The notes beneath the pieces were generated by a model. That model saw only the letters and a program-made list of their open reading frames with translations, had not been told where the DNA came from and searched no databases. Both the position numbers and the translations under genes were made by a program. Below, piece after piece: positions 1-37,982 of a DNA stretch of 37,982 nucleotides. This stretch comes from a virus. Position 1 is the stretch's first letter; each line of letters opens with the position of its first letter. The stretch spans positions 1 through 37,982 of the IMG/VR virus record IMGVR_UViG_3300019755_000004; one strand, 5' to 3'.

Positions 1-79
1 CCTACCAAGTCAAGAGAGTCGCCCACAGTAAGGTTATCAGGTAATGATGTGATTGCTGTACCTCGCAAGTAAAGATAGC
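1..79. repeat. 79-bp terminal direct repeat, left copy
   Basis: These 79 bases are identical to the last 79 bases of the window (37904-37982). The shared block includes a variant, GAGTCGCCC, that occurs in only one of the 60-bp tandem units, so the match is anchored to one unit and is not just generic repeat similarity. Joining the ends keeps a long gene in frame. The simplest reading is an assembly overlap of a circular or circularly permuted genome. A true short terminal repeat is less likely because it sits inside a gene. Confidence 0.9.
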
Positions 80-144
80 CACCCACAGTAAGGTTATCAG
101 GTAATGATGTGATTGCTGTACCTCCCAAGTCAAGAGAGCCACCG
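1..144 (-). repeat. 60-bp tandem repeats (leucine-rich repeat coding), left part
   Basis: Units at 1-60 and 61-120, plus a partial unit to about 144, are nearly identical 60-bp sequences. Each encodes 20 residues of the form GTAITSLPDNLTVGGSLxLx on the minus strand. They continue at 37784-37903. Synonymous positions are conserved as well as amino acids, so the expansion is recent or homogenised, and the assembly could have collapsed extra units. Confidence 0.9.
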
Positions 145-194
145 CAATAAAATTTTCCGTCTTTTTCTTCTAATTCGTAATTTGCTAATTTCAT
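1..194 (-). CDS. Leucine-rich-repeat protein, N-terminal part (continues across the contig ends)
   Basis: The start ATG is at 194 (minus); the frame reads MKLANYELEEKDGKFYCGGS and then enters 20-residue repeats of the type GTAITSLPDNLTVGGSLYLG. Reading across the 79-base overlap joins it in frame to the segment ending at 37297, giving about 266 residues with four full repeats and a non-repeat C-terminal domain. The repeats resemble short bacterial leucine-rich repeats and would fold as a small solenoid, suggesting protein binding; the partner is unknown. There is no signal peptide. A -7 element (TATTTTTG, 230-237) and the palindrome at 272-285 lie upstream. Family assignment of the repeats is confident; function is not. 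Confidence 0.85.
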   Translation of the reverse strand, partial: MKLANYELEEKDGKFYCGGSLDLGGTAITSLPDNLTVGGYLYLRGTAITSLPDNLTVGDSLDLV

Positions 195-229
195 TTTATT
201 TAGTTTTAATTATTACTAATTCTTTAAAA

Positions 230-285
230 CAAAAATAGGTAATCTAAAATAAACTACCCAAATTTGCTAGTATGTTCTACAACAT
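230..285 (-). promoter_or_regulatory. Leftward promoter with upstream palindrome (site A)
   Basis: On the minus strand, -7 element TATTTTTG (230-237), -33 element TTTG (259-262, 21-nt spacer), and the palindrome ATGTTGTAGAACAT (272-285; given here in the minus-strand sense). The palindrome centre is 48.5 bp from the last base of the -7 element. It drives the leucine-rich-repeat gene. Confidence 0.7.
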
Positions 286-300
286 GTTTAGTGATTGTTA

Positions 301-645
301 CTAAAAGGGTAAATTATCCTCTTCACTTGCAGGCGGTATGTTTGCTTGTTCATACTCTGTTTGTGAATTAGTTTCATCACCTCCAACCTTTTCAATCCTC
401 CACGCATTAAGACTACAATAATACTTGCCGTTATACTCGTTACCTCTGAGATTAAACTGAACCTTTACGATATCCCCAATATTATAAGATTCGATTAAAT
501 CAACTGAATCCTTAAATAATTCAAAAGGCACTTTCTGAGGGTATTTCTCGTCTGTCTCAATTGCAAATACTCTCTTTTTAAATCCACTCTCAAACGCCTG
601 AATATCTCCGACGTGTATTAATTTACCTTGTAATTCGTTATTCAT
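301..645 (-). CDS. Single-stranded-DNA-binding-like OB-fold protein (DUF3127 type)
   Basis: This is a 114-residue protein with an N-terminal beta-rich region (about 3-85) of the DUF3127/OB-fold type and a low-complexity acidic tail ending EEDNLPF. The ending matches the conserved tip of bacterial SSB proteins (acidic residues, then a hydrophobic pair ending in Pro-Phe), which in SSB recruits partner proteins. It is the last gene of a leftward operon with a YqaJ-type exonuclease and an accessory protein, which fits a role coating single-stranded DNA during phage recombination or replication. The fold call comes from sequence resemblance and the tail from direct reading. A general nucleic-acid-binding role is safer than a precise one. 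Confidence 0.78.
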   Translation of the reverse strand: MNNELQGKLIHVGDIQAFESGFKKRVFAIETDEKYPQKVPFELFKDSVDLIESYNIGDIVKVQFNLRGNEYNGKYYCSLNAWRIEKVGGDETNSQTEYEQANIPPASEEDNLPF

Positions 646-655
646 AATTTATGTA

Positions 656-1294
656 TTAAAATGTTGCGTTTTCGTATTCTTTGGCATATTCAGCAAAATA
701 TTCATCAATAGACTGCTTCACTTTGGCAATATCTTCTTGAATGCTTTCTCTTGTAATTCGCTCTATGTGCATTGGATTAGGATAGAACTCAGGACGATAA
801 CTTATAGTATCTAACCATTGCATGTCCTCGTTTACTATGAAGTAATTAATACACTGTAGTTTGTAATCTTTGTAGATTGAATCAGGATACTTTGGATTAA
901 TATACTTCTGATGTTTTACACCTCCAGGACATTTAATTTCAATACCTCCAACAAAATCAAGTGTTAAACCATCAGGAGAACACCCATGTAAAGGTTGTAT
1001 ATCGGATTGGCAAAAGCCGACCTCCATTATTGCGGTGCCTGTTATCTTGATATACTCCTCACGTGCCATTGGTTCAAATTCATTACCTCGCTCCATTGAG
1101 TCTGATTTAAAAGAACTTTCTGCACTAATTCCTGTTATGTTCTCGTCAATCATTGCTAACATAACATCCTCACGGCTAGCGGATAATTGTAATTTTGCAG
1201 GTGTGATAATCTTCTTTATTCGAGTACCTCCGAGTTTACCAATCTTTAACGCTAACCATTCGTCGCTACCTTGTTCTAATTCGCTTATAATCAT
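656..1294 (-). CDS. YqaJ / lambda-type exonuclease (phage recombination nuclease)
   Basis: This is a 212-residue protein of the YqaJ viral recombinase family (PD-(D/E)XK fold), which degrades one strand of a DNA duplex to give single-stranded ends for annealing. The opening EQGSDEWLALKIGKLGGT is the usual family signature, RGNEFEP around E72 contributes to the active site, and SPDGL (D108) plus GIEIKCP (E119, K121) form the catalytic D...ExK motif. Its start overlaps the stop of the upstream gene by 4 nt and the SSB-like gene follows 10 nt downstream, so all three are probably co-transcribed from the promoter at 1823-1830. No RecT or Erf annealase is recognisable in the window; the upstream 169-residue protein may fill that role. 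Confidence 0.9.
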   Translation of the reverse strand: MIISELEQGSDEWLALKIGKLGGTRIKKIITPAKLQLSASREDVMLAMIDENITGISAESSFKSDSMERGNEFEPMAREEYIKITGTAIMEVGFCQSDIQPLHGCSPDGLTLDFVGGIEIKCPGGVKHQKYINPKYPDSIYKDYKLQCINYFIVNEDMQWLDTISYRPEFYPNPMHIERITRESIQEDIAKVKQSIDEYFAEYAKEYENATF

Positions 1295-1800
1295 TTTAAT
1301 TCAGTTTTAAGTTTATTTTTTAAGTTTACAAACACTATTTGTTGGTCTTTCGTCAAGCTAGTATAAACCGACTGCAACTCTTTTAAATCCTTGCAATCAT
1401 TTAGCTTTTTCTCTTCAGTTGGGAAGTCTTCAACCGTTTTAATCTTTGGTGCTATTGGTGAGATTCTTAAACCTGTGTCAGTGCGACCAAATGCGGACCA
1501 GCTTTCACTTTGTAAAGTTACAGGTATATTTACCCAATTTTCTATATATGGTGTACCTGTAAGCTTGTGCAATCTCTGTAGATTAGTAGAGTTCAATAAC
1601 ATTGGCTTTGTAAAGTATTTATTTGGCTTGAAATGTGCTACTGAACTTTTTTCTTTCTTACCTTTTATCTCTACTTCGCCGTAAGTAACTCTATCAATGA
1701 TCGCGATTATTGGTTTGTCATCAGGCAACACATATGTACCTATCCAATCTGTATCAATTGTTTTTTTCCAATGTGTTAATTGTTCCTTATTCATCTTCAT
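1291..1800 (-). CDS. Recombination-operon accessory protein, unknown function
   Basis: This 169-residue protein has a central part (about 18-115) with short beta-like stretches and the pattern KPIIAIIDRVTYGEVEIKG, then MLLNSTNLQRLHKLTGTPYIENWV and a GLRISPIAPK ending. Similar proteins sit next to YqaJ exonucleases in other Bacteroidota phages, from memory of the family. The C-terminal 50 residues are charged and helical. It is first in the exonuclease/SSB operon and sits directly behind palindrome site B. A DNA-binding or annealing accessory role is an inference from context. ATG 1800 is used; an in-frame ATG at 1794 is equally possible. Confidence 0.65.
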   Translation of the reverse strand: MKMNKEQLTHWKKTIDTDWIGTYVLPDDKPIIAIIDRVTYGEVEIKGKKEKSSVAHFKPNKYFTKPMLLNSTNLQRLHKLTGTPYIENWVNIPVTLQSESWSAFGRTDTGLRISPIAPKIKTVEDFPTEEKKLNDCKDLKELQSVYTSLTKDQQIVFVNLKNKLKTELK

Positions 1801-1822
1801 ATTAGTTATTAGTTAATAATAT

Positions 1823-1877
1823 CAAAAGTACTCACAAAAACTAACTTAATAAAATCTGTGAGTATGTTGTGCAACAT
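1823..1877 (-). promoter_or_regulatory. Leftward promoter with upstream palindrome (site B)
   Basis: Minus-strand -7 element TACTTTTG (1823-1830) with no good -33 element at the expected distance. The palindrome ATGTTG-TG-CAACAT (1864-1877) has its centre 47.5 bp from the -7 end. A strong -7 with a weak -33 and a fixed upstream site looks like an activator-dependent promoter. It serves the recombination operon. Confidence 0.68.
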
Positions 1878-1880
1878 GTT

Positions 1881-2198
1881 TTATCTTAATCCTTTTGCAA
1901 CTCTCTCAATCTCGTAGTATAAATCTTCACTTACCGCCGTTTCTTCTATATCGTGAAGTTCGTGAACTACCTTAAATTCTATTGAATTATCCCAATGTTC
2001 GGCTAATTCTAGTTCAGCATCTTCAGGGTAATAATTTACCTTTACTACCGCATCTACCTGAAAACCTGAACCAAGTAATTTACCGCCGATGTTCTGTGAC
2101 TCTTTTTCGTACTTCTCTCCGAATCCTTTAAGCTGACGTGTACTATTTAAAAAATTAATAACGTCGCTTAGTTCTAATGTAACCTTGTCTATTCTCAT
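1881..2198 (-). CDS. Hypothetical protein, 105 residues
   Basis: No family is recognised. The protein is acidic (YPEDAELELAEHWDN, HELHDIEETAVSEDLYYEIE) with alternating hydrophobic residues suggesting a small alpha/beta fold. It follows the membrane-protein gene at 2211-2495 with a 12-nt gap and is probably in the same leftward transcript. Its stop codon abuts palindrome site B, so transcription of the next operon restarts immediately after it. Confidence 0.6.
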   Translation of the reverse strand: MRIDKVTLELSDVINFLNSTRQLKGFGEKYEKESQNIGGKLLGSGFQVDAVVKVNYYPEDAELELAEHWDNSIEFKVVHELHDIEETAVSEDLYYEIERVAKGLR

Positions 2199-2210
2199 TT
2201 TGTTATGATG

Positions 2211-2495
2211 TTATTTATTATATAATGATGTTATTATTAAATATATACATAAACTTATGTCAAAAATAATAATTATACATGATAAGAATCCATACCCATT
2301 CACATATAATTCTGCTACAAATCCTAACCCAGCAATAGAAAAAATCCATATTGCGCCTATGCAAAATAAAGACAATATGATAATATACTTTATTGGAATT
2401 AAAATTATTAACAATAACTTAAATAGTTTATTAGTGCTTTTAATCTTTTCATCTATATAAAAATTATATAATTCTGATAATATTACTTTTTTCAT
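2211..2495 (-). CDS. Small membrane protein, 94 residues
   Basis: After a short charged N-terminus (MKKVILSELYNFYIDEKIKS) there are two or three strongly hydrophobic segments, about residues 24-45, 47-66 and 70-90, so an inner-membrane protein is likely. No homologue is recognised. It is the first gene behind one of the three promoters that share a 21-bp spacer block, which points to early, co-regulated expression. Host takeover or superinfection exclusion would be plausible, but nothing in the sequence shows it. Confidence 0.6.
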   Translation of the reverse strand: MKKVILSELYNFYIDEKIKSTNKLFKLLLIILIPIKYIIILSLFCIGAIWIFSIAGLGFVAELYVNGYGFLSCIIIIFDISLCIYLIITSLYNK

Positions 2496-2529
2496 TTTGT
2501 TAGTTGTTAAATTTTTAATTTCAATACCT

Positions 2530-2562
2530 CAAAGATAGAACAATATTATTCAATTGCAATAG
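2530..2562 (-). promoter_or_regulatory. Leftward promoter with the 21-bp shared block (copy 1)
   Basis: Minus-strand -7 element TATCTTTG (2530-2537), 19-nt spacer, -33 TTG (2557-2559). The spacer and -33 form a block, TTGCAATTGA...AATATTGTT (2539-2559), that is identical to blocks at 7751-7771 and 24360-24380. It drives the 2211-2495 gene. Confidence 0.72.
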
Positions 2563-2695
2563 TTTTAGTTATTTTTCTTAAAATAATTTCAACTGTAAAG
2601 TATTTCTTACAAGTTCAGTTATTTCATATTTTACAACAACTTAATACCATTTCCCCGACATCAGCAAAATGGTTGTATAATCAGTCTAATCTCGT

Positions 2696-2899
2696 CTAAT
2701 TTAAAATAGCTTTAGTTGAATTACAGTATTTTTTTTTAATTCGCACTAATGCCCTTTTACCTCCATTTAATATACTTTTACCATCGGTACAAAATTCATA
2801 CCCATAAAGAGGTGAACCGCAAGTTTTGTCAATCTTCCAATTATCGGGCAATTTATCTAATAATTGCCAATCGTTATATTTTTTAGCTTTTAGGCCCAT
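2696..2899 (-). CDS. Conserved phage hypothetical protein, 67 residues
   Basis: A small basic protein containing LPDNWKIDKTCGSPLYGYEF and SILNGGKRALVRIKKK. The same pattern (DNWKID..CGSPLxGYEFCTxGKS) recurs in small proteins of Bacteroidota phages as far as can be recalled, but no function is known. It follows the 67-residue gene upstream by 1 nt and belongs to the methyltransferase operon. The 3' side (2560-2695) has no open gene and no convincing terminator. Confidence 0.62.
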   Translation of the reverse strand: MGLKAKKYNDWQLLDKLPDNWKIDKTCGSPLYGYEFCTDGKSILNGGKRALVRIKKKYCNSTKAILN

Positions 2900-2900
2900 G

Positions 2901-3104
2901 TTATTCTAATATTTTTCTTAAAACTTTTTCCGTGATCTCAACATCTACCCTGTTGCAACATAGATAATGATTGATAGGACCAGCCTTTTTAACTCTCCAG
3001 TCCTTATTCTTAACAAACTTATCTTTAACGTGCGTTTTTACCCACACGTCGTAAGATAGTTTCGTTTTTAATTGCCTGTGTAGTTTTCGGGTTGAGTGGA
3101 GCAT
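2901..3104 (-). CDS. Hypothetical basic protein, 67 residues
   Basis: A lysine- and arginine-rich protein (LHRQLKTKLSYDVWVKTHVKDK...) with two adjacent cysteines (YLCCNR). No family is recognised. It lies 1 nt after the stop of the DNA methyltransferase and 1 nt before the next gene, so the three are translated from one message. A nucleic-acid-binding role is possible from charge alone. Confidence 0.58.
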   Translation of the reverse strand: MLHSTRKLHRQLKTKLSYDVWVKTHVKDKFVKNKDWRVKKAGPINHYLCCNRVDVEITEKVLRKILE

Positions 3105-3105
3105 A

Positions 3106-3906
3106 TTAAAATAGTACTGGATAATATTTTTCTACTTCTGATTTAGCATATCCGAATTGTTCAATATCAGATTGCTTTTGTTTTACAGAATCTATAAATT
3201 CAGTAGCAGACTTATAAAAATCCTTTTTAATCTCAAATCCGTAAGCCTTACGGTTAGATTCTATTGCAGCCACCAAAGTTGAGCCACTTCCAGCACAAGG
3301 ATCAATAACTACATCATTTTCATCTGTAAATATTTCTATTAATTTCTTAAGTAACTCTATCGGTTTTTGGGTAGGGTGAATCTTAGGAGTATTTTTATTG
3401 TCACGCTCCCAGTCAATGCAGTTCATTATCATTTTGCCATTATTATTGAACTTAGGCAACTTATCACGATAAAATAATAATCCATATTCACAATTGCCAA
3501 CAACACGCATATTAGCTTTTAAAACCTGTGCAGAAAAGTTCTTACGAAAAACTAAATTTATATAATTTGGTAATCCATATCTTTTGGCAAGTTCTATTAA
3601 ATTAAACTGTTGCTCAAAAGCACAAAACACAATCATACAAGGTGCTTGTCCTTTTGCTTTGGGTTCTTTTTTAAGCATCTTACTACAAAAGTGCATAAAC
3701 TCAGCAGGTCGAAAGTCTTTGTCTGTATCGAAAAATTCTTTACCTGCTAGTTCTGATTCTCCGTTTTTATTATCTCCGTCAACATACCAACTAGGGTTAG
3801 ATCCGTATGCGTTTTTGCCAATATTATAAGGAATATCTGCAATAATTAATTGTGCTTTTGGTATTCCGTAAGTTTTAAAATTTTGAAAATGATCGTTGTA
3901 TAACAT
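3106..3906 (-). CDS. DNA adenine/cytosine-N4 methyltransferase
   Basis: A 266-residue protein of the DNA N4-cytosine/N6-adenine methylase family. The catalytic DPPY-like motif appears as ADIPYNIG (residues 23-30). The S-adenosylmethionine motif DPCAGSGST lies near the C-terminus (202-210), after HPTQKPIELL. This permuted order (catalytic motif first, AdoMet motif last) is that of beta-class enzymes. No restriction partner is adjacent, so protection of phage DNA from host restriction, or epigenetic control, is the likely role. A promoter (-7 TATATTTG, 3938-3945) lies in the 3' end of the small gene upstream. Target base and sequence cannot be read from the gene. Confidence 0.9.
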   Translation of the reverse strand: MLYNDHFQNFKTYGIPKAQLIIADIPYNIGKNAYGSNPSWYVDGDNKNGESELAGKEFFDTDKDFRPAEFMHFCSKMLKKEPKAKGQAPCMIVFCAFEQQFNLIELAKRYGLPNYINLVFRKNFSAQVLKANMRVVGNCEYGLLFYRDKLPKFNNNGKMIMNCIDWERDNKNTPKIHPTQKPIELLKKLIEIFTDENDVVIDPCAGSGSTLVAAIESNRKAYGFEIKKDFYKSATEFIDSVKQKQSDIEQFGYAKSEVEKYYPVLF

Positions 3907-3929
3907 CTTATTAGTTTTTAGTTTATTAG

Positions 3930-4082
3930 TTACTTTTCAAATATAATACACCCGCAAAACTCAATTTTAACGACCTCAAAGCCTTTGTTAATATATGAGT
4001 TAGGCAATTTCATTTTAATAGCGGCTAACGAATGATTAACCGTTATTATTTGCTTGTCCTTTTTGTAAGTATATGTGTGCAT
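3930..4082 (-). CDS. Hypothetical protein, 50 residues
   Basis: A short frame beginning MHTYTYKKDKQIITVNHS and ending KIEFCGCIIFEK. It starts 5 nt after the stop of the 4087-4587 gene, which supports co-transcription and translation. The N-terminal half looks beta-rich and there is a Cys-Gly-Cys near the end. No family is recognised. The promoter of the methyltransferase operon is embedded in its last codons. Confidence 0.5.
   Translation of the reverse strand: MHTYTYKKDKQIITVNHSLAAIKMKLPNSYINKGFEVVKIEFCGCIIFEK
3938..3945 (-). promoter_or_regulatory. Leftward promoter for the methyltransferase operon
   Basis: Minus-strand -7 element TATATTTG. A -33 TTTG at the normal distance is not clear. 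Predicted start of transcription is about 25-30 nt upstream of the methyltransferase ATG at 3906. Confidence 0.55.
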
Positions 4083-4086
4083 GGGG

Positions 4087-4587
4087 TTAATCCTCTTTTT
4101 CTATTGCAAGTCCACGACCTAGCCAATTGAAAATGTCGTAATGTTTTGAGGCTAGTATCATAGCAGCAGATAAGCTTATATTGCTTGTAAAACCTAACTT
4201 AGCTGCAATTATATCATCTTTCGTCATGCCTTTTTTATCTTCTTCGGTTAGCTTGCTTAATGGCTTAACTATTGGCTTAAATCCACCGCCAAATAAAGTA
4301 AAACGCTTTAATCCTGCTTTCATTGTTCCTACTCTAACAGAAGTTCCGTTTTTCCAATCTTCGATTATTTTAATATAACCTACTCTATTGCCGATTATCT
4401 CTTTTGGTGAATTGAATGGTTCTAATTCTTCAGTACTAAATGGGAAATCGCAAGAATACAGATTTCTTTTGTTATATTCTTCTCTATACTTGGATAATTC
4501 AATGCCATTAATAATGCCTTTATACTGTACTTGTAAGTTTGTGCCCAAGTACATTTTCAATTCTTCTACTTTAATATAATCTTTCAT
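4087..4587 (-). CDS. Phage hypothetical protein with KHYDIFNWLGRGLA C-terminus (paralogue 1)
   Basis: A 166-residue protein. Its first 16 residues (MKDYIKVEELKMYLGT) and its end (ASKHYDIFNWLGRGLAIE) are nearly the same as those of the 170-residue protein at 36192-36704, while the middle parts differ strongly. The C-terminal tag with a hydrophobic helix ending in a Gly-Leu-Ala-acidic motif is common in small Bacteroidota phage proteins, as recalled. The shared ends suggest a common interaction partner or docking role with a variable centre. It is the first gene of a leftward transcript that diverges from the replication operon. Confidence 0.65.
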   Translation of the reverse strand: MKDYIKVEELKMYLGTNLQVQYKGIINGIELSKYREEYNKRNLYSCDFPFSTEELEPFNSPKEIIGNRVGYIKIIEDWKNGTSVRVGTMKAGLKRFTLFGGGFKPIVKPLSKLTEEDKKGMTKDDIIAAKLGFTSNISLSAAMILASKHYDIFNWLGRGLAIEKED

Positions 4588-4612
4588 CTTTTCTAGTTTT
4601 TTGTTTACGATG

Positions 4613-4620
4613 TAAAGATA
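4613..4620 (-). promoter_or_regulatory. Leftward promoter of the divergent pair
   Basis: Minus-strand -7-like element TATCTTTA, 25 nt upstream of the ATG at 4587. It faces away from the rightward promoter at 4665-4672; the 90-bp gap 4588-4677 is the main divergent control region. Confidence 0.5.
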
Positions 4621-4664
4621 TAAAAAATATTAATAAAATGTGTTACTTTTTAATTTATTTGTGT

Positions 4665-4672
4665 TATATTTG
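4665..4672 (+). promoter_or_regulatory. Rightward promoter of the replication operon (leaderless start)
   Basis: -7 element TATATTTG ends only 5 nt before the ATG at 4678. With normal Bacteroidota spacing, transcription would begin at or within a base or two of the ATG, so the first gene is probably translated from a leaderless message. Confidence 0.62.
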
Positions 4673-4677
4673 CATAT

Positions 4678-4824
4678 ATGAAACAGAAAACAAAAACATT
4701 TTCAATCAGAATTGAAGAGGCTACGCTTAACCAGGTTAAAGACATAGCAAATAAAAAAGAAAGAAGTACTAACGCTCAATTAATATATTTAATTAAGCAA
4801 GGATTAAATAAAAAGGAGAAATAG
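4678..4824 (+). CDS. Ribbon-helix-helix (Arc/CopG-type) DNA-binding protein, 48 residues
   Basis: The protein has the layout of an Arc/CopG repressor: a short beta strand (KTFSIRIEE), a first helix (ATLNQVKDIANKKE), a turn with Ser-Thr-Asn, and a second helix (NAQLIYLIKQGL). Such proteins bind palindromic operators as dimers through the beta strand, here probably with T5/T7, S9 and R11 facing DNA. It is the first gene of the rightward replication operon, right at a divergent promoter, the usual place for a phage regulator. It is a candidate for binding the repeated ATGTTGTACAACAT sites, but nothing in the sequence proves that pairing; the XRE protein at 23481-23675 is the rival candidate. Confidence 0.72.
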   Translation: MKQKTKTFSIRIEEATLNQVKDIANKKERSTNAQLIYLIKQGLNKKEK

Positions 4825-4826
4825 AA

Positions 4827-5006
4827 ATGCAAAGAGAAACAACATCACAAATTGTGTGCAAGTACGTTGTACTTAAGGGTAAAGACTTACTATGGTTGGC
4901 AAAAATACTACGTTGTACTATTACCGATTGCAAAAAGCAAATAAATACTAATTGCTGGAGAATTAAGTCACTTCATATATTAATTACGAAAGGAATAATA
5001 AAGTAA
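4827..5006 (+). CDS. Hypothetical protein, 59 residues
   Basis: A basic, cysteine-containing protein (MQRETTSQIVCKYVVLKGKD...). It starts 2 nt after the ribbon-helix-helix gene and its stop TAA overlaps the ATG of the next gene (TAATG), so it is translationally coupled on both sides. The pattern DLLWLAKILRCTITDCKKQI could form a helix-turn-helix-like pair of helices, but no family is recognised. Confidence 0.5.
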   Translation: MQRETTSQIVCKYVVLKGKDLLWLAKILRCTITDCKKQINTNCWRIKSLHILITKGIIK

Positions 5007-5878
5007 TGGCAAAAAACGTATTACGATCAGTCAATACAAGGTTTTGGACTGATTCATTTATAGAAGAATTAACACCAAGCGAAAAACTATTATTTTTATA
5101 TCTTCTCACTAATCCATTAACTAATATTTTAGGAATTTATGAAATATCAATAAAGAGAATTTCTTATGATACAGGCATAAATAACGAAACGGTTCGAAAG
5201 GCTTTGAAAGGGTTTGAAAAGCTTAAAAAGGTTTATTATAAAGAAAATTATATCATTTTGCCTAACTTTCTTAAAAATCAGAACTTAAATGCTAATATGA
5301 AGAAAGGAGCAATTGATATTTTTAATGGTCTTTCTAATGGATTGAAAACTAGTATATTAGGAAATGATTCGAAAGGGTTACCAAAGGATTCGAAAGGCTT
5401 TGAAAGTCTTTTAAATACATTGGGTAAATATGAAAGGGAAGTAATAGAAAGTGAAGAGGAAATAGAAATAGAAGAAGAAATAGAAATAGAGAGTGTTTCT
5501 TTTGATGATTTTTGGAATTTGTATAATAAAAAAACAGGTAAAGAAAATTGCATAAAGAAATGGGACAAATTATCAAATGAAGATAAGAGCAAAATTATTA
5601 AAACTCTTCCAGTATATTTAGCATCAATAAAAGACAAGCAATATCAAAAAAATCCAATAACTTACCTAAATGGCAAATTTTGGAATGATGAACAAATAGG
5701 AAATGTAAAAGTTGAAGACTTAGCAAAAGATGGCACTAAATGGAAATATCCTGAATGGTCTGATCCTAATCATTTAAATTATCATCTTAACTTTGATATA
5801 TCAGATATTGATGTATTTAGTGTTACGCAACTACAGATGAATGAAATGGCAAGAAACGGAAAACTTAAGAAACTATGA
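5006..5878 (+). CDS. Phage replication initiation protein / replisome organizer
   Basis: A 290-residue protein whose N-terminal region (about 8-95) is a winged-helix domain of the type in phage replisome organizers: VNTRFWTDSFIEELTPSEKL, then FLYLLTNPLTNILGIYE and a recognition-helix-like stretch (DTGINNETVRKALKGFEKL). A low-complexity Glu-Ile linker (SEEEIEIEEEIEIES, about 149-163) separates it from a C-terminal domain with FDDFWNLYNKKTGKENCIKKW, also common in phage replication proteins. It would bind the phage origin and load the helicase encoded by the next gene, which it overlaps by 4 nt. The origin is probably within or near this gene, but no iterons were recognised by eye. Confidence 0.75.
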   Translation: MAKNVLRSVNTRFWTDSFIEELTPSEKLLFLYLLTNPLTNILGIYEISIKRISYDTGINNETVRKALKGFEKLKKVYYKENYIILPNFLKNQNLNANMKKGAIDIFNGLSNGLKTSILGNDSKGLPKDSKGFESLLNTLGKYEREVIESEEEIEIEEEIEIESVSFDDFWNLYNKKTGKENCIKKWDKLSNEDKSKIIKTLPVYLASIKDKQYQKNPITYLNGKFWNDEQIGNVKVEDLAKDGTKWKYPEWSDPNHLNYHLNFDISDIDVFSVTQLQMNEMARNGKLKKL

Positions 5879-7680
5879 TACAAATTGAGGGTTACACAAT
5901 TGAGACAAGAGGCAAACAATCAGGGCAAATAAAAACTAAATGTCCTAAATGTCGTGAACTAGGAAAGAAACACCTAAACACAGATTTATCTGTAAACTTG
6001 GATAGTGGAGTTTTTAAGTGCCACAAATGTGGATGGGAGGGAAGATTTAAGGAAAACATTAACGATGTTATTCGAAATATTGAAAAGACTTATGACAAGC
6101 CTAAAACAGAGAATCTAACCGAGTTATCAGATGAACACCTAGCATACTTCAAAACTAGGGGGATAAGTTCAGGAACTTTAAGACGTTGTAAGGTTAAATC
6201 AGGGAAAGGTGATTGGTTTATTTTTCAATATCTTGAAGATGGCGAGGTAGTTAATCTTAAGGGTAGAGGAAGTAAAGAAAAGAAATTTTACCAGGCGGCC
6301 AACGCAAAACCGATAATGTATAAGCTGGACGACATCAAGGATCAAAAAGAAATAATTATATGTGAGGGTGAATTTGATGCACTTAGTTTTGAGGAAATAG
6401 GCAAACTTAATGCTACATCGGTTAATCAGGGGGCCCCAAACGCAAACGATAAGAACGTAGATAAAAAGCTAGAATGTATTACAAATTGTTTTGATATATT
6501 CGAAGAGGCTACTACGATTATACTTGCGGTAGATATGGACGAGAACGGACAAAGACTATCGAGGGAGCTTGTAAAGAGATTCGGTGCAGAAAAGTGTAAA
6601 ACAGTTGATTTCAAAGACTGCAAGGATGCAAACGAAGTTTTGGTAAAGCACGGTAAGCAAGCCTTAAGAGAGTGCTTAAATGAGGCTAAGGACGTACCAG
6701 TAGAGGGTGTGTGTTTTGCAAATGATTACCTAGATCAAGTATTAGACCTGTATCGTAACGGTCAAACTAAGGGTACTACGACTTATTTTGAGAATATAGA
6801 TAAACACTGGACATGGAGAACGTCAGAAGTAAACATATGGACGGGTTATAACAATGAGGGTAAGTCTATGATGCTTAAACAGTTAATGTTAATAAAGTCT
6901 AAGTTTGAGGGATGGAAACACGCTATATTTTGTCCTGAGGAAACACCAATGAAAGAATTTATTACTGACTTGATAGAATCGTACACAGGATTATCAGCTG
7001 ACAAGGATAAAGAAAACTACATGAATGAAATGCAGTTACTTGATGGGTTGAAATTCGTACATGAGCATTTTATTATCATTGATCCTGAAGAACACACGCT
7101 AAGTGAGATACTGAAAAAAGCTAGCTACCTGATTAGAAAGTTCAGATGTAAAACTTTAATGCTGGACCCTTACAATCAGATTGAGCATAGAATGAAAGCA
7201 GGGGAGAGGGAAGATTTATACATTTCTAGGTTTATGGCAAAACTAAAAAAGTTCGCTAATGATCAGGATATATCGCTTAACCTAGTCGCTCACCAAGTTA
7301 CACCCGATGTGACCGTAGATAGGGAAACCAAAGAGAAGAAAGACTATGCTGAGCCAAATTTATACAAAATCAAAGGCGGTGGTACATTTGCAGATAAAGC
7401 GGATAATATCATTTCAATTTGGCGACCTCACAGAAATACTAACATACATGATACGTCGGTTAAGTTTATCGCTCAGAAGATAAAGAAACAGAAATTAACA
7501 GGACTACCAGGAGAAACAGAACTGTCATTTAACAGAAGTACTAACCGTTACTACATGGGTAGTTTGTCACCATTCGATATTGACGAGGATAAACAAAGCG
7601 AATTAGATAACAACGGATTTGAACAAGTTCAGCCTTATGACTTTTCGGCAGGATTCGATGAAGAGATTGCACCATTTTAA
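5875..7680 (+). CDS. Primase-helicase (zinc finger, TOPRIM, DnaB-type helicase)
   Basis: A 601-residue protein resembling T7 gp4. A zinc-binding domain has C23, C26, C49 and C52 (CPKC...CHKC). The TOPRIM domain shows ICEGEFDAL with E165 and AVDMDENG with D220/D222. The helicase domain has a Walker A GYNNEGKS (324-331) and a Walker B ending at D431 (LMLDPYNQ). It would unwind DNA at the fork and make primers; no DNA polymerase is encoded, so the phage must use the host enzyme. The C-terminus is acidic and ends EEIAPF, an SSB-like tip that may bind replication partners. Confidence 0.93.
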   Translation: MIQIEGYTIETRGKQSGQIKTKCPKCRELGKKHLNTDLSVNLDSGVFKCHKCGWEGRFKENINDVIRNIEKTYDKPKTENLTELSDEHLAYFKTRGISSGTLRRCKVKSGKGDWFIFQYLEDGEVVNLKGRGSKEKKFYQAANAKPIMYKLDDIKDQKEIIICEGEFDALSFEEIGKLNATSVNQGAPNANDKNVDKKLECITNCFDIFEEATTIILAVDMDENGQRLSRELVKRFGAEKCKTVDFKDCKDANEVLVKHGKQALRECLNEAKDVPVEGVCFANDYLDQVLDLYRNGQTKGTTTYFENIDKHWTWRTSEVNIWTGYNNEGKSMMLKQLMLIKSKFEGWKHAIFCPEETPMKEFITDLIESYTGLSADKDKENYMNEMQLLDGLKFVHEHFIIIDPEEHTLSEILKKASYLIRKFRCKTLMLDPYNQIEHRMKAGEREDLYISRFMAKLKKFANDQDISLNLVAHQVTPDVTVDRETKEKKDYAEPNLYKIKGGGTFADKADNIISIWRPHRNTNIHDTSVKFIAQKIKKQKLTGLPGETELSFNRSTNRYYMGSLSPFDIDEDKQSELDNNGFEQVQPYDFSAGFDEEIAPF

Positions 7681-7749
7681 AACACTGAAAAAACAAATTC
7701 GTACAATTGAGTTTATTTTAAAAAATTATTGAAAAAACTATCTAAATAT

Positions 7750-7780
7750 TTTGCAATTGAATAATATTGTTGTATATTTA
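7750..7780 (+). promoter_or_regulatory. Rightward promoter with the 21-bp shared block (copy 2)
   Basis: -33 TTTG (7750-7753), 19-nt spacer, -7 TATATTTA (7773-7780). The block 7751-7771 is identical to the reverse complement of 2539-2559 and of 24360-24380. It lies upstream of the ATG at 7815. Confidence 0.68.
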
Positions 7781-7814
7781 AGTATTGAAAGAAACAAATA
7801 AAACAAAAGACAAA

Positions 7815-8171
7815 ATGGAAAACTTTAATATTGAAATAGACGTAAACGGAAATACTAAAAGTTTAAGAAACGGAAGTATTAAAACAACAAAATATTCTCC
7901 TGTATTTGCTGTAAAATCAATTGCTAAGATACTTGAAAGCAATTGTAATGATGTAGATTACAGTAAGGCAAAGACTACTAATTCACATTATTTTGAAGTA
8001 TTTGAAGGTGATATTGACATTCAAATAAGATTATCTAATCACACTAAAAAAGCTGATTTCGGAGTAGAAGAAAGCTATGTTTGCTGTAATAACGGAATGT
8101 TTGAAGCTGACGTATGTAGTAAAGAGGGTTTTGAAGTATTAAAAGAAAAACTAATTGAATATCTAGGATAA
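7815..8171 (+). CDS. Hypothetical protein, 118 residues
   Basis: The ATG at 7815 (MENFNIEIDVNGNTKSL) is preferred over a TTG 30 nt upstream, because the predicted transcription start is near 7785. The protein begins with beta-type repeats, ends in a helix (KEGFEVLKEKLIEYLG) and carries a Cys-Cys pair. No family is recognised. Its stop overlaps the start of the phospholipase-D-fold gene by 1 nt. The strong own promoter suggests expression separate from the replication genes before it. Confidence 0.58.
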   Translation: MENFNIEIDVNGNTKSLRNGSIKTTKYSPVFAVKSIAKILESNCNDVDYSKAKTTNSHYFEVFEGDIDIQIRLSNHTKKADFGVEESYVCCNNGMFEADVCSKEGFEVLKEKLIEYLG

Positions 8172-8914
8172 TGACAGACTTTAATTTTAATTTCGACTTT
8201 GATTTTTCTGGTAAGTTTAAAAGCCCAGATGTTGATACAAGATATTACAAGCCTAAAAAAATAAAAGGCATCAAAGAAAACCAGGTAAAATACGAACACG
8301 CTGAACAAATGGTCGATGAGGTTGGGTTGATAGGAAAGAACGAAAGAGTATTTTCAGTTATTGCAGGATCGTTTATTTTTGGTGATCTAATAGAAGCTTA
8401 CATTGTTAAGCATAATCTAGGTGTTAAGAGTATGACTATTTCAACTCTTTCTTTATCTGAAGATAATGTCGATAGTCTTGCAAATTTATTGAACGGTGGA
8501 TTTTTAGAAGAATTAAACATAGTTGTATCTGACTATTTTTACTCTCACGAAAAGCATAGACTAATCAAATACATGTATGAAAATCTTGATATTGATAATA
8601 AATTTCAGTTAGCCGTTGCAAGAGTTCATACTAAAATTTGTATATTTGAAACTGACAGCAATCTAAAATATGTATTTCATGGTTCTGCAAATCTTAGAAG
8701 TTCTGATAATATCGAGCAATTAATGCTAGAAGAATCAGAGCAATTATATGATTTCAATAAAGAATGGCACGATTCTATTTTAGATGAATATTTAACAATT
8801 AATAAAAGTTTAGGAGGTAAAAAATTATGGCAAATAGTGGAAACAGAGGATCAGGAGGAAGTTCGGGAGGAGCAAAAGGACGCACTCCGAAGAAAAAGTA
8901 AAAACACATTGTAG
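8171..8914 (+). CDS. Phospholipase-D-superfamily (HKD) protein, possible nuclease
   Basis: A 247-residue protein with one HKD-type motif: H153-x-K155 in HTKICIF, followed by D162 and GSANL (171-175), the classic HxK(x4-6)D(x6)GSxN arrangement of the phospholipase D superfamily. Small single-motif members act as dimers and include nucleases such as Nuc and the catalytic domain of BfiI. The fold before the motif alternates strands and helices as expected. Position just before the terminase genes suggests a DNA-processing role, which is inferred. The last 30 residues are charged and overlap a small frame in another phase, so the C-terminus may not be functional. Confidence 0.72.
   Translation: MTDFNFNFDFDFSGKFKSPDVDTRYYKPKKIKGIKENQVKYEHAEQMVDEVGLIGKNERVFSVIAGSFIFGDLIEAYIVKHNLGVKSMTISTLSLSEDNVDSLANLLNGGFLEELNIVVSDYFYSHEKHRLIKYMYENLDIDNKFQLAVARVHTKICIFETDSNLKYVFHGSANLRSSDNIEQLMLEESEQLYDFNKEWHDSILDEYLTINKSLGGKKLWQIVETEDQEEVREEQKDALRRKSKNTL
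8827..8901 (+). CDS. Possible 24-residue Gly/Ser/Lys-rich peptide gene nested in the HKD gene
   Basis: A frame of 25 codons in the +2 phase relative to the enclosing gene reads MANSGNRGSGGSSGGAKGRT and ends PKKK. It is preceded by AGGAGG with an 8-nt spacing, an unusually good Shine-Dalgarno for this genome. The composition (Gly/Ser, basic tail) looks like deliberate protein, while the host frame here is a charged low-complexity tail. No function is known. It may be a fortuitous frame. Confidence 0.35.
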   Translation: MANSGNRGSGGSSGGAKGRTPKKK

Positions 8915-8922
8915 TCTTAAAG

Positions 8923-8954
8923 AAGAGTTGATTTTAATTAATTAACTCTTTTTT
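8923..8954 (+). terminator. Intrinsic terminator after the HKD gene
   Basis: Stem AAGAGTT (8923-8929) pairs with AACTCTT (8944-8950), followed by a T-run to 8954. It separates replication genes from packaging genes and is followed at once by a promoter. Confidence 0.7.
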
Positions 8955-8955
8955 G

Positions 8956-8963
8956 TATATTTG
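8956..8963 (+). promoter_or_regulatory. Rightward promoter for the packaging/head operon
   Basis: -7 element TATATTTG directly behind the terminator and 30 nt upstream of the small-terminase ATG. No palindrome of the ATGTTGTACAACAT type is present here. Confidence 0.65.
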
Positions 8964-8993
8964 TATTATAATTAACCCTAAAAATTACAATAC

Positions 8994-9350
8994 ATGAGTG
9001 GTAGGCCAAAAGCTAATTTAGATTGGGAAAGTATAGATAACTTTCTTATTGCAGGTTGTTCAGGAGCAGAAATTGCAGGATACCTAGGGGTAAATAAACA
9101 TACCCTTTATGACAGATGTGAATCTGACAAAGGCATTCCCTTTTCAGAATATTCCCAACAAAAAAAGAGAAAAGGTGATACAATACTAAGAGCCAAGCAG
9201 TTTCAAGAGGCATGTGATGGCAACGATAGAATGATGATATGGCTAGGTAAAAATAGACTAGGACAGAAAGACAAGCAAGAAGTTGAGCAAACTATTGTTG
9301 ATAAAAAGGTCATTCAAGCACCTGAGACAATCGACTTAGACGAGGAGTAA
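8994..9350 (+). CDS. terS: Terminase small subunit
   Basis: A 118-residue protein directly upstream of the large terminase (1-nt gap). The N-terminus GRPKANLDWESIDNFLIAGC followed by SGAEIAGYLGVNKHTLYDRC is a helix-turn-helix of the type in phage small terminases, for recognising the packaging site. The rest (YSQQKKRKGDTILRAKQFQEA, MMIWLGKNRLGQKDK) matches the common pattern of these proteins, with a variable acidic C-terminus. Length and position fit the family well. Confidence 0.88.
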   Translation: MSGRPKANLDWESIDNFLIAGCSGAEIAGYLGVNKHTLYDRCESDKGIPFSEYSQQKKRKGDTILRAKQFQEACDGNDRMMIWLGKNRLGQKDKQEVEQTIVDKKVIQAPETIDLDEE

Positions 9351-9351
9351 G

Positions 9352-10758
9352 ATGCTAGTATACCCCGACTTTTGGACGAATAAGAAAGACCTGTACACAA
9401 AGGTATTTGAGAGGACTTGGAACGCAAAGACTAGATTTGTTTTGAGTAAGGGCGGCTCGGGTTCAAGTAAATCGTATTCAGAGGCACAAAAGGAAATCAT
9501 CAAGTCATTTGATACCTACGGAGGTAACTTGCTTATTGTTCGACAGACTTACGACTCTTTAAGAGATTCGTGCTTTGCTTTGCTTAAAGGCATTATCTCG
9601 GATTGGCAACTTAACGAGTATTTTAATATCACTAAATCACCTATGAGTATTGAAAATAAGATGAGCGGTAAACGGTTTATCTTTCGTGGTTTGGATGATA
9701 TCGAGAAAGTTAAGTCTATCGCAGGTTGTCAGCGTTGTTGGATAGAAGAGGCAAGTGAAACTGAGTTTGCCACATTCAGAGAGTTGAACAGACGTATCAG
9801 AGGGTACAAGGACATTCAGATAACTTTGCTACTTAACCCAGTATCAGAGGAACACTGGATTAAAAAGCATTTCATTGACGGACAATATGCTGACAAGACG
9901 ACCGTAATACACTCGACGTACAAGGATAATAAGTTTGTTGGCAAGGAGTACGGGGAAGAACTGGAAAAGCTAAAAGACATTGACGAGAACGACTACAAAG
10001 TATATTGTCTTGGTGATTGGGGAGTTGCCTCAGAGGGATTAGTCTTTAAAGGCTGGAGAAGTATAGCCGAATTTCCTAGACATCTTAAACACTGGTACGG
10101 TACTGACTTTGGTTTTACAAATGACCCTACCGCAATTGTTCGTACCGCTATCGACAGAAAACGCAAAGAAATATATTTACATGAGGTTGCTTACGAGACA
10201 GGTATGGACAACAATGATATAGCAAAAGCAATCAAGACCGATACTATTACGATGTATCAATGTTTGTACGAACTTGATGATAAGCTAGTATACTCCGAAA
10301 ACCAACAAATACACGTCAACGATGATAGTATTATGGTTCAAGAATGTTGGGAAGATAACCAACTGTTGGTAAATATCTTAAAAAAACATAACTTTGCTAT
10401 CAAGGATATAAAAGATATTTGCGAGAGCGTTAATGACCTTAAGAAAGTGAAAGAACCTATTTACTGTGATAGTGCAGAGCCTAAGAGTATAGCAGAACTT
10501 AGGAAACTTAGGTTAAATGCTTATCCTTGTATTAAGGGCAAGGACTCAATAAGGTTGGGTATTAGTTGCTTTAAGCCTTACAAAGTATTTTATACTCGTA
10601 GTAGTAAGAATATAAATAAGGAGATTAACAGTTACTCGTGGGTATACGACAAGAAACAAGATAAATTCACCAATATGCCGGAAGATAAGAATAATCACAT
10701 AATTGACAGTGGAAGATATTCGGTATATACATATTTAAAAGTAAATGGTATCATTTAA
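9352..10758 (+). CDS. terL: Terminase large subunit
   Basis: A 468-residue packaging motor. The ATPase domain has a Walker A-like GGSGSSKS (34-41) and a Walker B with the catalytic acid pair in CWIEEASE (E132, E133), followed by TLLLNPVSEEHW, the usual coupling region. The RNase-H-like nuclease domain begins at WYGTDFGFTNDPTA (D252, D258), with a further acid in YCDSAEPKSIAELR. It cuts concatemers and pumps DNA through the portal. It overlaps the portal gene by 14 nt. Confidence 0.96.
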   Translation: MLVYPDFWTNKKDLYTKVFERTWNAKTRFVLSKGGSGSSKSYSEAQKEIIKSFDTYGGNLLIVRQTYDSLRDSCFALLKGIISDWQLNEYFNITKSPMSIENKMSGKRFIFRGLDDIEKVKSIAGCQRCWIEEASETEFATFRELNRRIRGYKDIQITLLLNPVSEEHWIKKHFIDGQYADKTTVIHSTYKDNKFVGKEYGEELEKLKDIDENDYKVYCLGDWGVASEGLVFKGWRSIAEFPRHLKHWYGTDFGFTNDPTAIVRTAIDRKRKEIYLHEVAYETGMDNNDIAKAIKTDTITMYQCLYELDDKLVYSENQQIHVNDDSIMVQECWEDNQLLVNILKKHNFAIKDIKDICESVNDLKKVKEPIYCDSAEPKSIAELRKLRLNAYPCIKGKDSIRLGISCFKPYKVFYTRSSKNINKEINSYSWVYDKKQDKFTNMPEDKNNHIIDSGRYSVYTYLKVNGII

Positions 10759-12022
10759 ATTTGGTTCACGGAAAGCGAGAGAGCGCAAAGATTACATCGA
10801 AACGCGCAAGAATAACAGAAATGCAAGGAATATATTTCTGAGTAGTTTAACTAAGTTGTTCGGCTTTCGTGAGATAGCTTGGAACGAAGTAAACAAGGAG
10901 GACCTGACTAAGATATATTCGGGTGGTTCAAAGGCTAATCCCTTGGTTTACTCACTTATTACAAAACGTGCTAGGTTAGCTGCTGAGGTAATGAGATATG
11001 CTAAGGTGGTTGATGCTAAGACACTCGAAGTTGACGAAAAGCACAAAGCTATATCTTACATAGATAATCCCAATGCTCTTGATAATACAAGGGATTTGTT
11101 CGTTAAGCGTATTTCGACGGATAAGGATATTTACGGAGAGGCATTTGTGTATAAACAAGCTAGAGGGCTCTCGTTTGACCAGGAGGTTAAACTATTCCCG
11201 ATGAATGCTGAATATACTGAAGTTATTGAGGGAGGTTTGACAAGTCCAATCAAAGGGTTTAAGTTCGGTTATCTTGATAATAAGTTAATCAAGCCTGAAG
11301 ACGTAATGTACATTCGCAACTATAATCCTAAGACTACGACAGGGTACACAGGATTATCACCCCTTACTGTTGCTACTCGTCTTATTGGTATGCTAGAAAG
11401 TGGAGATAAGAACGTTATGCAAGCCTATGAGAACGGTGGTGTTAAGAACTTAATATCAATGATGCCTAGTGAATATGGATACAATTCTGATGATATTGAT
11501 GATGCAGAGAACGACATTAACGAGGAAGAGAAGTACAGAGGCAAGTCTAAGATATTCAAGGTTGCCCTAAAGGTTGATAAGGTAGGGGATAACATGAAAG
11601 ACCTAGATTTAATTAACACGTCTAAGTATGCTAGTCAGGTCCTTTGTTTTATATATGATTATCCATTTGAAATGTTCTTAGGTGAGGCGAAGTATTCCAA
11701 CCAAAAGGAAGCAAAAGAACTGCTTTATACTCAGATTGGTATACCGATAGCTGAGGAGATATGCCAAGCATTAACGAGGTTCTTTAAGTTACAAGACGAG
11801 GGTAAGAAGTTCTATATTAATGAAGATGATATACCTGCTTTTCGTAAGGATACTAAGACTATCCTAGAATCGCACGAAAAAGCAAGAACGTCTATTAATG
11901 AACGTAGAACTGTTATAGGGTTAGAACCGTTGAAAGATAAGATTTACGACCAACCTGTTATGAACATGGGCGACGAGTTGGGTTATTCTGAGCCTGATCC
12001 TGATGCTTTTAGTGAAGAGTAA
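10745..12022 (+). CDS. Portal protein (HK97/SPP1-like, phage portal family)
   Basis: A 425-residue protein placed directly after the large terminase. Features include NPLVYSLITKRARLAAEVM near the N-terminus, PLTVATRLIGMLESGDKNVMQAYENGGVKNL in the centre, and the C-terminal helix region with LETHEK-like ESHEKARTSINERRTVIGLEPL, all typical of HK97-type portals. It forms the dodecameric DNA channel at the special vertex. The acidic C-terminal tail ends SEPDPDAFSEE. The stop is 2 nt from the flank of palindrome site C, where a new transcript starts. Confidence 0.92.
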   Translation: MVSFKFGSRKARERKDYIETRKNNRNARNIFLSSLTKLFGFREIAWNEVNKEDLTKIYSGGSKANPLVYSLITKRARLAAEVMRYAKVVDAKTLEVDEKHKAISYIDNPNALDNTRDLFVKRISTDKDIYGEAFVYKQARGLSFDQEVKLFPMNAEYTEVIEGGLTSPIKGFKFGYLDNKLIKPEDVMYIRNYNPKTTTGYTGLSPLTVATRLIGMLESGDKNVMQAYENGGVKNLISMMPSEYGYNSDDIDDAENDINEEEKYRGKSKIFKVALKVDKVGDNMKDLDLINTSKYASQVLCFIYDYPFEMFLGEAKYSNQKEAKELLYTQIGIPIAEEICQALTRFFKLQDEGKKFYINEDDIPAFRKDTKTILESHEKARTSINERRTVIGLEPLKDKIYDQPVMNMGDELGYSEPDPDAFSEE

Positions 12023-12024
12023 AC

Positions 12025-12079
12025 ATGTTGCACAACATACGCAAATAGCTTGATAATTGATTTTATTAGGCTATTTTTG
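12025..12079 (+). promoter_or_regulatory. Rightward promoter with upstream palindrome (site C)
   Basis: Palindrome ATGTTGCACAACAT (12025-12038), -33 TTG (12050-12052), 19-nt spacer, -7 TATTTTTG (12072-12079). The centre of the palindrome is 47.5 bp from the -7 end. The block AACATGTTGCACAACATAC matches site B read on the minus strand. Confidence 0.75.
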
Positions 12080-12106
12080 TATTAACGTTTAACTAAAAAA
12101 TGAGAT

Positions 12107-13165
12107 ATGAAAGATTTTAAAAAAGGTGATTCAGTTCAGATTAAAGACGGTAGTTATATGCTTAATAAGTCTACATTAGAAAATTATGGAACTGGTAGTA
12201 CAAAAGTAATAGGATGGAACAGAGAGGTGTGGGATGTAATTAAGACTGGCAAAGTATTAGTGTTTACGGATGATTCAGTAGAATTAGATACATTAATCAA
12301 GAATACTGTTAACGGTGAAGAATGGCTATGTAATGCTAAGATTAATTTAAAGCCTGCATCTGACAAAAAAGAGCCGATACCAAAAACGTGGCTCTTTACA
12401 TGTACTCCTATTTTATTCGATGTTCCTGATTCATTCGGCAACGTTATTTCAAAAGATTGTATAATTAACACAGATAAACTAAACAAGATGAAAAAGACAT
12501 TTACATTAAAAACGCTTGATTCAATTAAGCAAACAGAAAAAGGTTACGAGATTAGCGGTGAAGTTGAAGAGGAAATTACCGAAGTTGAAGAGATTAAAGA
12601 CAATTTAAAGAAAGACCCAATAAGCGGTAAGTATGTTAATGCAGAGGAACATAAGCAGGTCGAGTTAGTGAGGGGAGAGGTGTATGTGTGCGAGGATGGT
12701 GAAAAATTAGAAATATTTAGACACAATCCCTCTGAATGGCTTAATTCTACAAGAATTGATTATTATAGTTTACTCAAAATAAATAAATCAAAAATAAACA
12801 CAGATTTTATTCAAAACAGATTTATACAGGGCATAGATTACATTAAATCATTATGTCCTGCCACCGAAGAAGAGAAAGCAAAATTAATTAAAGCTGAAGA
12901 GCAACACGGCCTATATTGGGACGACGGAAAGAAAGACTTTTTGAAGTTGGAAGAAGTGTATTGTAAACTAGATGACTTAAGTGATTTGTTGAATATATAC
13001 AGCATTAGAGCTGATTTTGTTTGTGAGGGTTCAACATTAAGGATGAAATATTGTTATATTGGATTCAGTGAGGGGAATTTTGAAAGATATTACGAACCTA
13101 TGACTAATAGAAAACTAGTCAACAAAGAAACATTTATTAACATCTTAAAACACCGTAAGTTATGA
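12107..13165 (+). CDS. Hypothetical cassette protein, 352 residues
   Basis: It is inserted between portal and Mu F-like head genes behind its own promoter (site C). The N-terminus (MKDFKKGDSVQIKDGSYMLN) has the look of a small SH3-like barrel. A central acidic segment (EEEITEVEEIKDNLKK) is probably disordered. Near 270-300 the motif CPATEEEKAKLIKAEEQHGL with YWDDGKKDFLK resembles a short module seen in many Bacteroidota phage proteins (PATEEEK...G..W), recalled from memory. No enzymatic motif is visible. Its last 48 bases are duplicated 256 bp downstream. A structural role is unlikely given the separate promoter. Confidence 0.65.
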   Translation: MKDFKKGDSVQIKDGSYMLNKSTLENYGTGSTKVIGWNREVWDVIKTGKVLVFTDDSVELDTLIKNTVNGEEWLCNAKINLKPASDKKEPIPKTWLFTCTPILFDVPDSFGNVISKDCIINTDKLNKMKKTFTLKTLDSIKQTEKGYEISGEVEEEITEVEEIKDNLKKDPISGKYVNAEEHKQVELVRGEVYVCEDGEKLEIFRHNPSEWLNSTRIDYYSLLKINKSKINTDFIQNRFIQGIDYIKSLCPATEEEKAKLIKAEEQHGLYWDDGKKDFLKLEEVYCKLDDLSDLLNIYSIRADFVCEGSTLRMKYCYIGFSEGNFERYYEPMTNRKLVNKETFINILKHRKL

Positions 13166-13166
13166 A
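13119..13166 (+). repeat. 48-bp direct repeat, copy 1
   Basis: The last codons of the 352-residue gene plus the start of the next gene. It matches 13375-13422 with two mismatches and ends on the same TAAGTTATGAA start context. Confidence 0.85.
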
Positions 13167-13374
13167 CACACATTTAGAAAAAAGAGAAGCTTATAAGATT
13201 GTGGCAGAGTTACAACAGAAAGTAATTATGCACGAAAAACGAATTAGCAGAGAAAGAAAAAATAAAGACGAACATTCAGAAATTGTGATTGCTGATTGTA
13301 ATAGCAAAATCAAAGCCTACCAAAAATCAATAGAGTTGATAATTAAAGCGTTTAAACTTGAATTTGAACAATAA
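13162..13374 (+). CDS. Small coiled-coil protein, 70 residues
   Basis: A charged helical protein (YKIVAELQQKVIMHEKRISR...IADCNSKIKAYQKSIELIIKA) that is very likely a single coiled coil. It overlaps the stop of the upstream gene by 4 nt (ATGA-type coupling) and belongs to the site C cassette. No family is recognised. Confidence 0.55.
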   Translation: MNTHLEKREAYKIVAELQQKVIMHEKRISRERKNKDEHSEIVIADCNSKIKAYQKSIELIIKAFKLEFEQ

Positions 13375-13422
13375 TCAACAAAGAAACATTTTTAAACATC
13401 TTAAAACACCGTAAGTTATGAA
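13375..13422 (+). repeat. 48-bp direct repeat, copy 2
   Basis: It repeats 13119-13166 with two substitutions. Here the coding sense is lost (an in-frame stop appears), but the translation start context is preserved and now serves the gene at 13418. It marks a past duplication or insertion event. Confidence 0.85.
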
Positions 13423-13606
13423 AAGAATATTAAGAATTAGCTTGAAAATATTATCACTACTTATATTTTCATGTATAGTAAGTGGTATAGTTTATTATAG
13501 TTGTAAATGGTTAGATATAATAGGTTATTGGCAAGGATGGCTAAGCGGTATAATAACACTAATACTAGATATGATATTTGCATATAAAGTAGATATTTGG
13601 AAATAA
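13418..13606 (+). CDS. Small two-span membrane protein, 62 residues
   Basis: After a basic start (MKRILRISLKI) come two hydrophobic segments, about 8-28 (LKILSLLIFSCIVSGIVYYS) and 38-57 (YWQGWLSGIITLILDMIFAY). It is an inner-membrane protein of unknown role. It begins on a duplicated copy of the upstream gene junction and has lower coding complexity than its neighbours, which suggests a recently acquired moron gene. Confidence 0.55.
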   Translation: MKRILRISLKILSLLIFSCIVSGIVYYSCKWLDIIGYWQGWLSGIITLILDMIFAYKVDIWK

Positions 13607-13612
13607 CCAGTA

Positions 13613-13629
13613 GTTCGGAATTTCCGAAC
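13613..13629. promoter_or_regulatory. 17-bp perfect palindrome GTTCGGAA-T-TTCCGAAC
   Basis: An inverted repeat with 8-bp arms and a single central base, lying just after the membrane-protein stop and before the terminator/promoter of the Mu F-like gene. It looks like a dimer binding site; as RNA it could not form a hairpin with a normal loop without losing central pairs. Confidence 0.55.
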
Positions 13630-13639
13630 ACCTCAAAAG

Positions 13640-13667
13640 CCTCATTATTAATTTAGTGAGGTTTTTT
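13640..13667 (+). terminator. Intrinsic terminator before the Mu F-like gene
   Basis: Stem CCTCA (13640-13644) with TGAGG (13657-13661), followed by TTTTTT. It ends the site C cassette transcript just before the next promoter. Confidence 0.65.
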
Positions 13668-13668
13668 G

Positions 13669-13676
13669 TATCTTAG
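13669..13676 (+). promoter_or_regulatory. Promoter of the Mu F-like head gene (leaderless start)
   Basis: -7-like element TATCTTAG ends 4 nt before the ATG at 13681, so the transcript would begin at about the start codon. It follows a terminator by 1 base. Confidence 0.5.
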
Positions 13677-13680
13677 CACT

Positions 13681-14475
13681 ATGAAAAAGAGAATATCTAA
13701 AAGACAACGTAAACAGTATAACGACCTAAGAAAGTCTATACCGCGTTATATTACTTCAATGACTAAGAAGATAGAGCCAAAGAGATTAGCTTATATTAAG
13801 TCGATTATTAAAGCCATAAAGGGTAAGAGTATTTCTGATGCTAAAAAGATAATCAAGAAAGCCAACGACCAAAGCTATATGACTGCCATTTACAAGAATC
13901 TGTACTACACGCTAGGCATGACGATTGCCAAAGGTCAGTATAATATACTCAATTCCCGTAAAGCTGACGAAATTAACGAATTAGAGAAAACATGGTTAGC
14001 TGAGTTGGATAAGTTCGTAAAGACTTACTCAGGGGTTCAGATCAAGACAATTAGTAAGAGCCTAAGAGAACAACTACTAGCTAAACTAGACGGATTCGTT
14101 AAAGATGCGGTTGAACAAGGTGAAAGTATCGAGGTTGTTACGGATAAGATTGTTAAGGATATGGATGGGTTTTTCACGGATGCTAATAAATGGCAGGCAA
14201 GGAGAATTGCACACACTGAAACCATGCACGCAGCTGGTAAAGCACAGGAAGTCTCTGTTGATAGTCTAGGGATAGAGTATTGGAAAGTATGGAACGCGGT
14301 CTTTAACAACACTCGACCAAGTCACCAAGCCATGCAAGGGGTTGCCGTGAAGAAAGGTAAACCTTTCAATGTTAATGGCAGTAAAATGATGTTTCCTAGT
14401 GATTCTAGTATGGGTGCAGATGTCAGTGAGATAGTTAACTGTTCCTGTTTCCTAGTGTTTGAACCAATACGCTAA
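13681..14475 (+). CDS. Minor head protein, Mu gpF / SPP1 gp7-like
   Basis: A 264-residue protein. The ATG at 13681 is chosen because the -7 element lies just upstream. A helical basic N-terminal half is followed by the family domain: WQARRIAHTETMHAAGKAQ (about 178-196), IEYWKVWNAVFNNTRPSHQAM with the conserved R-x-x-H, and the terminal VNCSCFLVFEP. Mu F-like proteins sit with the portal in the procapsid and are thought to aid DNA ejection or head assembly. Normally they follow the portal directly; here a 1.6-kb cassette separates them. Confidence 0.88.
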   Translation: MKKRISKRQRKQYNDLRKSIPRYITSMTKKIEPKRLAYIKSIIKAIKGKSISDAKKIIKKANDQSYMTAIYKNLYYTLGMTIAKGQYNILNSRKADEINELEKTWLAELDKFVKTYSGVQIKTISKSLREQLLAKLDGFVKDAVEQGESIEVVTDKIVKDMDGFFTDANKWQARRIAHTETMHAAGKAQEVSVDSLGIEYWKVWNAVFNNTRPSHQAMQGVAVKKGKPFNVNGSKMMFPSDSSMGADVSEIVNCSCFLVFEPIR

Positions 14476-14476
14476 T

Positions 14477-14531
14477 ATGTTGTAGAACATGTTTAAAGTT
14501 ATTGTATATTCATAAATTATTTATACTTTTA
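14477..14531 (+). promoter_or_regulatory. Rightward promoter with upstream palindrome (site D)
   Basis: Palindrome ATGTTGTAGAACAT (14477-14490); -7-like TACTTTTA (14524-14531). Centre to -7 end is 47.5 bp. It drives the exported small protein gene at 14583. Confidence 0.65.
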
Positions 14532-14582
14532 CATACACGAAACTAGGGTATATTCCCACAAAATCATTAAATAATAATTATT

Positions 14583-14915
14583 ATGAAACATTTGCTTTTA
14601 ATGCTTATTATGGCATTATCTTTTATTATTTTTAGTCCTGTCGATTCGCTCGCCACGGATAATGAAAATAATAAACAAGAAGTACAGATTGAACAAACAA
14701 TACAATGTGTAAACGTTGTAGCAATCAATGTTCAGTCAGATTGTAGTCTAATCTTAGACTTAGAGAGTGATATGGTAACTTATGAATTAGTAGAAACCAA
14801 TTACTCAGTTAATAAATATCAATGTATTAAGGAGGAATTTAAGCGACTCAGTTTCAAAGCACCTTTTTATACTATTATATTATTAGCTACTATAAGATAC
14901 AAGACGATTCAATAA
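14583..14915 (+). CDS. Exported small protein with signal peptide, 110 residues
   Basis: A clear signal peptide: MKHLLLMLIMALSFIIFSPV followed by DSLA and a charged mature start (TDNENNKQ), with likely cleavage after about residue 24. The mature part holds two cysteines that could pair and ends in a short hydrophobic stretch (FYTIILLATI). No family is recognised. Export to the periplasm of the infected cell, from a gene with its own promoter and terminator in the head operon, fits a moron acting on the envelope, such as superinfection exclusion; this is inference. Confidence 0.6.
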   Translation: MKHLLLMLIMALSFIIFSPVDSLATDNENNKQEVQIEQTIQCVNVVAINVQSDCSLILDLESDMVTYELVETNYSVNKYQCIKEEFKRLSFKAPFYTIILLATIRYKTIQ

Positions 14916-14989
14916 GAGGGAAATATATCTGCAAGATATTTCAACCTCACAATGGAAAGATATTAAGTTAATAAAAAATAAAATATTTA

Positions 14990-15022
14990 AAGACCATCTA
15001 CATAACGCTAGATGGTCTTTTT
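14990..15022 (+). terminator. Strong intrinsic terminator after the exported protein gene
   Basis: An 11-bp stem AAGACCATCTA (14990-15000) with TAGATGGTCTT (15009-15019) and a T-run. The next palindrome (site E) starts immediately at 15023. Confidence 0.85.
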
Positions 15023-15077
15023 ATGTTGTACAACATATAAATACTTTCGGTTAATTGCGTTTAATTCGCTACTTTTG
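15023..15077 (+). promoter_or_regulatory. Rightward promoter with upstream palindrome (site E)
   Basis: Perfect palindrome ATGTTGTACAACAT (15023-15036), weak -33 TTTC (15045-15048), -7 TACTTTTG (15070-15077). Centre to -7 end is 47.5 bp. It serves the two-gene cassette 15105-15505. Confidence 0.75.
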
Positions 15078-15104
15078 AGGTATAACATTTAAAATAATAG
15101 AAAG

Positions 15105-15308
15105 ATGGAAGTACAAATAACAGGGATATTCCCAATGCCAACAGACGTAACTAGCGTTAGTGATGGTATGCCATTGTATAAATTTAAAAGAGTAAGGGCT
15201 GAATTTATAATTAATGGCATTTTTAATTGTAGTTGTATTATGCCTATATGTGAAGATGGTGATTATAAAGAATCGATAATTAATAAATTAAAAGAATCGA
15301 TAAAATGA
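15105..15308 (+). CDS. Hypothetical protein, CSC-MPI family, paralogue 1
   Basis: A 67-residue protein sharing the pattern FIINGIFNCSCIMPI and a C-terminal IINKLKESI helix with the 66-residue protein at 23678-23878 (FLLNNIFECSCTMPI, IIEKLKETL). The Cys-Ser-Cys could bind a metal or form a disulphide. Both copies sit in promoter-bearing accessory cassettes but on opposite strands. No function is known. Confidence 0.6.
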   Translation: MEVQITGIFPMPTDVTSVSDGMPLYKFKRVRAEFIINGIFNCSCIMPICEDGDYKESIINKLKESIK

Positions 15309-15505
15309 AATCAAAACTACTAGCAAAAGTAAGAAAGGATATTGCCATTGAGCATAACAACGTGGGTTTAACGCGCGTTATTATACCTAGTAATGGTTAT
15401 GTAGTAAACGATTGGAGTTTACTTAAGAAGTCACGCAACGTTATGAGAACGGTTATACTAGGACGTGCAGAAAAGTATCGTAAAAAGATTAAAAGAAAGA
15501 AATAA
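15305..15505 (+). CDS. Hypothetical very basic protein, 66 residues
   Basis: Lysine- and arginine-rich at both ends, with the tail RAEKYRKKIKRKK. It overlaps the preceding gene by 4 nt (ATGA), so it is coupled to it. Nucleic-acid or ribosome binding is possible from charge; no family is recognised. Confidence 0.55.
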   Translation: MKSKLLAKVRKDIAIEHNNVGLTRVIIPSNGYVVNDWSLLKKSRNVMRTVILGRAEKYRKKIKRKK

Positions 15506-15510
15506 TTCAC

Positions 15511-15518
15511 TATATTTG
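15511..15518 (+). promoter_or_regulatory. Promoter with no gene downstream (candidate sRNA promoter)
   Basis: -7 element TATATTTG, 5 nt after a stop codon. A terminator follows about 45 nt later with no open frame between. Confidence 0.5.
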
Positions 15519-15522
15519 CACT

Positions 15523-15587
15523 TGTAAACTTCTCATTAGTTATTGTGTTAATCTTTAAGAGTCGCCCTTTATAGGGTGGCTTTTTTT
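15523..15587 (+). ncRNA. Candidate small RNA, about 65 nt
   Basis: Bounded by the promoter at 15511-15518 and an intrinsic terminator at 15561-15587. There is no ATG and no plausible frame. It could also be just the trailer of the upstream transcript, with a chance -7 element. No known RNA family is recognised. Confidence 0.35.
15561..15587 (+). terminator. Intrinsic terminator
   Basis: An 8-bp stem GTCGCCCT/AGGGTGGC (two G-U pairs) with a TTAT loop and seven Ts. Site F begins at 15588, directly after the T-run. Confidence 0.82.
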
Positions 15588-15642
15588 ATGTTGTACAACA
15601 TAGTTTTATTTTATGATATTTATTTGAAAATATGTAAATTTG
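15588..15642 (+). promoter_or_regulatory. Rightward promoter with upstream palindrome (site F)
   Basis: Perfect palindrome ATGTTGTACAACAT (15588-15601); -7 TAAATTTG (15635-15642). Centre to -7 end is 47.5 bp. It drives the gene at 15673. Confidence 0.72.
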
Positions 15643-15672
15643 ACGCAATAAGTATAATAAAAATACACAAAT

Positions 15673-15966
15673 ATGATAGAGCAAGAAATCATAAAAGTAA
15701 ACGCAAAATATCTTAATAAAGAAGTTAAGAATATGAACGCAAAGGGTTATAGATTAGTGAGTATATTAGAAACTACTCCAGCATATAGTATTGAAAGCAC
15801 AGGAGGATTCAGCGTGGGTGATGATGAAAAGAAAACGCTATTATTTGAAAAGGCTAATCATATTACTATTGAAGTAGAAAAAAAACTAATAGACAGAATG
15901 TTTAAAGAAATGGCTAAAGATATTGAAAAAGAGATTGATAAAGATATATTAAAAGAGAATAATTAA
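15673..15966 (+). CDS. Hypothetical protein, 97 residues
   Basis: An N-terminal alpha/beta part with NAKGYRLVSILETTPAYS, similar in style to small DUF4177-like proteins that carry a GYxLVS/VSVxxT motif, and a long helical C-terminus (VEKKLIDRMFKEMAKDIEKE...). The assignment to that family is only suggestive. It is a single-gene unit behind site F. No transmembrane segment. Confidence 0.55.
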   Translation: MIEQEIIKVNAKYLNKEVKNMNAKGYRLVSILETTPAYSIESTGGFSVGDDEKKTLLFEKANHITIEVEKKLIDRMFKEMAKDIEKEIDKDILKENN

Positions 15967-15967
15967 C

Positions 15968-15975
15968 TATATTTG
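15968..15975 (+). promoter_or_regulatory. Rightward promoter before the 93-residue gene
   Basis: -7 element TATATTTG two bases after the stop of the previous gene and about 40 nt before the ATG at 16015. No palindrome is associated. Confidence 0.55.
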
Positions 15976-16014
15976 TTATATACAATCATTTATTAATTTA
16001 TAAATTTATTTATT

Positions 16015-16296
16015 ATGTTTTATTTAAGAAAAGTAGAAAACGAAAACAACAGAGTGTCAAATCAATGCCTAGGTGATAACTATAAAATAAGATGGCACGG
16101 GGGTGATGTGGATTCTGAAAAGTTTTTAGAAGAATGTAAAATACATTTTGATTGGATGAAAGAATCTGATATGAAAGATATAATTCAGATTGTTACAAAT
16201 CACAATGGTAGCGAATCATTTCCTATATTTAAAGGTAATAAAGGTAATTATATTATGACTGAAAATGGTAATACATTTGAGAAACTATTATCATAA
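16015..16296 (+). CDS. Conserved phage hypothetical protein, 93 residues
   Basis: Begins MFYLRKVENENNRVSNQCLGDNY and ends IFKGNKGNYIMTENGNTFEKL. The start MFYLRKVE...xNQxLGDNY and the final ..YIMTEnGnTFExL are a recurring pattern of small Bacteroidota phage proteins, as recalled; function is unknown. It carries its own promoter and is followed by a strong terminator, so it is an independent cassette. Confidence 0.6.
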   Translation: MFYLRKVENENNRVSNQCLGDNYKIRWHGGDVDSEKFLEECKIHFDWMKESDMKDIIQIVTNHNGSESFPIFKGNKGNYIMTENGNTFEKLLS

Positions 16297-16320
16297 AGAA
16301 TATAAATAGAAAAACATTAA

Positions 16321-16347
16321 AGACTGCCTTTTGGTGGTCTTTTTTTT
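16321..16347 (+). terminator. Intrinsic terminator before the protease/capsid operon
   Basis: Stem AGACTGCC/GGTGGTCT with two G-U pairs and a short TTTT loop, followed by seven Ts. It closes the accessory block 14.5-16.3 kb. Confidence 0.8.
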
Positions 16348-16368
16348 ATGCCTAAACAATTGATAAAC

Positions 16369-16407
16369 ATGTTATACAACATATTTGATTTTTTTTTCTT
16401 ACATTTG
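16369..16407 (+). promoter_or_regulatory. Promoter of protease/capsid operon overlapped by palindrome (site G)
   Basis: Palindrome variant ATGTTATACAACAT (16369-16382) and -7 TACATTTG (16400-16407). Centre to -7 end is only 31.5 bp, so the palindrome covers the -33 region. This position suits repression, unlike sites A-F. The -7 element ends 4 nt before the ATG at 16412. Confidence 0.6.
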
Positions 16408-16411
16408 TTGT

Positions 16412-17053
16412 ATGAGCAAAAAATTAGAATATAAACACATAGATGCAGCCAATCTCGAAGAGTTTGAATGGAAAGCAGACGAGAATGGAATTAAGCGACT
16501 ATTAGTAAAAGGTTATGCAGCCGTATTCGGTAACGAGGACAGTTATGGCGACGTAATAGAAAAAGGTGCTTTTACAGAAACAATACAAGGCAAAAACGGC
16601 TCACGTATTGCATTTTGTTGGCAGCACGATATTAGACAACCAATAGGGAATGTATTAGTTCTTAAAGAAGATGATAAGGGTTTATATTTTGAGGCTCTTG
16701 TTAGTGCATCTGAATCAGACAAAGCCACTAAGATAGAAGAAAAGATAATCAAAGAGTTTTCTATTGGATATTGGACTGAACAGAAAGAATATCAACAAAA
16801 TGAGGTTGATGGACGAGAAATAAGAATATTAAAGAAACTCGGATTAGCCGAATTTTCAGCCGTTACAAGGGCAGCAAATGACGAGGCAACTGTAATAGGC
16901 ACTGAACGCAAAGAGGAGGAATTTAAGGCAATGACTGAAGATTTAGATAAGAAATCAGACGAGGATCTTATTGATGTTCAGAAGAAACTAGAAAACTCTT
17001 TACATGAAGTAAAGAACGAAATAGAGAAACGAGTATTATTATCAATAAATTAA
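16412..17053 (+). CDS. Prohead protease (HK97 family, peptidase U35/S78)
   Basis: The ATG at 16412 (MSKKLEYKHIDAANL) is chosen; an earlier in-frame ATG at 16385 lies within the promoter. The family signature GYAAVFGNEDSYGDVIEKGAF (about 35-55) is followed by the catalytic His in CWQHD and the catalytic Ser in IIKEFSIGYW. The charged helical C-terminus (after about 180) is a scaffolding-like segment. It matures the capsid by cutting the delta domain of the next gene product. Its predicted message is leaderless. Confidence 0.92.
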   Translation: MSKKLEYKHIDAANLEEFEWKADENGIKRLLVKGYAAVFGNEDSYGDVIEKGAFTETIQGKNGSRIAFCWQHDIRQPIGNVLVLKEDDKGLYFEALVSASESDKATKIEEKIIKEFSIGYWTEQKEYQQNEVDGREIRILKKLGLAEFSAVTRAANDEATVIGTERKEEEFKAMTEDLDKKSDEDLIDVQKKLENSLHEVKNEIEKRVLLSIN

Positions 17054-17064
17054 AAGTTATACGT

Positions 17065-18327
17065 ATGACTGAAATTGAACAAAAAGCACAAGCACTACAA
17101 ACAAAGCTAGATGCTTTAAAAGATGTTCCTAGTGAGTTAAAAACTGCACAGAACGAAATTGATGCCCTTAAGCAGAAAAATACTGACCTACTTGCTTTAA
17201 TAGGTGAGAAGAAAGAGGGCGACGAGTCAACTATTGAGCAAAAATTTGCTACGATCAACGACGAGTTTAAGAAACTTCAAGAAGTTATTGAAGAGCAAAA
17301 AGCTGCTAAAGAAAACGAGGTTAAATCGCTTGGTGATGCTATTCTTGACCTAGAAAAGAAAAATTCTGACCTAGATAAGATTGCTAAAGAGATTAAATCA
17401 GGTAACGGTACGATAAATAAGACTATCGAACTTAAAGCTTCTGTATTGTCTACTGCTTTAACAGGTACTAGACAAATCTCAATGTTAGAGCCTGGAGTTG
17501 ATAAGCCAATTCCTCGTATGGCATTTATGAGAAACATCATACCTAACGTAGCAACTAACTCACCATTGATTTATTGGACTGAGCGAACTGCACATACTGA
17601 CGGTACAGGTGGTGTTGCTGAGGGTAATGCTGCTGGCGAATCAAGTTCTACTTGGGAAGAAAAGAGCCGTAAGGTGGTTAAGAGAGGGGTATTCTTTAAG
17701 TACTCAAATGAGGCCTTTGAAGATATGCCACAATTAATAGCTGACCTTAGAGCAGACGTTGAGAGAGATTTGGAGTTAGATATTGATACTCAAATTCTTT
17801 CGGGTGATGGTTCGGGCACTAACTTCTATGGTATTACAGCCGATGCAACTGCATTTAACTCTACTGCAATTGATGTTAAAGCGAAAGTTGTTAATCCTAA
17901 CCTAGCAGACCTTATCAAGTGTTGTGCTACTCAGATTGAGATTGCTCATAGAATGCCAACTCACGTAGCATTAAATCCTGTTGACTTTAACAAGTTGGAA
18001 CTTGAAAAAGACCCTACAACAAGTCAATATGTATTACCTCCTTTCAAAACTGCCTCAGGCACAGAGATAGCAGGGGTAACTGTTGTTAAGAACACTGGAG
18101 TAACTAAGAACACTCTAATCATGTTCGATAGAACTGCAATTAGATTCTATACTAGACGTGATGTTCAGTTACAAATTTGGGATCAGAACGAAGACGATGC
18201 TAAAAAAGACATGAAAACTGTTACTTTATGGTACAGAGCTCAGGTTAGAGTACGTGAAAACGACAAAGCTGGTATCGTGAAAGTTACAGACATTGCTGCT
18301 GCACTTGTTGACATGAAGAAAGCGTAA
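17065..18327 (+). CDS. Major capsid protein (HK97 fold)
   Basis: A 420-residue protein right after the protease. Residues 1-115 are a charged coiled coil (IEQKAQALQTKLDALKDV and similar), the scaffolding delta domain that the protease removes. The rest has the HK97 pattern: RMAFMRNIIPNVATNSPLIY, EDMPQLIADLRADVERDLEL (spine helix), LSGDGSGTNFYGI, and VALNPVDFNKLELEKD with a late RAQVRVRENDKAGIVKV. It builds the icosahedral shell. Codon use is richer in C/G third positions than in accessory genes, as expected for a highly expressed core gene. Confidence 0.95.
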   Translation: MTEIEQKAQALQTKLDALKDVPSELKTAQNEIDALKQKNTDLLALIGEKKEGDESTIEQKFATINDEFKKLQEVIEEQKAAKENEVKSLGDAILDLEKKNSDLDKIAKEIKSGNGTINKTIELKASVLSTALTGTRQISMLEPGVDKPIPRMAFMRNIIPNVATNSPLIYWTERTAHTDGTGGVAEGNAAGESSSTWEEKSRKVVKRGVFFKYSNEAFEDMPQLIADLRADVERDLELDIDTQILSGDGSGTNFYGITADATAFNSTAIDVKAKVVNPNLADLIKCCATQIEIAHRMPTHVALNPVDFNKLELEKDPTTSQYVLPPFKTASGTEIAGVTVVKNTGVTKNTLIMFDRTAIRFYTRRDVQLQIWDQNEDDAKKDMKTVTLWYRAQVRVRENDKAGIVKVTDIAAALVDMKKA

Positions 18328-18355
18328 TCTTTCAACATTTCCATATATTTTGAGG

Positions 18356-18385
18356 GGGTAGGGTTTAATACCTTACCCTTTTTTA
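18356..18385 (+). terminator. Intrinsic terminator or attenuator after the capsid gene
   Basis: A 9-bp stem GGGTAGGGT (18356-18364) / ACCTTACCC (18370-18378) and a T-run to 18385. No promoter is evident before the next gene, so it probably lets part of transcription through and keeps capsid mRNA more abundant. Confidence 0.82.
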
Positions 18386-18406
18386 TTAACTTTTTAATTT
18401 AAAATC

Positions 18407-18625
18407 ATGGCTGATAATAAGACATTAGAAAACAAAGCAGAACAACCAGCTGCTGAGAATAAAAAAGAAGAAGTAAAGAAAGAAGAAATTAAACCTGCTA
18501 AAGAACTTGTTGATGTGCAATACATTAAGGAGTCAAACGGCGTAGAGAAAGGTTTCAAGAGAAAGATGGAGCTTGCCGATGCTGAAATGATGGTAGGTAA
18601 AGGTATCGTAAAGATTCTTAAGTAA
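18407..18625 (+). CDS. Small protein after the capsid gene, 72 residues
   Basis: A lysine/glutamate-rich, probably disordered N-terminal half (NKKEEVKKEEIKPAK), then a compact C-terminal part (VQYIKESNGVEKGFKRKMEL...MMVGKGIVKIL) typical of small proteins found between capsid and connector genes in many siphoviruses. A capsid accessory or head-completion role is inferred. Its stop overlaps the next ATG by 1 nt. Confidence 0.65.
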   Translation: MADNKTLENKAEQPAAENKKEEVKKEEIKPAKELVDVQYIKESNGVEKGFKRKMELADAEMMVGKGIVKILK

Positions 18626-19092
18626 TGGAAACGATAATAACAACAACAACGAATGGGCCTATTTTACTCGAGAACTTTAAAAAGTACATCGTTGAGGTAG
18701 GCTCTTCACGTGATGATGAGTTACAAAGCTTTCTTGATACTGCTACACGTAAGATAGAACTACACTGTAATAAATCATTGGCAAACCACGATATTACTTT
18801 AGTGAGCGATTATAAGGTGTCATACCTTAAGTTGAAACTAAGACCGGTTACTGAGATAATAAGCGTACAAGACGAGCAAGACAACGACGTAGTTTACACT
18901 ATTGATACTCGTATGAGAAAGATAGCTGTTGACACTCCTACTGAGTTAGTCGTAAAGTATAAGACCTTGCCACAAGTTGAACCACAACATAAACAGGCTA
19001 TACTTGATTATGCTACTTTGTTGTACAATGGTTCTACTGATGGTAATGAGTTTAAAAGTGTATTATTAAAATGTTATAATCCTATAGACTAA
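18625..19092 (+). CDS. Head-tail connector (adaptor), HK97 gp6-like
   Basis: A 155-residue protein in the adaptor position. Helical N-terminus (LLENFKKYIVEVGSSRDDEL, QSFLDTATRKIELHCNKSL), a beta insertion containing LKLKLRPVTEIISVQDEQD, and a C-terminal helix (PQHKQAILDYATLLYNGSTD), the layout of gp6/gp15-like connectors. It docks below the portal as a dodecamer. Position between the capsid and stopper genes supports the call. Confidence 0.8.
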   Translation: METIITTTTNGPILLENFKKYIVEVGSSRDDELQSFLDTATRKIELHCNKSLANHDITLVSDYKVSYLKLKLRPVTEIISVQDEQDNDVVYTIDTRMRKIAVDTPTELVVKYKTLPQVEPQHKQAILDYATLLYNGSTDGNEFKSVLLKCYNPID

Positions 19093-19514
19093 TGGCAATA
19101 AAAGGTAAAAAGACAGGTTCGTTAGCACGGAAACGTGACTTTATTCAGATAATCAGTGATATTAAAGTACCGTCGCCTGTTGGTGGTTGGACTAGTCACG
19201 ATCAACAGACTATTTACAATAATTATGCTGATTTAAGAAAGATAAGTCAGTATCGTATTTCGCAGTACGGTTTTGAATCGTCGTCAATAGCTTATGACAT
19301 CTTTATTAACCAGGTGGAATTGTCTGAGAACCTAGCCGACTTCAATAATGACTTTAGCGATGATTTTTTGGTGTCCTTAAAGAAGATAGGTATTACTTCG
19401 GCAACAACTCATATACTTTACAATGGTAAAAAGCTAAAGGTTCATTTCATTACTGATGATGACGAGAACTTAGGTCAGAAATTACGTATTGTAGCATATG
19501 GCAGCGGACTTTAA
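19092..19514 (+). CDS. Head-tail stopper / joining protein
   Basis: A 140-residue mostly beta protein with a basic start (GKKTGSLARKRDFIQIISDI) and PVGGWTSHDQQTIYNNYADL, the pattern of SPP1 gp16-type head-closure proteins, in which a barrel closes the DNA channel. It overlaps its neighbours at both ends (1 nt and 17 nt). The assignment rests on order, length and weak motif similarity. Confidence 0.72.
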   Translation: MAIKGKKTGSLARKRDFIQIISDIKVPSPVGGWTSHDQQTIYNNYADLRKISQYRISQYGFESSSIAYDIFINQVELSENLADFNNDFSDDFLVSLKKIGITSATTHILYNGKKLKVHFITDDDENLGQKLRIVAYGSGL

Positions 19515-19992
19515 AATAGAACTAACTAGAGAAAGCAAGCGTAAGTTTAAGCAATCTCTTAAAACTAATAAGGAAGAGATAAGTAAGTCTGTTATGGATG
19601 TGCTTAGTGCTGTTGCCTTAGATATTCTGTCAGATTCAATTAAGAACCTTAGAGACCACGGAAATATAGCAAGCGGTAAGTTACTAAAGAACGGTAGATT
19701 TAAGCGTGTTAAAGGTGAACTAGCTACTGAGGTAGTTTATACAGGATATGCAGGAGCAATAGAGTTCGGTCGTAAAGCTGGAAAGATGCCACCCGTTGAT
19801 GTTATCGCACAATGGGTAAAACGGAAAGGAATAGCGACAGGTAAGAGTATTAAATCAGTTGCCTTTCTTATCGCTCGGAGTATCGCAAAGAACGGAACAA
19901 AATCTAGTCCATTCCTTGCGCCTGCTTTTAACAAACACGTTCAAGGATTATCCACGAAACTAACCAAAGCAATCAACGACGTAAATAAATAA
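19498..19992 (+). CDS. HK97 gp10-like tail-joining protein
   Basis: A 164-residue protein with the family pattern: helical N-terminus, RDHGNIASGKLLKNGRFKRV, YTGYAGAIEFGRKAGKMPPV (tyrosine and EFG motif), DVIAQWVKRKGI and SPFLAPAFNKH. Such proteins complete the neck/tail interface. It is followed immediately by a bidirectional terminator where the leftward cassette ends. Confidence 0.85.
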   Translation: MAADFKIELTRESKRKFKQSLKTNKEEISKSVMDVLSAVALDILSDSIKNLRDHGNIASGKLLKNGRFKRVKGELATEVVYTGYAGAIEFGRKAGKMPPVDVIAQWVKRKGIATGKSIKSVAFLIARSIAKNGTKSSPFLAPAFNKHVQGLSTKLTKAINDVNK

Positions 19993-19996
19993 AAAA

Positions 19997-20022
19997 AAGA
20001 GCAACTTTAATCGGTTGCTCTT
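19997..20022. terminator. Bidirectional intrinsic terminator
   Basis: A 9-bp stem AAGAGCAAC/GTTGCTCTT with an 8-nt loop; A-run on the left, TT on the right. It ends the rightward head genes and the leftward cassette 20029-21289. Confidence 0.8.
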
Positions 20023-20028
20023 GTTGTA

Positions 20029-20424
20029 CTATTTACTTAGTGAATTAATTACATAATCATATAATATAATCGGTTGTTCAGTAAATGGCTTAGAACAGTC
20101 GTATCTTGATATTATCTCACATAATTCATCACTTCCTGCTAATGGATGAAGATTTTGTTTGGCACGCATAATATCTTCTAAGTGAATTTCATTGAATACG
20201 TCGTTCTTATCTATATCTGATATAAGAACATCGGTAAACTCACCGCCACCCCAATTTATTAATATGCCTTTATTTTCTTCTGAATACTCGTCGTCTGTGA
20301 GTATTTCGCAAACAATACCAGTAGAAATGTTTTGTATAAAACTGCCTAAATCAATAGTTCTTGTACTTTCTACCAAATCTCTAACTAGCTTACTAGCTTT
20401 CTGTAATTTTTCCTCTTTTGTCAT
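20029..20424 (-). CDS. Hypothetical protein, 131 residues
   Basis: An acidic helical protein (EKLQKASKLVRDLVESTRTI, DIMRAKQNLHPLAGSDEL, then CEIISRYDCS) with no recognised family. It is the last gene of the leftward cassette controlled from site H; the gap to the preceding gene is 4 nt. Its codon use and AT content match other accessory genes. Confidence 0.58.
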   Translation of the reverse strand: MTKEEKLQKASKLVRDLVESTRTIDLGSFIQNISTGIVCEILTDDEYSEENKGILINWGGGEFTDVLISDIDKNDVFNEIHLEDIMRAKQNLHPLAGSDELCEIISRYDCSKPFTEQPIILYDYVINSLSK

Positions 20425-20428
20425 TTTT

Positions 20429-20695
20429 TTACTCCTTAATTAAGTTATTTAAATACTCCGAATCGTTTAGTATTCGGTTGCGCTCTTTCCAAAGGACCTC
20501 TTCTTGTTTTTCTAGTTGTTCTTTGGTGAACTTAGCCTCTTTGTCTTTTAGGTCGTGAAACATCAATGCTCTATCTACTTGAGTTAGTTTGTCGTTAATC
20601 AAACTTATCAACATTGAATCTTGTTGCGCTTTCTCAAGCATTACACCTATGCTTGATGGCTTGGTTGGTCTGTCTAAAATTAGTTTTGATGCCAT
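20429..20695 (-). CDS. Hypothetical helical protein, 88 residues
   Basis: Almost entirely helical and charged (LTQVDRALMFHDLKDKEAKF, TKEQLEKQEEVLWKERNRIL). No motif or family is recognised. It is the third gene of the leftward cassette, 9 nt downstream of the 71-residue gene. Confidence 0.55.
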   Translation of the reverse strand: MASKLILDRPTKPSSIGVMLEKAQQDSMLISLINDKLTQVDRALMFHDLKDKEAKFTKEQLEKQEEVLWKERNRILNDSEYLNNLIKE

Positions 20696-20704
20696 GTTAT
20701 TTAG

Positions 20705-20920
20705 TTATTTAATTTTATTATACCATTGTTTATTAAAATCTAGTATAGCTAAATACGGAGAATCCCCAAAGCCTGATATGCCACTTTGTAAATCTTCACC
20801 ATACAATACACACCACTGATTGCCATCTTGTTTTAATTGTGGTTTTAATATAGCAAATAAATTAAACTCTTCTTTCTGAATAGCTGTATTAAATTCTGAC
20901 TGCTTAATGTTTTGTTCCAT
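20705..20920 (-). CDS. Conserved phage hypothetical protein, 71 residues
   Basis: The start ATG at 20920 (MEQNIKQSEFNTAIQKEEFN) is preferred to one 33 nt upstream. The core FAILKPQLKQDGNQWCVLYG with EDLQSGISGFGDSPYLAILD and FNKQWYN is a recurrent motif in small proteins of Bacteroidota phages, recalled from memory; function is unknown. Compact alpha/beta composition, no membrane segment. Confidence 0.65.
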   Translation of the reverse strand: MEQNIKQSEFNTAIQKEEFNLFAILKPQLKQDGNQWCVLYGEDLQSGISGFGDSPYLAILDFNKQWYNKIK

Positions 20921-20962
20921 CACTTTTCTATTTTTAATTAAACTTATACCCAAAACTACACT

Positions 20963-21289
20963 CTATGATTTGGTTTTATCATTATCATCATTACTAGCTG
21001 AAAAACCATCTACTTTGCCATTAGATATAGATGATAAAAGAATATCAACATCATCCACTAAAATACTACTAATACCACTAAATTTATTTCTATTTCTATC
21101 TAATAATTCAGCATGTGTTATTGGGTGAGGAATCTTTAATCCCATGTCTCTGGCCATAGATGCAGTCATGCATGCGCTGTGCATGTTTACTGATGCAATA
21201 TAACATCTTGACTTTTTATTTTTTTCATAACAAAGTTTTATTAACTCAGTTGTCTTTCCTTCTCGTCTGCCTTTTATTATTGTTTTCAT
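20963..21289 (-). CDS. Mini P-loop NTPase, 108 residues
   Basis: Walker A is GRREGKTT (7-14), preceded by a strand MKTIIK. Walker B is SILVDDVDILL with D79/D80. Between them lie RCYIASVNMHSACMT and HAELLDRNRN. This looks like the first half of a RecA/helicase-type fold, or a reduced ATPase as found in other Bacteroidota phages. It is the first gene of the leftward site H cassette. With no partner domain, its role (DNA handling or regulation) is open. The disordered tail ends SNDDNDKTKS. Confidence 0.68.
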   Translation of the reverse strand: MKTIIKGRREGKTTELIKLCYEKNKKSRCYIASVNMHSACMTASMARDMGLKIPHPITHAELLDRNRNKFSGISSILVDDVDILLSSISNGKVDGFSASNDDNDKTKS

Positions 21290-21329
21290 GCTACTTAGTT
21301 TTTATTTGTTTAATCATTAATTATAATAG

Positions 21330-21384
21330 CAAAACTACACCTTTTAAAATAAATAAAATAATAATTCTATATGTTCTACAACAT
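21330..21384 (-). promoter_or_regulatory. Leftward promoter with upstream palindrome (site H, minus side)
   Basis: Minus-strand -7 TAGTTTTG (21330-21337). Palindrome ATGTTGTAGAACAT (minus-strand sense, 21371-21384) with its centre 47.5 bp from the -7 end, the same geometry as sites B-F. Confidence 0.72.
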
Positions 21385-21408
21385 ATTTAGATTATTTTCA
21401 TATATTTG
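21371..21408 (+). promoter_or_regulatory. Rightward promoter sharing site H
   Basis: -7 TATATTTG (21401-21408). The palindrome centre is 30.5 bp from its end, covering the -33 region, as at site G. One bound protein could activate the leftward promoter and block this one. Confidence 0.6.
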
Positions 21409-21412
21409 TGTC

Positions 21413-21546
21413 ATAGGTTTTTGGCGAAACTAAGCACGCGTGCTATTTCATGTAACCAAAGACCTCAGCCAATTTTCATACCTAGTTTTTACTGTACACA
21501 GTTTGTTTAAGCCAAATTCCTATATTAATGGGGGTTTGGCTTTTTT
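21413..21546 (+). ncRNA. Candidate structured small RNA / leader, about 130 nt
   Basis: The interval from the promoter (21401-21408) to an intrinsic terminator (21509-21546) contains no gene. Its predicted 5' end can pair over 9 bp: GGTTTTTGG (21416-21424) with CCAAAGACC (21456-21464), enclosing the 12-bp palindrome AGCACGCGTGCT (21433-21444). A second palindrome, ACTGTACACAGT, lies at 21491-21502. It could be a free small RNA, or a leader that controls the appendage genes by attenuation. No Rfam family is recognised by eye. Confidence 0.5.
21509..21546 (+). terminator. Intrinsic terminator upstream of the appendage gene
   Basis: An 8-bp stem AAGCCAAA/TTTGGCTT with an 18-nt loop and a six-base T-run. 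It stands 13 nt before the ATG at 21559, inside the presumed transcript, which suggests attenuation or the end of a small RNA. Confidence 0.75.
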
Positions 21547-21558
21547 AATTCATAGGTT

Positions 21559-22791
21559 ATGGCGACAAAATCAAGAGTAAACATCAAGACGTATAATGAT
21601 AATTACATCAATACAAATGGTAATGGTGATATAAGCGGTAAGGATGTACACGATATTTACGAGGACATCGCCGATTCAATGCTAATGGCTGAAGATGTTA
21701 TAAACGATGATACCACAGGGGGAGCAGACAGACCAGTAAGCGCAGAAGTTGCCAAGACTCACGGTACAGAAATAGACTCATTAACTACACAATCAAATAC
21801 AAATACTTCCGAGATAGCGAGAGTTGAATCAGACCTAAAGGATGATATTAACGGAATCGACAACGCGGTAGACAAAAATACCGCAGATATAGCAACAAAC
21901 AAACAGGATATAGTAAGTAATACCCAAGCATTTGCGGACCTAATAAAGGAATACGGCTCACTAGGTAGAGTAAGGTTCGACGAATCAAACAAACACTTTT
22001 ATTTTGAGGTAAAAGACGGCACTGCATGGATTATTAAGGCTGAGATAGGTAAATCTATTATTGTAGATGCGCTTAGGCTAATAAAAGGTGAAAATCCTAC
22101 AAATATAATACCTGGAGAGATAGCACTATACAATAAAGAAATAACATTACCCGATGGTAGTAAATCGGTACGTTCTCATTTTGTTTTGGAAGATGGCACA
22201 GAATACGGCTTTGTTGTTAATAATCAGCAAACAGATGAAGTAGTTTTCCGTAAAGACTCTGGAGAACTAATCCATATTCCTATTATATATTCTGATGAAA
22301 ATAATGACTATACAGATATACAAAAAATAAAATTTGTTGGTAGTGTTTCAGTAGCAAAAGATGCTACAGACTCTAAAAAATTAATTGTTAATGTTAAAGG
22401 AAAAGGAGACGAACAGGGAGATACTCCAGGAACTCTTTATGAATCAGACTTAAATGAAGATCAGTTTGAAAGAGATTTAGGTACAAATAAGATTCAATTA
22501 AAAGAAAGTATAGAAGGATTAGATTTAACAGGTTTTACTGTATTTAAACAGAATGTGGTGGTAGTAATACCTTTCTCCACTGGAGATACCTTTACTTCAT
22601 TTCTATTACCCTTAGATATTCCTGCAGATGTTCAAGTATCTGTCTTGTCTATATATAAACAAAATCCAAAAACTCAATTCATAGAAGAAATCACACCGAA
22701 TTATCTATATGATCCTCAGTCAAAAGAGATTGCATTTGCTATGGGTGCTAGAAATTTAGTTGGTAATATAACCATGTTATTTATGAAATAA
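21559..22791 (+). CDS. Virion appendage (head/neck fibre-like) protein, 410 residues
   Basis: The N-terminus VNIKTYNDNYINTNGNGDIS with GKDVHDIYEDIADSM resembles the anchoring end of structural fibre proteins in Bacteroidota phages, as recalled. A predicted trimeric coiled-coil stretch follows (about 75-135: TQSNTNTSEIARVESDLKDD, NTADIATNKQDIVSNTQ), then a beta-rich distal part. From about residue 230 the composition becomes more AT-rich in DNA, suggesting an exchanged distal domain. It lies between the neck and tail-terminator genes, not with the tail fibre, so a neck, collar or head fibre is plausible. Confidence 0.68.
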   Translation: MATKSRVNIKTYNDNYINTNGNGDISGKDVHDIYEDIADSMLMAEDVINDDTTGGADRPVSAEVAKTHGTEIDSLTTQSNTNTSEIARVESDLKDDINGIDNAVDKNTADIATNKQDIVSNTQAFADLIKEYGSLGRVRFDESNKHFYFEVKDGTAWIIKAEIGKSIIVDALRLIKGENPTNIIPGEIALYNKEITLPDGSKSVRSHFVLEDGTEYGFVVNNQQTDEVVFRKDSGELIHIPIIYSDENNDYTDIQKIKFVGSVSVAKDATDSKKLIVNVKGKGDEQGDTPGTLYESDLNEDQFERDLGTNKIQLKESIEGLDLTGFTVFKQNVVVVIPFSTGDTFTSFLLPLDIPADVQVSVLSIYKQNPKTQFIEEITPNYLYDPQSKEIAFAMGARNLVGNITMLFMK

Positions 22792-22846
22792 TTATTTTGA
22801 GATGAAACAATTTTAAAAAACAAAAATACTCTCAATCGAAAATGCA

Positions 22847-23338
22847 TTGGTTGTTATAGAGGGTAAGGTAGTAAATTTAGAGACTTTATATGGTGTTGCG
22901 ACAGGTTCTACTGACTTAGGTACTTTTACAGGTGATACAATCACAGATAACGGTACAGTTAAAGAGGCTTTACAAGAATTAGAGACTTCTTTAGAGGGTG
23001 TAGAAAGTGCTATCCATATGGGTTGTAGAAAAGTAGCATTCAACCATGATGATACTTTCCCATTGAACATTGAAGGTGTAATTCCATCGGGTGCATACAT
23101 TAAAGAGGTTTCAGTTAAAATGACTGAGATTTTCGATTCTGCGTTAGATGATATTGAAGTAGGTACTTCGGTAGATGCTGACTTGTTGATGGGTACAGAA
23201 GAGGTTAATATTAACGACTTAGGTATTTATTCAAAAACTACTTTCGAGGTGCTTGGTGCAGATACTCAGTTTATCATTACTAAAACTGGTTCAAACTCAA
23301 CTCAAGGTGCGGGTTACGTACTTATTGAGTATTGCTAA
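22847..23338 (+). CDS. Virion appendage tip/decoration-like protein, 163 residues
   Basis: The C-terminal 100 residues (IPSGAYIKEVSVKMTEIFDS, DIEVGTSVDADLLM, GSNSTQGAGYVLIEYC) form the beta-sandwich pattern that ends many phage fibres, with G-x-G-x-V-x-I-E-Y at the end. The N-terminal part GDTITDNGTVKEALQELETS is a short coiled coil. The start is unusual: no ATG precedes the conserved region in frame except at 22802, and that one is followed by a TAA four codons later. TTG 22847 is the first conventional start after it. It probably acts with the 410-residue protein. Confidence 0.65.
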   Translation: MVVIEGKVVNLETLYGVATGSTDLGTFTGDTITDNGTVKEALQELETSLEGVESAIHMGCRKVAFNHDDTFPLNIEGVIPSGAYIKEVSVKMTEIFDSALDDIEVGTSVDADLLMGTEEVNINDLGIYSKTTFEVLGADTQFIITKTGSNSTQGAGYVLIEYC

Positions 23339-23354
23339 AAACTTAACTAAAGAA

Positions 23355-23383
23355 AAGAGGGTAACTTTAACGGCTACCCTCTT
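23355..23383. terminator. Bidirectional intrinsic terminator
   Basis: A 9-bp stem AAGAGGGTA/TACCCTCTT with an 11-nt loop between converging transcripts (appendage genes rightward, 23.4-24.3 kb cassette leftward). Confidence 0.8.
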
Positions 23384-23481
23384 GTTATTCTTTCATTTTT
23401 CTTTTCCTCCTTATTTGCTAGATAAATAACTACTTTAAGCATTATCGCTACTGTTATTACTCCGAATATTAATTCACTCAT
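23374..23481 (-). CDS. Single-span membrane peptide, 35 residues
   Basis: Reads MSELIFGVITVAIMLKVVIY then LANKEEKKNERITRG: one hydrophobic helix followed by a strongly charged tail. Its ATG overlaps the stop of the XRE-type gene (TAATG), indicating translational coupling. The end runs into the terminator stem. Possible small toxin-like or membrane regulator; no family is recognised. Confidence 0.5.
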   Translation of the reverse strand: MSELIFGVITVAIMLKVVIYLANKEEKKNERITRG

Positions 23482-23675
23482 TACTTCTCTTTTATCAATT
23501 GAAACAAATCTCTATTGATCGCATCCAAGTACTTTTTAACTACTCCGATAGTCAGATTATCGAACTCAGCCGATTCAATGTAGTATACTCGCCTGTCGCT
23601 TACTCCTAAACTTGCTGCCAATTGTTTAACTGAGATATTGGCATTCTCTCTGATGTCTTTTAAGGTGTTTTCCAT
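23481..23675 (-). CDS. XRE-family helix-turn-helix DNA-binding protein, 64 residues
   Basis: Nearly the whole protein is a Cro/C1-type helix-turn-helix: TLKDIRENANISVKQLAASL, GVSDRRVYYIES, then LTIGVVKKYLDAI. The turn LAASLGVSDRRVYYIE is typical, with recognition-helix residues S28-R32. It is small enough to be a Cro-like dimer. Its cassette has one of the three promoters with the shared 21-bp block, so it might act on that block or on the ATGTTGTACAACAT sites. No linked integrase suggests lysogeny. Confidence 0.8.
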   Translation of the reverse strand: MENTLKDIRENANISVKQLAASLGVSDRRVYYIESAEFDNLTIGVVKKYLDAINRDLFQLIKEK

Positions 23676-23677
23676 GA

Positions 23678-23878
23678 TTATAATGTTTCTTTTAGTTTTT
23701 CAATTATTGCTTTTTCTATTTCTTCATCTTTAGGGATAGGCATAGTACAACTGCATTCAAATATATTATTAAGTAAGAATCTTACTTCTACTTTTTCATG
23801 TATAACTTTTGGTATCATATCGCCTACACAAATCATATGAGTTGGAATCTTATTAAGTTCTATTATTTCTATTTTCAT
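23678..23878 (-). CDS. Hypothetical protein, CSC-MPI family, paralogue 2
   Basis: A 66-residue protein related to the gene at 15105-15308: FLLNNIFECSCTMPI against FIINGIFNCSCIMPI, and the C-terminal helix IIEKLKETL against IINKLKESI. The two N-termini also align in outline (beta strand, then a Pro-Thr pair). It sits 2 nt upstream of the XRE gene. Function is unknown; duplication and relocation between two cassettes is clear. Confidence 0.6.
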   Translation of the reverse strand: MKIEIIELNKIPTHMICVGDMIPKVIHEKVEVRFLLNNIFECSCTMPIPKDEEIEKAIIEKLKETL

Positions 23879-23890
23879 AACTTCTCTATT

Positions 23891-24016
23891 TTAAACTGTT
23901 AATACTGATTCTAAGCAACCCAATACGAGTAGCGAACAAACTATCATTAAACCTGCTTTTATGTCGGTAGCGGTTATCCCACCGTCTATTACTAGTAATT
24001 CTCTTAGCTTTTTCAT
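23891..24016 (-). CDS. Small membrane protein, 41 residues
   Basis: Reads MKKLRELLVIDGGITATDIK then AGLMIVCSLLVLGCLESVLTV: a cytoplasmic N-terminus and one C-terminal hydrophobic segment with two cysteines. It lies between the 77-residue gene and the CSC-MPI gene in the leftward cassette, 12 nt from the latter. No family is recognised. Confidence 0.48.
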   Translation of the reverse strand: MKKLRELLVIDGGITATDIKAGLMIVCSLLVLGCLESVLTV

Positions 24017-24076
24017 AGGGTTAGTTGTTAAGTTGCCTACTCTGTTAAGGATTTTCGGCAGACTCCTTTATATTAA

Positions 24077-24310
24077 TTAATCGATAAAACAATCGAATTC
24101 AAAACCTTCTTCAGCAAATTTGTTTCTAAAATACTTTTCTGACTGTTCGTCACAATCATCAGTATCAAAGATTTCTTCTGTTACCCCTATTTCTAAAATT
24201 TCTTCTTCATAATCCAAAGAACCTGTGCCAGTGTATATTGTTTTGATTGCCTTAAATCTGATAGTGTCATCACGTCTATATGTTCCTGAAACTGCTATGT
24301 AATTTTCCAT
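24077..24310 (-). CDS. Hypothetical acidic protein, 77 residues
   Basis: A beta-rich N-terminal half (YIAVSGTYRRDDTIRFKAIK) and an acidic C-terminal half (TDDCDEQSEKYFRNKFAEEG). No family is recognised. It is the first gene of the leftward cassette, directly behind a promoter with the 21-bp shared block, hence probably early and abundant. Acidic small phage proteins of this kind often bind host proteins, but that is inference. Confidence 0.58.
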   Translation of the reverse strand: MENYIAVSGTYRRDDTIRFKAIKTIYTGTGSLDYEEEILEIGVTEEIFDTDDCDEQSEKYFRNKFAEEGFEFDCFID

Positions 24311-24350
24311 TTTTATTAGTTTTTGTCGTTATTACCATTTGATTACACTG

Positions 24351-24380
24351 CTAAAGTACAACAATATTATTCAATTGCAA
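24351..24380 (-). promoter_or_regulatory. Leftward promoter with the 21-bp shared block (copy 3)
   Basis: Minus-strand -7-like TACTTTAG (24351-24358), 19-nt spacer, -33 TTG (24378-24380). The block 24360-24380 is identical to 2539-2559 and (inverted) 7751-7771. Confidence 0.7.
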
Positions 24381-24428
24381 TAGAATTACTGAATTATTTT
24401 TTAATTATTTTAATTATTTTAATTTTCC

Positions 24429-24436
24429 TATATTTG
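24429..24436 (+). promoter_or_regulatory. Rightward promoter of the tail operon
   Basis: -7 element TATATTTG, 21 nt before the ATG at 24458, divergent from the cassette promoter at 24351-24358. The AT-rich tract 24383-24428 separates them. Confidence 0.62.
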
Positions 24437-24457
24437 TACTAACTAAATATTATCACA

Positions 24458-24898
24458 ATGTTATACACCGAAGACCTTAAAATACAAATAGTTAAAAAAC
24501 TACGCTCGAAAGGCTTTCAAGTTGGAGCAAGGGACGAACACCAACAAGTTACATATCCTTATATTGAGTTAGAAGTGGAAAGCGATAATCCGAGCGATTC
24601 TAAACAACGTTGTTTTAATTCTATTACTATGGTTGTTGAGATCGTGGCAAACGGTAAAGATGAGTTAAGTAGTAAGGTAAACGACGTACAGCAGGGTGTT
24701 ATGAGAGTGCTTACTCCTTTGACAGTTGGAGAGGGTACAGATGAAGAGGTAACGGCTAGTCAATACAAAGGTGACGAACATTATATCGAGTTTGGTGGGT
24801 TTGATACTATTGTGTATATTGAAGAGGACGACGAGAATTTTAATATCTTCCGTCGTAGAATACCATGTAATTATATTGTACAATCAAATAATTTTTAA
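24458..24898 (+). CDS. Tail terminator / tail completion protein
   Basis: A 146-residue protein in the tail-terminator position. An N-terminal helix (LKIQIVKKLRSKGFQVGARD), the strand YPYIELEVESDN, then TMVVEIVANGKDELSSKVND, the alternating layout of lambda gpU/HK97 gp11/DUF3168-like proteins that cap the tail tube. The acidic C-terminal part (YIEEDDENFNIF) ends in a beta strand. Assignment by order, length and fold pattern. Confidence 0.72.
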   Translation: MLYTEDLKIQIVKKLRSKGFQVGARDEHQQVTYPYIELEVESDNPSDSKQRCFNSITMVVEIVANGKDELSSKVNDVQQGVMRVLTPLTVGEGTDEEVTASQYKGDEHYIEFGGFDTIVYIEEDDENFNIFRRRIPCNYIVQSNNF

Positions 24899-24918
24899 AC
24901 GTTTAAATTCATATTATT

Positions 24919-25347
24919 ATGGCAGATGAAAAAAAATACTTAGGAAATAATAGTGTATTGTCTATTGTAGACGATGCTACCGCTATGGCTATGGCTTGCG
25001 AAACAGAGAGTAGTATTTCTATATCACGAGATAGAATAGAGGTATCATGTAAGGATACGGGAGGTTATAAAGTTGGATTCAGTGGTGATAGATCGCTTAC
25101 TGCCTCAGCAACATTTAACTACGACTCAACGGATGCAGATGCAATTGCTTTAGTAGAGAAGATTGTAAGCGGTAATACTGATAAATTAGGCATCATTTGG
25201 GGGAATACAGTTACTACAGGAGGCTTAGCTATCAAGTGTAGCGTTACTTTTGATAGTGTTGATATTTCAGCACCTAACAACGATGTTTCTACAATATCTT
25301 TTAACTTTACAAGTACTGGAGATATAACAACTGAAATTAAAGGATAA
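24919..25347 (+). CDS. Major tail tube protein
   Basis: A 142-residue beta-rich protein: LGNNSVLSIVDDATAMAMAC, SISISRDRIEVSCKDTGGYK, GDRSLTASATFNYDSTDADA, DSVDISAPNNDVSTISFNFT, the standard pattern of small siphovirus tail-tube subunits (TP901-1 type). It stacks in hexameric rings around the tape measure. Its stop overlaps the next ATG by 1 nt. Confidence 0.85.
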   Translation: MADEKKYLGNNSVLSIVDDATAMAMACETESSISISRDRIEVSCKDTGGYKVGFSGDRSLTASATFNYDSTDADAIALVEKIVSGNTDKLGIIWGNTVTTGGLAIKCSVTFDSVDISAPNNDVSTISFNFTSTGDITTEIKG

Positions 25348-25814
25348 TGACAGGAGAGTATTTCATAAATATCAAAGAGCAAAAGGTGGGGGTATTATTT
25401 ACATCTCACCTTTCTGTTATAATGGCTGAAAATACGCTAAATGACAGAATGACGTTAGATATGTCTAACCTTGTTGCAACTGCTAAGGAAAAGCAAGAAA
25501 AGGGCGAAAGTGTTGCGGTTGAAAACCAAAAGATAGGTATGCTTTCAATGGCTATGCACTGCAACAATGTCTATATGGGATTTTTAGCTTGGTGCGAAAT
25601 GCAGAAAGATATTAACGGTGAGTTGGATTTGCCTAACCTTACTAAATGGGATTTTCAAGAATGGGTAATGCTAGAAGAAAATAAACCTACTTTCTTTAAA
25701 CTTATTGAGCAATACACTAAGCTAATGAATGGCAAGCCTGTAGAGAAAGCAACGAAAAAGCCTGTTAAAAAAAAAGCAAAGAAGAGCCTGAGAAAAAGGA
25801 TATTTGGGCGATAA
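25347..25814 (+). CDS. Tail assembly chaperone, short form (gpG-like)
   Basis: A 155-residue protein between the tail tube and tape measure genes. Helical core with MAENTLNDRMTLDMSNLVAT and VYMGFLAWCEMQKDINGELD, ending in a very basic stretch (KKPVKKKAKKSLRKRIFGR). Nine consecutive As (25767-25775) in the last third allow a -1 slip onto an open frame that continues to 26137, as in the lambda G/GT pair. It would help load tube subunits onto the tape measure. Confidence 0.8.
   Translation: MTGEYFINIKEQKVGVLFTSHLSVIMAENTLNDRMTLDMSNLVATAKEKQEKGESVAVENQKIGMLSMAMHCNNVYMGFLAWCEMQKDINGELDLPNLTKWDFQEWVMLEENKPTFFKLIEQYTKLMNGKPVEKATKKPVKKKAKKSLRKRIFGR
25769..25775 (+). other. Programmed -1 ribosomal frameshift site A-AAA-AAA
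   Basis: In the short-form frame the codons here are AAA (25770-25772) and AAA (25773-25775), preceded by A. Slipping back one base moves reading onto codons starting at 25775, a frame with no stop until 26137. The fusion would have 263 residues (143 from the short form and 120 from the second frame). Confidence 0.82.
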
Positions 25815-25825
25815 AAAAATTCTTA

Positions 25826-26137
25826 ATGGGTGATTGTGGTTTGTCTTTAAAAGAATATTACTACACCACCCTACAAGAGTACTATTTAAAAGTAGAGGCT
25901 TTTAATGATAGATTCTACAGAGAGTTGGATTACATTCGGCGCATTCAGTTTGATGTAAGAAGAGGTTATGATTGCAAGCCACAATACAAGCCTAAAAAGC
26001 TATCTGATATTATTAAGCTACCTATTGACGAAAGGGATGTAAATGTAATAAGAGCTATAACAACGGTAACACAAGAACATAAAGATGCTATGCAAAAAAT
26101 GGGATATAATTTAGTTAATCCAATTAATAATAATTAG
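25826..26137 (+). CDS. Tail assembly chaperone, distal (T-like) frame
   Basis: The frame is open from the slip site (25775) and lies in -1 phase to the short form; an internal ATG at 25826 gives 103 residues. It contains LKEYYYTTLQEYYLKVEAFN and DYKPQYKPKK-like CKPQYKPKKLSDIIKLPIDE, a helical domain typical of the T extension that contacts the tape measure. Most product is expected as the frameshift fusion with the preceding gene; separate initiation at 25826 cannot be excluded. Confidence 0.78.
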   Translation: MGDCGLSLKEYYYTTLQEYYLKVEAFNDRFYRELDYIRRIQFDVRRGYDCKPQYKPKKLSDIIKLPIDERDVNVIRAITTVTQEHKDAMQKMGYNLVNPINNN

Positions 26138-26139
26138 CT

Positions 26140-27876
26140 ATGAAATTAAGAGATTTAATAGTCAAACTAAAGACTAACAACGCTGAATATAACAAGGGTT
26201 TATGGGATGCTGAAAAGCGTACTAACAAGTTCGGAGGCTCTATAAAGAAAATAGGCGGTCTTATCGCAGGTGCTTTTGCTGTTAGTAAGCTGGTTGAGTT
26301 CTCAAAAGAGTTATTTAATTTAGGTAGTCAAGCCGAGGGGGTACGAGCTGCATTCAAGAAAATAGGAGGTGATGCTATACTCGGTGATTTAAAGAATGCT
26401 GTTAAAGGTACTGTAAGTGAATTGGATTTAATGAAACAGGCAGTGCAGGCTAATAACTTCGACATACCCTTATCACAACTCGCTACCTTGTTTGAGTTTG
26501 CTAGACGTAGAGCAAAGGCAACAGGTGAAAGCGTTGAGTATCTTACTCAATCCCTAGTGTTAGGTCTTGGCCGTCGTTCTATAATGATATTAGACAACTT
26601 AGGTATTTCAAGTTCTCAATTAGCTGATAAATTAGATGGTGTAGGAGTTAGAGCGTCTAGTGTAGGACAAATTACAAAGGCAGTTGGAGAGATAGCAGAC
26701 GAAGCTATGAGCGACATGGCAGAGGATACGGACACTGCAGCAGAAAGTGCAGAAAATCTATCATCGTCATTAGGCAATGTAAAAGAGGCTTTAGGGGGTT
26801 TAATTATAGAAAGTGCAAAAGGGTTTGGGGTAAAAACATTAGCTGAAGAAATGGATGATTTAGCTAATGTAATGAATAATAAGAATATCCCATTATGGCA
26901 AAGGTGGTTATCTTTATTAGATAGCGGAGGAGCACTTGCTCGACAAGCTATTCAAATAACTAAAGCGCAAAATACTATTGATACATTAAGAGCGCAAACA
27001 AGATTGAAACTTATTGAGTCACTAGATTTAGAAAGCAAGAGTTTAGACGAATTGCATCAGATGCTGAAAGAAACAAAAGCAATTCAGGACCCAATAGCGC
27101 AATCTTATAAAAACACGCTAATACCAGCTATACAAAGTGCCATACTTCATTATAGGGCAGAGAGAAAAGAATTAGAGAAAATTAACCAAATAAAATACTC
27201 TAAGAAATTTTTATACCCTGAGACAAAAACTAAAAAGCCTGGAGAGGGAGCTGTAATACCTAATATGCCTAGTGCATTAACTAGAGAAGATACCGCATAC
27301 CTAGATGTGCTTACTGAGCAGGAAGAAAGGACACAAGAGTTTGTAGACAAGATGGGAGACTTGGCAGAGGATTTTAAAAATTCTGCCGTTGCAGGTTTTT
27401 CGGATGGTATGCAAACATTAACCGATTCTATTATAAGCGGTCAAGATATTGATGCGGGTGCAGTAGTTGCAGCTTTATTAACTCCATTAGCTGATATGGC
27501 TATACGTACAGGTGAGGTTGCAGTTGCTACGGGTATAGGAGTAGAGGCTATTAAGGCATCATTAGAAAGTCTAAGCGGTATAGGTGCTATTGCGGCAGGT
27601 GTCGCACTTATCGCAGTTGGTACGGCAGCAAAAAGCGCATTAAAGGCAGCTGCAAAAGGTAGTACAACAAGCGGTGGCACTTCTTCAAGAAATCAAGGTA
27701 GCGGATTACAAGCACAACCCGTTACAGGTGGTTCTTCTATTATTCAAGGCGGAGAGGCGGCAGCAGGGCTAACAGGCGGCGGTAGTGAATTAAAGATTAC
27801 AGGTAAGCTAGTAGCTGAAAGAGGTACATTAACGGCAGTACTAGAAAGAGAAAACAACGAAAGAAATAGTTTTTAA
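26140..27876 (+). CDS. Tape measure protein
   Basis: A 578-residue protein, largely helical. The N-terminus KTNNAEYNKGLWDAEKRTNK followed by a hydrophobic Gly/Ala segment (GGLIAGAFAVSKLVEFS) is the usual tape-measure opening. A second hydrophobic Ala/Gly stretch lies near 480-515 (LSGIGAIAAGVALIAVGTAA). Gly/Ser-rich linker near the end. At about 1.5 Å per residue it would set a tail of roughly 85 nm. It fixes tail length and probably enters the membrane at ejection. Confidence 0.92.
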   Translation: MKLRDLIVKLKTNNAEYNKGLWDAEKRTNKFGGSIKKIGGLIAGAFAVSKLVEFSKELFNLGSQAEGVRAAFKKIGGDAILGDLKNAVKGTVSELDLMKQAVQANNFDIPLSQLATLFEFARRRAKATGESVEYLTQSLVLGLGRRSIMILDNLGISSSQLADKLDGVGVRASSVGQITKAVGEIADEAMSDMAEDTDTAAESAENLSSSLGNVKEALGGLIIESAKGFGVKTLAEEMDDLANVMNNKNIPLWQRWLSLLDSGGALARQAIQITKAQNTIDTLRAQTRLKLIESLDLESKSLDELHQMLKETKAIQDPIAQSYKNTLIPAIQSAILHYRAERKELEKINQIKYSKKFLYPETKTKKPGEGAVIPNMPSALTREDTAYLDVLTEQEERTQEFVDKMGDLAEDFKNSAVAGFSDGMQTLTDSIISGQDIDAGAVVAALLTPLADMAIRTGEVAVATGIGVEAIKASLESLSGIGAIAAGVALIAVGTAAKSALKAAAKGSTTSGGTSSRNQGSGLQAQPVTGGSSIIQGGEAAAGLTGGGSELKITGKLVAERGTLTAVLERENNERNSF

Positions 27877-27877
27877 C

Positions 27878-30256
27878 ATGAGATATAAATTAGAATTTAC
27901 AGACGTTCAACAAGGTAAATATGAAGTAAGGATATTTAACAACAATCTAGGCAACTGGAAAGAGTTAGTTCCTGATGTTACACCCTTATCCATACGTTCA
28001 ACTAAAGGAGAGTTGATAAATCCTATTCTTGGTACAGGTGTAGAGATTGGTATTATGGTTAAAGATTATGATACTATCCCACAATCTGAATATGAGTCAA
28101 TCTTCACCTCACCACCTCAGACATGGAAAACAGAAGTATTAAGGGGTGATTATGGGGATAATATTGATATTATCGACCCTAACGGAACTGATTATTATTT
28201 CAAGAATCAACACCCTTTTAAAGTAGGTGATGTTTTGAGTGGTAATAATTATACTCTTAATGTTACATATATCGGTCAATCTTTAGCGCATCCAGGTTAT
28301 AGTTATATCAGAGCAAATAAAACAGGTACAGGAATACCTGCCGTAGGTGATAGCTTAAAGGCAAATGTTAAAACTATTTTTACAGGTTATGTCGACACTG
28401 AACTATACAACGAGGTATATGTACACCCTCCTTATCCTATCTTACTAACTGCTAGTGATGGATTAAAGAGGTTAAAAGATTATACACCTGAGTTAGAAAC
28501 ATTTGAAAAGGTAAGTGATATAGTTACTAAGTGTCTGTTGAAAACAGGCTTAGACTTGCCAATATGGTGTATGAATACGCTTACTTCTGAAGATGCTAGT
28601 GTAGTTAGTGGCACTGCAACAACAATAGGCGGACTACTTGCCTTGCAAGATAAAAGTATATTTTCTTTGGCTCAGTGTTCTAGTAGTGCATTTAAAAAAC
28701 CTGATGCCTTAAGTATTCTAGAGGGTGTGTTAAAGTCGTTTAATTGTAAGATATACCAACGCGGAGGTGAGTGGCATATTGACAGAATTGGCGATCTTTA
28801 CAGTAGAGGGTATGATGTTAAAGAAATTTGCCTAAATAAAACCTTAGCACCTAAAATAAGACTATTGACACCTAATATCGTGGGTGATGTATTCATAGGT
28901 AGAGGACAAGGATTAGAGGTTAATTCACCATATGGAAAACAAAGTATTGTAGGTGAAGATAGAAAAAAAGAAAACTTATTACCAATTACAGATGATTTTA
29001 CAGATATGTTGATTCCTGTTACGCATACTGATAATATGGATGTTGGTAAATGGTATATAGATAGTTATGATTCACCTTATTTTAATGCAGAAGTAATTGT
29101 TGATGAACCTGATTTTAAAGATAAAGCAGTAAAAGTAATACCATTAGAACCAAGTGCATATTATTTGGAATTGAGTAAATTTAGTATTGGGACAAAGAAT
29201 TTTATAAGTCTTCCATTCTTTAAAAGAGGTTATAAATCAGATGTAATAGAAATATCTTATAATATAAAATTAGATATGGTGGATTATAATGCTTTTTTTA
29301 ATAAAGCAGGAGATCATCCTATTTATGTTGTTATACCATTATTTATTTCATTTGGTAATAGTTCTACATCTTGGTTAAGTAGTAAATATGATACAGGACA
29401 TAGTTTAGAGAATTTTAAAGGAACAGAGATAGGACCAAGGCCATCAGAAGCTAATAAAGTATTTGTATATAGGAGAATACAGATTAATAGAGATAATATA
29501 AAAGATGTATTATCTGATACTATAAAGATTGCAATAAGTGATACTGCATCTGATAAAAGTGATGAATTTGGAGATATAAAAATAATTAATTCATTGCCTG
29601 AAGGATTACAGATGTCAGTAGGTTTTAGTAATTGTTTTTTTAATAATCCAGATGGAGAATCACCATATCCAAAATATTTTGCAATGGTTTCTAATGAAAT
29701 AAATAATTATGAAATAGGTAATTTTTCAATGGATATAAAAGAAAGAAGCACTTATAATAATACATATACTGGAGTATTAGAACAAAATTATTTAAGAGAA
29801 GCAGATAAATTAGAAATTGATTTATGGAATCCAGTAAGAATAGGAACAAGCAAAGAGATAAGAGGGTTGGTAAGTTCTACGAGTAGATGGGTTAATCTTA
29901 ATAAATCTAGCAATATTTATAATGCTAATTCAACTATATTAGACGAATACAGTGGTCTAGGCCTTTGGTACACTTTAAAAGAATTGCACGATAATAATTA
30001 TTCAACTACTGACTTAGGGCATAGGTTACCTGTTGTATTGCTTAATTCTTGGTTTAATCTATTTTCGAGCAATCAAGACATCATAACGGGTGTGCTTAAG
30101 ACAAATAATTTACTTAACTTTGATAAAGCTTATAACATTGTAGGTCGACCAAATAAGCAATTTATGATGATTACGAGGAATTTTAATTGCCAAAGATGCC
30201 AACAAAAAGCAACGTTTCACGAAATAAAAGAAGAGGAGATACAAGTAAATGAGTAA
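27878..30256 (+). CDS. Tail-tip / baseplate hub protein with an inserted domain
   Basis: A 792-residue protein after the tape measure. The first 200 residues follow the pattern of baseplate hub/distal-tail proteins: KTEVLRG ... TIFTGYVDTELYNEV, then PYPILLTASDGLKRLKDYTP and FNCKIYQRGGEWHIDRIGDL. A module of about 60 residues (98-160, with HPFKVGD and AHPGYSYIRANKTG) is inserted between the two strands of that first domain and recurs in the fibre protein downstream. Residues about 365-660 have lower-GC DNA and look like an exchanged carbohydrate-binding-type domain. The C-terminus (NRNFNCQRCQQKATFHEIKE region) has a Cys pair. Confidence 0.78.
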   Translation: MRYKLEFTDVQQGKYEVRIFNNNLGNWKELVPDVTPLSIRSTKGELINPILGTGVEIGIMVKDYDTIPQSEYESIFTSPPQTWKTEVLRGDYGDNIDIIDPNGTDYYFKNQHPFKVGDVLSGNNYTLNVTYIGQSLAHPGYSYIRANKTGTGIPAVGDSLKANVKTIFTGYVDTELYNEVYVHPPYPILLTASDGLKRLKDYTPELETFEKVSDIVTKCLLKTGLDLPIWCMNTLTSEDASVVSGTATTIGGLLALQDKSIFSLAQCSSSAFKKPDALSILEGVLKSFNCKIYQRGGEWHIDRIGDLYSRGYDVKEICLNKTLAPKIRLLTPNIVGDVFIGRGQGLEVNSPYGKQSIVGEDRKKENLLPITDDFTDMLIPVTHTDNMDVGKWYIDSYDSPYFNAEVIVDEPDFKDKAVKVIPLEPSAYYLELSKFSIGTKNFISLPFFKRGYKSDVIEISYNIKLDMVDYNAFFNKAGDHPIYVVIPLFISFGNSSTSWLSSKYDTGHSLENFKGTEIGPRPSEANKVFVYRRIQINRDNIKDVLSDTIKIAISDTASDKSDEFGDIKIINSLPEGLQMSVGFSNCFFNNPDGESPYPKYFAMVSNEINNYEIGNFSMDIKERSTYNNTYTGVLEQNYLREADKLEIDLWNPVRIGTSKEIRGLVSSTSRWVNLNKSSNIYNANSTILDEYSGLGLWYTLKELHDNNYSTTDLGHRLPVVLLNSWFNLFSSNQDIITGVLKTNNLLNFDKAYNIVGRPNKQFMMITRNFNCQRCQQKATFHEIKEEEIQVNE

Positions 30257-32960
30257 AATCTTAAATATAATAGAAAGTTACACAAGTGCGGCAGATATAG
30301 CAAGAGGAATAACAAGAGCGACACCAGTAGTAGTTGCTCCTACTCCTATTTCTCCTCAAGATTTAACGAAAGTATTATTAAAAATAGGAACAACAGATAT
30401 AGTAGGAACTCAAGGATTTGACTTATCAAATCCGTTTGACTTATTCAACCTAGATAACGTAAGCGGTATTATCACACTATTTAATATTGATAGTGATAAT
30501 ATGAGATATAGCGTTACTGACGGTTTTACGTTCTCTAAATCACCATACATATATGAGAGCATTTCCGAACAAAGATATGCAAGGAAAGATACTGAAAATA
30601 CCTTTACACAAAATCAAACATTCTTAGGTAATGTAGATGTGTTAGGTGACTTTAATGTACGTAATACTGTTGATTTATCTATATCTGATAATATTATAGA
30701 CCTTAACAAAGGCGAGAACGGCTCAGGAGTTACGACAGGATATGCAGGTATTCAAATAGATAGAGGTAGTCTATCGTCTAAAGGCCTTATATTTGATGAA
30801 TCCGACGATAAAATTAAGTTCGGAAACTTCGACACTAGACAGGGTAATATAGTCACTGTACAGTCTGACGGCTTTATTATTGACGGTTTAGATACTAGCG
30901 AGAATCTTACAGGCAAGGAAGTTAAAATATTTACCGCCGACGAAATTGCTAGAATATTCGTAGTTAGCGGATGGAATAATGTAACTAAAAAACTAACAGT
31001 AACAGGAAGTACGTCAGGAATAGATAACACATGGAAATGGAGGTTATTAATTACTAAAGACATATCACCTCTTGCAATATTAGGAGATTCTTTAACTGTT
31101 GATAATGGTGTAGTTTGGGATGGTACTAAATTAGTTGATGCTGGCTATAAATGGGCATTAAAAAATGGTGATGTTAATGAAAATTTTAATGTAAAAGATG
31201 CAAAATGCAATAGACTTATTGTAGGTAGTTCGGGAATCGTAGGTAGTGGCTCAGGTATATTTAATCTTGCTGAAGATGGGGAATATTGGAAATATAAAGG
31301 GGAGGATTTTTACTTAAACAAAAATGATTCTATAATTGCCAGAACTAATGGGAAATTAAATGCTTTGTCATTTGAAAGCATTAATTATCAAAGCGGCCTA
31401 ATAGGGCAAGGATTCTCTTTTGCTGAAAATTCAGAATGCAATAATCTTTTTATAAGAGAAATGTTTACCGTTAATACATTTGTGAATAATAAAATAAATA
31501 TTACTAACGGCGATATGATAGTGAGCGATAGCGATACTATTGATTTAATAGACCCTACTACATTTTATTTTAAAGACGAGCATCCATTTTCTATTGGCGA
31601 TAAATTAAGATGCCAGCAATTTAACGGAACAACTCTAAATGTTTATTTTCTTAATGTTACTGCCATAGGACACTCTGTTGCTCATCCTGGATATAGCTAT
31701 ATAAAAGCAACAAAAACAGGTTCAGGAACACCTGTTGTAGGTGATTTATTAGCGCGTTGGAATGGTGGTTTATTATATCTTAACTCTTCAGATGATGTTA
31801 ATGGTGCTTATTTAGATGTTTTATTAGATGGTATTGCAAAGGTAAGGTTAGGTAATTTAATTGGTATTAATGATGCTGAATTAGGACAATTAAGCGGTTA
31901 TGGACTTTATGGCGATAACGTTTTTCTTAAAGGTAAGATGTTATTATCTAGTGGTTCTAGCATTGATTTTGCAGACCTTAGAAATACAGGCAATACATTT
32001 ACGCATATAGACGCAAACGGAATCTACACAGGAAGTTTAACAGCGCAACAAGTTAATGCAGTTGATATTAATGCAGATAGCATTAAGTCGGGTAGCATTA
32101 ACGCTATTGACATTACTGGTTCTACTATAACAGGAGGTTCATTAATTGGTGCTACTATTTCAACTACAAGTGGTAAATTTAGTGTTGATGATAATGGTAT
32201 TTTATCAGCTACTGATGGTAATTTTAATGGTACTATTACTTCTACTAACGGTACTATTGGAGGATTTTCTTTAGATGATAATGAAATAAAATCTACTAAT
32301 ATTAATCTTAATTCTAGTACAGGGTTTATATCATTTTATGGGTTTAATCAAGGTATTAAATTTGGTAGTGATGCAAACAATATTACTGGTGGGTTATACT
32401 CTAGTAGTTTTGGAGCTGGTTCTATATTTATGCAATCAGATAATATCTTAGATTTACAAGGAGGAGAAAGAAGTGCTAGCGCAACATTTACTCGTATAGC
32501 TCTTGACTCAGATAAAATTAGCTTTAAATATAAAGATACTGAAAAACTTAGAATTACAGAAGATGAGAGTTGGTTTACTGGTGGAAATGTTAAAATTTCA
32601 TATGATTGCGAAATTGGTGGAAAATTAAAAGTAGATACAGTTTCAAAAAAAGTAATCTCTTATAGTTCTGGTACAATTCTAAATTCTAATGTTAGTACTC
32701 ATATTTTAAGAACTAGCCTTGATAATCAAATATTTTATTTACCATTAATTTCAGAAACAGAAGATGGTACTGAAATAACAATAGTAAATGCTAATTATTA
32801 TAATAGTGATATTTATGCTTCAACCGCTTCTCCAATTAATAGTGGAGATTCAGGTACAAAGCAAACTTCTGGTAAATGGATAGATTTAGACCAAAGAAGA
32901 AGTTGGGCAAGATTTGTTAAATATATTGACAGATGGTATCATACAGGATATAATAATTAA
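30249..32960 (+). CDS. Tail fibre / receptor-binding protein, 903 residues
   Basis: It overlaps the tail-tip gene by 8 nt. An N-terminal anchor (about 1-110) is followed by YARKDTENTFTQNQTFLGNV, typical of fibre shafts, then repeated beta segments. Around 428-500 it carries the HPF-x-x-GD / AHPGYSYI module also present in the tail tip. Residues about 590-700 have the GSINAIDITGSTITGGSLIG and GTIGGFSLDDNEIKS patterns seen in fibre and peptidase-associated proteins. The last third (after about 700) is more AT-rich and ends SWARFVKYIDRWYHTGY, a likely receptor-binding head domain. Confidence 0.8.
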   Translation: MSKILNIIESYTSAADIARGITRATPVVVAPTPISPQDLTKVLLKIGTTDIVGTQGFDLSNPFDLFNLDNVSGIITLFNIDSDNMRYSVTDGFTFSKSPYIYESISEQRYARKDTENTFTQNQTFLGNVDVLGDFNVRNTVDLSISDNIIDLNKGENGSGVTTGYAGIQIDRGSLSSKGLIFDESDDKIKFGNFDTRQGNIVTVQSDGFIIDGLDTSENLTGKEVKIFTADEIARIFVVSGWNNVTKKLTVTGSTSGIDNTWKWRLLITKDISPLAILGDSLTVDNGVVWDGTKLVDAGYKWALKNGDVNENFNVKDAKCNRLIVGSSGIVGSGSGIFNLAEDGEYWKYKGEDFYLNKNDSIIARTNGKLNALSFESINYQSGLIGQGFSFAENSECNNLFIREMFTVNTFVNNKINITNGDMIVSDSDTIDLIDPTTFYFKDEHPFSIGDKLRCQQFNGTTLNVYFLNVTAIGHSVAHPGYSYIKATKTGSGTPVVGDLLARWNGGLLYLNSSDDVNGAYLDVLLDGIAKVRLGNLIGINDAELGQLSGYGLYGDNVFLKGKMLLSSGSSIDFADLRNTGNTFTHIDANGIYTGSLTAQQVNAVDINADSIKSGSINAIDITGSTITGGSLIGATISTTSGKFSVDDNGILSATDGNFNGTITSTNGTIGGFSLDDNEIKSTNINLNSSTGFISFYGFNQGIKFGSDANNITGGLYSSSFGAGSIFMQSDNILDLQGGERSASATFTRIALDSDKISFKYKDTEKLRITEDESWFTGGNVKISYDCEIGGKLKVDTVSKKVISYSSGTILNSNVSTHILRTSLDNQIFYLPLISETEDGTEITIVNANYYNSDIYASTASPINSGDSGTKQTSGKWIDLDQRRSWARFVKYIDRWYHTGYNN

Positions 32961-32965
32961 AACTA

Positions 32966-32995
32966 AGAAGGGAGGTAGAAATACTTCCCTTCTAT
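32966..32995 (+). terminator. Hairpin terminator after the tail fibre gene
   Basis: A 12-bp stem AGAAGGGAGGTA/TACTTCCCTTCT (one G-U pair) with a GAAA tetraloop. The following T-run is weak (ATTATTA), so termination may be partial. Confidence 0.65.
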
Positions 32996-33062
32996 TATTA
33001 GTAATATCTTTTTCATATAGCAATTTTAATGTATTTTGTTCAATAAATAGCAATTTGTATAT

Positions 33063-33090
33063 ATGTTCTACAACATATTTTGTATATTTG
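33063..33090 (+). promoter_or_regulatory. Rightward promoter with palindrome in the spacer (site I)
   Basis: Palindrome ATGTTCTACAACAT (33063-33076) and -7 TATATTTG (33083-33090). Centre to -7 end is 20.5 bp, so the palindrome lies between -33 and -7, a repressing position. On the minus strand a weak -7-like TAAAATTG (33021-33028) would be 48.5 bp from the centre, but it faces no leftward gene. Confidence 0.55.
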
Positions 33091-33114
33091 ACTTATAAAA
33101 CAAATATTTATAGC

Positions 33115-33546
33115 ATGAAAAAAGAATTAACAAACGTTGAGATTTTCGAGGTAACACAAGTTATTAACATGTGTATTAACCAAAATAGGGATAATTTTCG
33201 TTGGAATTATTGCCTGCAAAAAAACATTAAGACAGTAAGCGGAATAGTCAAAGACATTCAAGCATCTTTGCCAAAAGCACCTGAGGCACCTGTTAAGCCT
33301 GAGCCGTTTGAAATGTCAACAGAAGAGGGAGCAAAAGCTAAACACGACGAATTGATGAAAGTTTATGAGGTCGAGTTAAAAGCTTTCAAAGAATCGGAAG
33401 AGAAGAAACAATATGACGAGAAAATCAAAGAAATCGAGCAAATAAAACAAGAGGTAGATTTCTATGAGATAGATATTGAGAATGTTCCCGAAAACGCGAA
33501 CTCTCAAGAAACGAGTTTATTTATTAATTATTTAACTAAAAATTAA
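33115..33546 (+). CDS. Hypothetical helical protein, 143 residues
   Basis: The ATG at 33115 (MKKELTNVEIFEVTQVINM) is chosen because the promoter lies at 33083-33090; a longer in-frame extension runs through that promoter. The first 60 residues look globular with a Cys pair in helices; a Pro/Glu linker (PKAPEAPVKPEP) precedes a long charged coiled coil (VELKAFKESEEKKQYDEKIK). No family is recognised. It stands between fibre and lysis genes. Confidence 0.58.
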   Translation: MKKELTNVEIFEVTQVINMCINQNRDNFRWNYCLQKNIKTVSGIVKDIQASLPKAPEAPVKPEPFEMSTEEGAKAKHDELMKVYEVELKAFKESEEKKQYDEKIKEIEQIKQEVDFYEIDIENVPENANSQETSLFINYLTKN

Positions 33547-33550
33547 AGTT

Positions 33551-33667
33551 ATGCCAGTAATTCCACCAGCACCAGTACCTTACAATGAAGAAGAAAAACC
33601 AAATCCAAAGCCAAGCGCAAATGAAAATGGAGGTAATGAAACACAGCCAGATGGCGACGGTAACTAA
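33551..33667 (+). CDS. Proline-rich small protein, 38 residues
   Basis: Reads MPVIPPAPVPYNEEEKPNPK and ends PDGDGN: a disordered, proline- and acid-rich peptide. It starts 5 nt after the previous stop and is followed by the membrane-protein gene. Start context and position support translation; function is unknown. Confidence 0.45.
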   Translation: MPVIPPAPVPYNEEEKPNPKPSANENGGNETQPDGDGN

Positions 33668-33681
33668 AAAGTAGATAATCT

Positions 33682-34071
33682 ATGAAAAGATATTTACTAA
33701 AAAAATTCAAAGTATCCATACTTATCGTATGGGTGCTTTATTTAGCAATTTGCATATTGTTTCATTTGGCAGGATCGTCAAAGCTACCTATTTGGCATTG
33801 CGTATATTTCGCCAACGATAATCTATTAATTGTTTCTTTATGTGTTTATTTAAGTAGATATATATATAATCACATAGCAGCAGTAATGCTAATATCGTTA
33901 ATGATTTACAAGATTACACAAACATTATTAATAATATTAAGCACTATATATTACACTACTTATATGGATTATTTTCAGTTTTTGAATAATCCTATTATTT
34001 CAATATGTTTGAGTATAGTGCTATCTTGTTCAATTTATTTAGCATTCGAGATATGGCAGAAAAGGAAATAG
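33682..34071 (+). CDS. Multi-span membrane protein, holin candidate
   Basis: A 129-residue protein with about four hydrophobic segments (about 11-31, 45-60, 65-88, 103-122) and a basic N-terminus (MKRYLLKKFK) and C-terminus (EIWQKRK). Position directly before the spanin-like and M15 peptidase genes makes a holin or other lysis membrane protein plausible. No holin family motif can be confirmed by eye. AT-rich codon use. Confidence 0.55.
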   Translation: MKRYLLKKFKVSILIVWVLYLAICILFHLAGSSKLPIWHCVYFANDNLLIVSLCVYLSRYIYNHIAAVMLISLMIYKITQTLLIILSTIYYTTYMDYFQFLNNPIISICLSIVLSCSIYLAFEIWQKRK

Positions 34072-34322
34072 AAAAAAAAGAAGTAGTAGTAAAATATGTG
34101 CAACCTAAAAATATTTTACTTACAATTGCTTTTGGAGTTGCAACATTCTTTTTAATAAGATTTGTAAATTCTACAGATGCAATGACTTCGGCCACTAATA
34201 GTCTTTCTAATTCAGTAAACAAATTAGAAGTACTAATAAACGACTATCCAACCATTAAAGAAAAGGTTCATAAAAACGAAACGGACATTAAAGTTCTTCA
34301 GACAAAAATAAGTCATAATTAA
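34053..34322 (+). CDS. Membrane-anchored coiled-coil protein (spanin/holin-like), 89 residues
   Basis: The ATG at 34053 is chosen (MAEKEIEKKEVVVKYVQPKN), overlapping the upstream gene by 19 nt. One transmembrane segment (about 20-39, NILLTIAFGVATFFLIRFV) is followed by a heptad-like helix (SATNSLSNSVNKLEVLINDY). The layout (short cytoplasmic tail, one span, periplasmic coiled coil) is that of inner-membrane spanin subunits, or of small holin-associated proteins. The stop overlaps the ATG of the endolysin. Confidence 0.6.
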   Translation: MAEKEIEKKEVVVKYVQPKNILLTIAFGVATFFLIRFVNSTDAMTSATNSLSNSVNKLEVLINDYPTIKEKVHKNETDIKVLQTKISHN

Positions 34323-34744
34323 TGAAAAGTATTTTTGACAATATTAAGCATTTTAACGAGCGTGAGAATTGGGGAGATACAGAAAAACTCAATCCACTTT
34401 TATTGCTTGTTATGGATATGATCGCGGAGAAAATAAACGTTCCTGTAATTATTCACAATGGATATTCTAAAAAAGGACATTCCGAAAAATCACAACATTA
34501 TCTAGGCAATGCGTGCGACTTTCATTTTGACTCTGATGTTGAATTTTTATATCATTATACTAACCTTGTGAGCATCCTGGATACTACACGTATTGGCAAA
34601 GTTAAACTAGCTGATATAGTAGGTTTAGGAGTTTATCCACATTGGAATAATAAAGGCTTTCATCTTGATGTCAGAGGTTACAAAGCTAGATGGATGAGAG
34701 ATAAGAATAATAATTACGTTGCAATTAATACTAATGAGTTATGA
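34322..34744 (+). CDS. Endolysin, peptidase M15 family
   Basis: A 140-residue protein with the zinc-peptidase signature of M15: HNGYSKKGHSEKSQHYLGNA (S57, H59), CDFHFD (D66) and GFHLDVRG with H114 and D116. These enzymes cut peptide links in peptidoglycan. There is no signal peptide, so it needs the adjacent membrane proteins for release. The gene lies in a tightly packed lysis set (1-nt and 4-nt overlaps). Confidence 0.88.
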   Translation: MKSIFDNIKHFNERENWGDTEKLNPLLLLVMDMIAEKINVPVIIHNGYSKKGHSEKSQHYLGNACDFHFDSDVEFLYHYTNLVSILDTTRIGKVKLADIVGLGVYPHWNNKGFHLDVRGYKARWMRDKNNNYVAINTNEL

Positions 34745-34983
34745 ATATACTTGGAATACTTGGGAAGGTAGCTGGAGCAGTTTTGCCATCCCTTAATAAG
34801 CAGAAAAAGCAAAGTGAAGTAGTCGACACATTAATATCTAAGCGTGGCGAAGTAACTAGATTAGAGGTTATTCTTGCTCTTGGGTATAAATATATTCGAT
34901 TATTTGTTTACTGTTACGTTATTTGGGCAGTAATAAACGACAAAGTAAGTTGGGGGGAATTGATAAAGATTCTTGCTCAATAA
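34741..34983 (+). CDS. Small membrane protein of the lysis cluster, 80 residues
   Basis: The start overlaps the endolysin stop by 4 nt. An amphipathic N-terminus (MNILGILGKVAGAVLPSLNK), a charged middle, and one hydrophobic segment (YIRLFVYCYVIWAVIN, about 51-66). It matches the general look of small lysis-cluster proteins in Bacteroidota phages; holin or holin-partner is possible. Confidence 0.55.
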   Translation: MNILGILGKVAGAVLPSLNKQKKQSEVVDTLISKRGEVTRLEVILALGYKYIRLFVYCYVIWAVINDKVSWGELIKILAQ

Positions 34984-35032
34984 AAGATACATTTCATGTT
35001 TCTATTTTTATTAGTTTTATTTGTTAGTTAGT

Positions 35033-35068
35033 AAAAGAGCCGCTATATTAATTTATAACGGCTCTTTT
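35033..35068. terminator. Bidirectional intrinsic terminator
   Basis: A 10-bp stem AAAAGAGCCG (35033-35042) / CGGCTCTTTT (35059-35068) with inner CTAT/TATAA pairing. It separates the rightward lysis genes from the leftward operon 35074-37124. Confidence 0.85.
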
Positions 35069-35073
35069 TATGT

Positions 35074-35418
35074 TTATACTTCATAAAAGTTAATATCGGG
35101 ATATTTGGAAAGTAATAACTTTACTTTAAGCTTATATACATCTGTTTTCATGCCTTTAACATCGACTACGATAGTTTTATTTAACTTACAATCGAAGTAC
35201 TGAAAATCTGCAATGTAATGTATTTTACGGTGTGTTTTAAGCTTTCCGTTGATCTCAGCCTTAAACGAATCTTGTAACAGAAATTTAGGTTGTAATACTA
35301 TATTTTTAATCTCCTTAGCTTTCTCCAGCAATTCTAATCTTCTGTAATACCTATATTCTTTTCTAGAATCGAACGTTATCCCTTTGTAGGTTACCTTTCT
35401 TGCGTAGTATTTGCTCAT
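35074..35418 (-). CDS. DUF1064 protein, PD-(D/E)XK nuclease-like
   Basis: A 114-residue protein of the DUF1064 family. The opening KVTYKGITFDSRKEYRYYRR (E21) is the family hallmark. YIADFQYFD (D71) and VVDVKGMKT (D86, K88) make the D...(D/E)xK arrangement of small PD-(D/E)XK nucleases, so a Holliday-junction or flap endonuclease role is likely in phage replication. Its start lies 56 nt inside the preceding gene. It is the last gene before the shared terminator. Confidence 0.85.
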   Translation of the reverse strand: MSKYYARKVTYKGITFDSRKEYRYYRRLELLEKAKEIKNIVLQPKFLLQDSFKAEINGKLKTHRKIHYIADFQYFDCKLNKTIVVDVKGMKTDVYKLKVKLLLSKYPDINFYEV

Positions 35419-35587
35419 TTATTATCTCTCTCCTTTCTATTTCTTTTTTAATTATTGCACAAAGTTCGTAATCTTCTCTACCTGTGGCTAGATCTAATTG
35501 ATAGCTTAACTCACGAATTGACATATTTTCGTAAAACATAGTTTTTATGATTTTTTTGTTATCTAGTATGTTGATTACGTCTTCCAT
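35363..35587 (-). CDS. Small UVR-motif protein, 74 residues
   Basis: Residues about 26-49 read ELSYQLDLATGREDYELCAI followed by IKKEIERRE. This fits the UVR motif (L-x-x-Q-L-x-x-A-x-x-x-x-x-Y/F-E-x-C/A-A-x-I-R/K-x-E-I) of UvrB/UvrC and ClpX/McsA-type proteins, used for protein-protein contacts. The C-terminal 18 residues overlap the DUF1064 gene in another frame. It could recruit a host UvrABC or protease partner; this is inference from the motif. Confidence 0.65.
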   Translation of the reverse strand: MEDVINILDNKKIIKTMFYENMSIRELSYQLDLATGREDYELCAIIKKEIERREIINEQILRKKGNLQRDNVRF

Positions 35588-35606
35588 GATATAAAGTTAC
35601 AACTTT

Positions 35607-35816
35607 TTAAACTTTTATTTTACCTATTATTATTCTAAACATATCTTTATGTGTCTTTTTTAATTCTATTGCGTTATGAGGTATTCTATAGAAAGACATT
35701 GCGTTAAAATTATATATAACTTCATTTTTACTCTGCCTACTTAATAGAGTACATTCAACAAAATCGCTATATACTTTGTATTTATGAATAGAATTTAATT
35801 TCTTTTTAAAAAACAT
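35607..35816 (-). CDS. Hypothetical basic protein, 69 residues
   Basis: A basic start (MFFKKKLNSIHKYKVYSDFV) with alternating strands (NEVIYNFNAMSFYRIPHNAI, FRIIIGKIKV). No family is recognised. Its ATG overlaps the stop of the upstream 47-residue gene (TAATG). Confidence 0.52.
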   Translation of the reverse strand: MFFKKKLNSIHKYKVYSDFVECTLLSRQSKNEVIYNFNAMSFYRIPHNAIELKKTHKDMFRIIIGKIKV

Positions 35817-35959
35817 TATATATAATTTATAAAGTTAATTTCAAAAAATATAAATCCGAACGTAAGCATTTTGAATTGCCCTATTTCATCTTCGCCATTA
35901 GCCATAAATAAACCTAAACTTAATTCATCTATATCATTAATATTAAATTCTACCTTCAT
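35816..35959 (-). CDS. Hypothetical protein, 47 residues
   Basis: Reads MKVEFNINDIDELSLGLFMA then NGEDEIGQFKMLTFGFIFFE. It starts 2 nt after the stop of the 75-residue gene and its stop overlaps the next start by 1 nt, so it fills an otherwise empty space in a compact operon. Beta-rich with an aromatic hydrophobic tail. No family is recognised. Confidence 0.52.
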   Translation of the reverse strand: MKVEFNINDIDELSLGLFMANGEDEIGQFKMLTFGFIFFEINFINYI

Positions 35960-35961
35960 AC

Positions 35962-36189
35962 TTACAACTTTTTAAACTTAATTAAATCTTTTGTATCAAA
36001 TTTTCCAGTTCTCTTAATAACCATAACCGTACTATCGTTAATTTGAGTGCACTTATAAAGCGTATCGCAAGGAATTGGTATAATTACATTAGTTTTAATT
36101 ATTACTTCCTTATAATGCTTTATTTTGCTTTCTGCTATCATTGAAACTATGGCAATTAACAATAGTACGATTAAGATTAGTTTTTTCAT
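35962..36189 (-). CDS. Membrane-anchored or exported small protein, 75 residues
   Basis: The N-terminal hydrophobic segment (MKKLILIVLLLIAIVSMIAE) is a signal anchor or an uncleaved signal peptide. The rest, with two cysteines (IPCDTLYKCTQIND) and a basic end (FKKL), would sit in the periplasm. No family is recognised. A 2-nt gap to both neighbours. Confidence 0.55.
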   Translation of the reverse strand: MKKLILIVLLLIAIVSMIAESKIKHYKEVIIKTNVIIPIPCDTLYKCTQINDSTVMVIKRTGKFDTKDLIKFKKL

Positions 36190-36191
36190 GG

Positions 36192-36704
36192 TTAGTTAGA
36201 TTTAAGTTCTTTAGCAAGTCCACGACCTAGCCAATTGAAAATGTCATAATGTTTGGATGCTAGATAATTTATTATTAGTATGTGATTCAATTCTTTCTCA
36301 ATTGGAGCAGAACTTCCACAAGTTATAAAGCAATTTGAAAAAATGCCATCTTTCAATATTATCTCCATAGAACAAGATAAATTATAATTACTTTTATAAG
36401 TAAAAAATATATTCCCATCTCCATCACAACCTACCGCAACTCTTTCCTGACAAAAAACTGGCTGAACCTCTTTAAATTCAACTCTCAAATCTTTAGTTAT
36501 TAATTTACATAACTCAACTGCATGAAGTTCAGTAAAATTAGACAACGGTCTAACGTATGGAATCATATTTATATCTTTACTCATTAAATCGTTCCATTGG
36601 AAATGAATTTCATCGAAATTTAAGTCATGTCCTTTTATACACTTAAATATTAATCCTGTACCTCCGTACATCTTCAATTCTTCTACTTTAATACAATCTT
36701 TCAT
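36192..36704 (-). CDS. Phage hypothetical protein with KHYDIFNWLGRGLA C-terminus (paralogue 2)
   Basis: A 170-residue protein. The N-terminus MKDCIKVEELKMYGGTGLIF and C-terminus LASKHYDIFNWLGRGLAKE match the protein at 4087-4587, whereas the centre, with several cysteines (QERVAVGCDGDGNIFFTYKS), does not. The DNA at the conserved ends is also almost identical, so the ends may be kept alike by recombination while the centre is replaced. It shares the leftward operon with DUF1064. Confidence 0.65.
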   Translation of the reverse strand: MKDCIKVEELKMYGGTGLIFKCIKGHDLNFDEIHFQWNDLMSKDINMIPYVRPLSNFTELHAVELCKLITKDLRVEFKEVQPVFCQERVAVGCDGDGNIFFTYKSNYNLSCSMEIILKDGIFSNCFITCGSSAPIEKELNHILIINYLASKHYDIFNWLGRGLAKELKSN

Positions 36705-36708
36705 CTTT

Positions 36709-36981
36709 CTATTGGTTTAATATATTTATAAATTCTTCTACGCTTACCTCTATTGTTGCATTGATATTAACGCAAACCTTATCGTCTTGTCGCTCCAGCT
36801 TAACATCTTTATCTTTACACTCATTAAGAATATCTATTACATCGTCGTTATCTCCTACGATACAATAAACGTCTTTAATATCGTGCATTTTTACTTCCTC
36901 GAATAAAATAACCTTATTCTCAAAATCGACCGTTAAAGTGCAGTTTTCTGGTATCTCAATACTTTCTATTAGCTTAGCCAT
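36709..36981 (-). CDS. Hypothetical protein, 90 residues
   Basis: The ATG at 36981 (MAKLIESIEIPENCTLTVDF) is preferred to a TTG 9 nt upstream. Acidic, alpha/beta pattern (ENKVILFEEVKMHDIKDVYC, DNDDVIDILNECKDKDVKL). No family is recognised. It overlaps the upstream 51-residue gene by 13 nt. Confidence 0.58.
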   Translation of the reverse strand: MAKLIESIEIPENCTLTVDFENKVILFEEVKMHDIKDVYCIVGDNDDVIDILNECKDKDVKLERQDDKVCVNINATIEVSVEEFINILNQ

Positions 36982-37124
36982 ATTTTCCAAACCTCCCTCA
37001 CGTCTTTTGTTATTTCATACTCTGTATTATCTTTCGCAACTAAAGTCAATCTTTTGTTTTGACTACCTAGGCTAGCAGAAATTATATTACCTGCCTTGAT
37101 CTGATTTTTAATATATTCAACCAT
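36969..37124 (-). CDS. Hypothetical protein, 51 residues
   Basis: Reads MVEYIKNQIKAGNIISASLG followed by SQNKRLTLVAKDNTEYEITK. It is the first gene of the leftward operon; an A/G-rich stretch (AAAAGGAAATGG) surrounds its start. Small beta-rich protein, possibly an SH3-like fold; no family is recognised. Its end overlaps the next gene. Confidence 0.5.
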   Translation of the reverse strand: MVEYIKNQIKAGNIISASLGSQNKRLTLVAKDNTEYEITKDVREVWKIWLS

Positions 37125-37151
37125 TTCCTTTTATTAATTATTAAGTTAGTG

Positions 37152-37237
37152 GATGGTGAGGGAGTCGAACCCCCGTTCGTGCCTTTAGTATTTAAATAGC
37201 TATATTGTTAATATTAATTAGCACCCCTACACCCTAA
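37152..37237 (-). tRNA. tRNA-like or degenerate tRNA element
   Basis: On the minus strand the 3' part has a full T-arm, GGGGG-TTCGACT-CCCTC (one G-U pair), followed by ACCATCC-A, the acceptor 3' strand and discriminator of a tRNA. The best 5' partner, GGGTGTA, gives only five of seven pairs, and no normal D-arm or anticodon arm is visible in the AT-rich middle. It may be a tRNA remnant, a tRNA/tmRNA 3'-end capture (attachment-site-like), or a tRNA-like domain in the leader of the 35-37 kb operon. No CCA is encoded. Confidence 0.35.
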
Positions 37238-37296
37238 CAACACGGTTAGAAAAATACACACAACTGTTTATGAATTGCGATGTGTTGCTTTGTTTT

Positions 37297-37982
37297 TTAT
37301 TCCTCAAAAAATGCTTTAAAAGAACTTCCGCCATATTCATTTTTCGTAAGCTCGATTATTTCTTTGATTGAATATTTATCTTTTTTATCTTCCAATCTAT
37401 TATTTACAAAATCTTTAGTTCCAAAAGAACAAGCGCCAGTAACCACTCTATAACAAATAACCGCATCAGCGAAATCTAATTTGCTATCTAAAGTTAAATC
37501 TTTATAATCTTCCTTGCTTCTGTTATTGGTCTTGAATAATAAATCTTGTTGAGCATCTTTAATTGTATCTCCGTGAGCGTAATTACCTTTTCCATCAGTA
37601 ATTAGATAAAATTCCTTTGTTCTATTTAATTGCCTTACTTTTCTGATATTTCCCTTAATGTGCAATACCTCTGTAAACATATCATCAGCTTTAATGTACT
37701 TGTTATTTTGCCATGATAATAATGGAATATTTTGATATTCATAGTCGGATATAGATTTGTCTTTAGGAATTGTTACTCCTGTACCTACCAAGTCAAGAGA
37801 GCCACCCACAGTAAGGTTATCAGGTAATGATGTGATTGCTGTACCTCCCAAGTAAAGAGAGCCACCCACAGTAAGGTTATCAGGTAATGATGTGATTGCT
37901 GTACCTACCAAGTCAAGAGAGTCGCCCACAGTAAGGTTATCAGGTAATGATGTGATTGCTGTACCTCGCAAGTAAAGATAGC
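37297..37982 (-). CDS. Leucine-rich-repeat protein, C-terminal part (continues from 194)
   Basis: After the last repeat (GTAITSLPDNLTVGGSLDLV and the degenerate GTGVTIPKDKS) comes a distinct C-terminal domain of about 150 residues: YIKADDMFTEVLHIKGNIRK, TKEFYLITDGKGNYAHGDTI, then KDAQQDLLFK and a helical end. Repeat plus KGNYAHGDTIKDA-type domain is a combination recalled from other phage-encoded proteins of unknown function. It joins in frame with the 1-194 segment. Regulated from site A. The unit number in the assembly (four full repeats) is a minimum estimate. Confidence 0.85.
   Translation of the reverse strand, partial: YLYLRGTAITSLPDNLTVGDSLDLVGTAITSLPDNLTVGGSLYLGGTAITSLPDNLTVGGSLDLVGTGVTIPKDKSISDYEYQNIPLLSWQNNKYIKADDMFTEVLHIKGNIRKVRQLNRTKEFYLITDGKGNYAHGDTIKDAQQDLLFKTNNRSKEDYKDLTLDSKLDFADAVICYRVVTGACSFGTKDFVNNRLEDKKDKYSIKEIIELTKNEYGGSSFKAFFEE
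37784..37982 (-). repeat. 60-bp tandem repeats (leucine-rich repeat coding), right part
   Basis: Three 60-bp units, at 37784, 37844 and 37904; the last is the terminal overlap copy of 1-60. The units differ mainly in the codons for the two residues either side of the SL(D/Y)L step and the last residue of the unit (V, G or R). Unit number is likely to vary between isolates through slippage or recombination. Confidence 0.88.
37904..37982. repeat. 79-bp terminal direct repeat, right copy
   Basis: Identical to positions 1-79. If the two copies are merged, the non-redundant length is 37903 bp, and the leftward leucine-rich-repeat gene runs without interruption from 194 through the junction to 37297 (801 nt, 267 codons including the stop). 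Confidence 0.9.

Follow-up and report, generated by a model that had tools for sequence, protein, structure and literature searches.

What reads the nine copies of the 14-bp palindrome ATGTTnnnnAACAT that are scattered through IMG/VR virus record IMGVR_UViG_3300019755_000004 (37,982 nt, all of which was analyzed and is referred to here as the window), and what do they do to the promoters beside them? An initial annotation, made from the DNA alone, had proposed a phage regulon in which one dimeric regulator, most likely an activator, acts through promoters of fixed geometry. All nine palindromes were found at the coordinates that it had listed. A mismatch search of the record revealed that two of them are perfect ATGTTGTACAACAT and that seven differ from it by one base, with no matches at two mismatches and four at three, leaving a clean gap below the nine sites. 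The pattern ATGTTNYRNAACAT yielded 9 matches in the record compared with 0.02 expected from dinucleotide shuffles, and its reversed control pattern yielded none in the record. Every palindrome lies between genes, as had been claimed, in a record of which 7.8% is intergenic DNA.

The palindrome matches a motif that is already in the literature. By comparative genomics, the Bacteroides Crp-family protein BT4338, now named Cur and also called MalR, was assigned the motif wwwTATGTTnTAnAACATAwww, which sits ahead of the arabinose, xylose, and fucose operons and of BT4338 itself (Ravcheev 2013; PMC3878776). Once a 22-bp site upstream of fusA2 had been removed, BT4338 no longer bound or activated there; the protein is both an activator and a repressor and responds to carbon limitation (Townsend 2020; ChIP and deletion; PMC6989115); in ChIP-seq, many BT4338 peaks match the predicted motif only in part (PMC6989115). 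The phage core ATGTTGTACAACAT agrees letter for letter with the BT4338 consensus. The sites are palindromic as TATGTTnTAnAACATA, and the core ATGTTnTAnAACAT is exact in seven of the nine; those at 1864 and 12025 are one base off the core, CA replacing the central TA. The nine palindromes are most likely host Crp-family (BT4338/Cur/MalR-type) sites adopted by the phage. Literature searches with the palindrome as a string gave nothing relevant, those for phages with Crp sites gave nothing describing such an arrangement, and those for Bacteroides, phage, and BT4338 together gave S-layer resistance work only. The motif and its host regulator are already known; what is new is the dense, geometrically exact use that this phage of Bacteroidota makes of these predicted sites.

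We examined the position of each palindrome relative to the Bacteroidales -7 element (Table 1). At six promoters a TAnnTTTG element lies exactly 33 or 34 nt downstream of the palindrome, with a distance from the palindrome centre to the last base of the element of 47.5 bp at 1864(-), 12025(+), 15023(+), 15588(+), and 21371(-) and of 48.5 bp at 272(-). Shuffled flanks gave on average 0.04 geometry matches and never more than 2, compared with the 6 observed, in agreement with the claim that the spacing exceeds chance. Seven such promoters had been announced, of which six carry the strict TAnnTTTG, whereas the seventh, at 14477(+), carries the degenerate element TACTTTTA at 47.5 bp, a TAnnTTTA form. 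On the promoter strand of these seven N33/N34 sites the promoter-distal half-site is always a perfect ATGTTG, and deviations are confined to the palindrome centre or the promoter-near half. The 33/34-nt geometry is absent from the plus side of 21371 and from the sites at 16369 and 33063, where the nearest sense TAnnTTTG is 16, 17, and 6 nt away from the palindrome, respectively.

Table 1. Predicted Cur/Crp-type sites in the window, their -7 elements, and the genes that they precede
Feature	Position	Strand	Remarks
Site A, Cur/Crp-type	272..285	-	ATGTTGTAGAACAT on minus strand; upstream of leucine-rich-repeat (LRR) gene starting at 194
Site A -7 element TATTTTTG	230..237	-	34 nt from site A, 48.5 bp from its centre
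LRR gene, 5' part	3..194	-	remainder 37980..37297 across record ends
Site B, Cur/Crp-type	1864..1877	-	ATGTTGCACAACAT on minus strand; head of recombination operon
Site B -7 element TACTTTTG	1823..1830	-	33 nt from site B
Recombination operon	301..1800	-	1291-1800 phrog_21613; 656-1294 YqaJ exonuclease; 301-645 DUF3127/SSB
Site C, Cur/Crp-type	12025..12038	+	3 bp past portal gene stop codon
Site C -7 element TATTTTTG	12072..12079	+	33 nt from site C; ahead of 12107-13606
Site D, Cur/Crp-type	14477..14490	+	
Site D degenerate -7 element TACTTTTA	14524..14531	+	33 nt from site D; ahead of 14583-14915
Site E, Cur/Crp-type, perfect palindrome	15023..15036	+	directly 3' of terminator-like hairpin
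Site E -7 element TACTTTTG	15070..15077	+	33 nt from site E; ahead of 15105-15505
Site F, Cur/Crp-type, perfect palindrome	15588..15601	+	directly 3' of terminator-like T run
Site F -7 element TAAATTTG	15635..15642	+	33 nt from site F; ahead of 15673-16296
Site G	16369..16382	+	over expected -33 region of TACATTTG (16400-16407); head protease ATG at 16412
Site H	21371..21384	-	between divergent units; 33 nt from TAGTTTTG (21337-21330) of minus cassette 20029-21289
Site H, plus side			16 nt to TATATTTG (21401-21408), toward 21559-22791
Site I	33063..33076	+	6 nt upstream of TATATTTG (33083-33090); gene start 33115; between expected -33 and -7

N33/N34 promoters stand ahead of the LRR gene, the recombination operon, and the cassettes alike, and the proposal that the palindromes tie these three together is borne out to that extent. 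Four plus-strand N33 cassettes (12025, 14477, 15023, and 15588) are found among the portal, head-morphogenesis, and protease genes. As the 15023 and 15588 sites directly follow terminator-like sequences, each of these two cassettes appears to be self-contained, with a Cur-type site, a promoter, and a terminator. Defence-system models run against the cassette proteins gave one weak match only. The phage also contains a second repeated promoter block, TTGCAATTGAATAATATTGTT, which could serve a phage repressor. The virus record has no end repeats recorded and the LRR gene reaches both of its ends, so that the record is probably near-complete and cut within the LRR repeats.

The same geometry is found in bacterial chromosomes. 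The strict motif-plus-promoter pattern occurs in at least 120 stretches of bacterial genomes, and the 80 titles listed are nearly all from Bacteroidales. With spacers of 20-50 nt allowed, eight Bacteroidales genomes gave 29 motif-plus-promoter matches, 20 of them with a 33/34-nt spacer, a fraction that becomes 12 of 21 once the one 33/34 match for which each genome had been picked is left out; in an even draw of Bacteroidales genomes, 16 of 119 have any match. The consensus of these promoters includes, 9-12 nt beyond the palindrome, a weak TTTG that corresponds to the -33 box, and the phage palindromes occupy the same position relative to the -7 element as in host promoters at the six TAnnTTTG promoters and the one TAnnTTTA promoter. 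Genes downstream among the 120 listed bacterial loci, named by eye from their translations, include those for ribulose-phosphate epimerase, a fucose permease-like protein, aldose 1-epimerase, amylase, and LacI/GntR proteins, a set that would be expected for a Cur regulon. The phage arrangement is like the Bacteroides BT4338 regulon in its palindrome core and in its position upstream of TAnnTTTG (PMC3878776, PMC6989115) but differs from it in that the phage sites stand ahead of genes of recombination and of cassettes, where the bacterial ones precede sugar genes. It is also about 150-fold denser than in the Bacteroidales genomes sampled (4 strict promoters in 38 kb versus 20 in ~29 Mb).

Other viruses carry the arrangement as well. 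An IMG/VR scan that left the spacer free between 20 and 50 nt returned at least 22 distinct cases at 33 nt and at least 8 at 34 nt, compared with about 2.5 at each of the other spacings among the matches listed, and a dedicated viral scan gave 106 stretches at 33/34 nt versus 21 at the control spacing of 25/26 nt. Spacers of 43 and 44 nt, one helical turn further, occur at least 5 and at least 7 times among the viral matches listed, which is suggestive only. In three viral loci (L258, L261, and L267) divergent promoters share one palindrome with 33 nt on each side, an arrangement that would fit a symmetric activator site. Another viral locus (L290) has a homologous recombination operon (59 and 52% identity) with CTGTTATATAACAT-N33-TATTTTTG at its head, and in a further one (L287) three successive units each open with such a promoter; the wiring is thus present in more than one phage. 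The initial annotation had put forward recurrence at the same spacing in related phages as a check; in a distant relative (G034), the six palindromes are mostly at other spacings. Each of 11 named phages, ten of Bacteroides and one of Porphyromonas, has 0-1 palindromes, and use of the site is therefore not general in phages. Terminase relatives were found at 14 loci in viral contigs (28-47% identity), none of which has the nine-site pattern, and no relatives of the replicative helicase or tape measure were confirmed in viral contigs. Among named phages there are no close DNA relatives beyond a 240-bp methyltransferase match, and when single proteins are compared, the closest relatives with a name are prophages of Porphyromonas gingivalis and phages of Flavobacterium/Cellulophaga.

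Turning to the protein that reads the sites, a profile search for cNMP_binding and HTH_Crp_2 domains detected no such protein in the phage record, and none of the 53 other viral records carrying the motif encodes a Crp-type protein above the cut-off. A Crp-type HTH is present in all eight motif-bearing Bacteroidales genomes, most of which hold 2-4 HTH_Crp proteins. One Crp clade, with 53-99% identity, was recovered by tblastn from seven of these eight, and members of the clade have the palindrome between their own -7 element and start codon, with 0-1 mismatch in six genomes. This placement, which would fit autorepression, ties the clade to the motif, and the clade is the most widely shared among the genomes examined. 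As a point against control of phage genes by Cur, deletion of cur in Bacteroides thetaiotaomicron has little effect on susceptibility to phage ARB25, a phage that may lack such sites.

The initial annotation had pointed instead to proteins of the phage itself, the ribbon-helix-helix (RHH) protein encoded at 4678-4824 or the XRE protein at 23481-23675. These match Arc (PF03869) and HTH_3, respectively, and proteins of both types bind dyads, so either could in principle bind the palindromes, with the likeness to the host motif then due to convergence or takeover. We consider this very unlikely: neither protein has relatives at the viral loci with this motif and geometry, the motif matches that of a published host regulator and recurs, with the same spacing, both in unrelated viral contigs and in bacterial chromosomes that do not carry this phage, and the second repeated block could serve a phage repressor in place of the palindromes. 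Given a phage without a Crp protein, eight of eight bacterial genomes with one, and RHH and XRE proteins without relatives at these loci, a host-supplied regulator is the simplest reading.

That regulator could be another host Crp/Fnr-family protein, in which case the signal would be redox or nitrosative stress and not carbon. Crp-family dyads look alike and the host genomes mostly encode several HTH_Crp proteins, but the published motif was assigned to BT4338 with a deletion test (PMC6989115), the most widely shared clade is the one whose own promoter carries the palindrome, and many of the downstream host genes belong to sugar metabolism; an assignment to a different family member seems quite unlikely. 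It is also unlikely that the palindromes are repressor operators throughout, through which a host regulator would hold the recombination genes and cassettes silent pending a change in conditions. BT4338 can repress as well as activate (PMC6989115) and three phage sites overlap core promoters, as such a scheme would have it, but at six or seven promoters the dimer would be wholly upstream of the expected -33 box at a fixed distance shared with host sugar-gene promoters, a position that fits polymerase contact better than blocking.

Taken together, these data make it probable that a host Crp/Cur (BT4338/MalR) dimer reads the phage sites; it would activate six or seven promoters and may repress at three others. 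Binding and activation by Cur at the phage sites are what we infer. Six or seven phage promoters, whose -33 boxes are weak, would attract RNA polymerase with the help of a Cur dimer centred 47.5 or 48.5 bp before the last base of the -7 element, and the units activated in this way would comprise the LRR gene, the recombination operon, and those cassettes that lie between structural genes. Their expression would be expected under carbon limitation of the host, if the signal carries over from B. thetaiotaomicron. The three other sites may be repression sites, by analogy with the autoregulatory position in the Crp clade and with repression by BT4338. A bound Cur dimer would cover the place expected for the -33 box at 16369 and 21371(+) and the spacer between -33 and -7 at 33063, and would thereby repress the protease/capsid unit, the 21559 gene, and the 33115 gene, respectively; the TAnnTTTG matches at these three positions may be chance matches. 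Spacers of 16/17 nt, as at site G and the plus side of site H, were considered as a second recurrent class and rejected, viral counts at 16-17 nt being at background; as this spacing is not enriched in viral sites, repression is something that we continue to infer. The proposal of one dimeric regulator, most likely an activator, is supported at the 47.5-bp sites, whereas uniform activation is doubtful, with three sites on core promoters. A fuller scheme, in which Cur bound at about -52 would switch on the accessory cassettes and recombination genes and, from sites on the promoter cores, repress late structural promoters, with the nutrient state of the host choosing between two phage programmes, is possible, although we regard it as rather doubtful.

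Several known phage systems share parts of this arrangement. At the late promoters of P2/P4, Ogr/Delta is a dimeric activator that acts on a dyad near -55 at several dispersed phage promoters. The likeness lies in the single dimeric activator, the dyad, and the dispersed promoters; Ogr/Delta, though, is a zinc-finger protein that the phage itself encodes, and its dyad is a different, spaced one, whereas a search for Crp-type proteins found none encoded by the present phage. Mycobacteriophage stoperators and start-associated sequences are likewise short regulatory repeats dispersed in small intergenic gaps across the phage genome, but these serve as binding sites for a phage repressor or directly adjoin translation starts, whereas the element described here is at a fixed distance to the -7 element and equals a host motif. 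The cassette layout is that of lambdoid morons, structural-region cassettes each with its own terminator and promoter, with the difference that several cassettes here share one regulator site.

Cur is a master regulator in Bacteroides for carbohydrate use and gut colonisation. If the proposed reading is true, phage recombination genes and accessory cassettes would couple infection to the nutrient state of the host, and the exact Cur-to-promoter spacing would be usable as a rule for predicting Cur-activated promoters in Bacteroidales.

The 60-nt tandem repeats of the leucine-rich-repeat gene are found at both ends of the record (window 1-203 and 37724-37982), and the genome is probably circularly permuted or terminally redundant, cut within these repeats. 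Related leucine-rich-repeat genes are also present in two other viral loci, L075 and L052. Among the cassette genes, a 57-nt direct repeat with 91% identity (13110-13166 and 13366-13422) takes in the 3' end of one gene together with the beginning of the gene that follows, and is likely a trace of recombination or duplication. Two pairs of paralogues were also identified, the first consisting of small proteins with a common NxIFxCSCxMPI stretch. The members of the second pair lie in operons far apart and have KVEELKMY in common at the N terminus and a ASKHYDIFNWLGRGLA motif at the C terminus, a likeness that is detectable in the DNA as well, as repeats D7 and D9.

Paralogous genes and second-class promoters in the window
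Feature	Position	Strand	Remark
Small NxIFxCSCxMPI protein	15105-15308	+	within Cur-site cassette (gene unit behind a candidate Cur/Crp-type palindrome)
Small NxIFxCSCxMPI protein	23678-23878	-	adjoins XRE gene
Distant-operon paralogue	4087-4587	-	
Distant-operon paralogue	36192-36704	-	
Second-class promoter	2530-2592	-	TTGCAATTGAATAATATTGTT[C/G]TA
Second-class promoter	7710-7790	+	TTGCAATTGAATAATATTGTT[C/G]TA
Second-class promoter	24340-24420	-	TTGCAATTGAATAATATTGTT[C/G]TA

All three copies of the second promoter class are without a Cur site; their block extends from -33 to -7 and contains an imperfect inverted repeat, CAAT-N8-ATTG, which could be the operator of a phage repressor. In the distant relative G034 (locus L257), TTTTGCAAAAC-ATGTTATAAAACAT occurs at 4962, 7160, and 13022, with a -7-like sequence shortly after each. 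The palindrome is placed between -33 and -7, a position that would suit a repressor operator. In one Bacteroidales Crp clade (bacterial loci L362-L367 and L375), the palindrome follows the -7 element of the Crp gene itself and precedes the start codon of that gene, a position that suggests autorepression.
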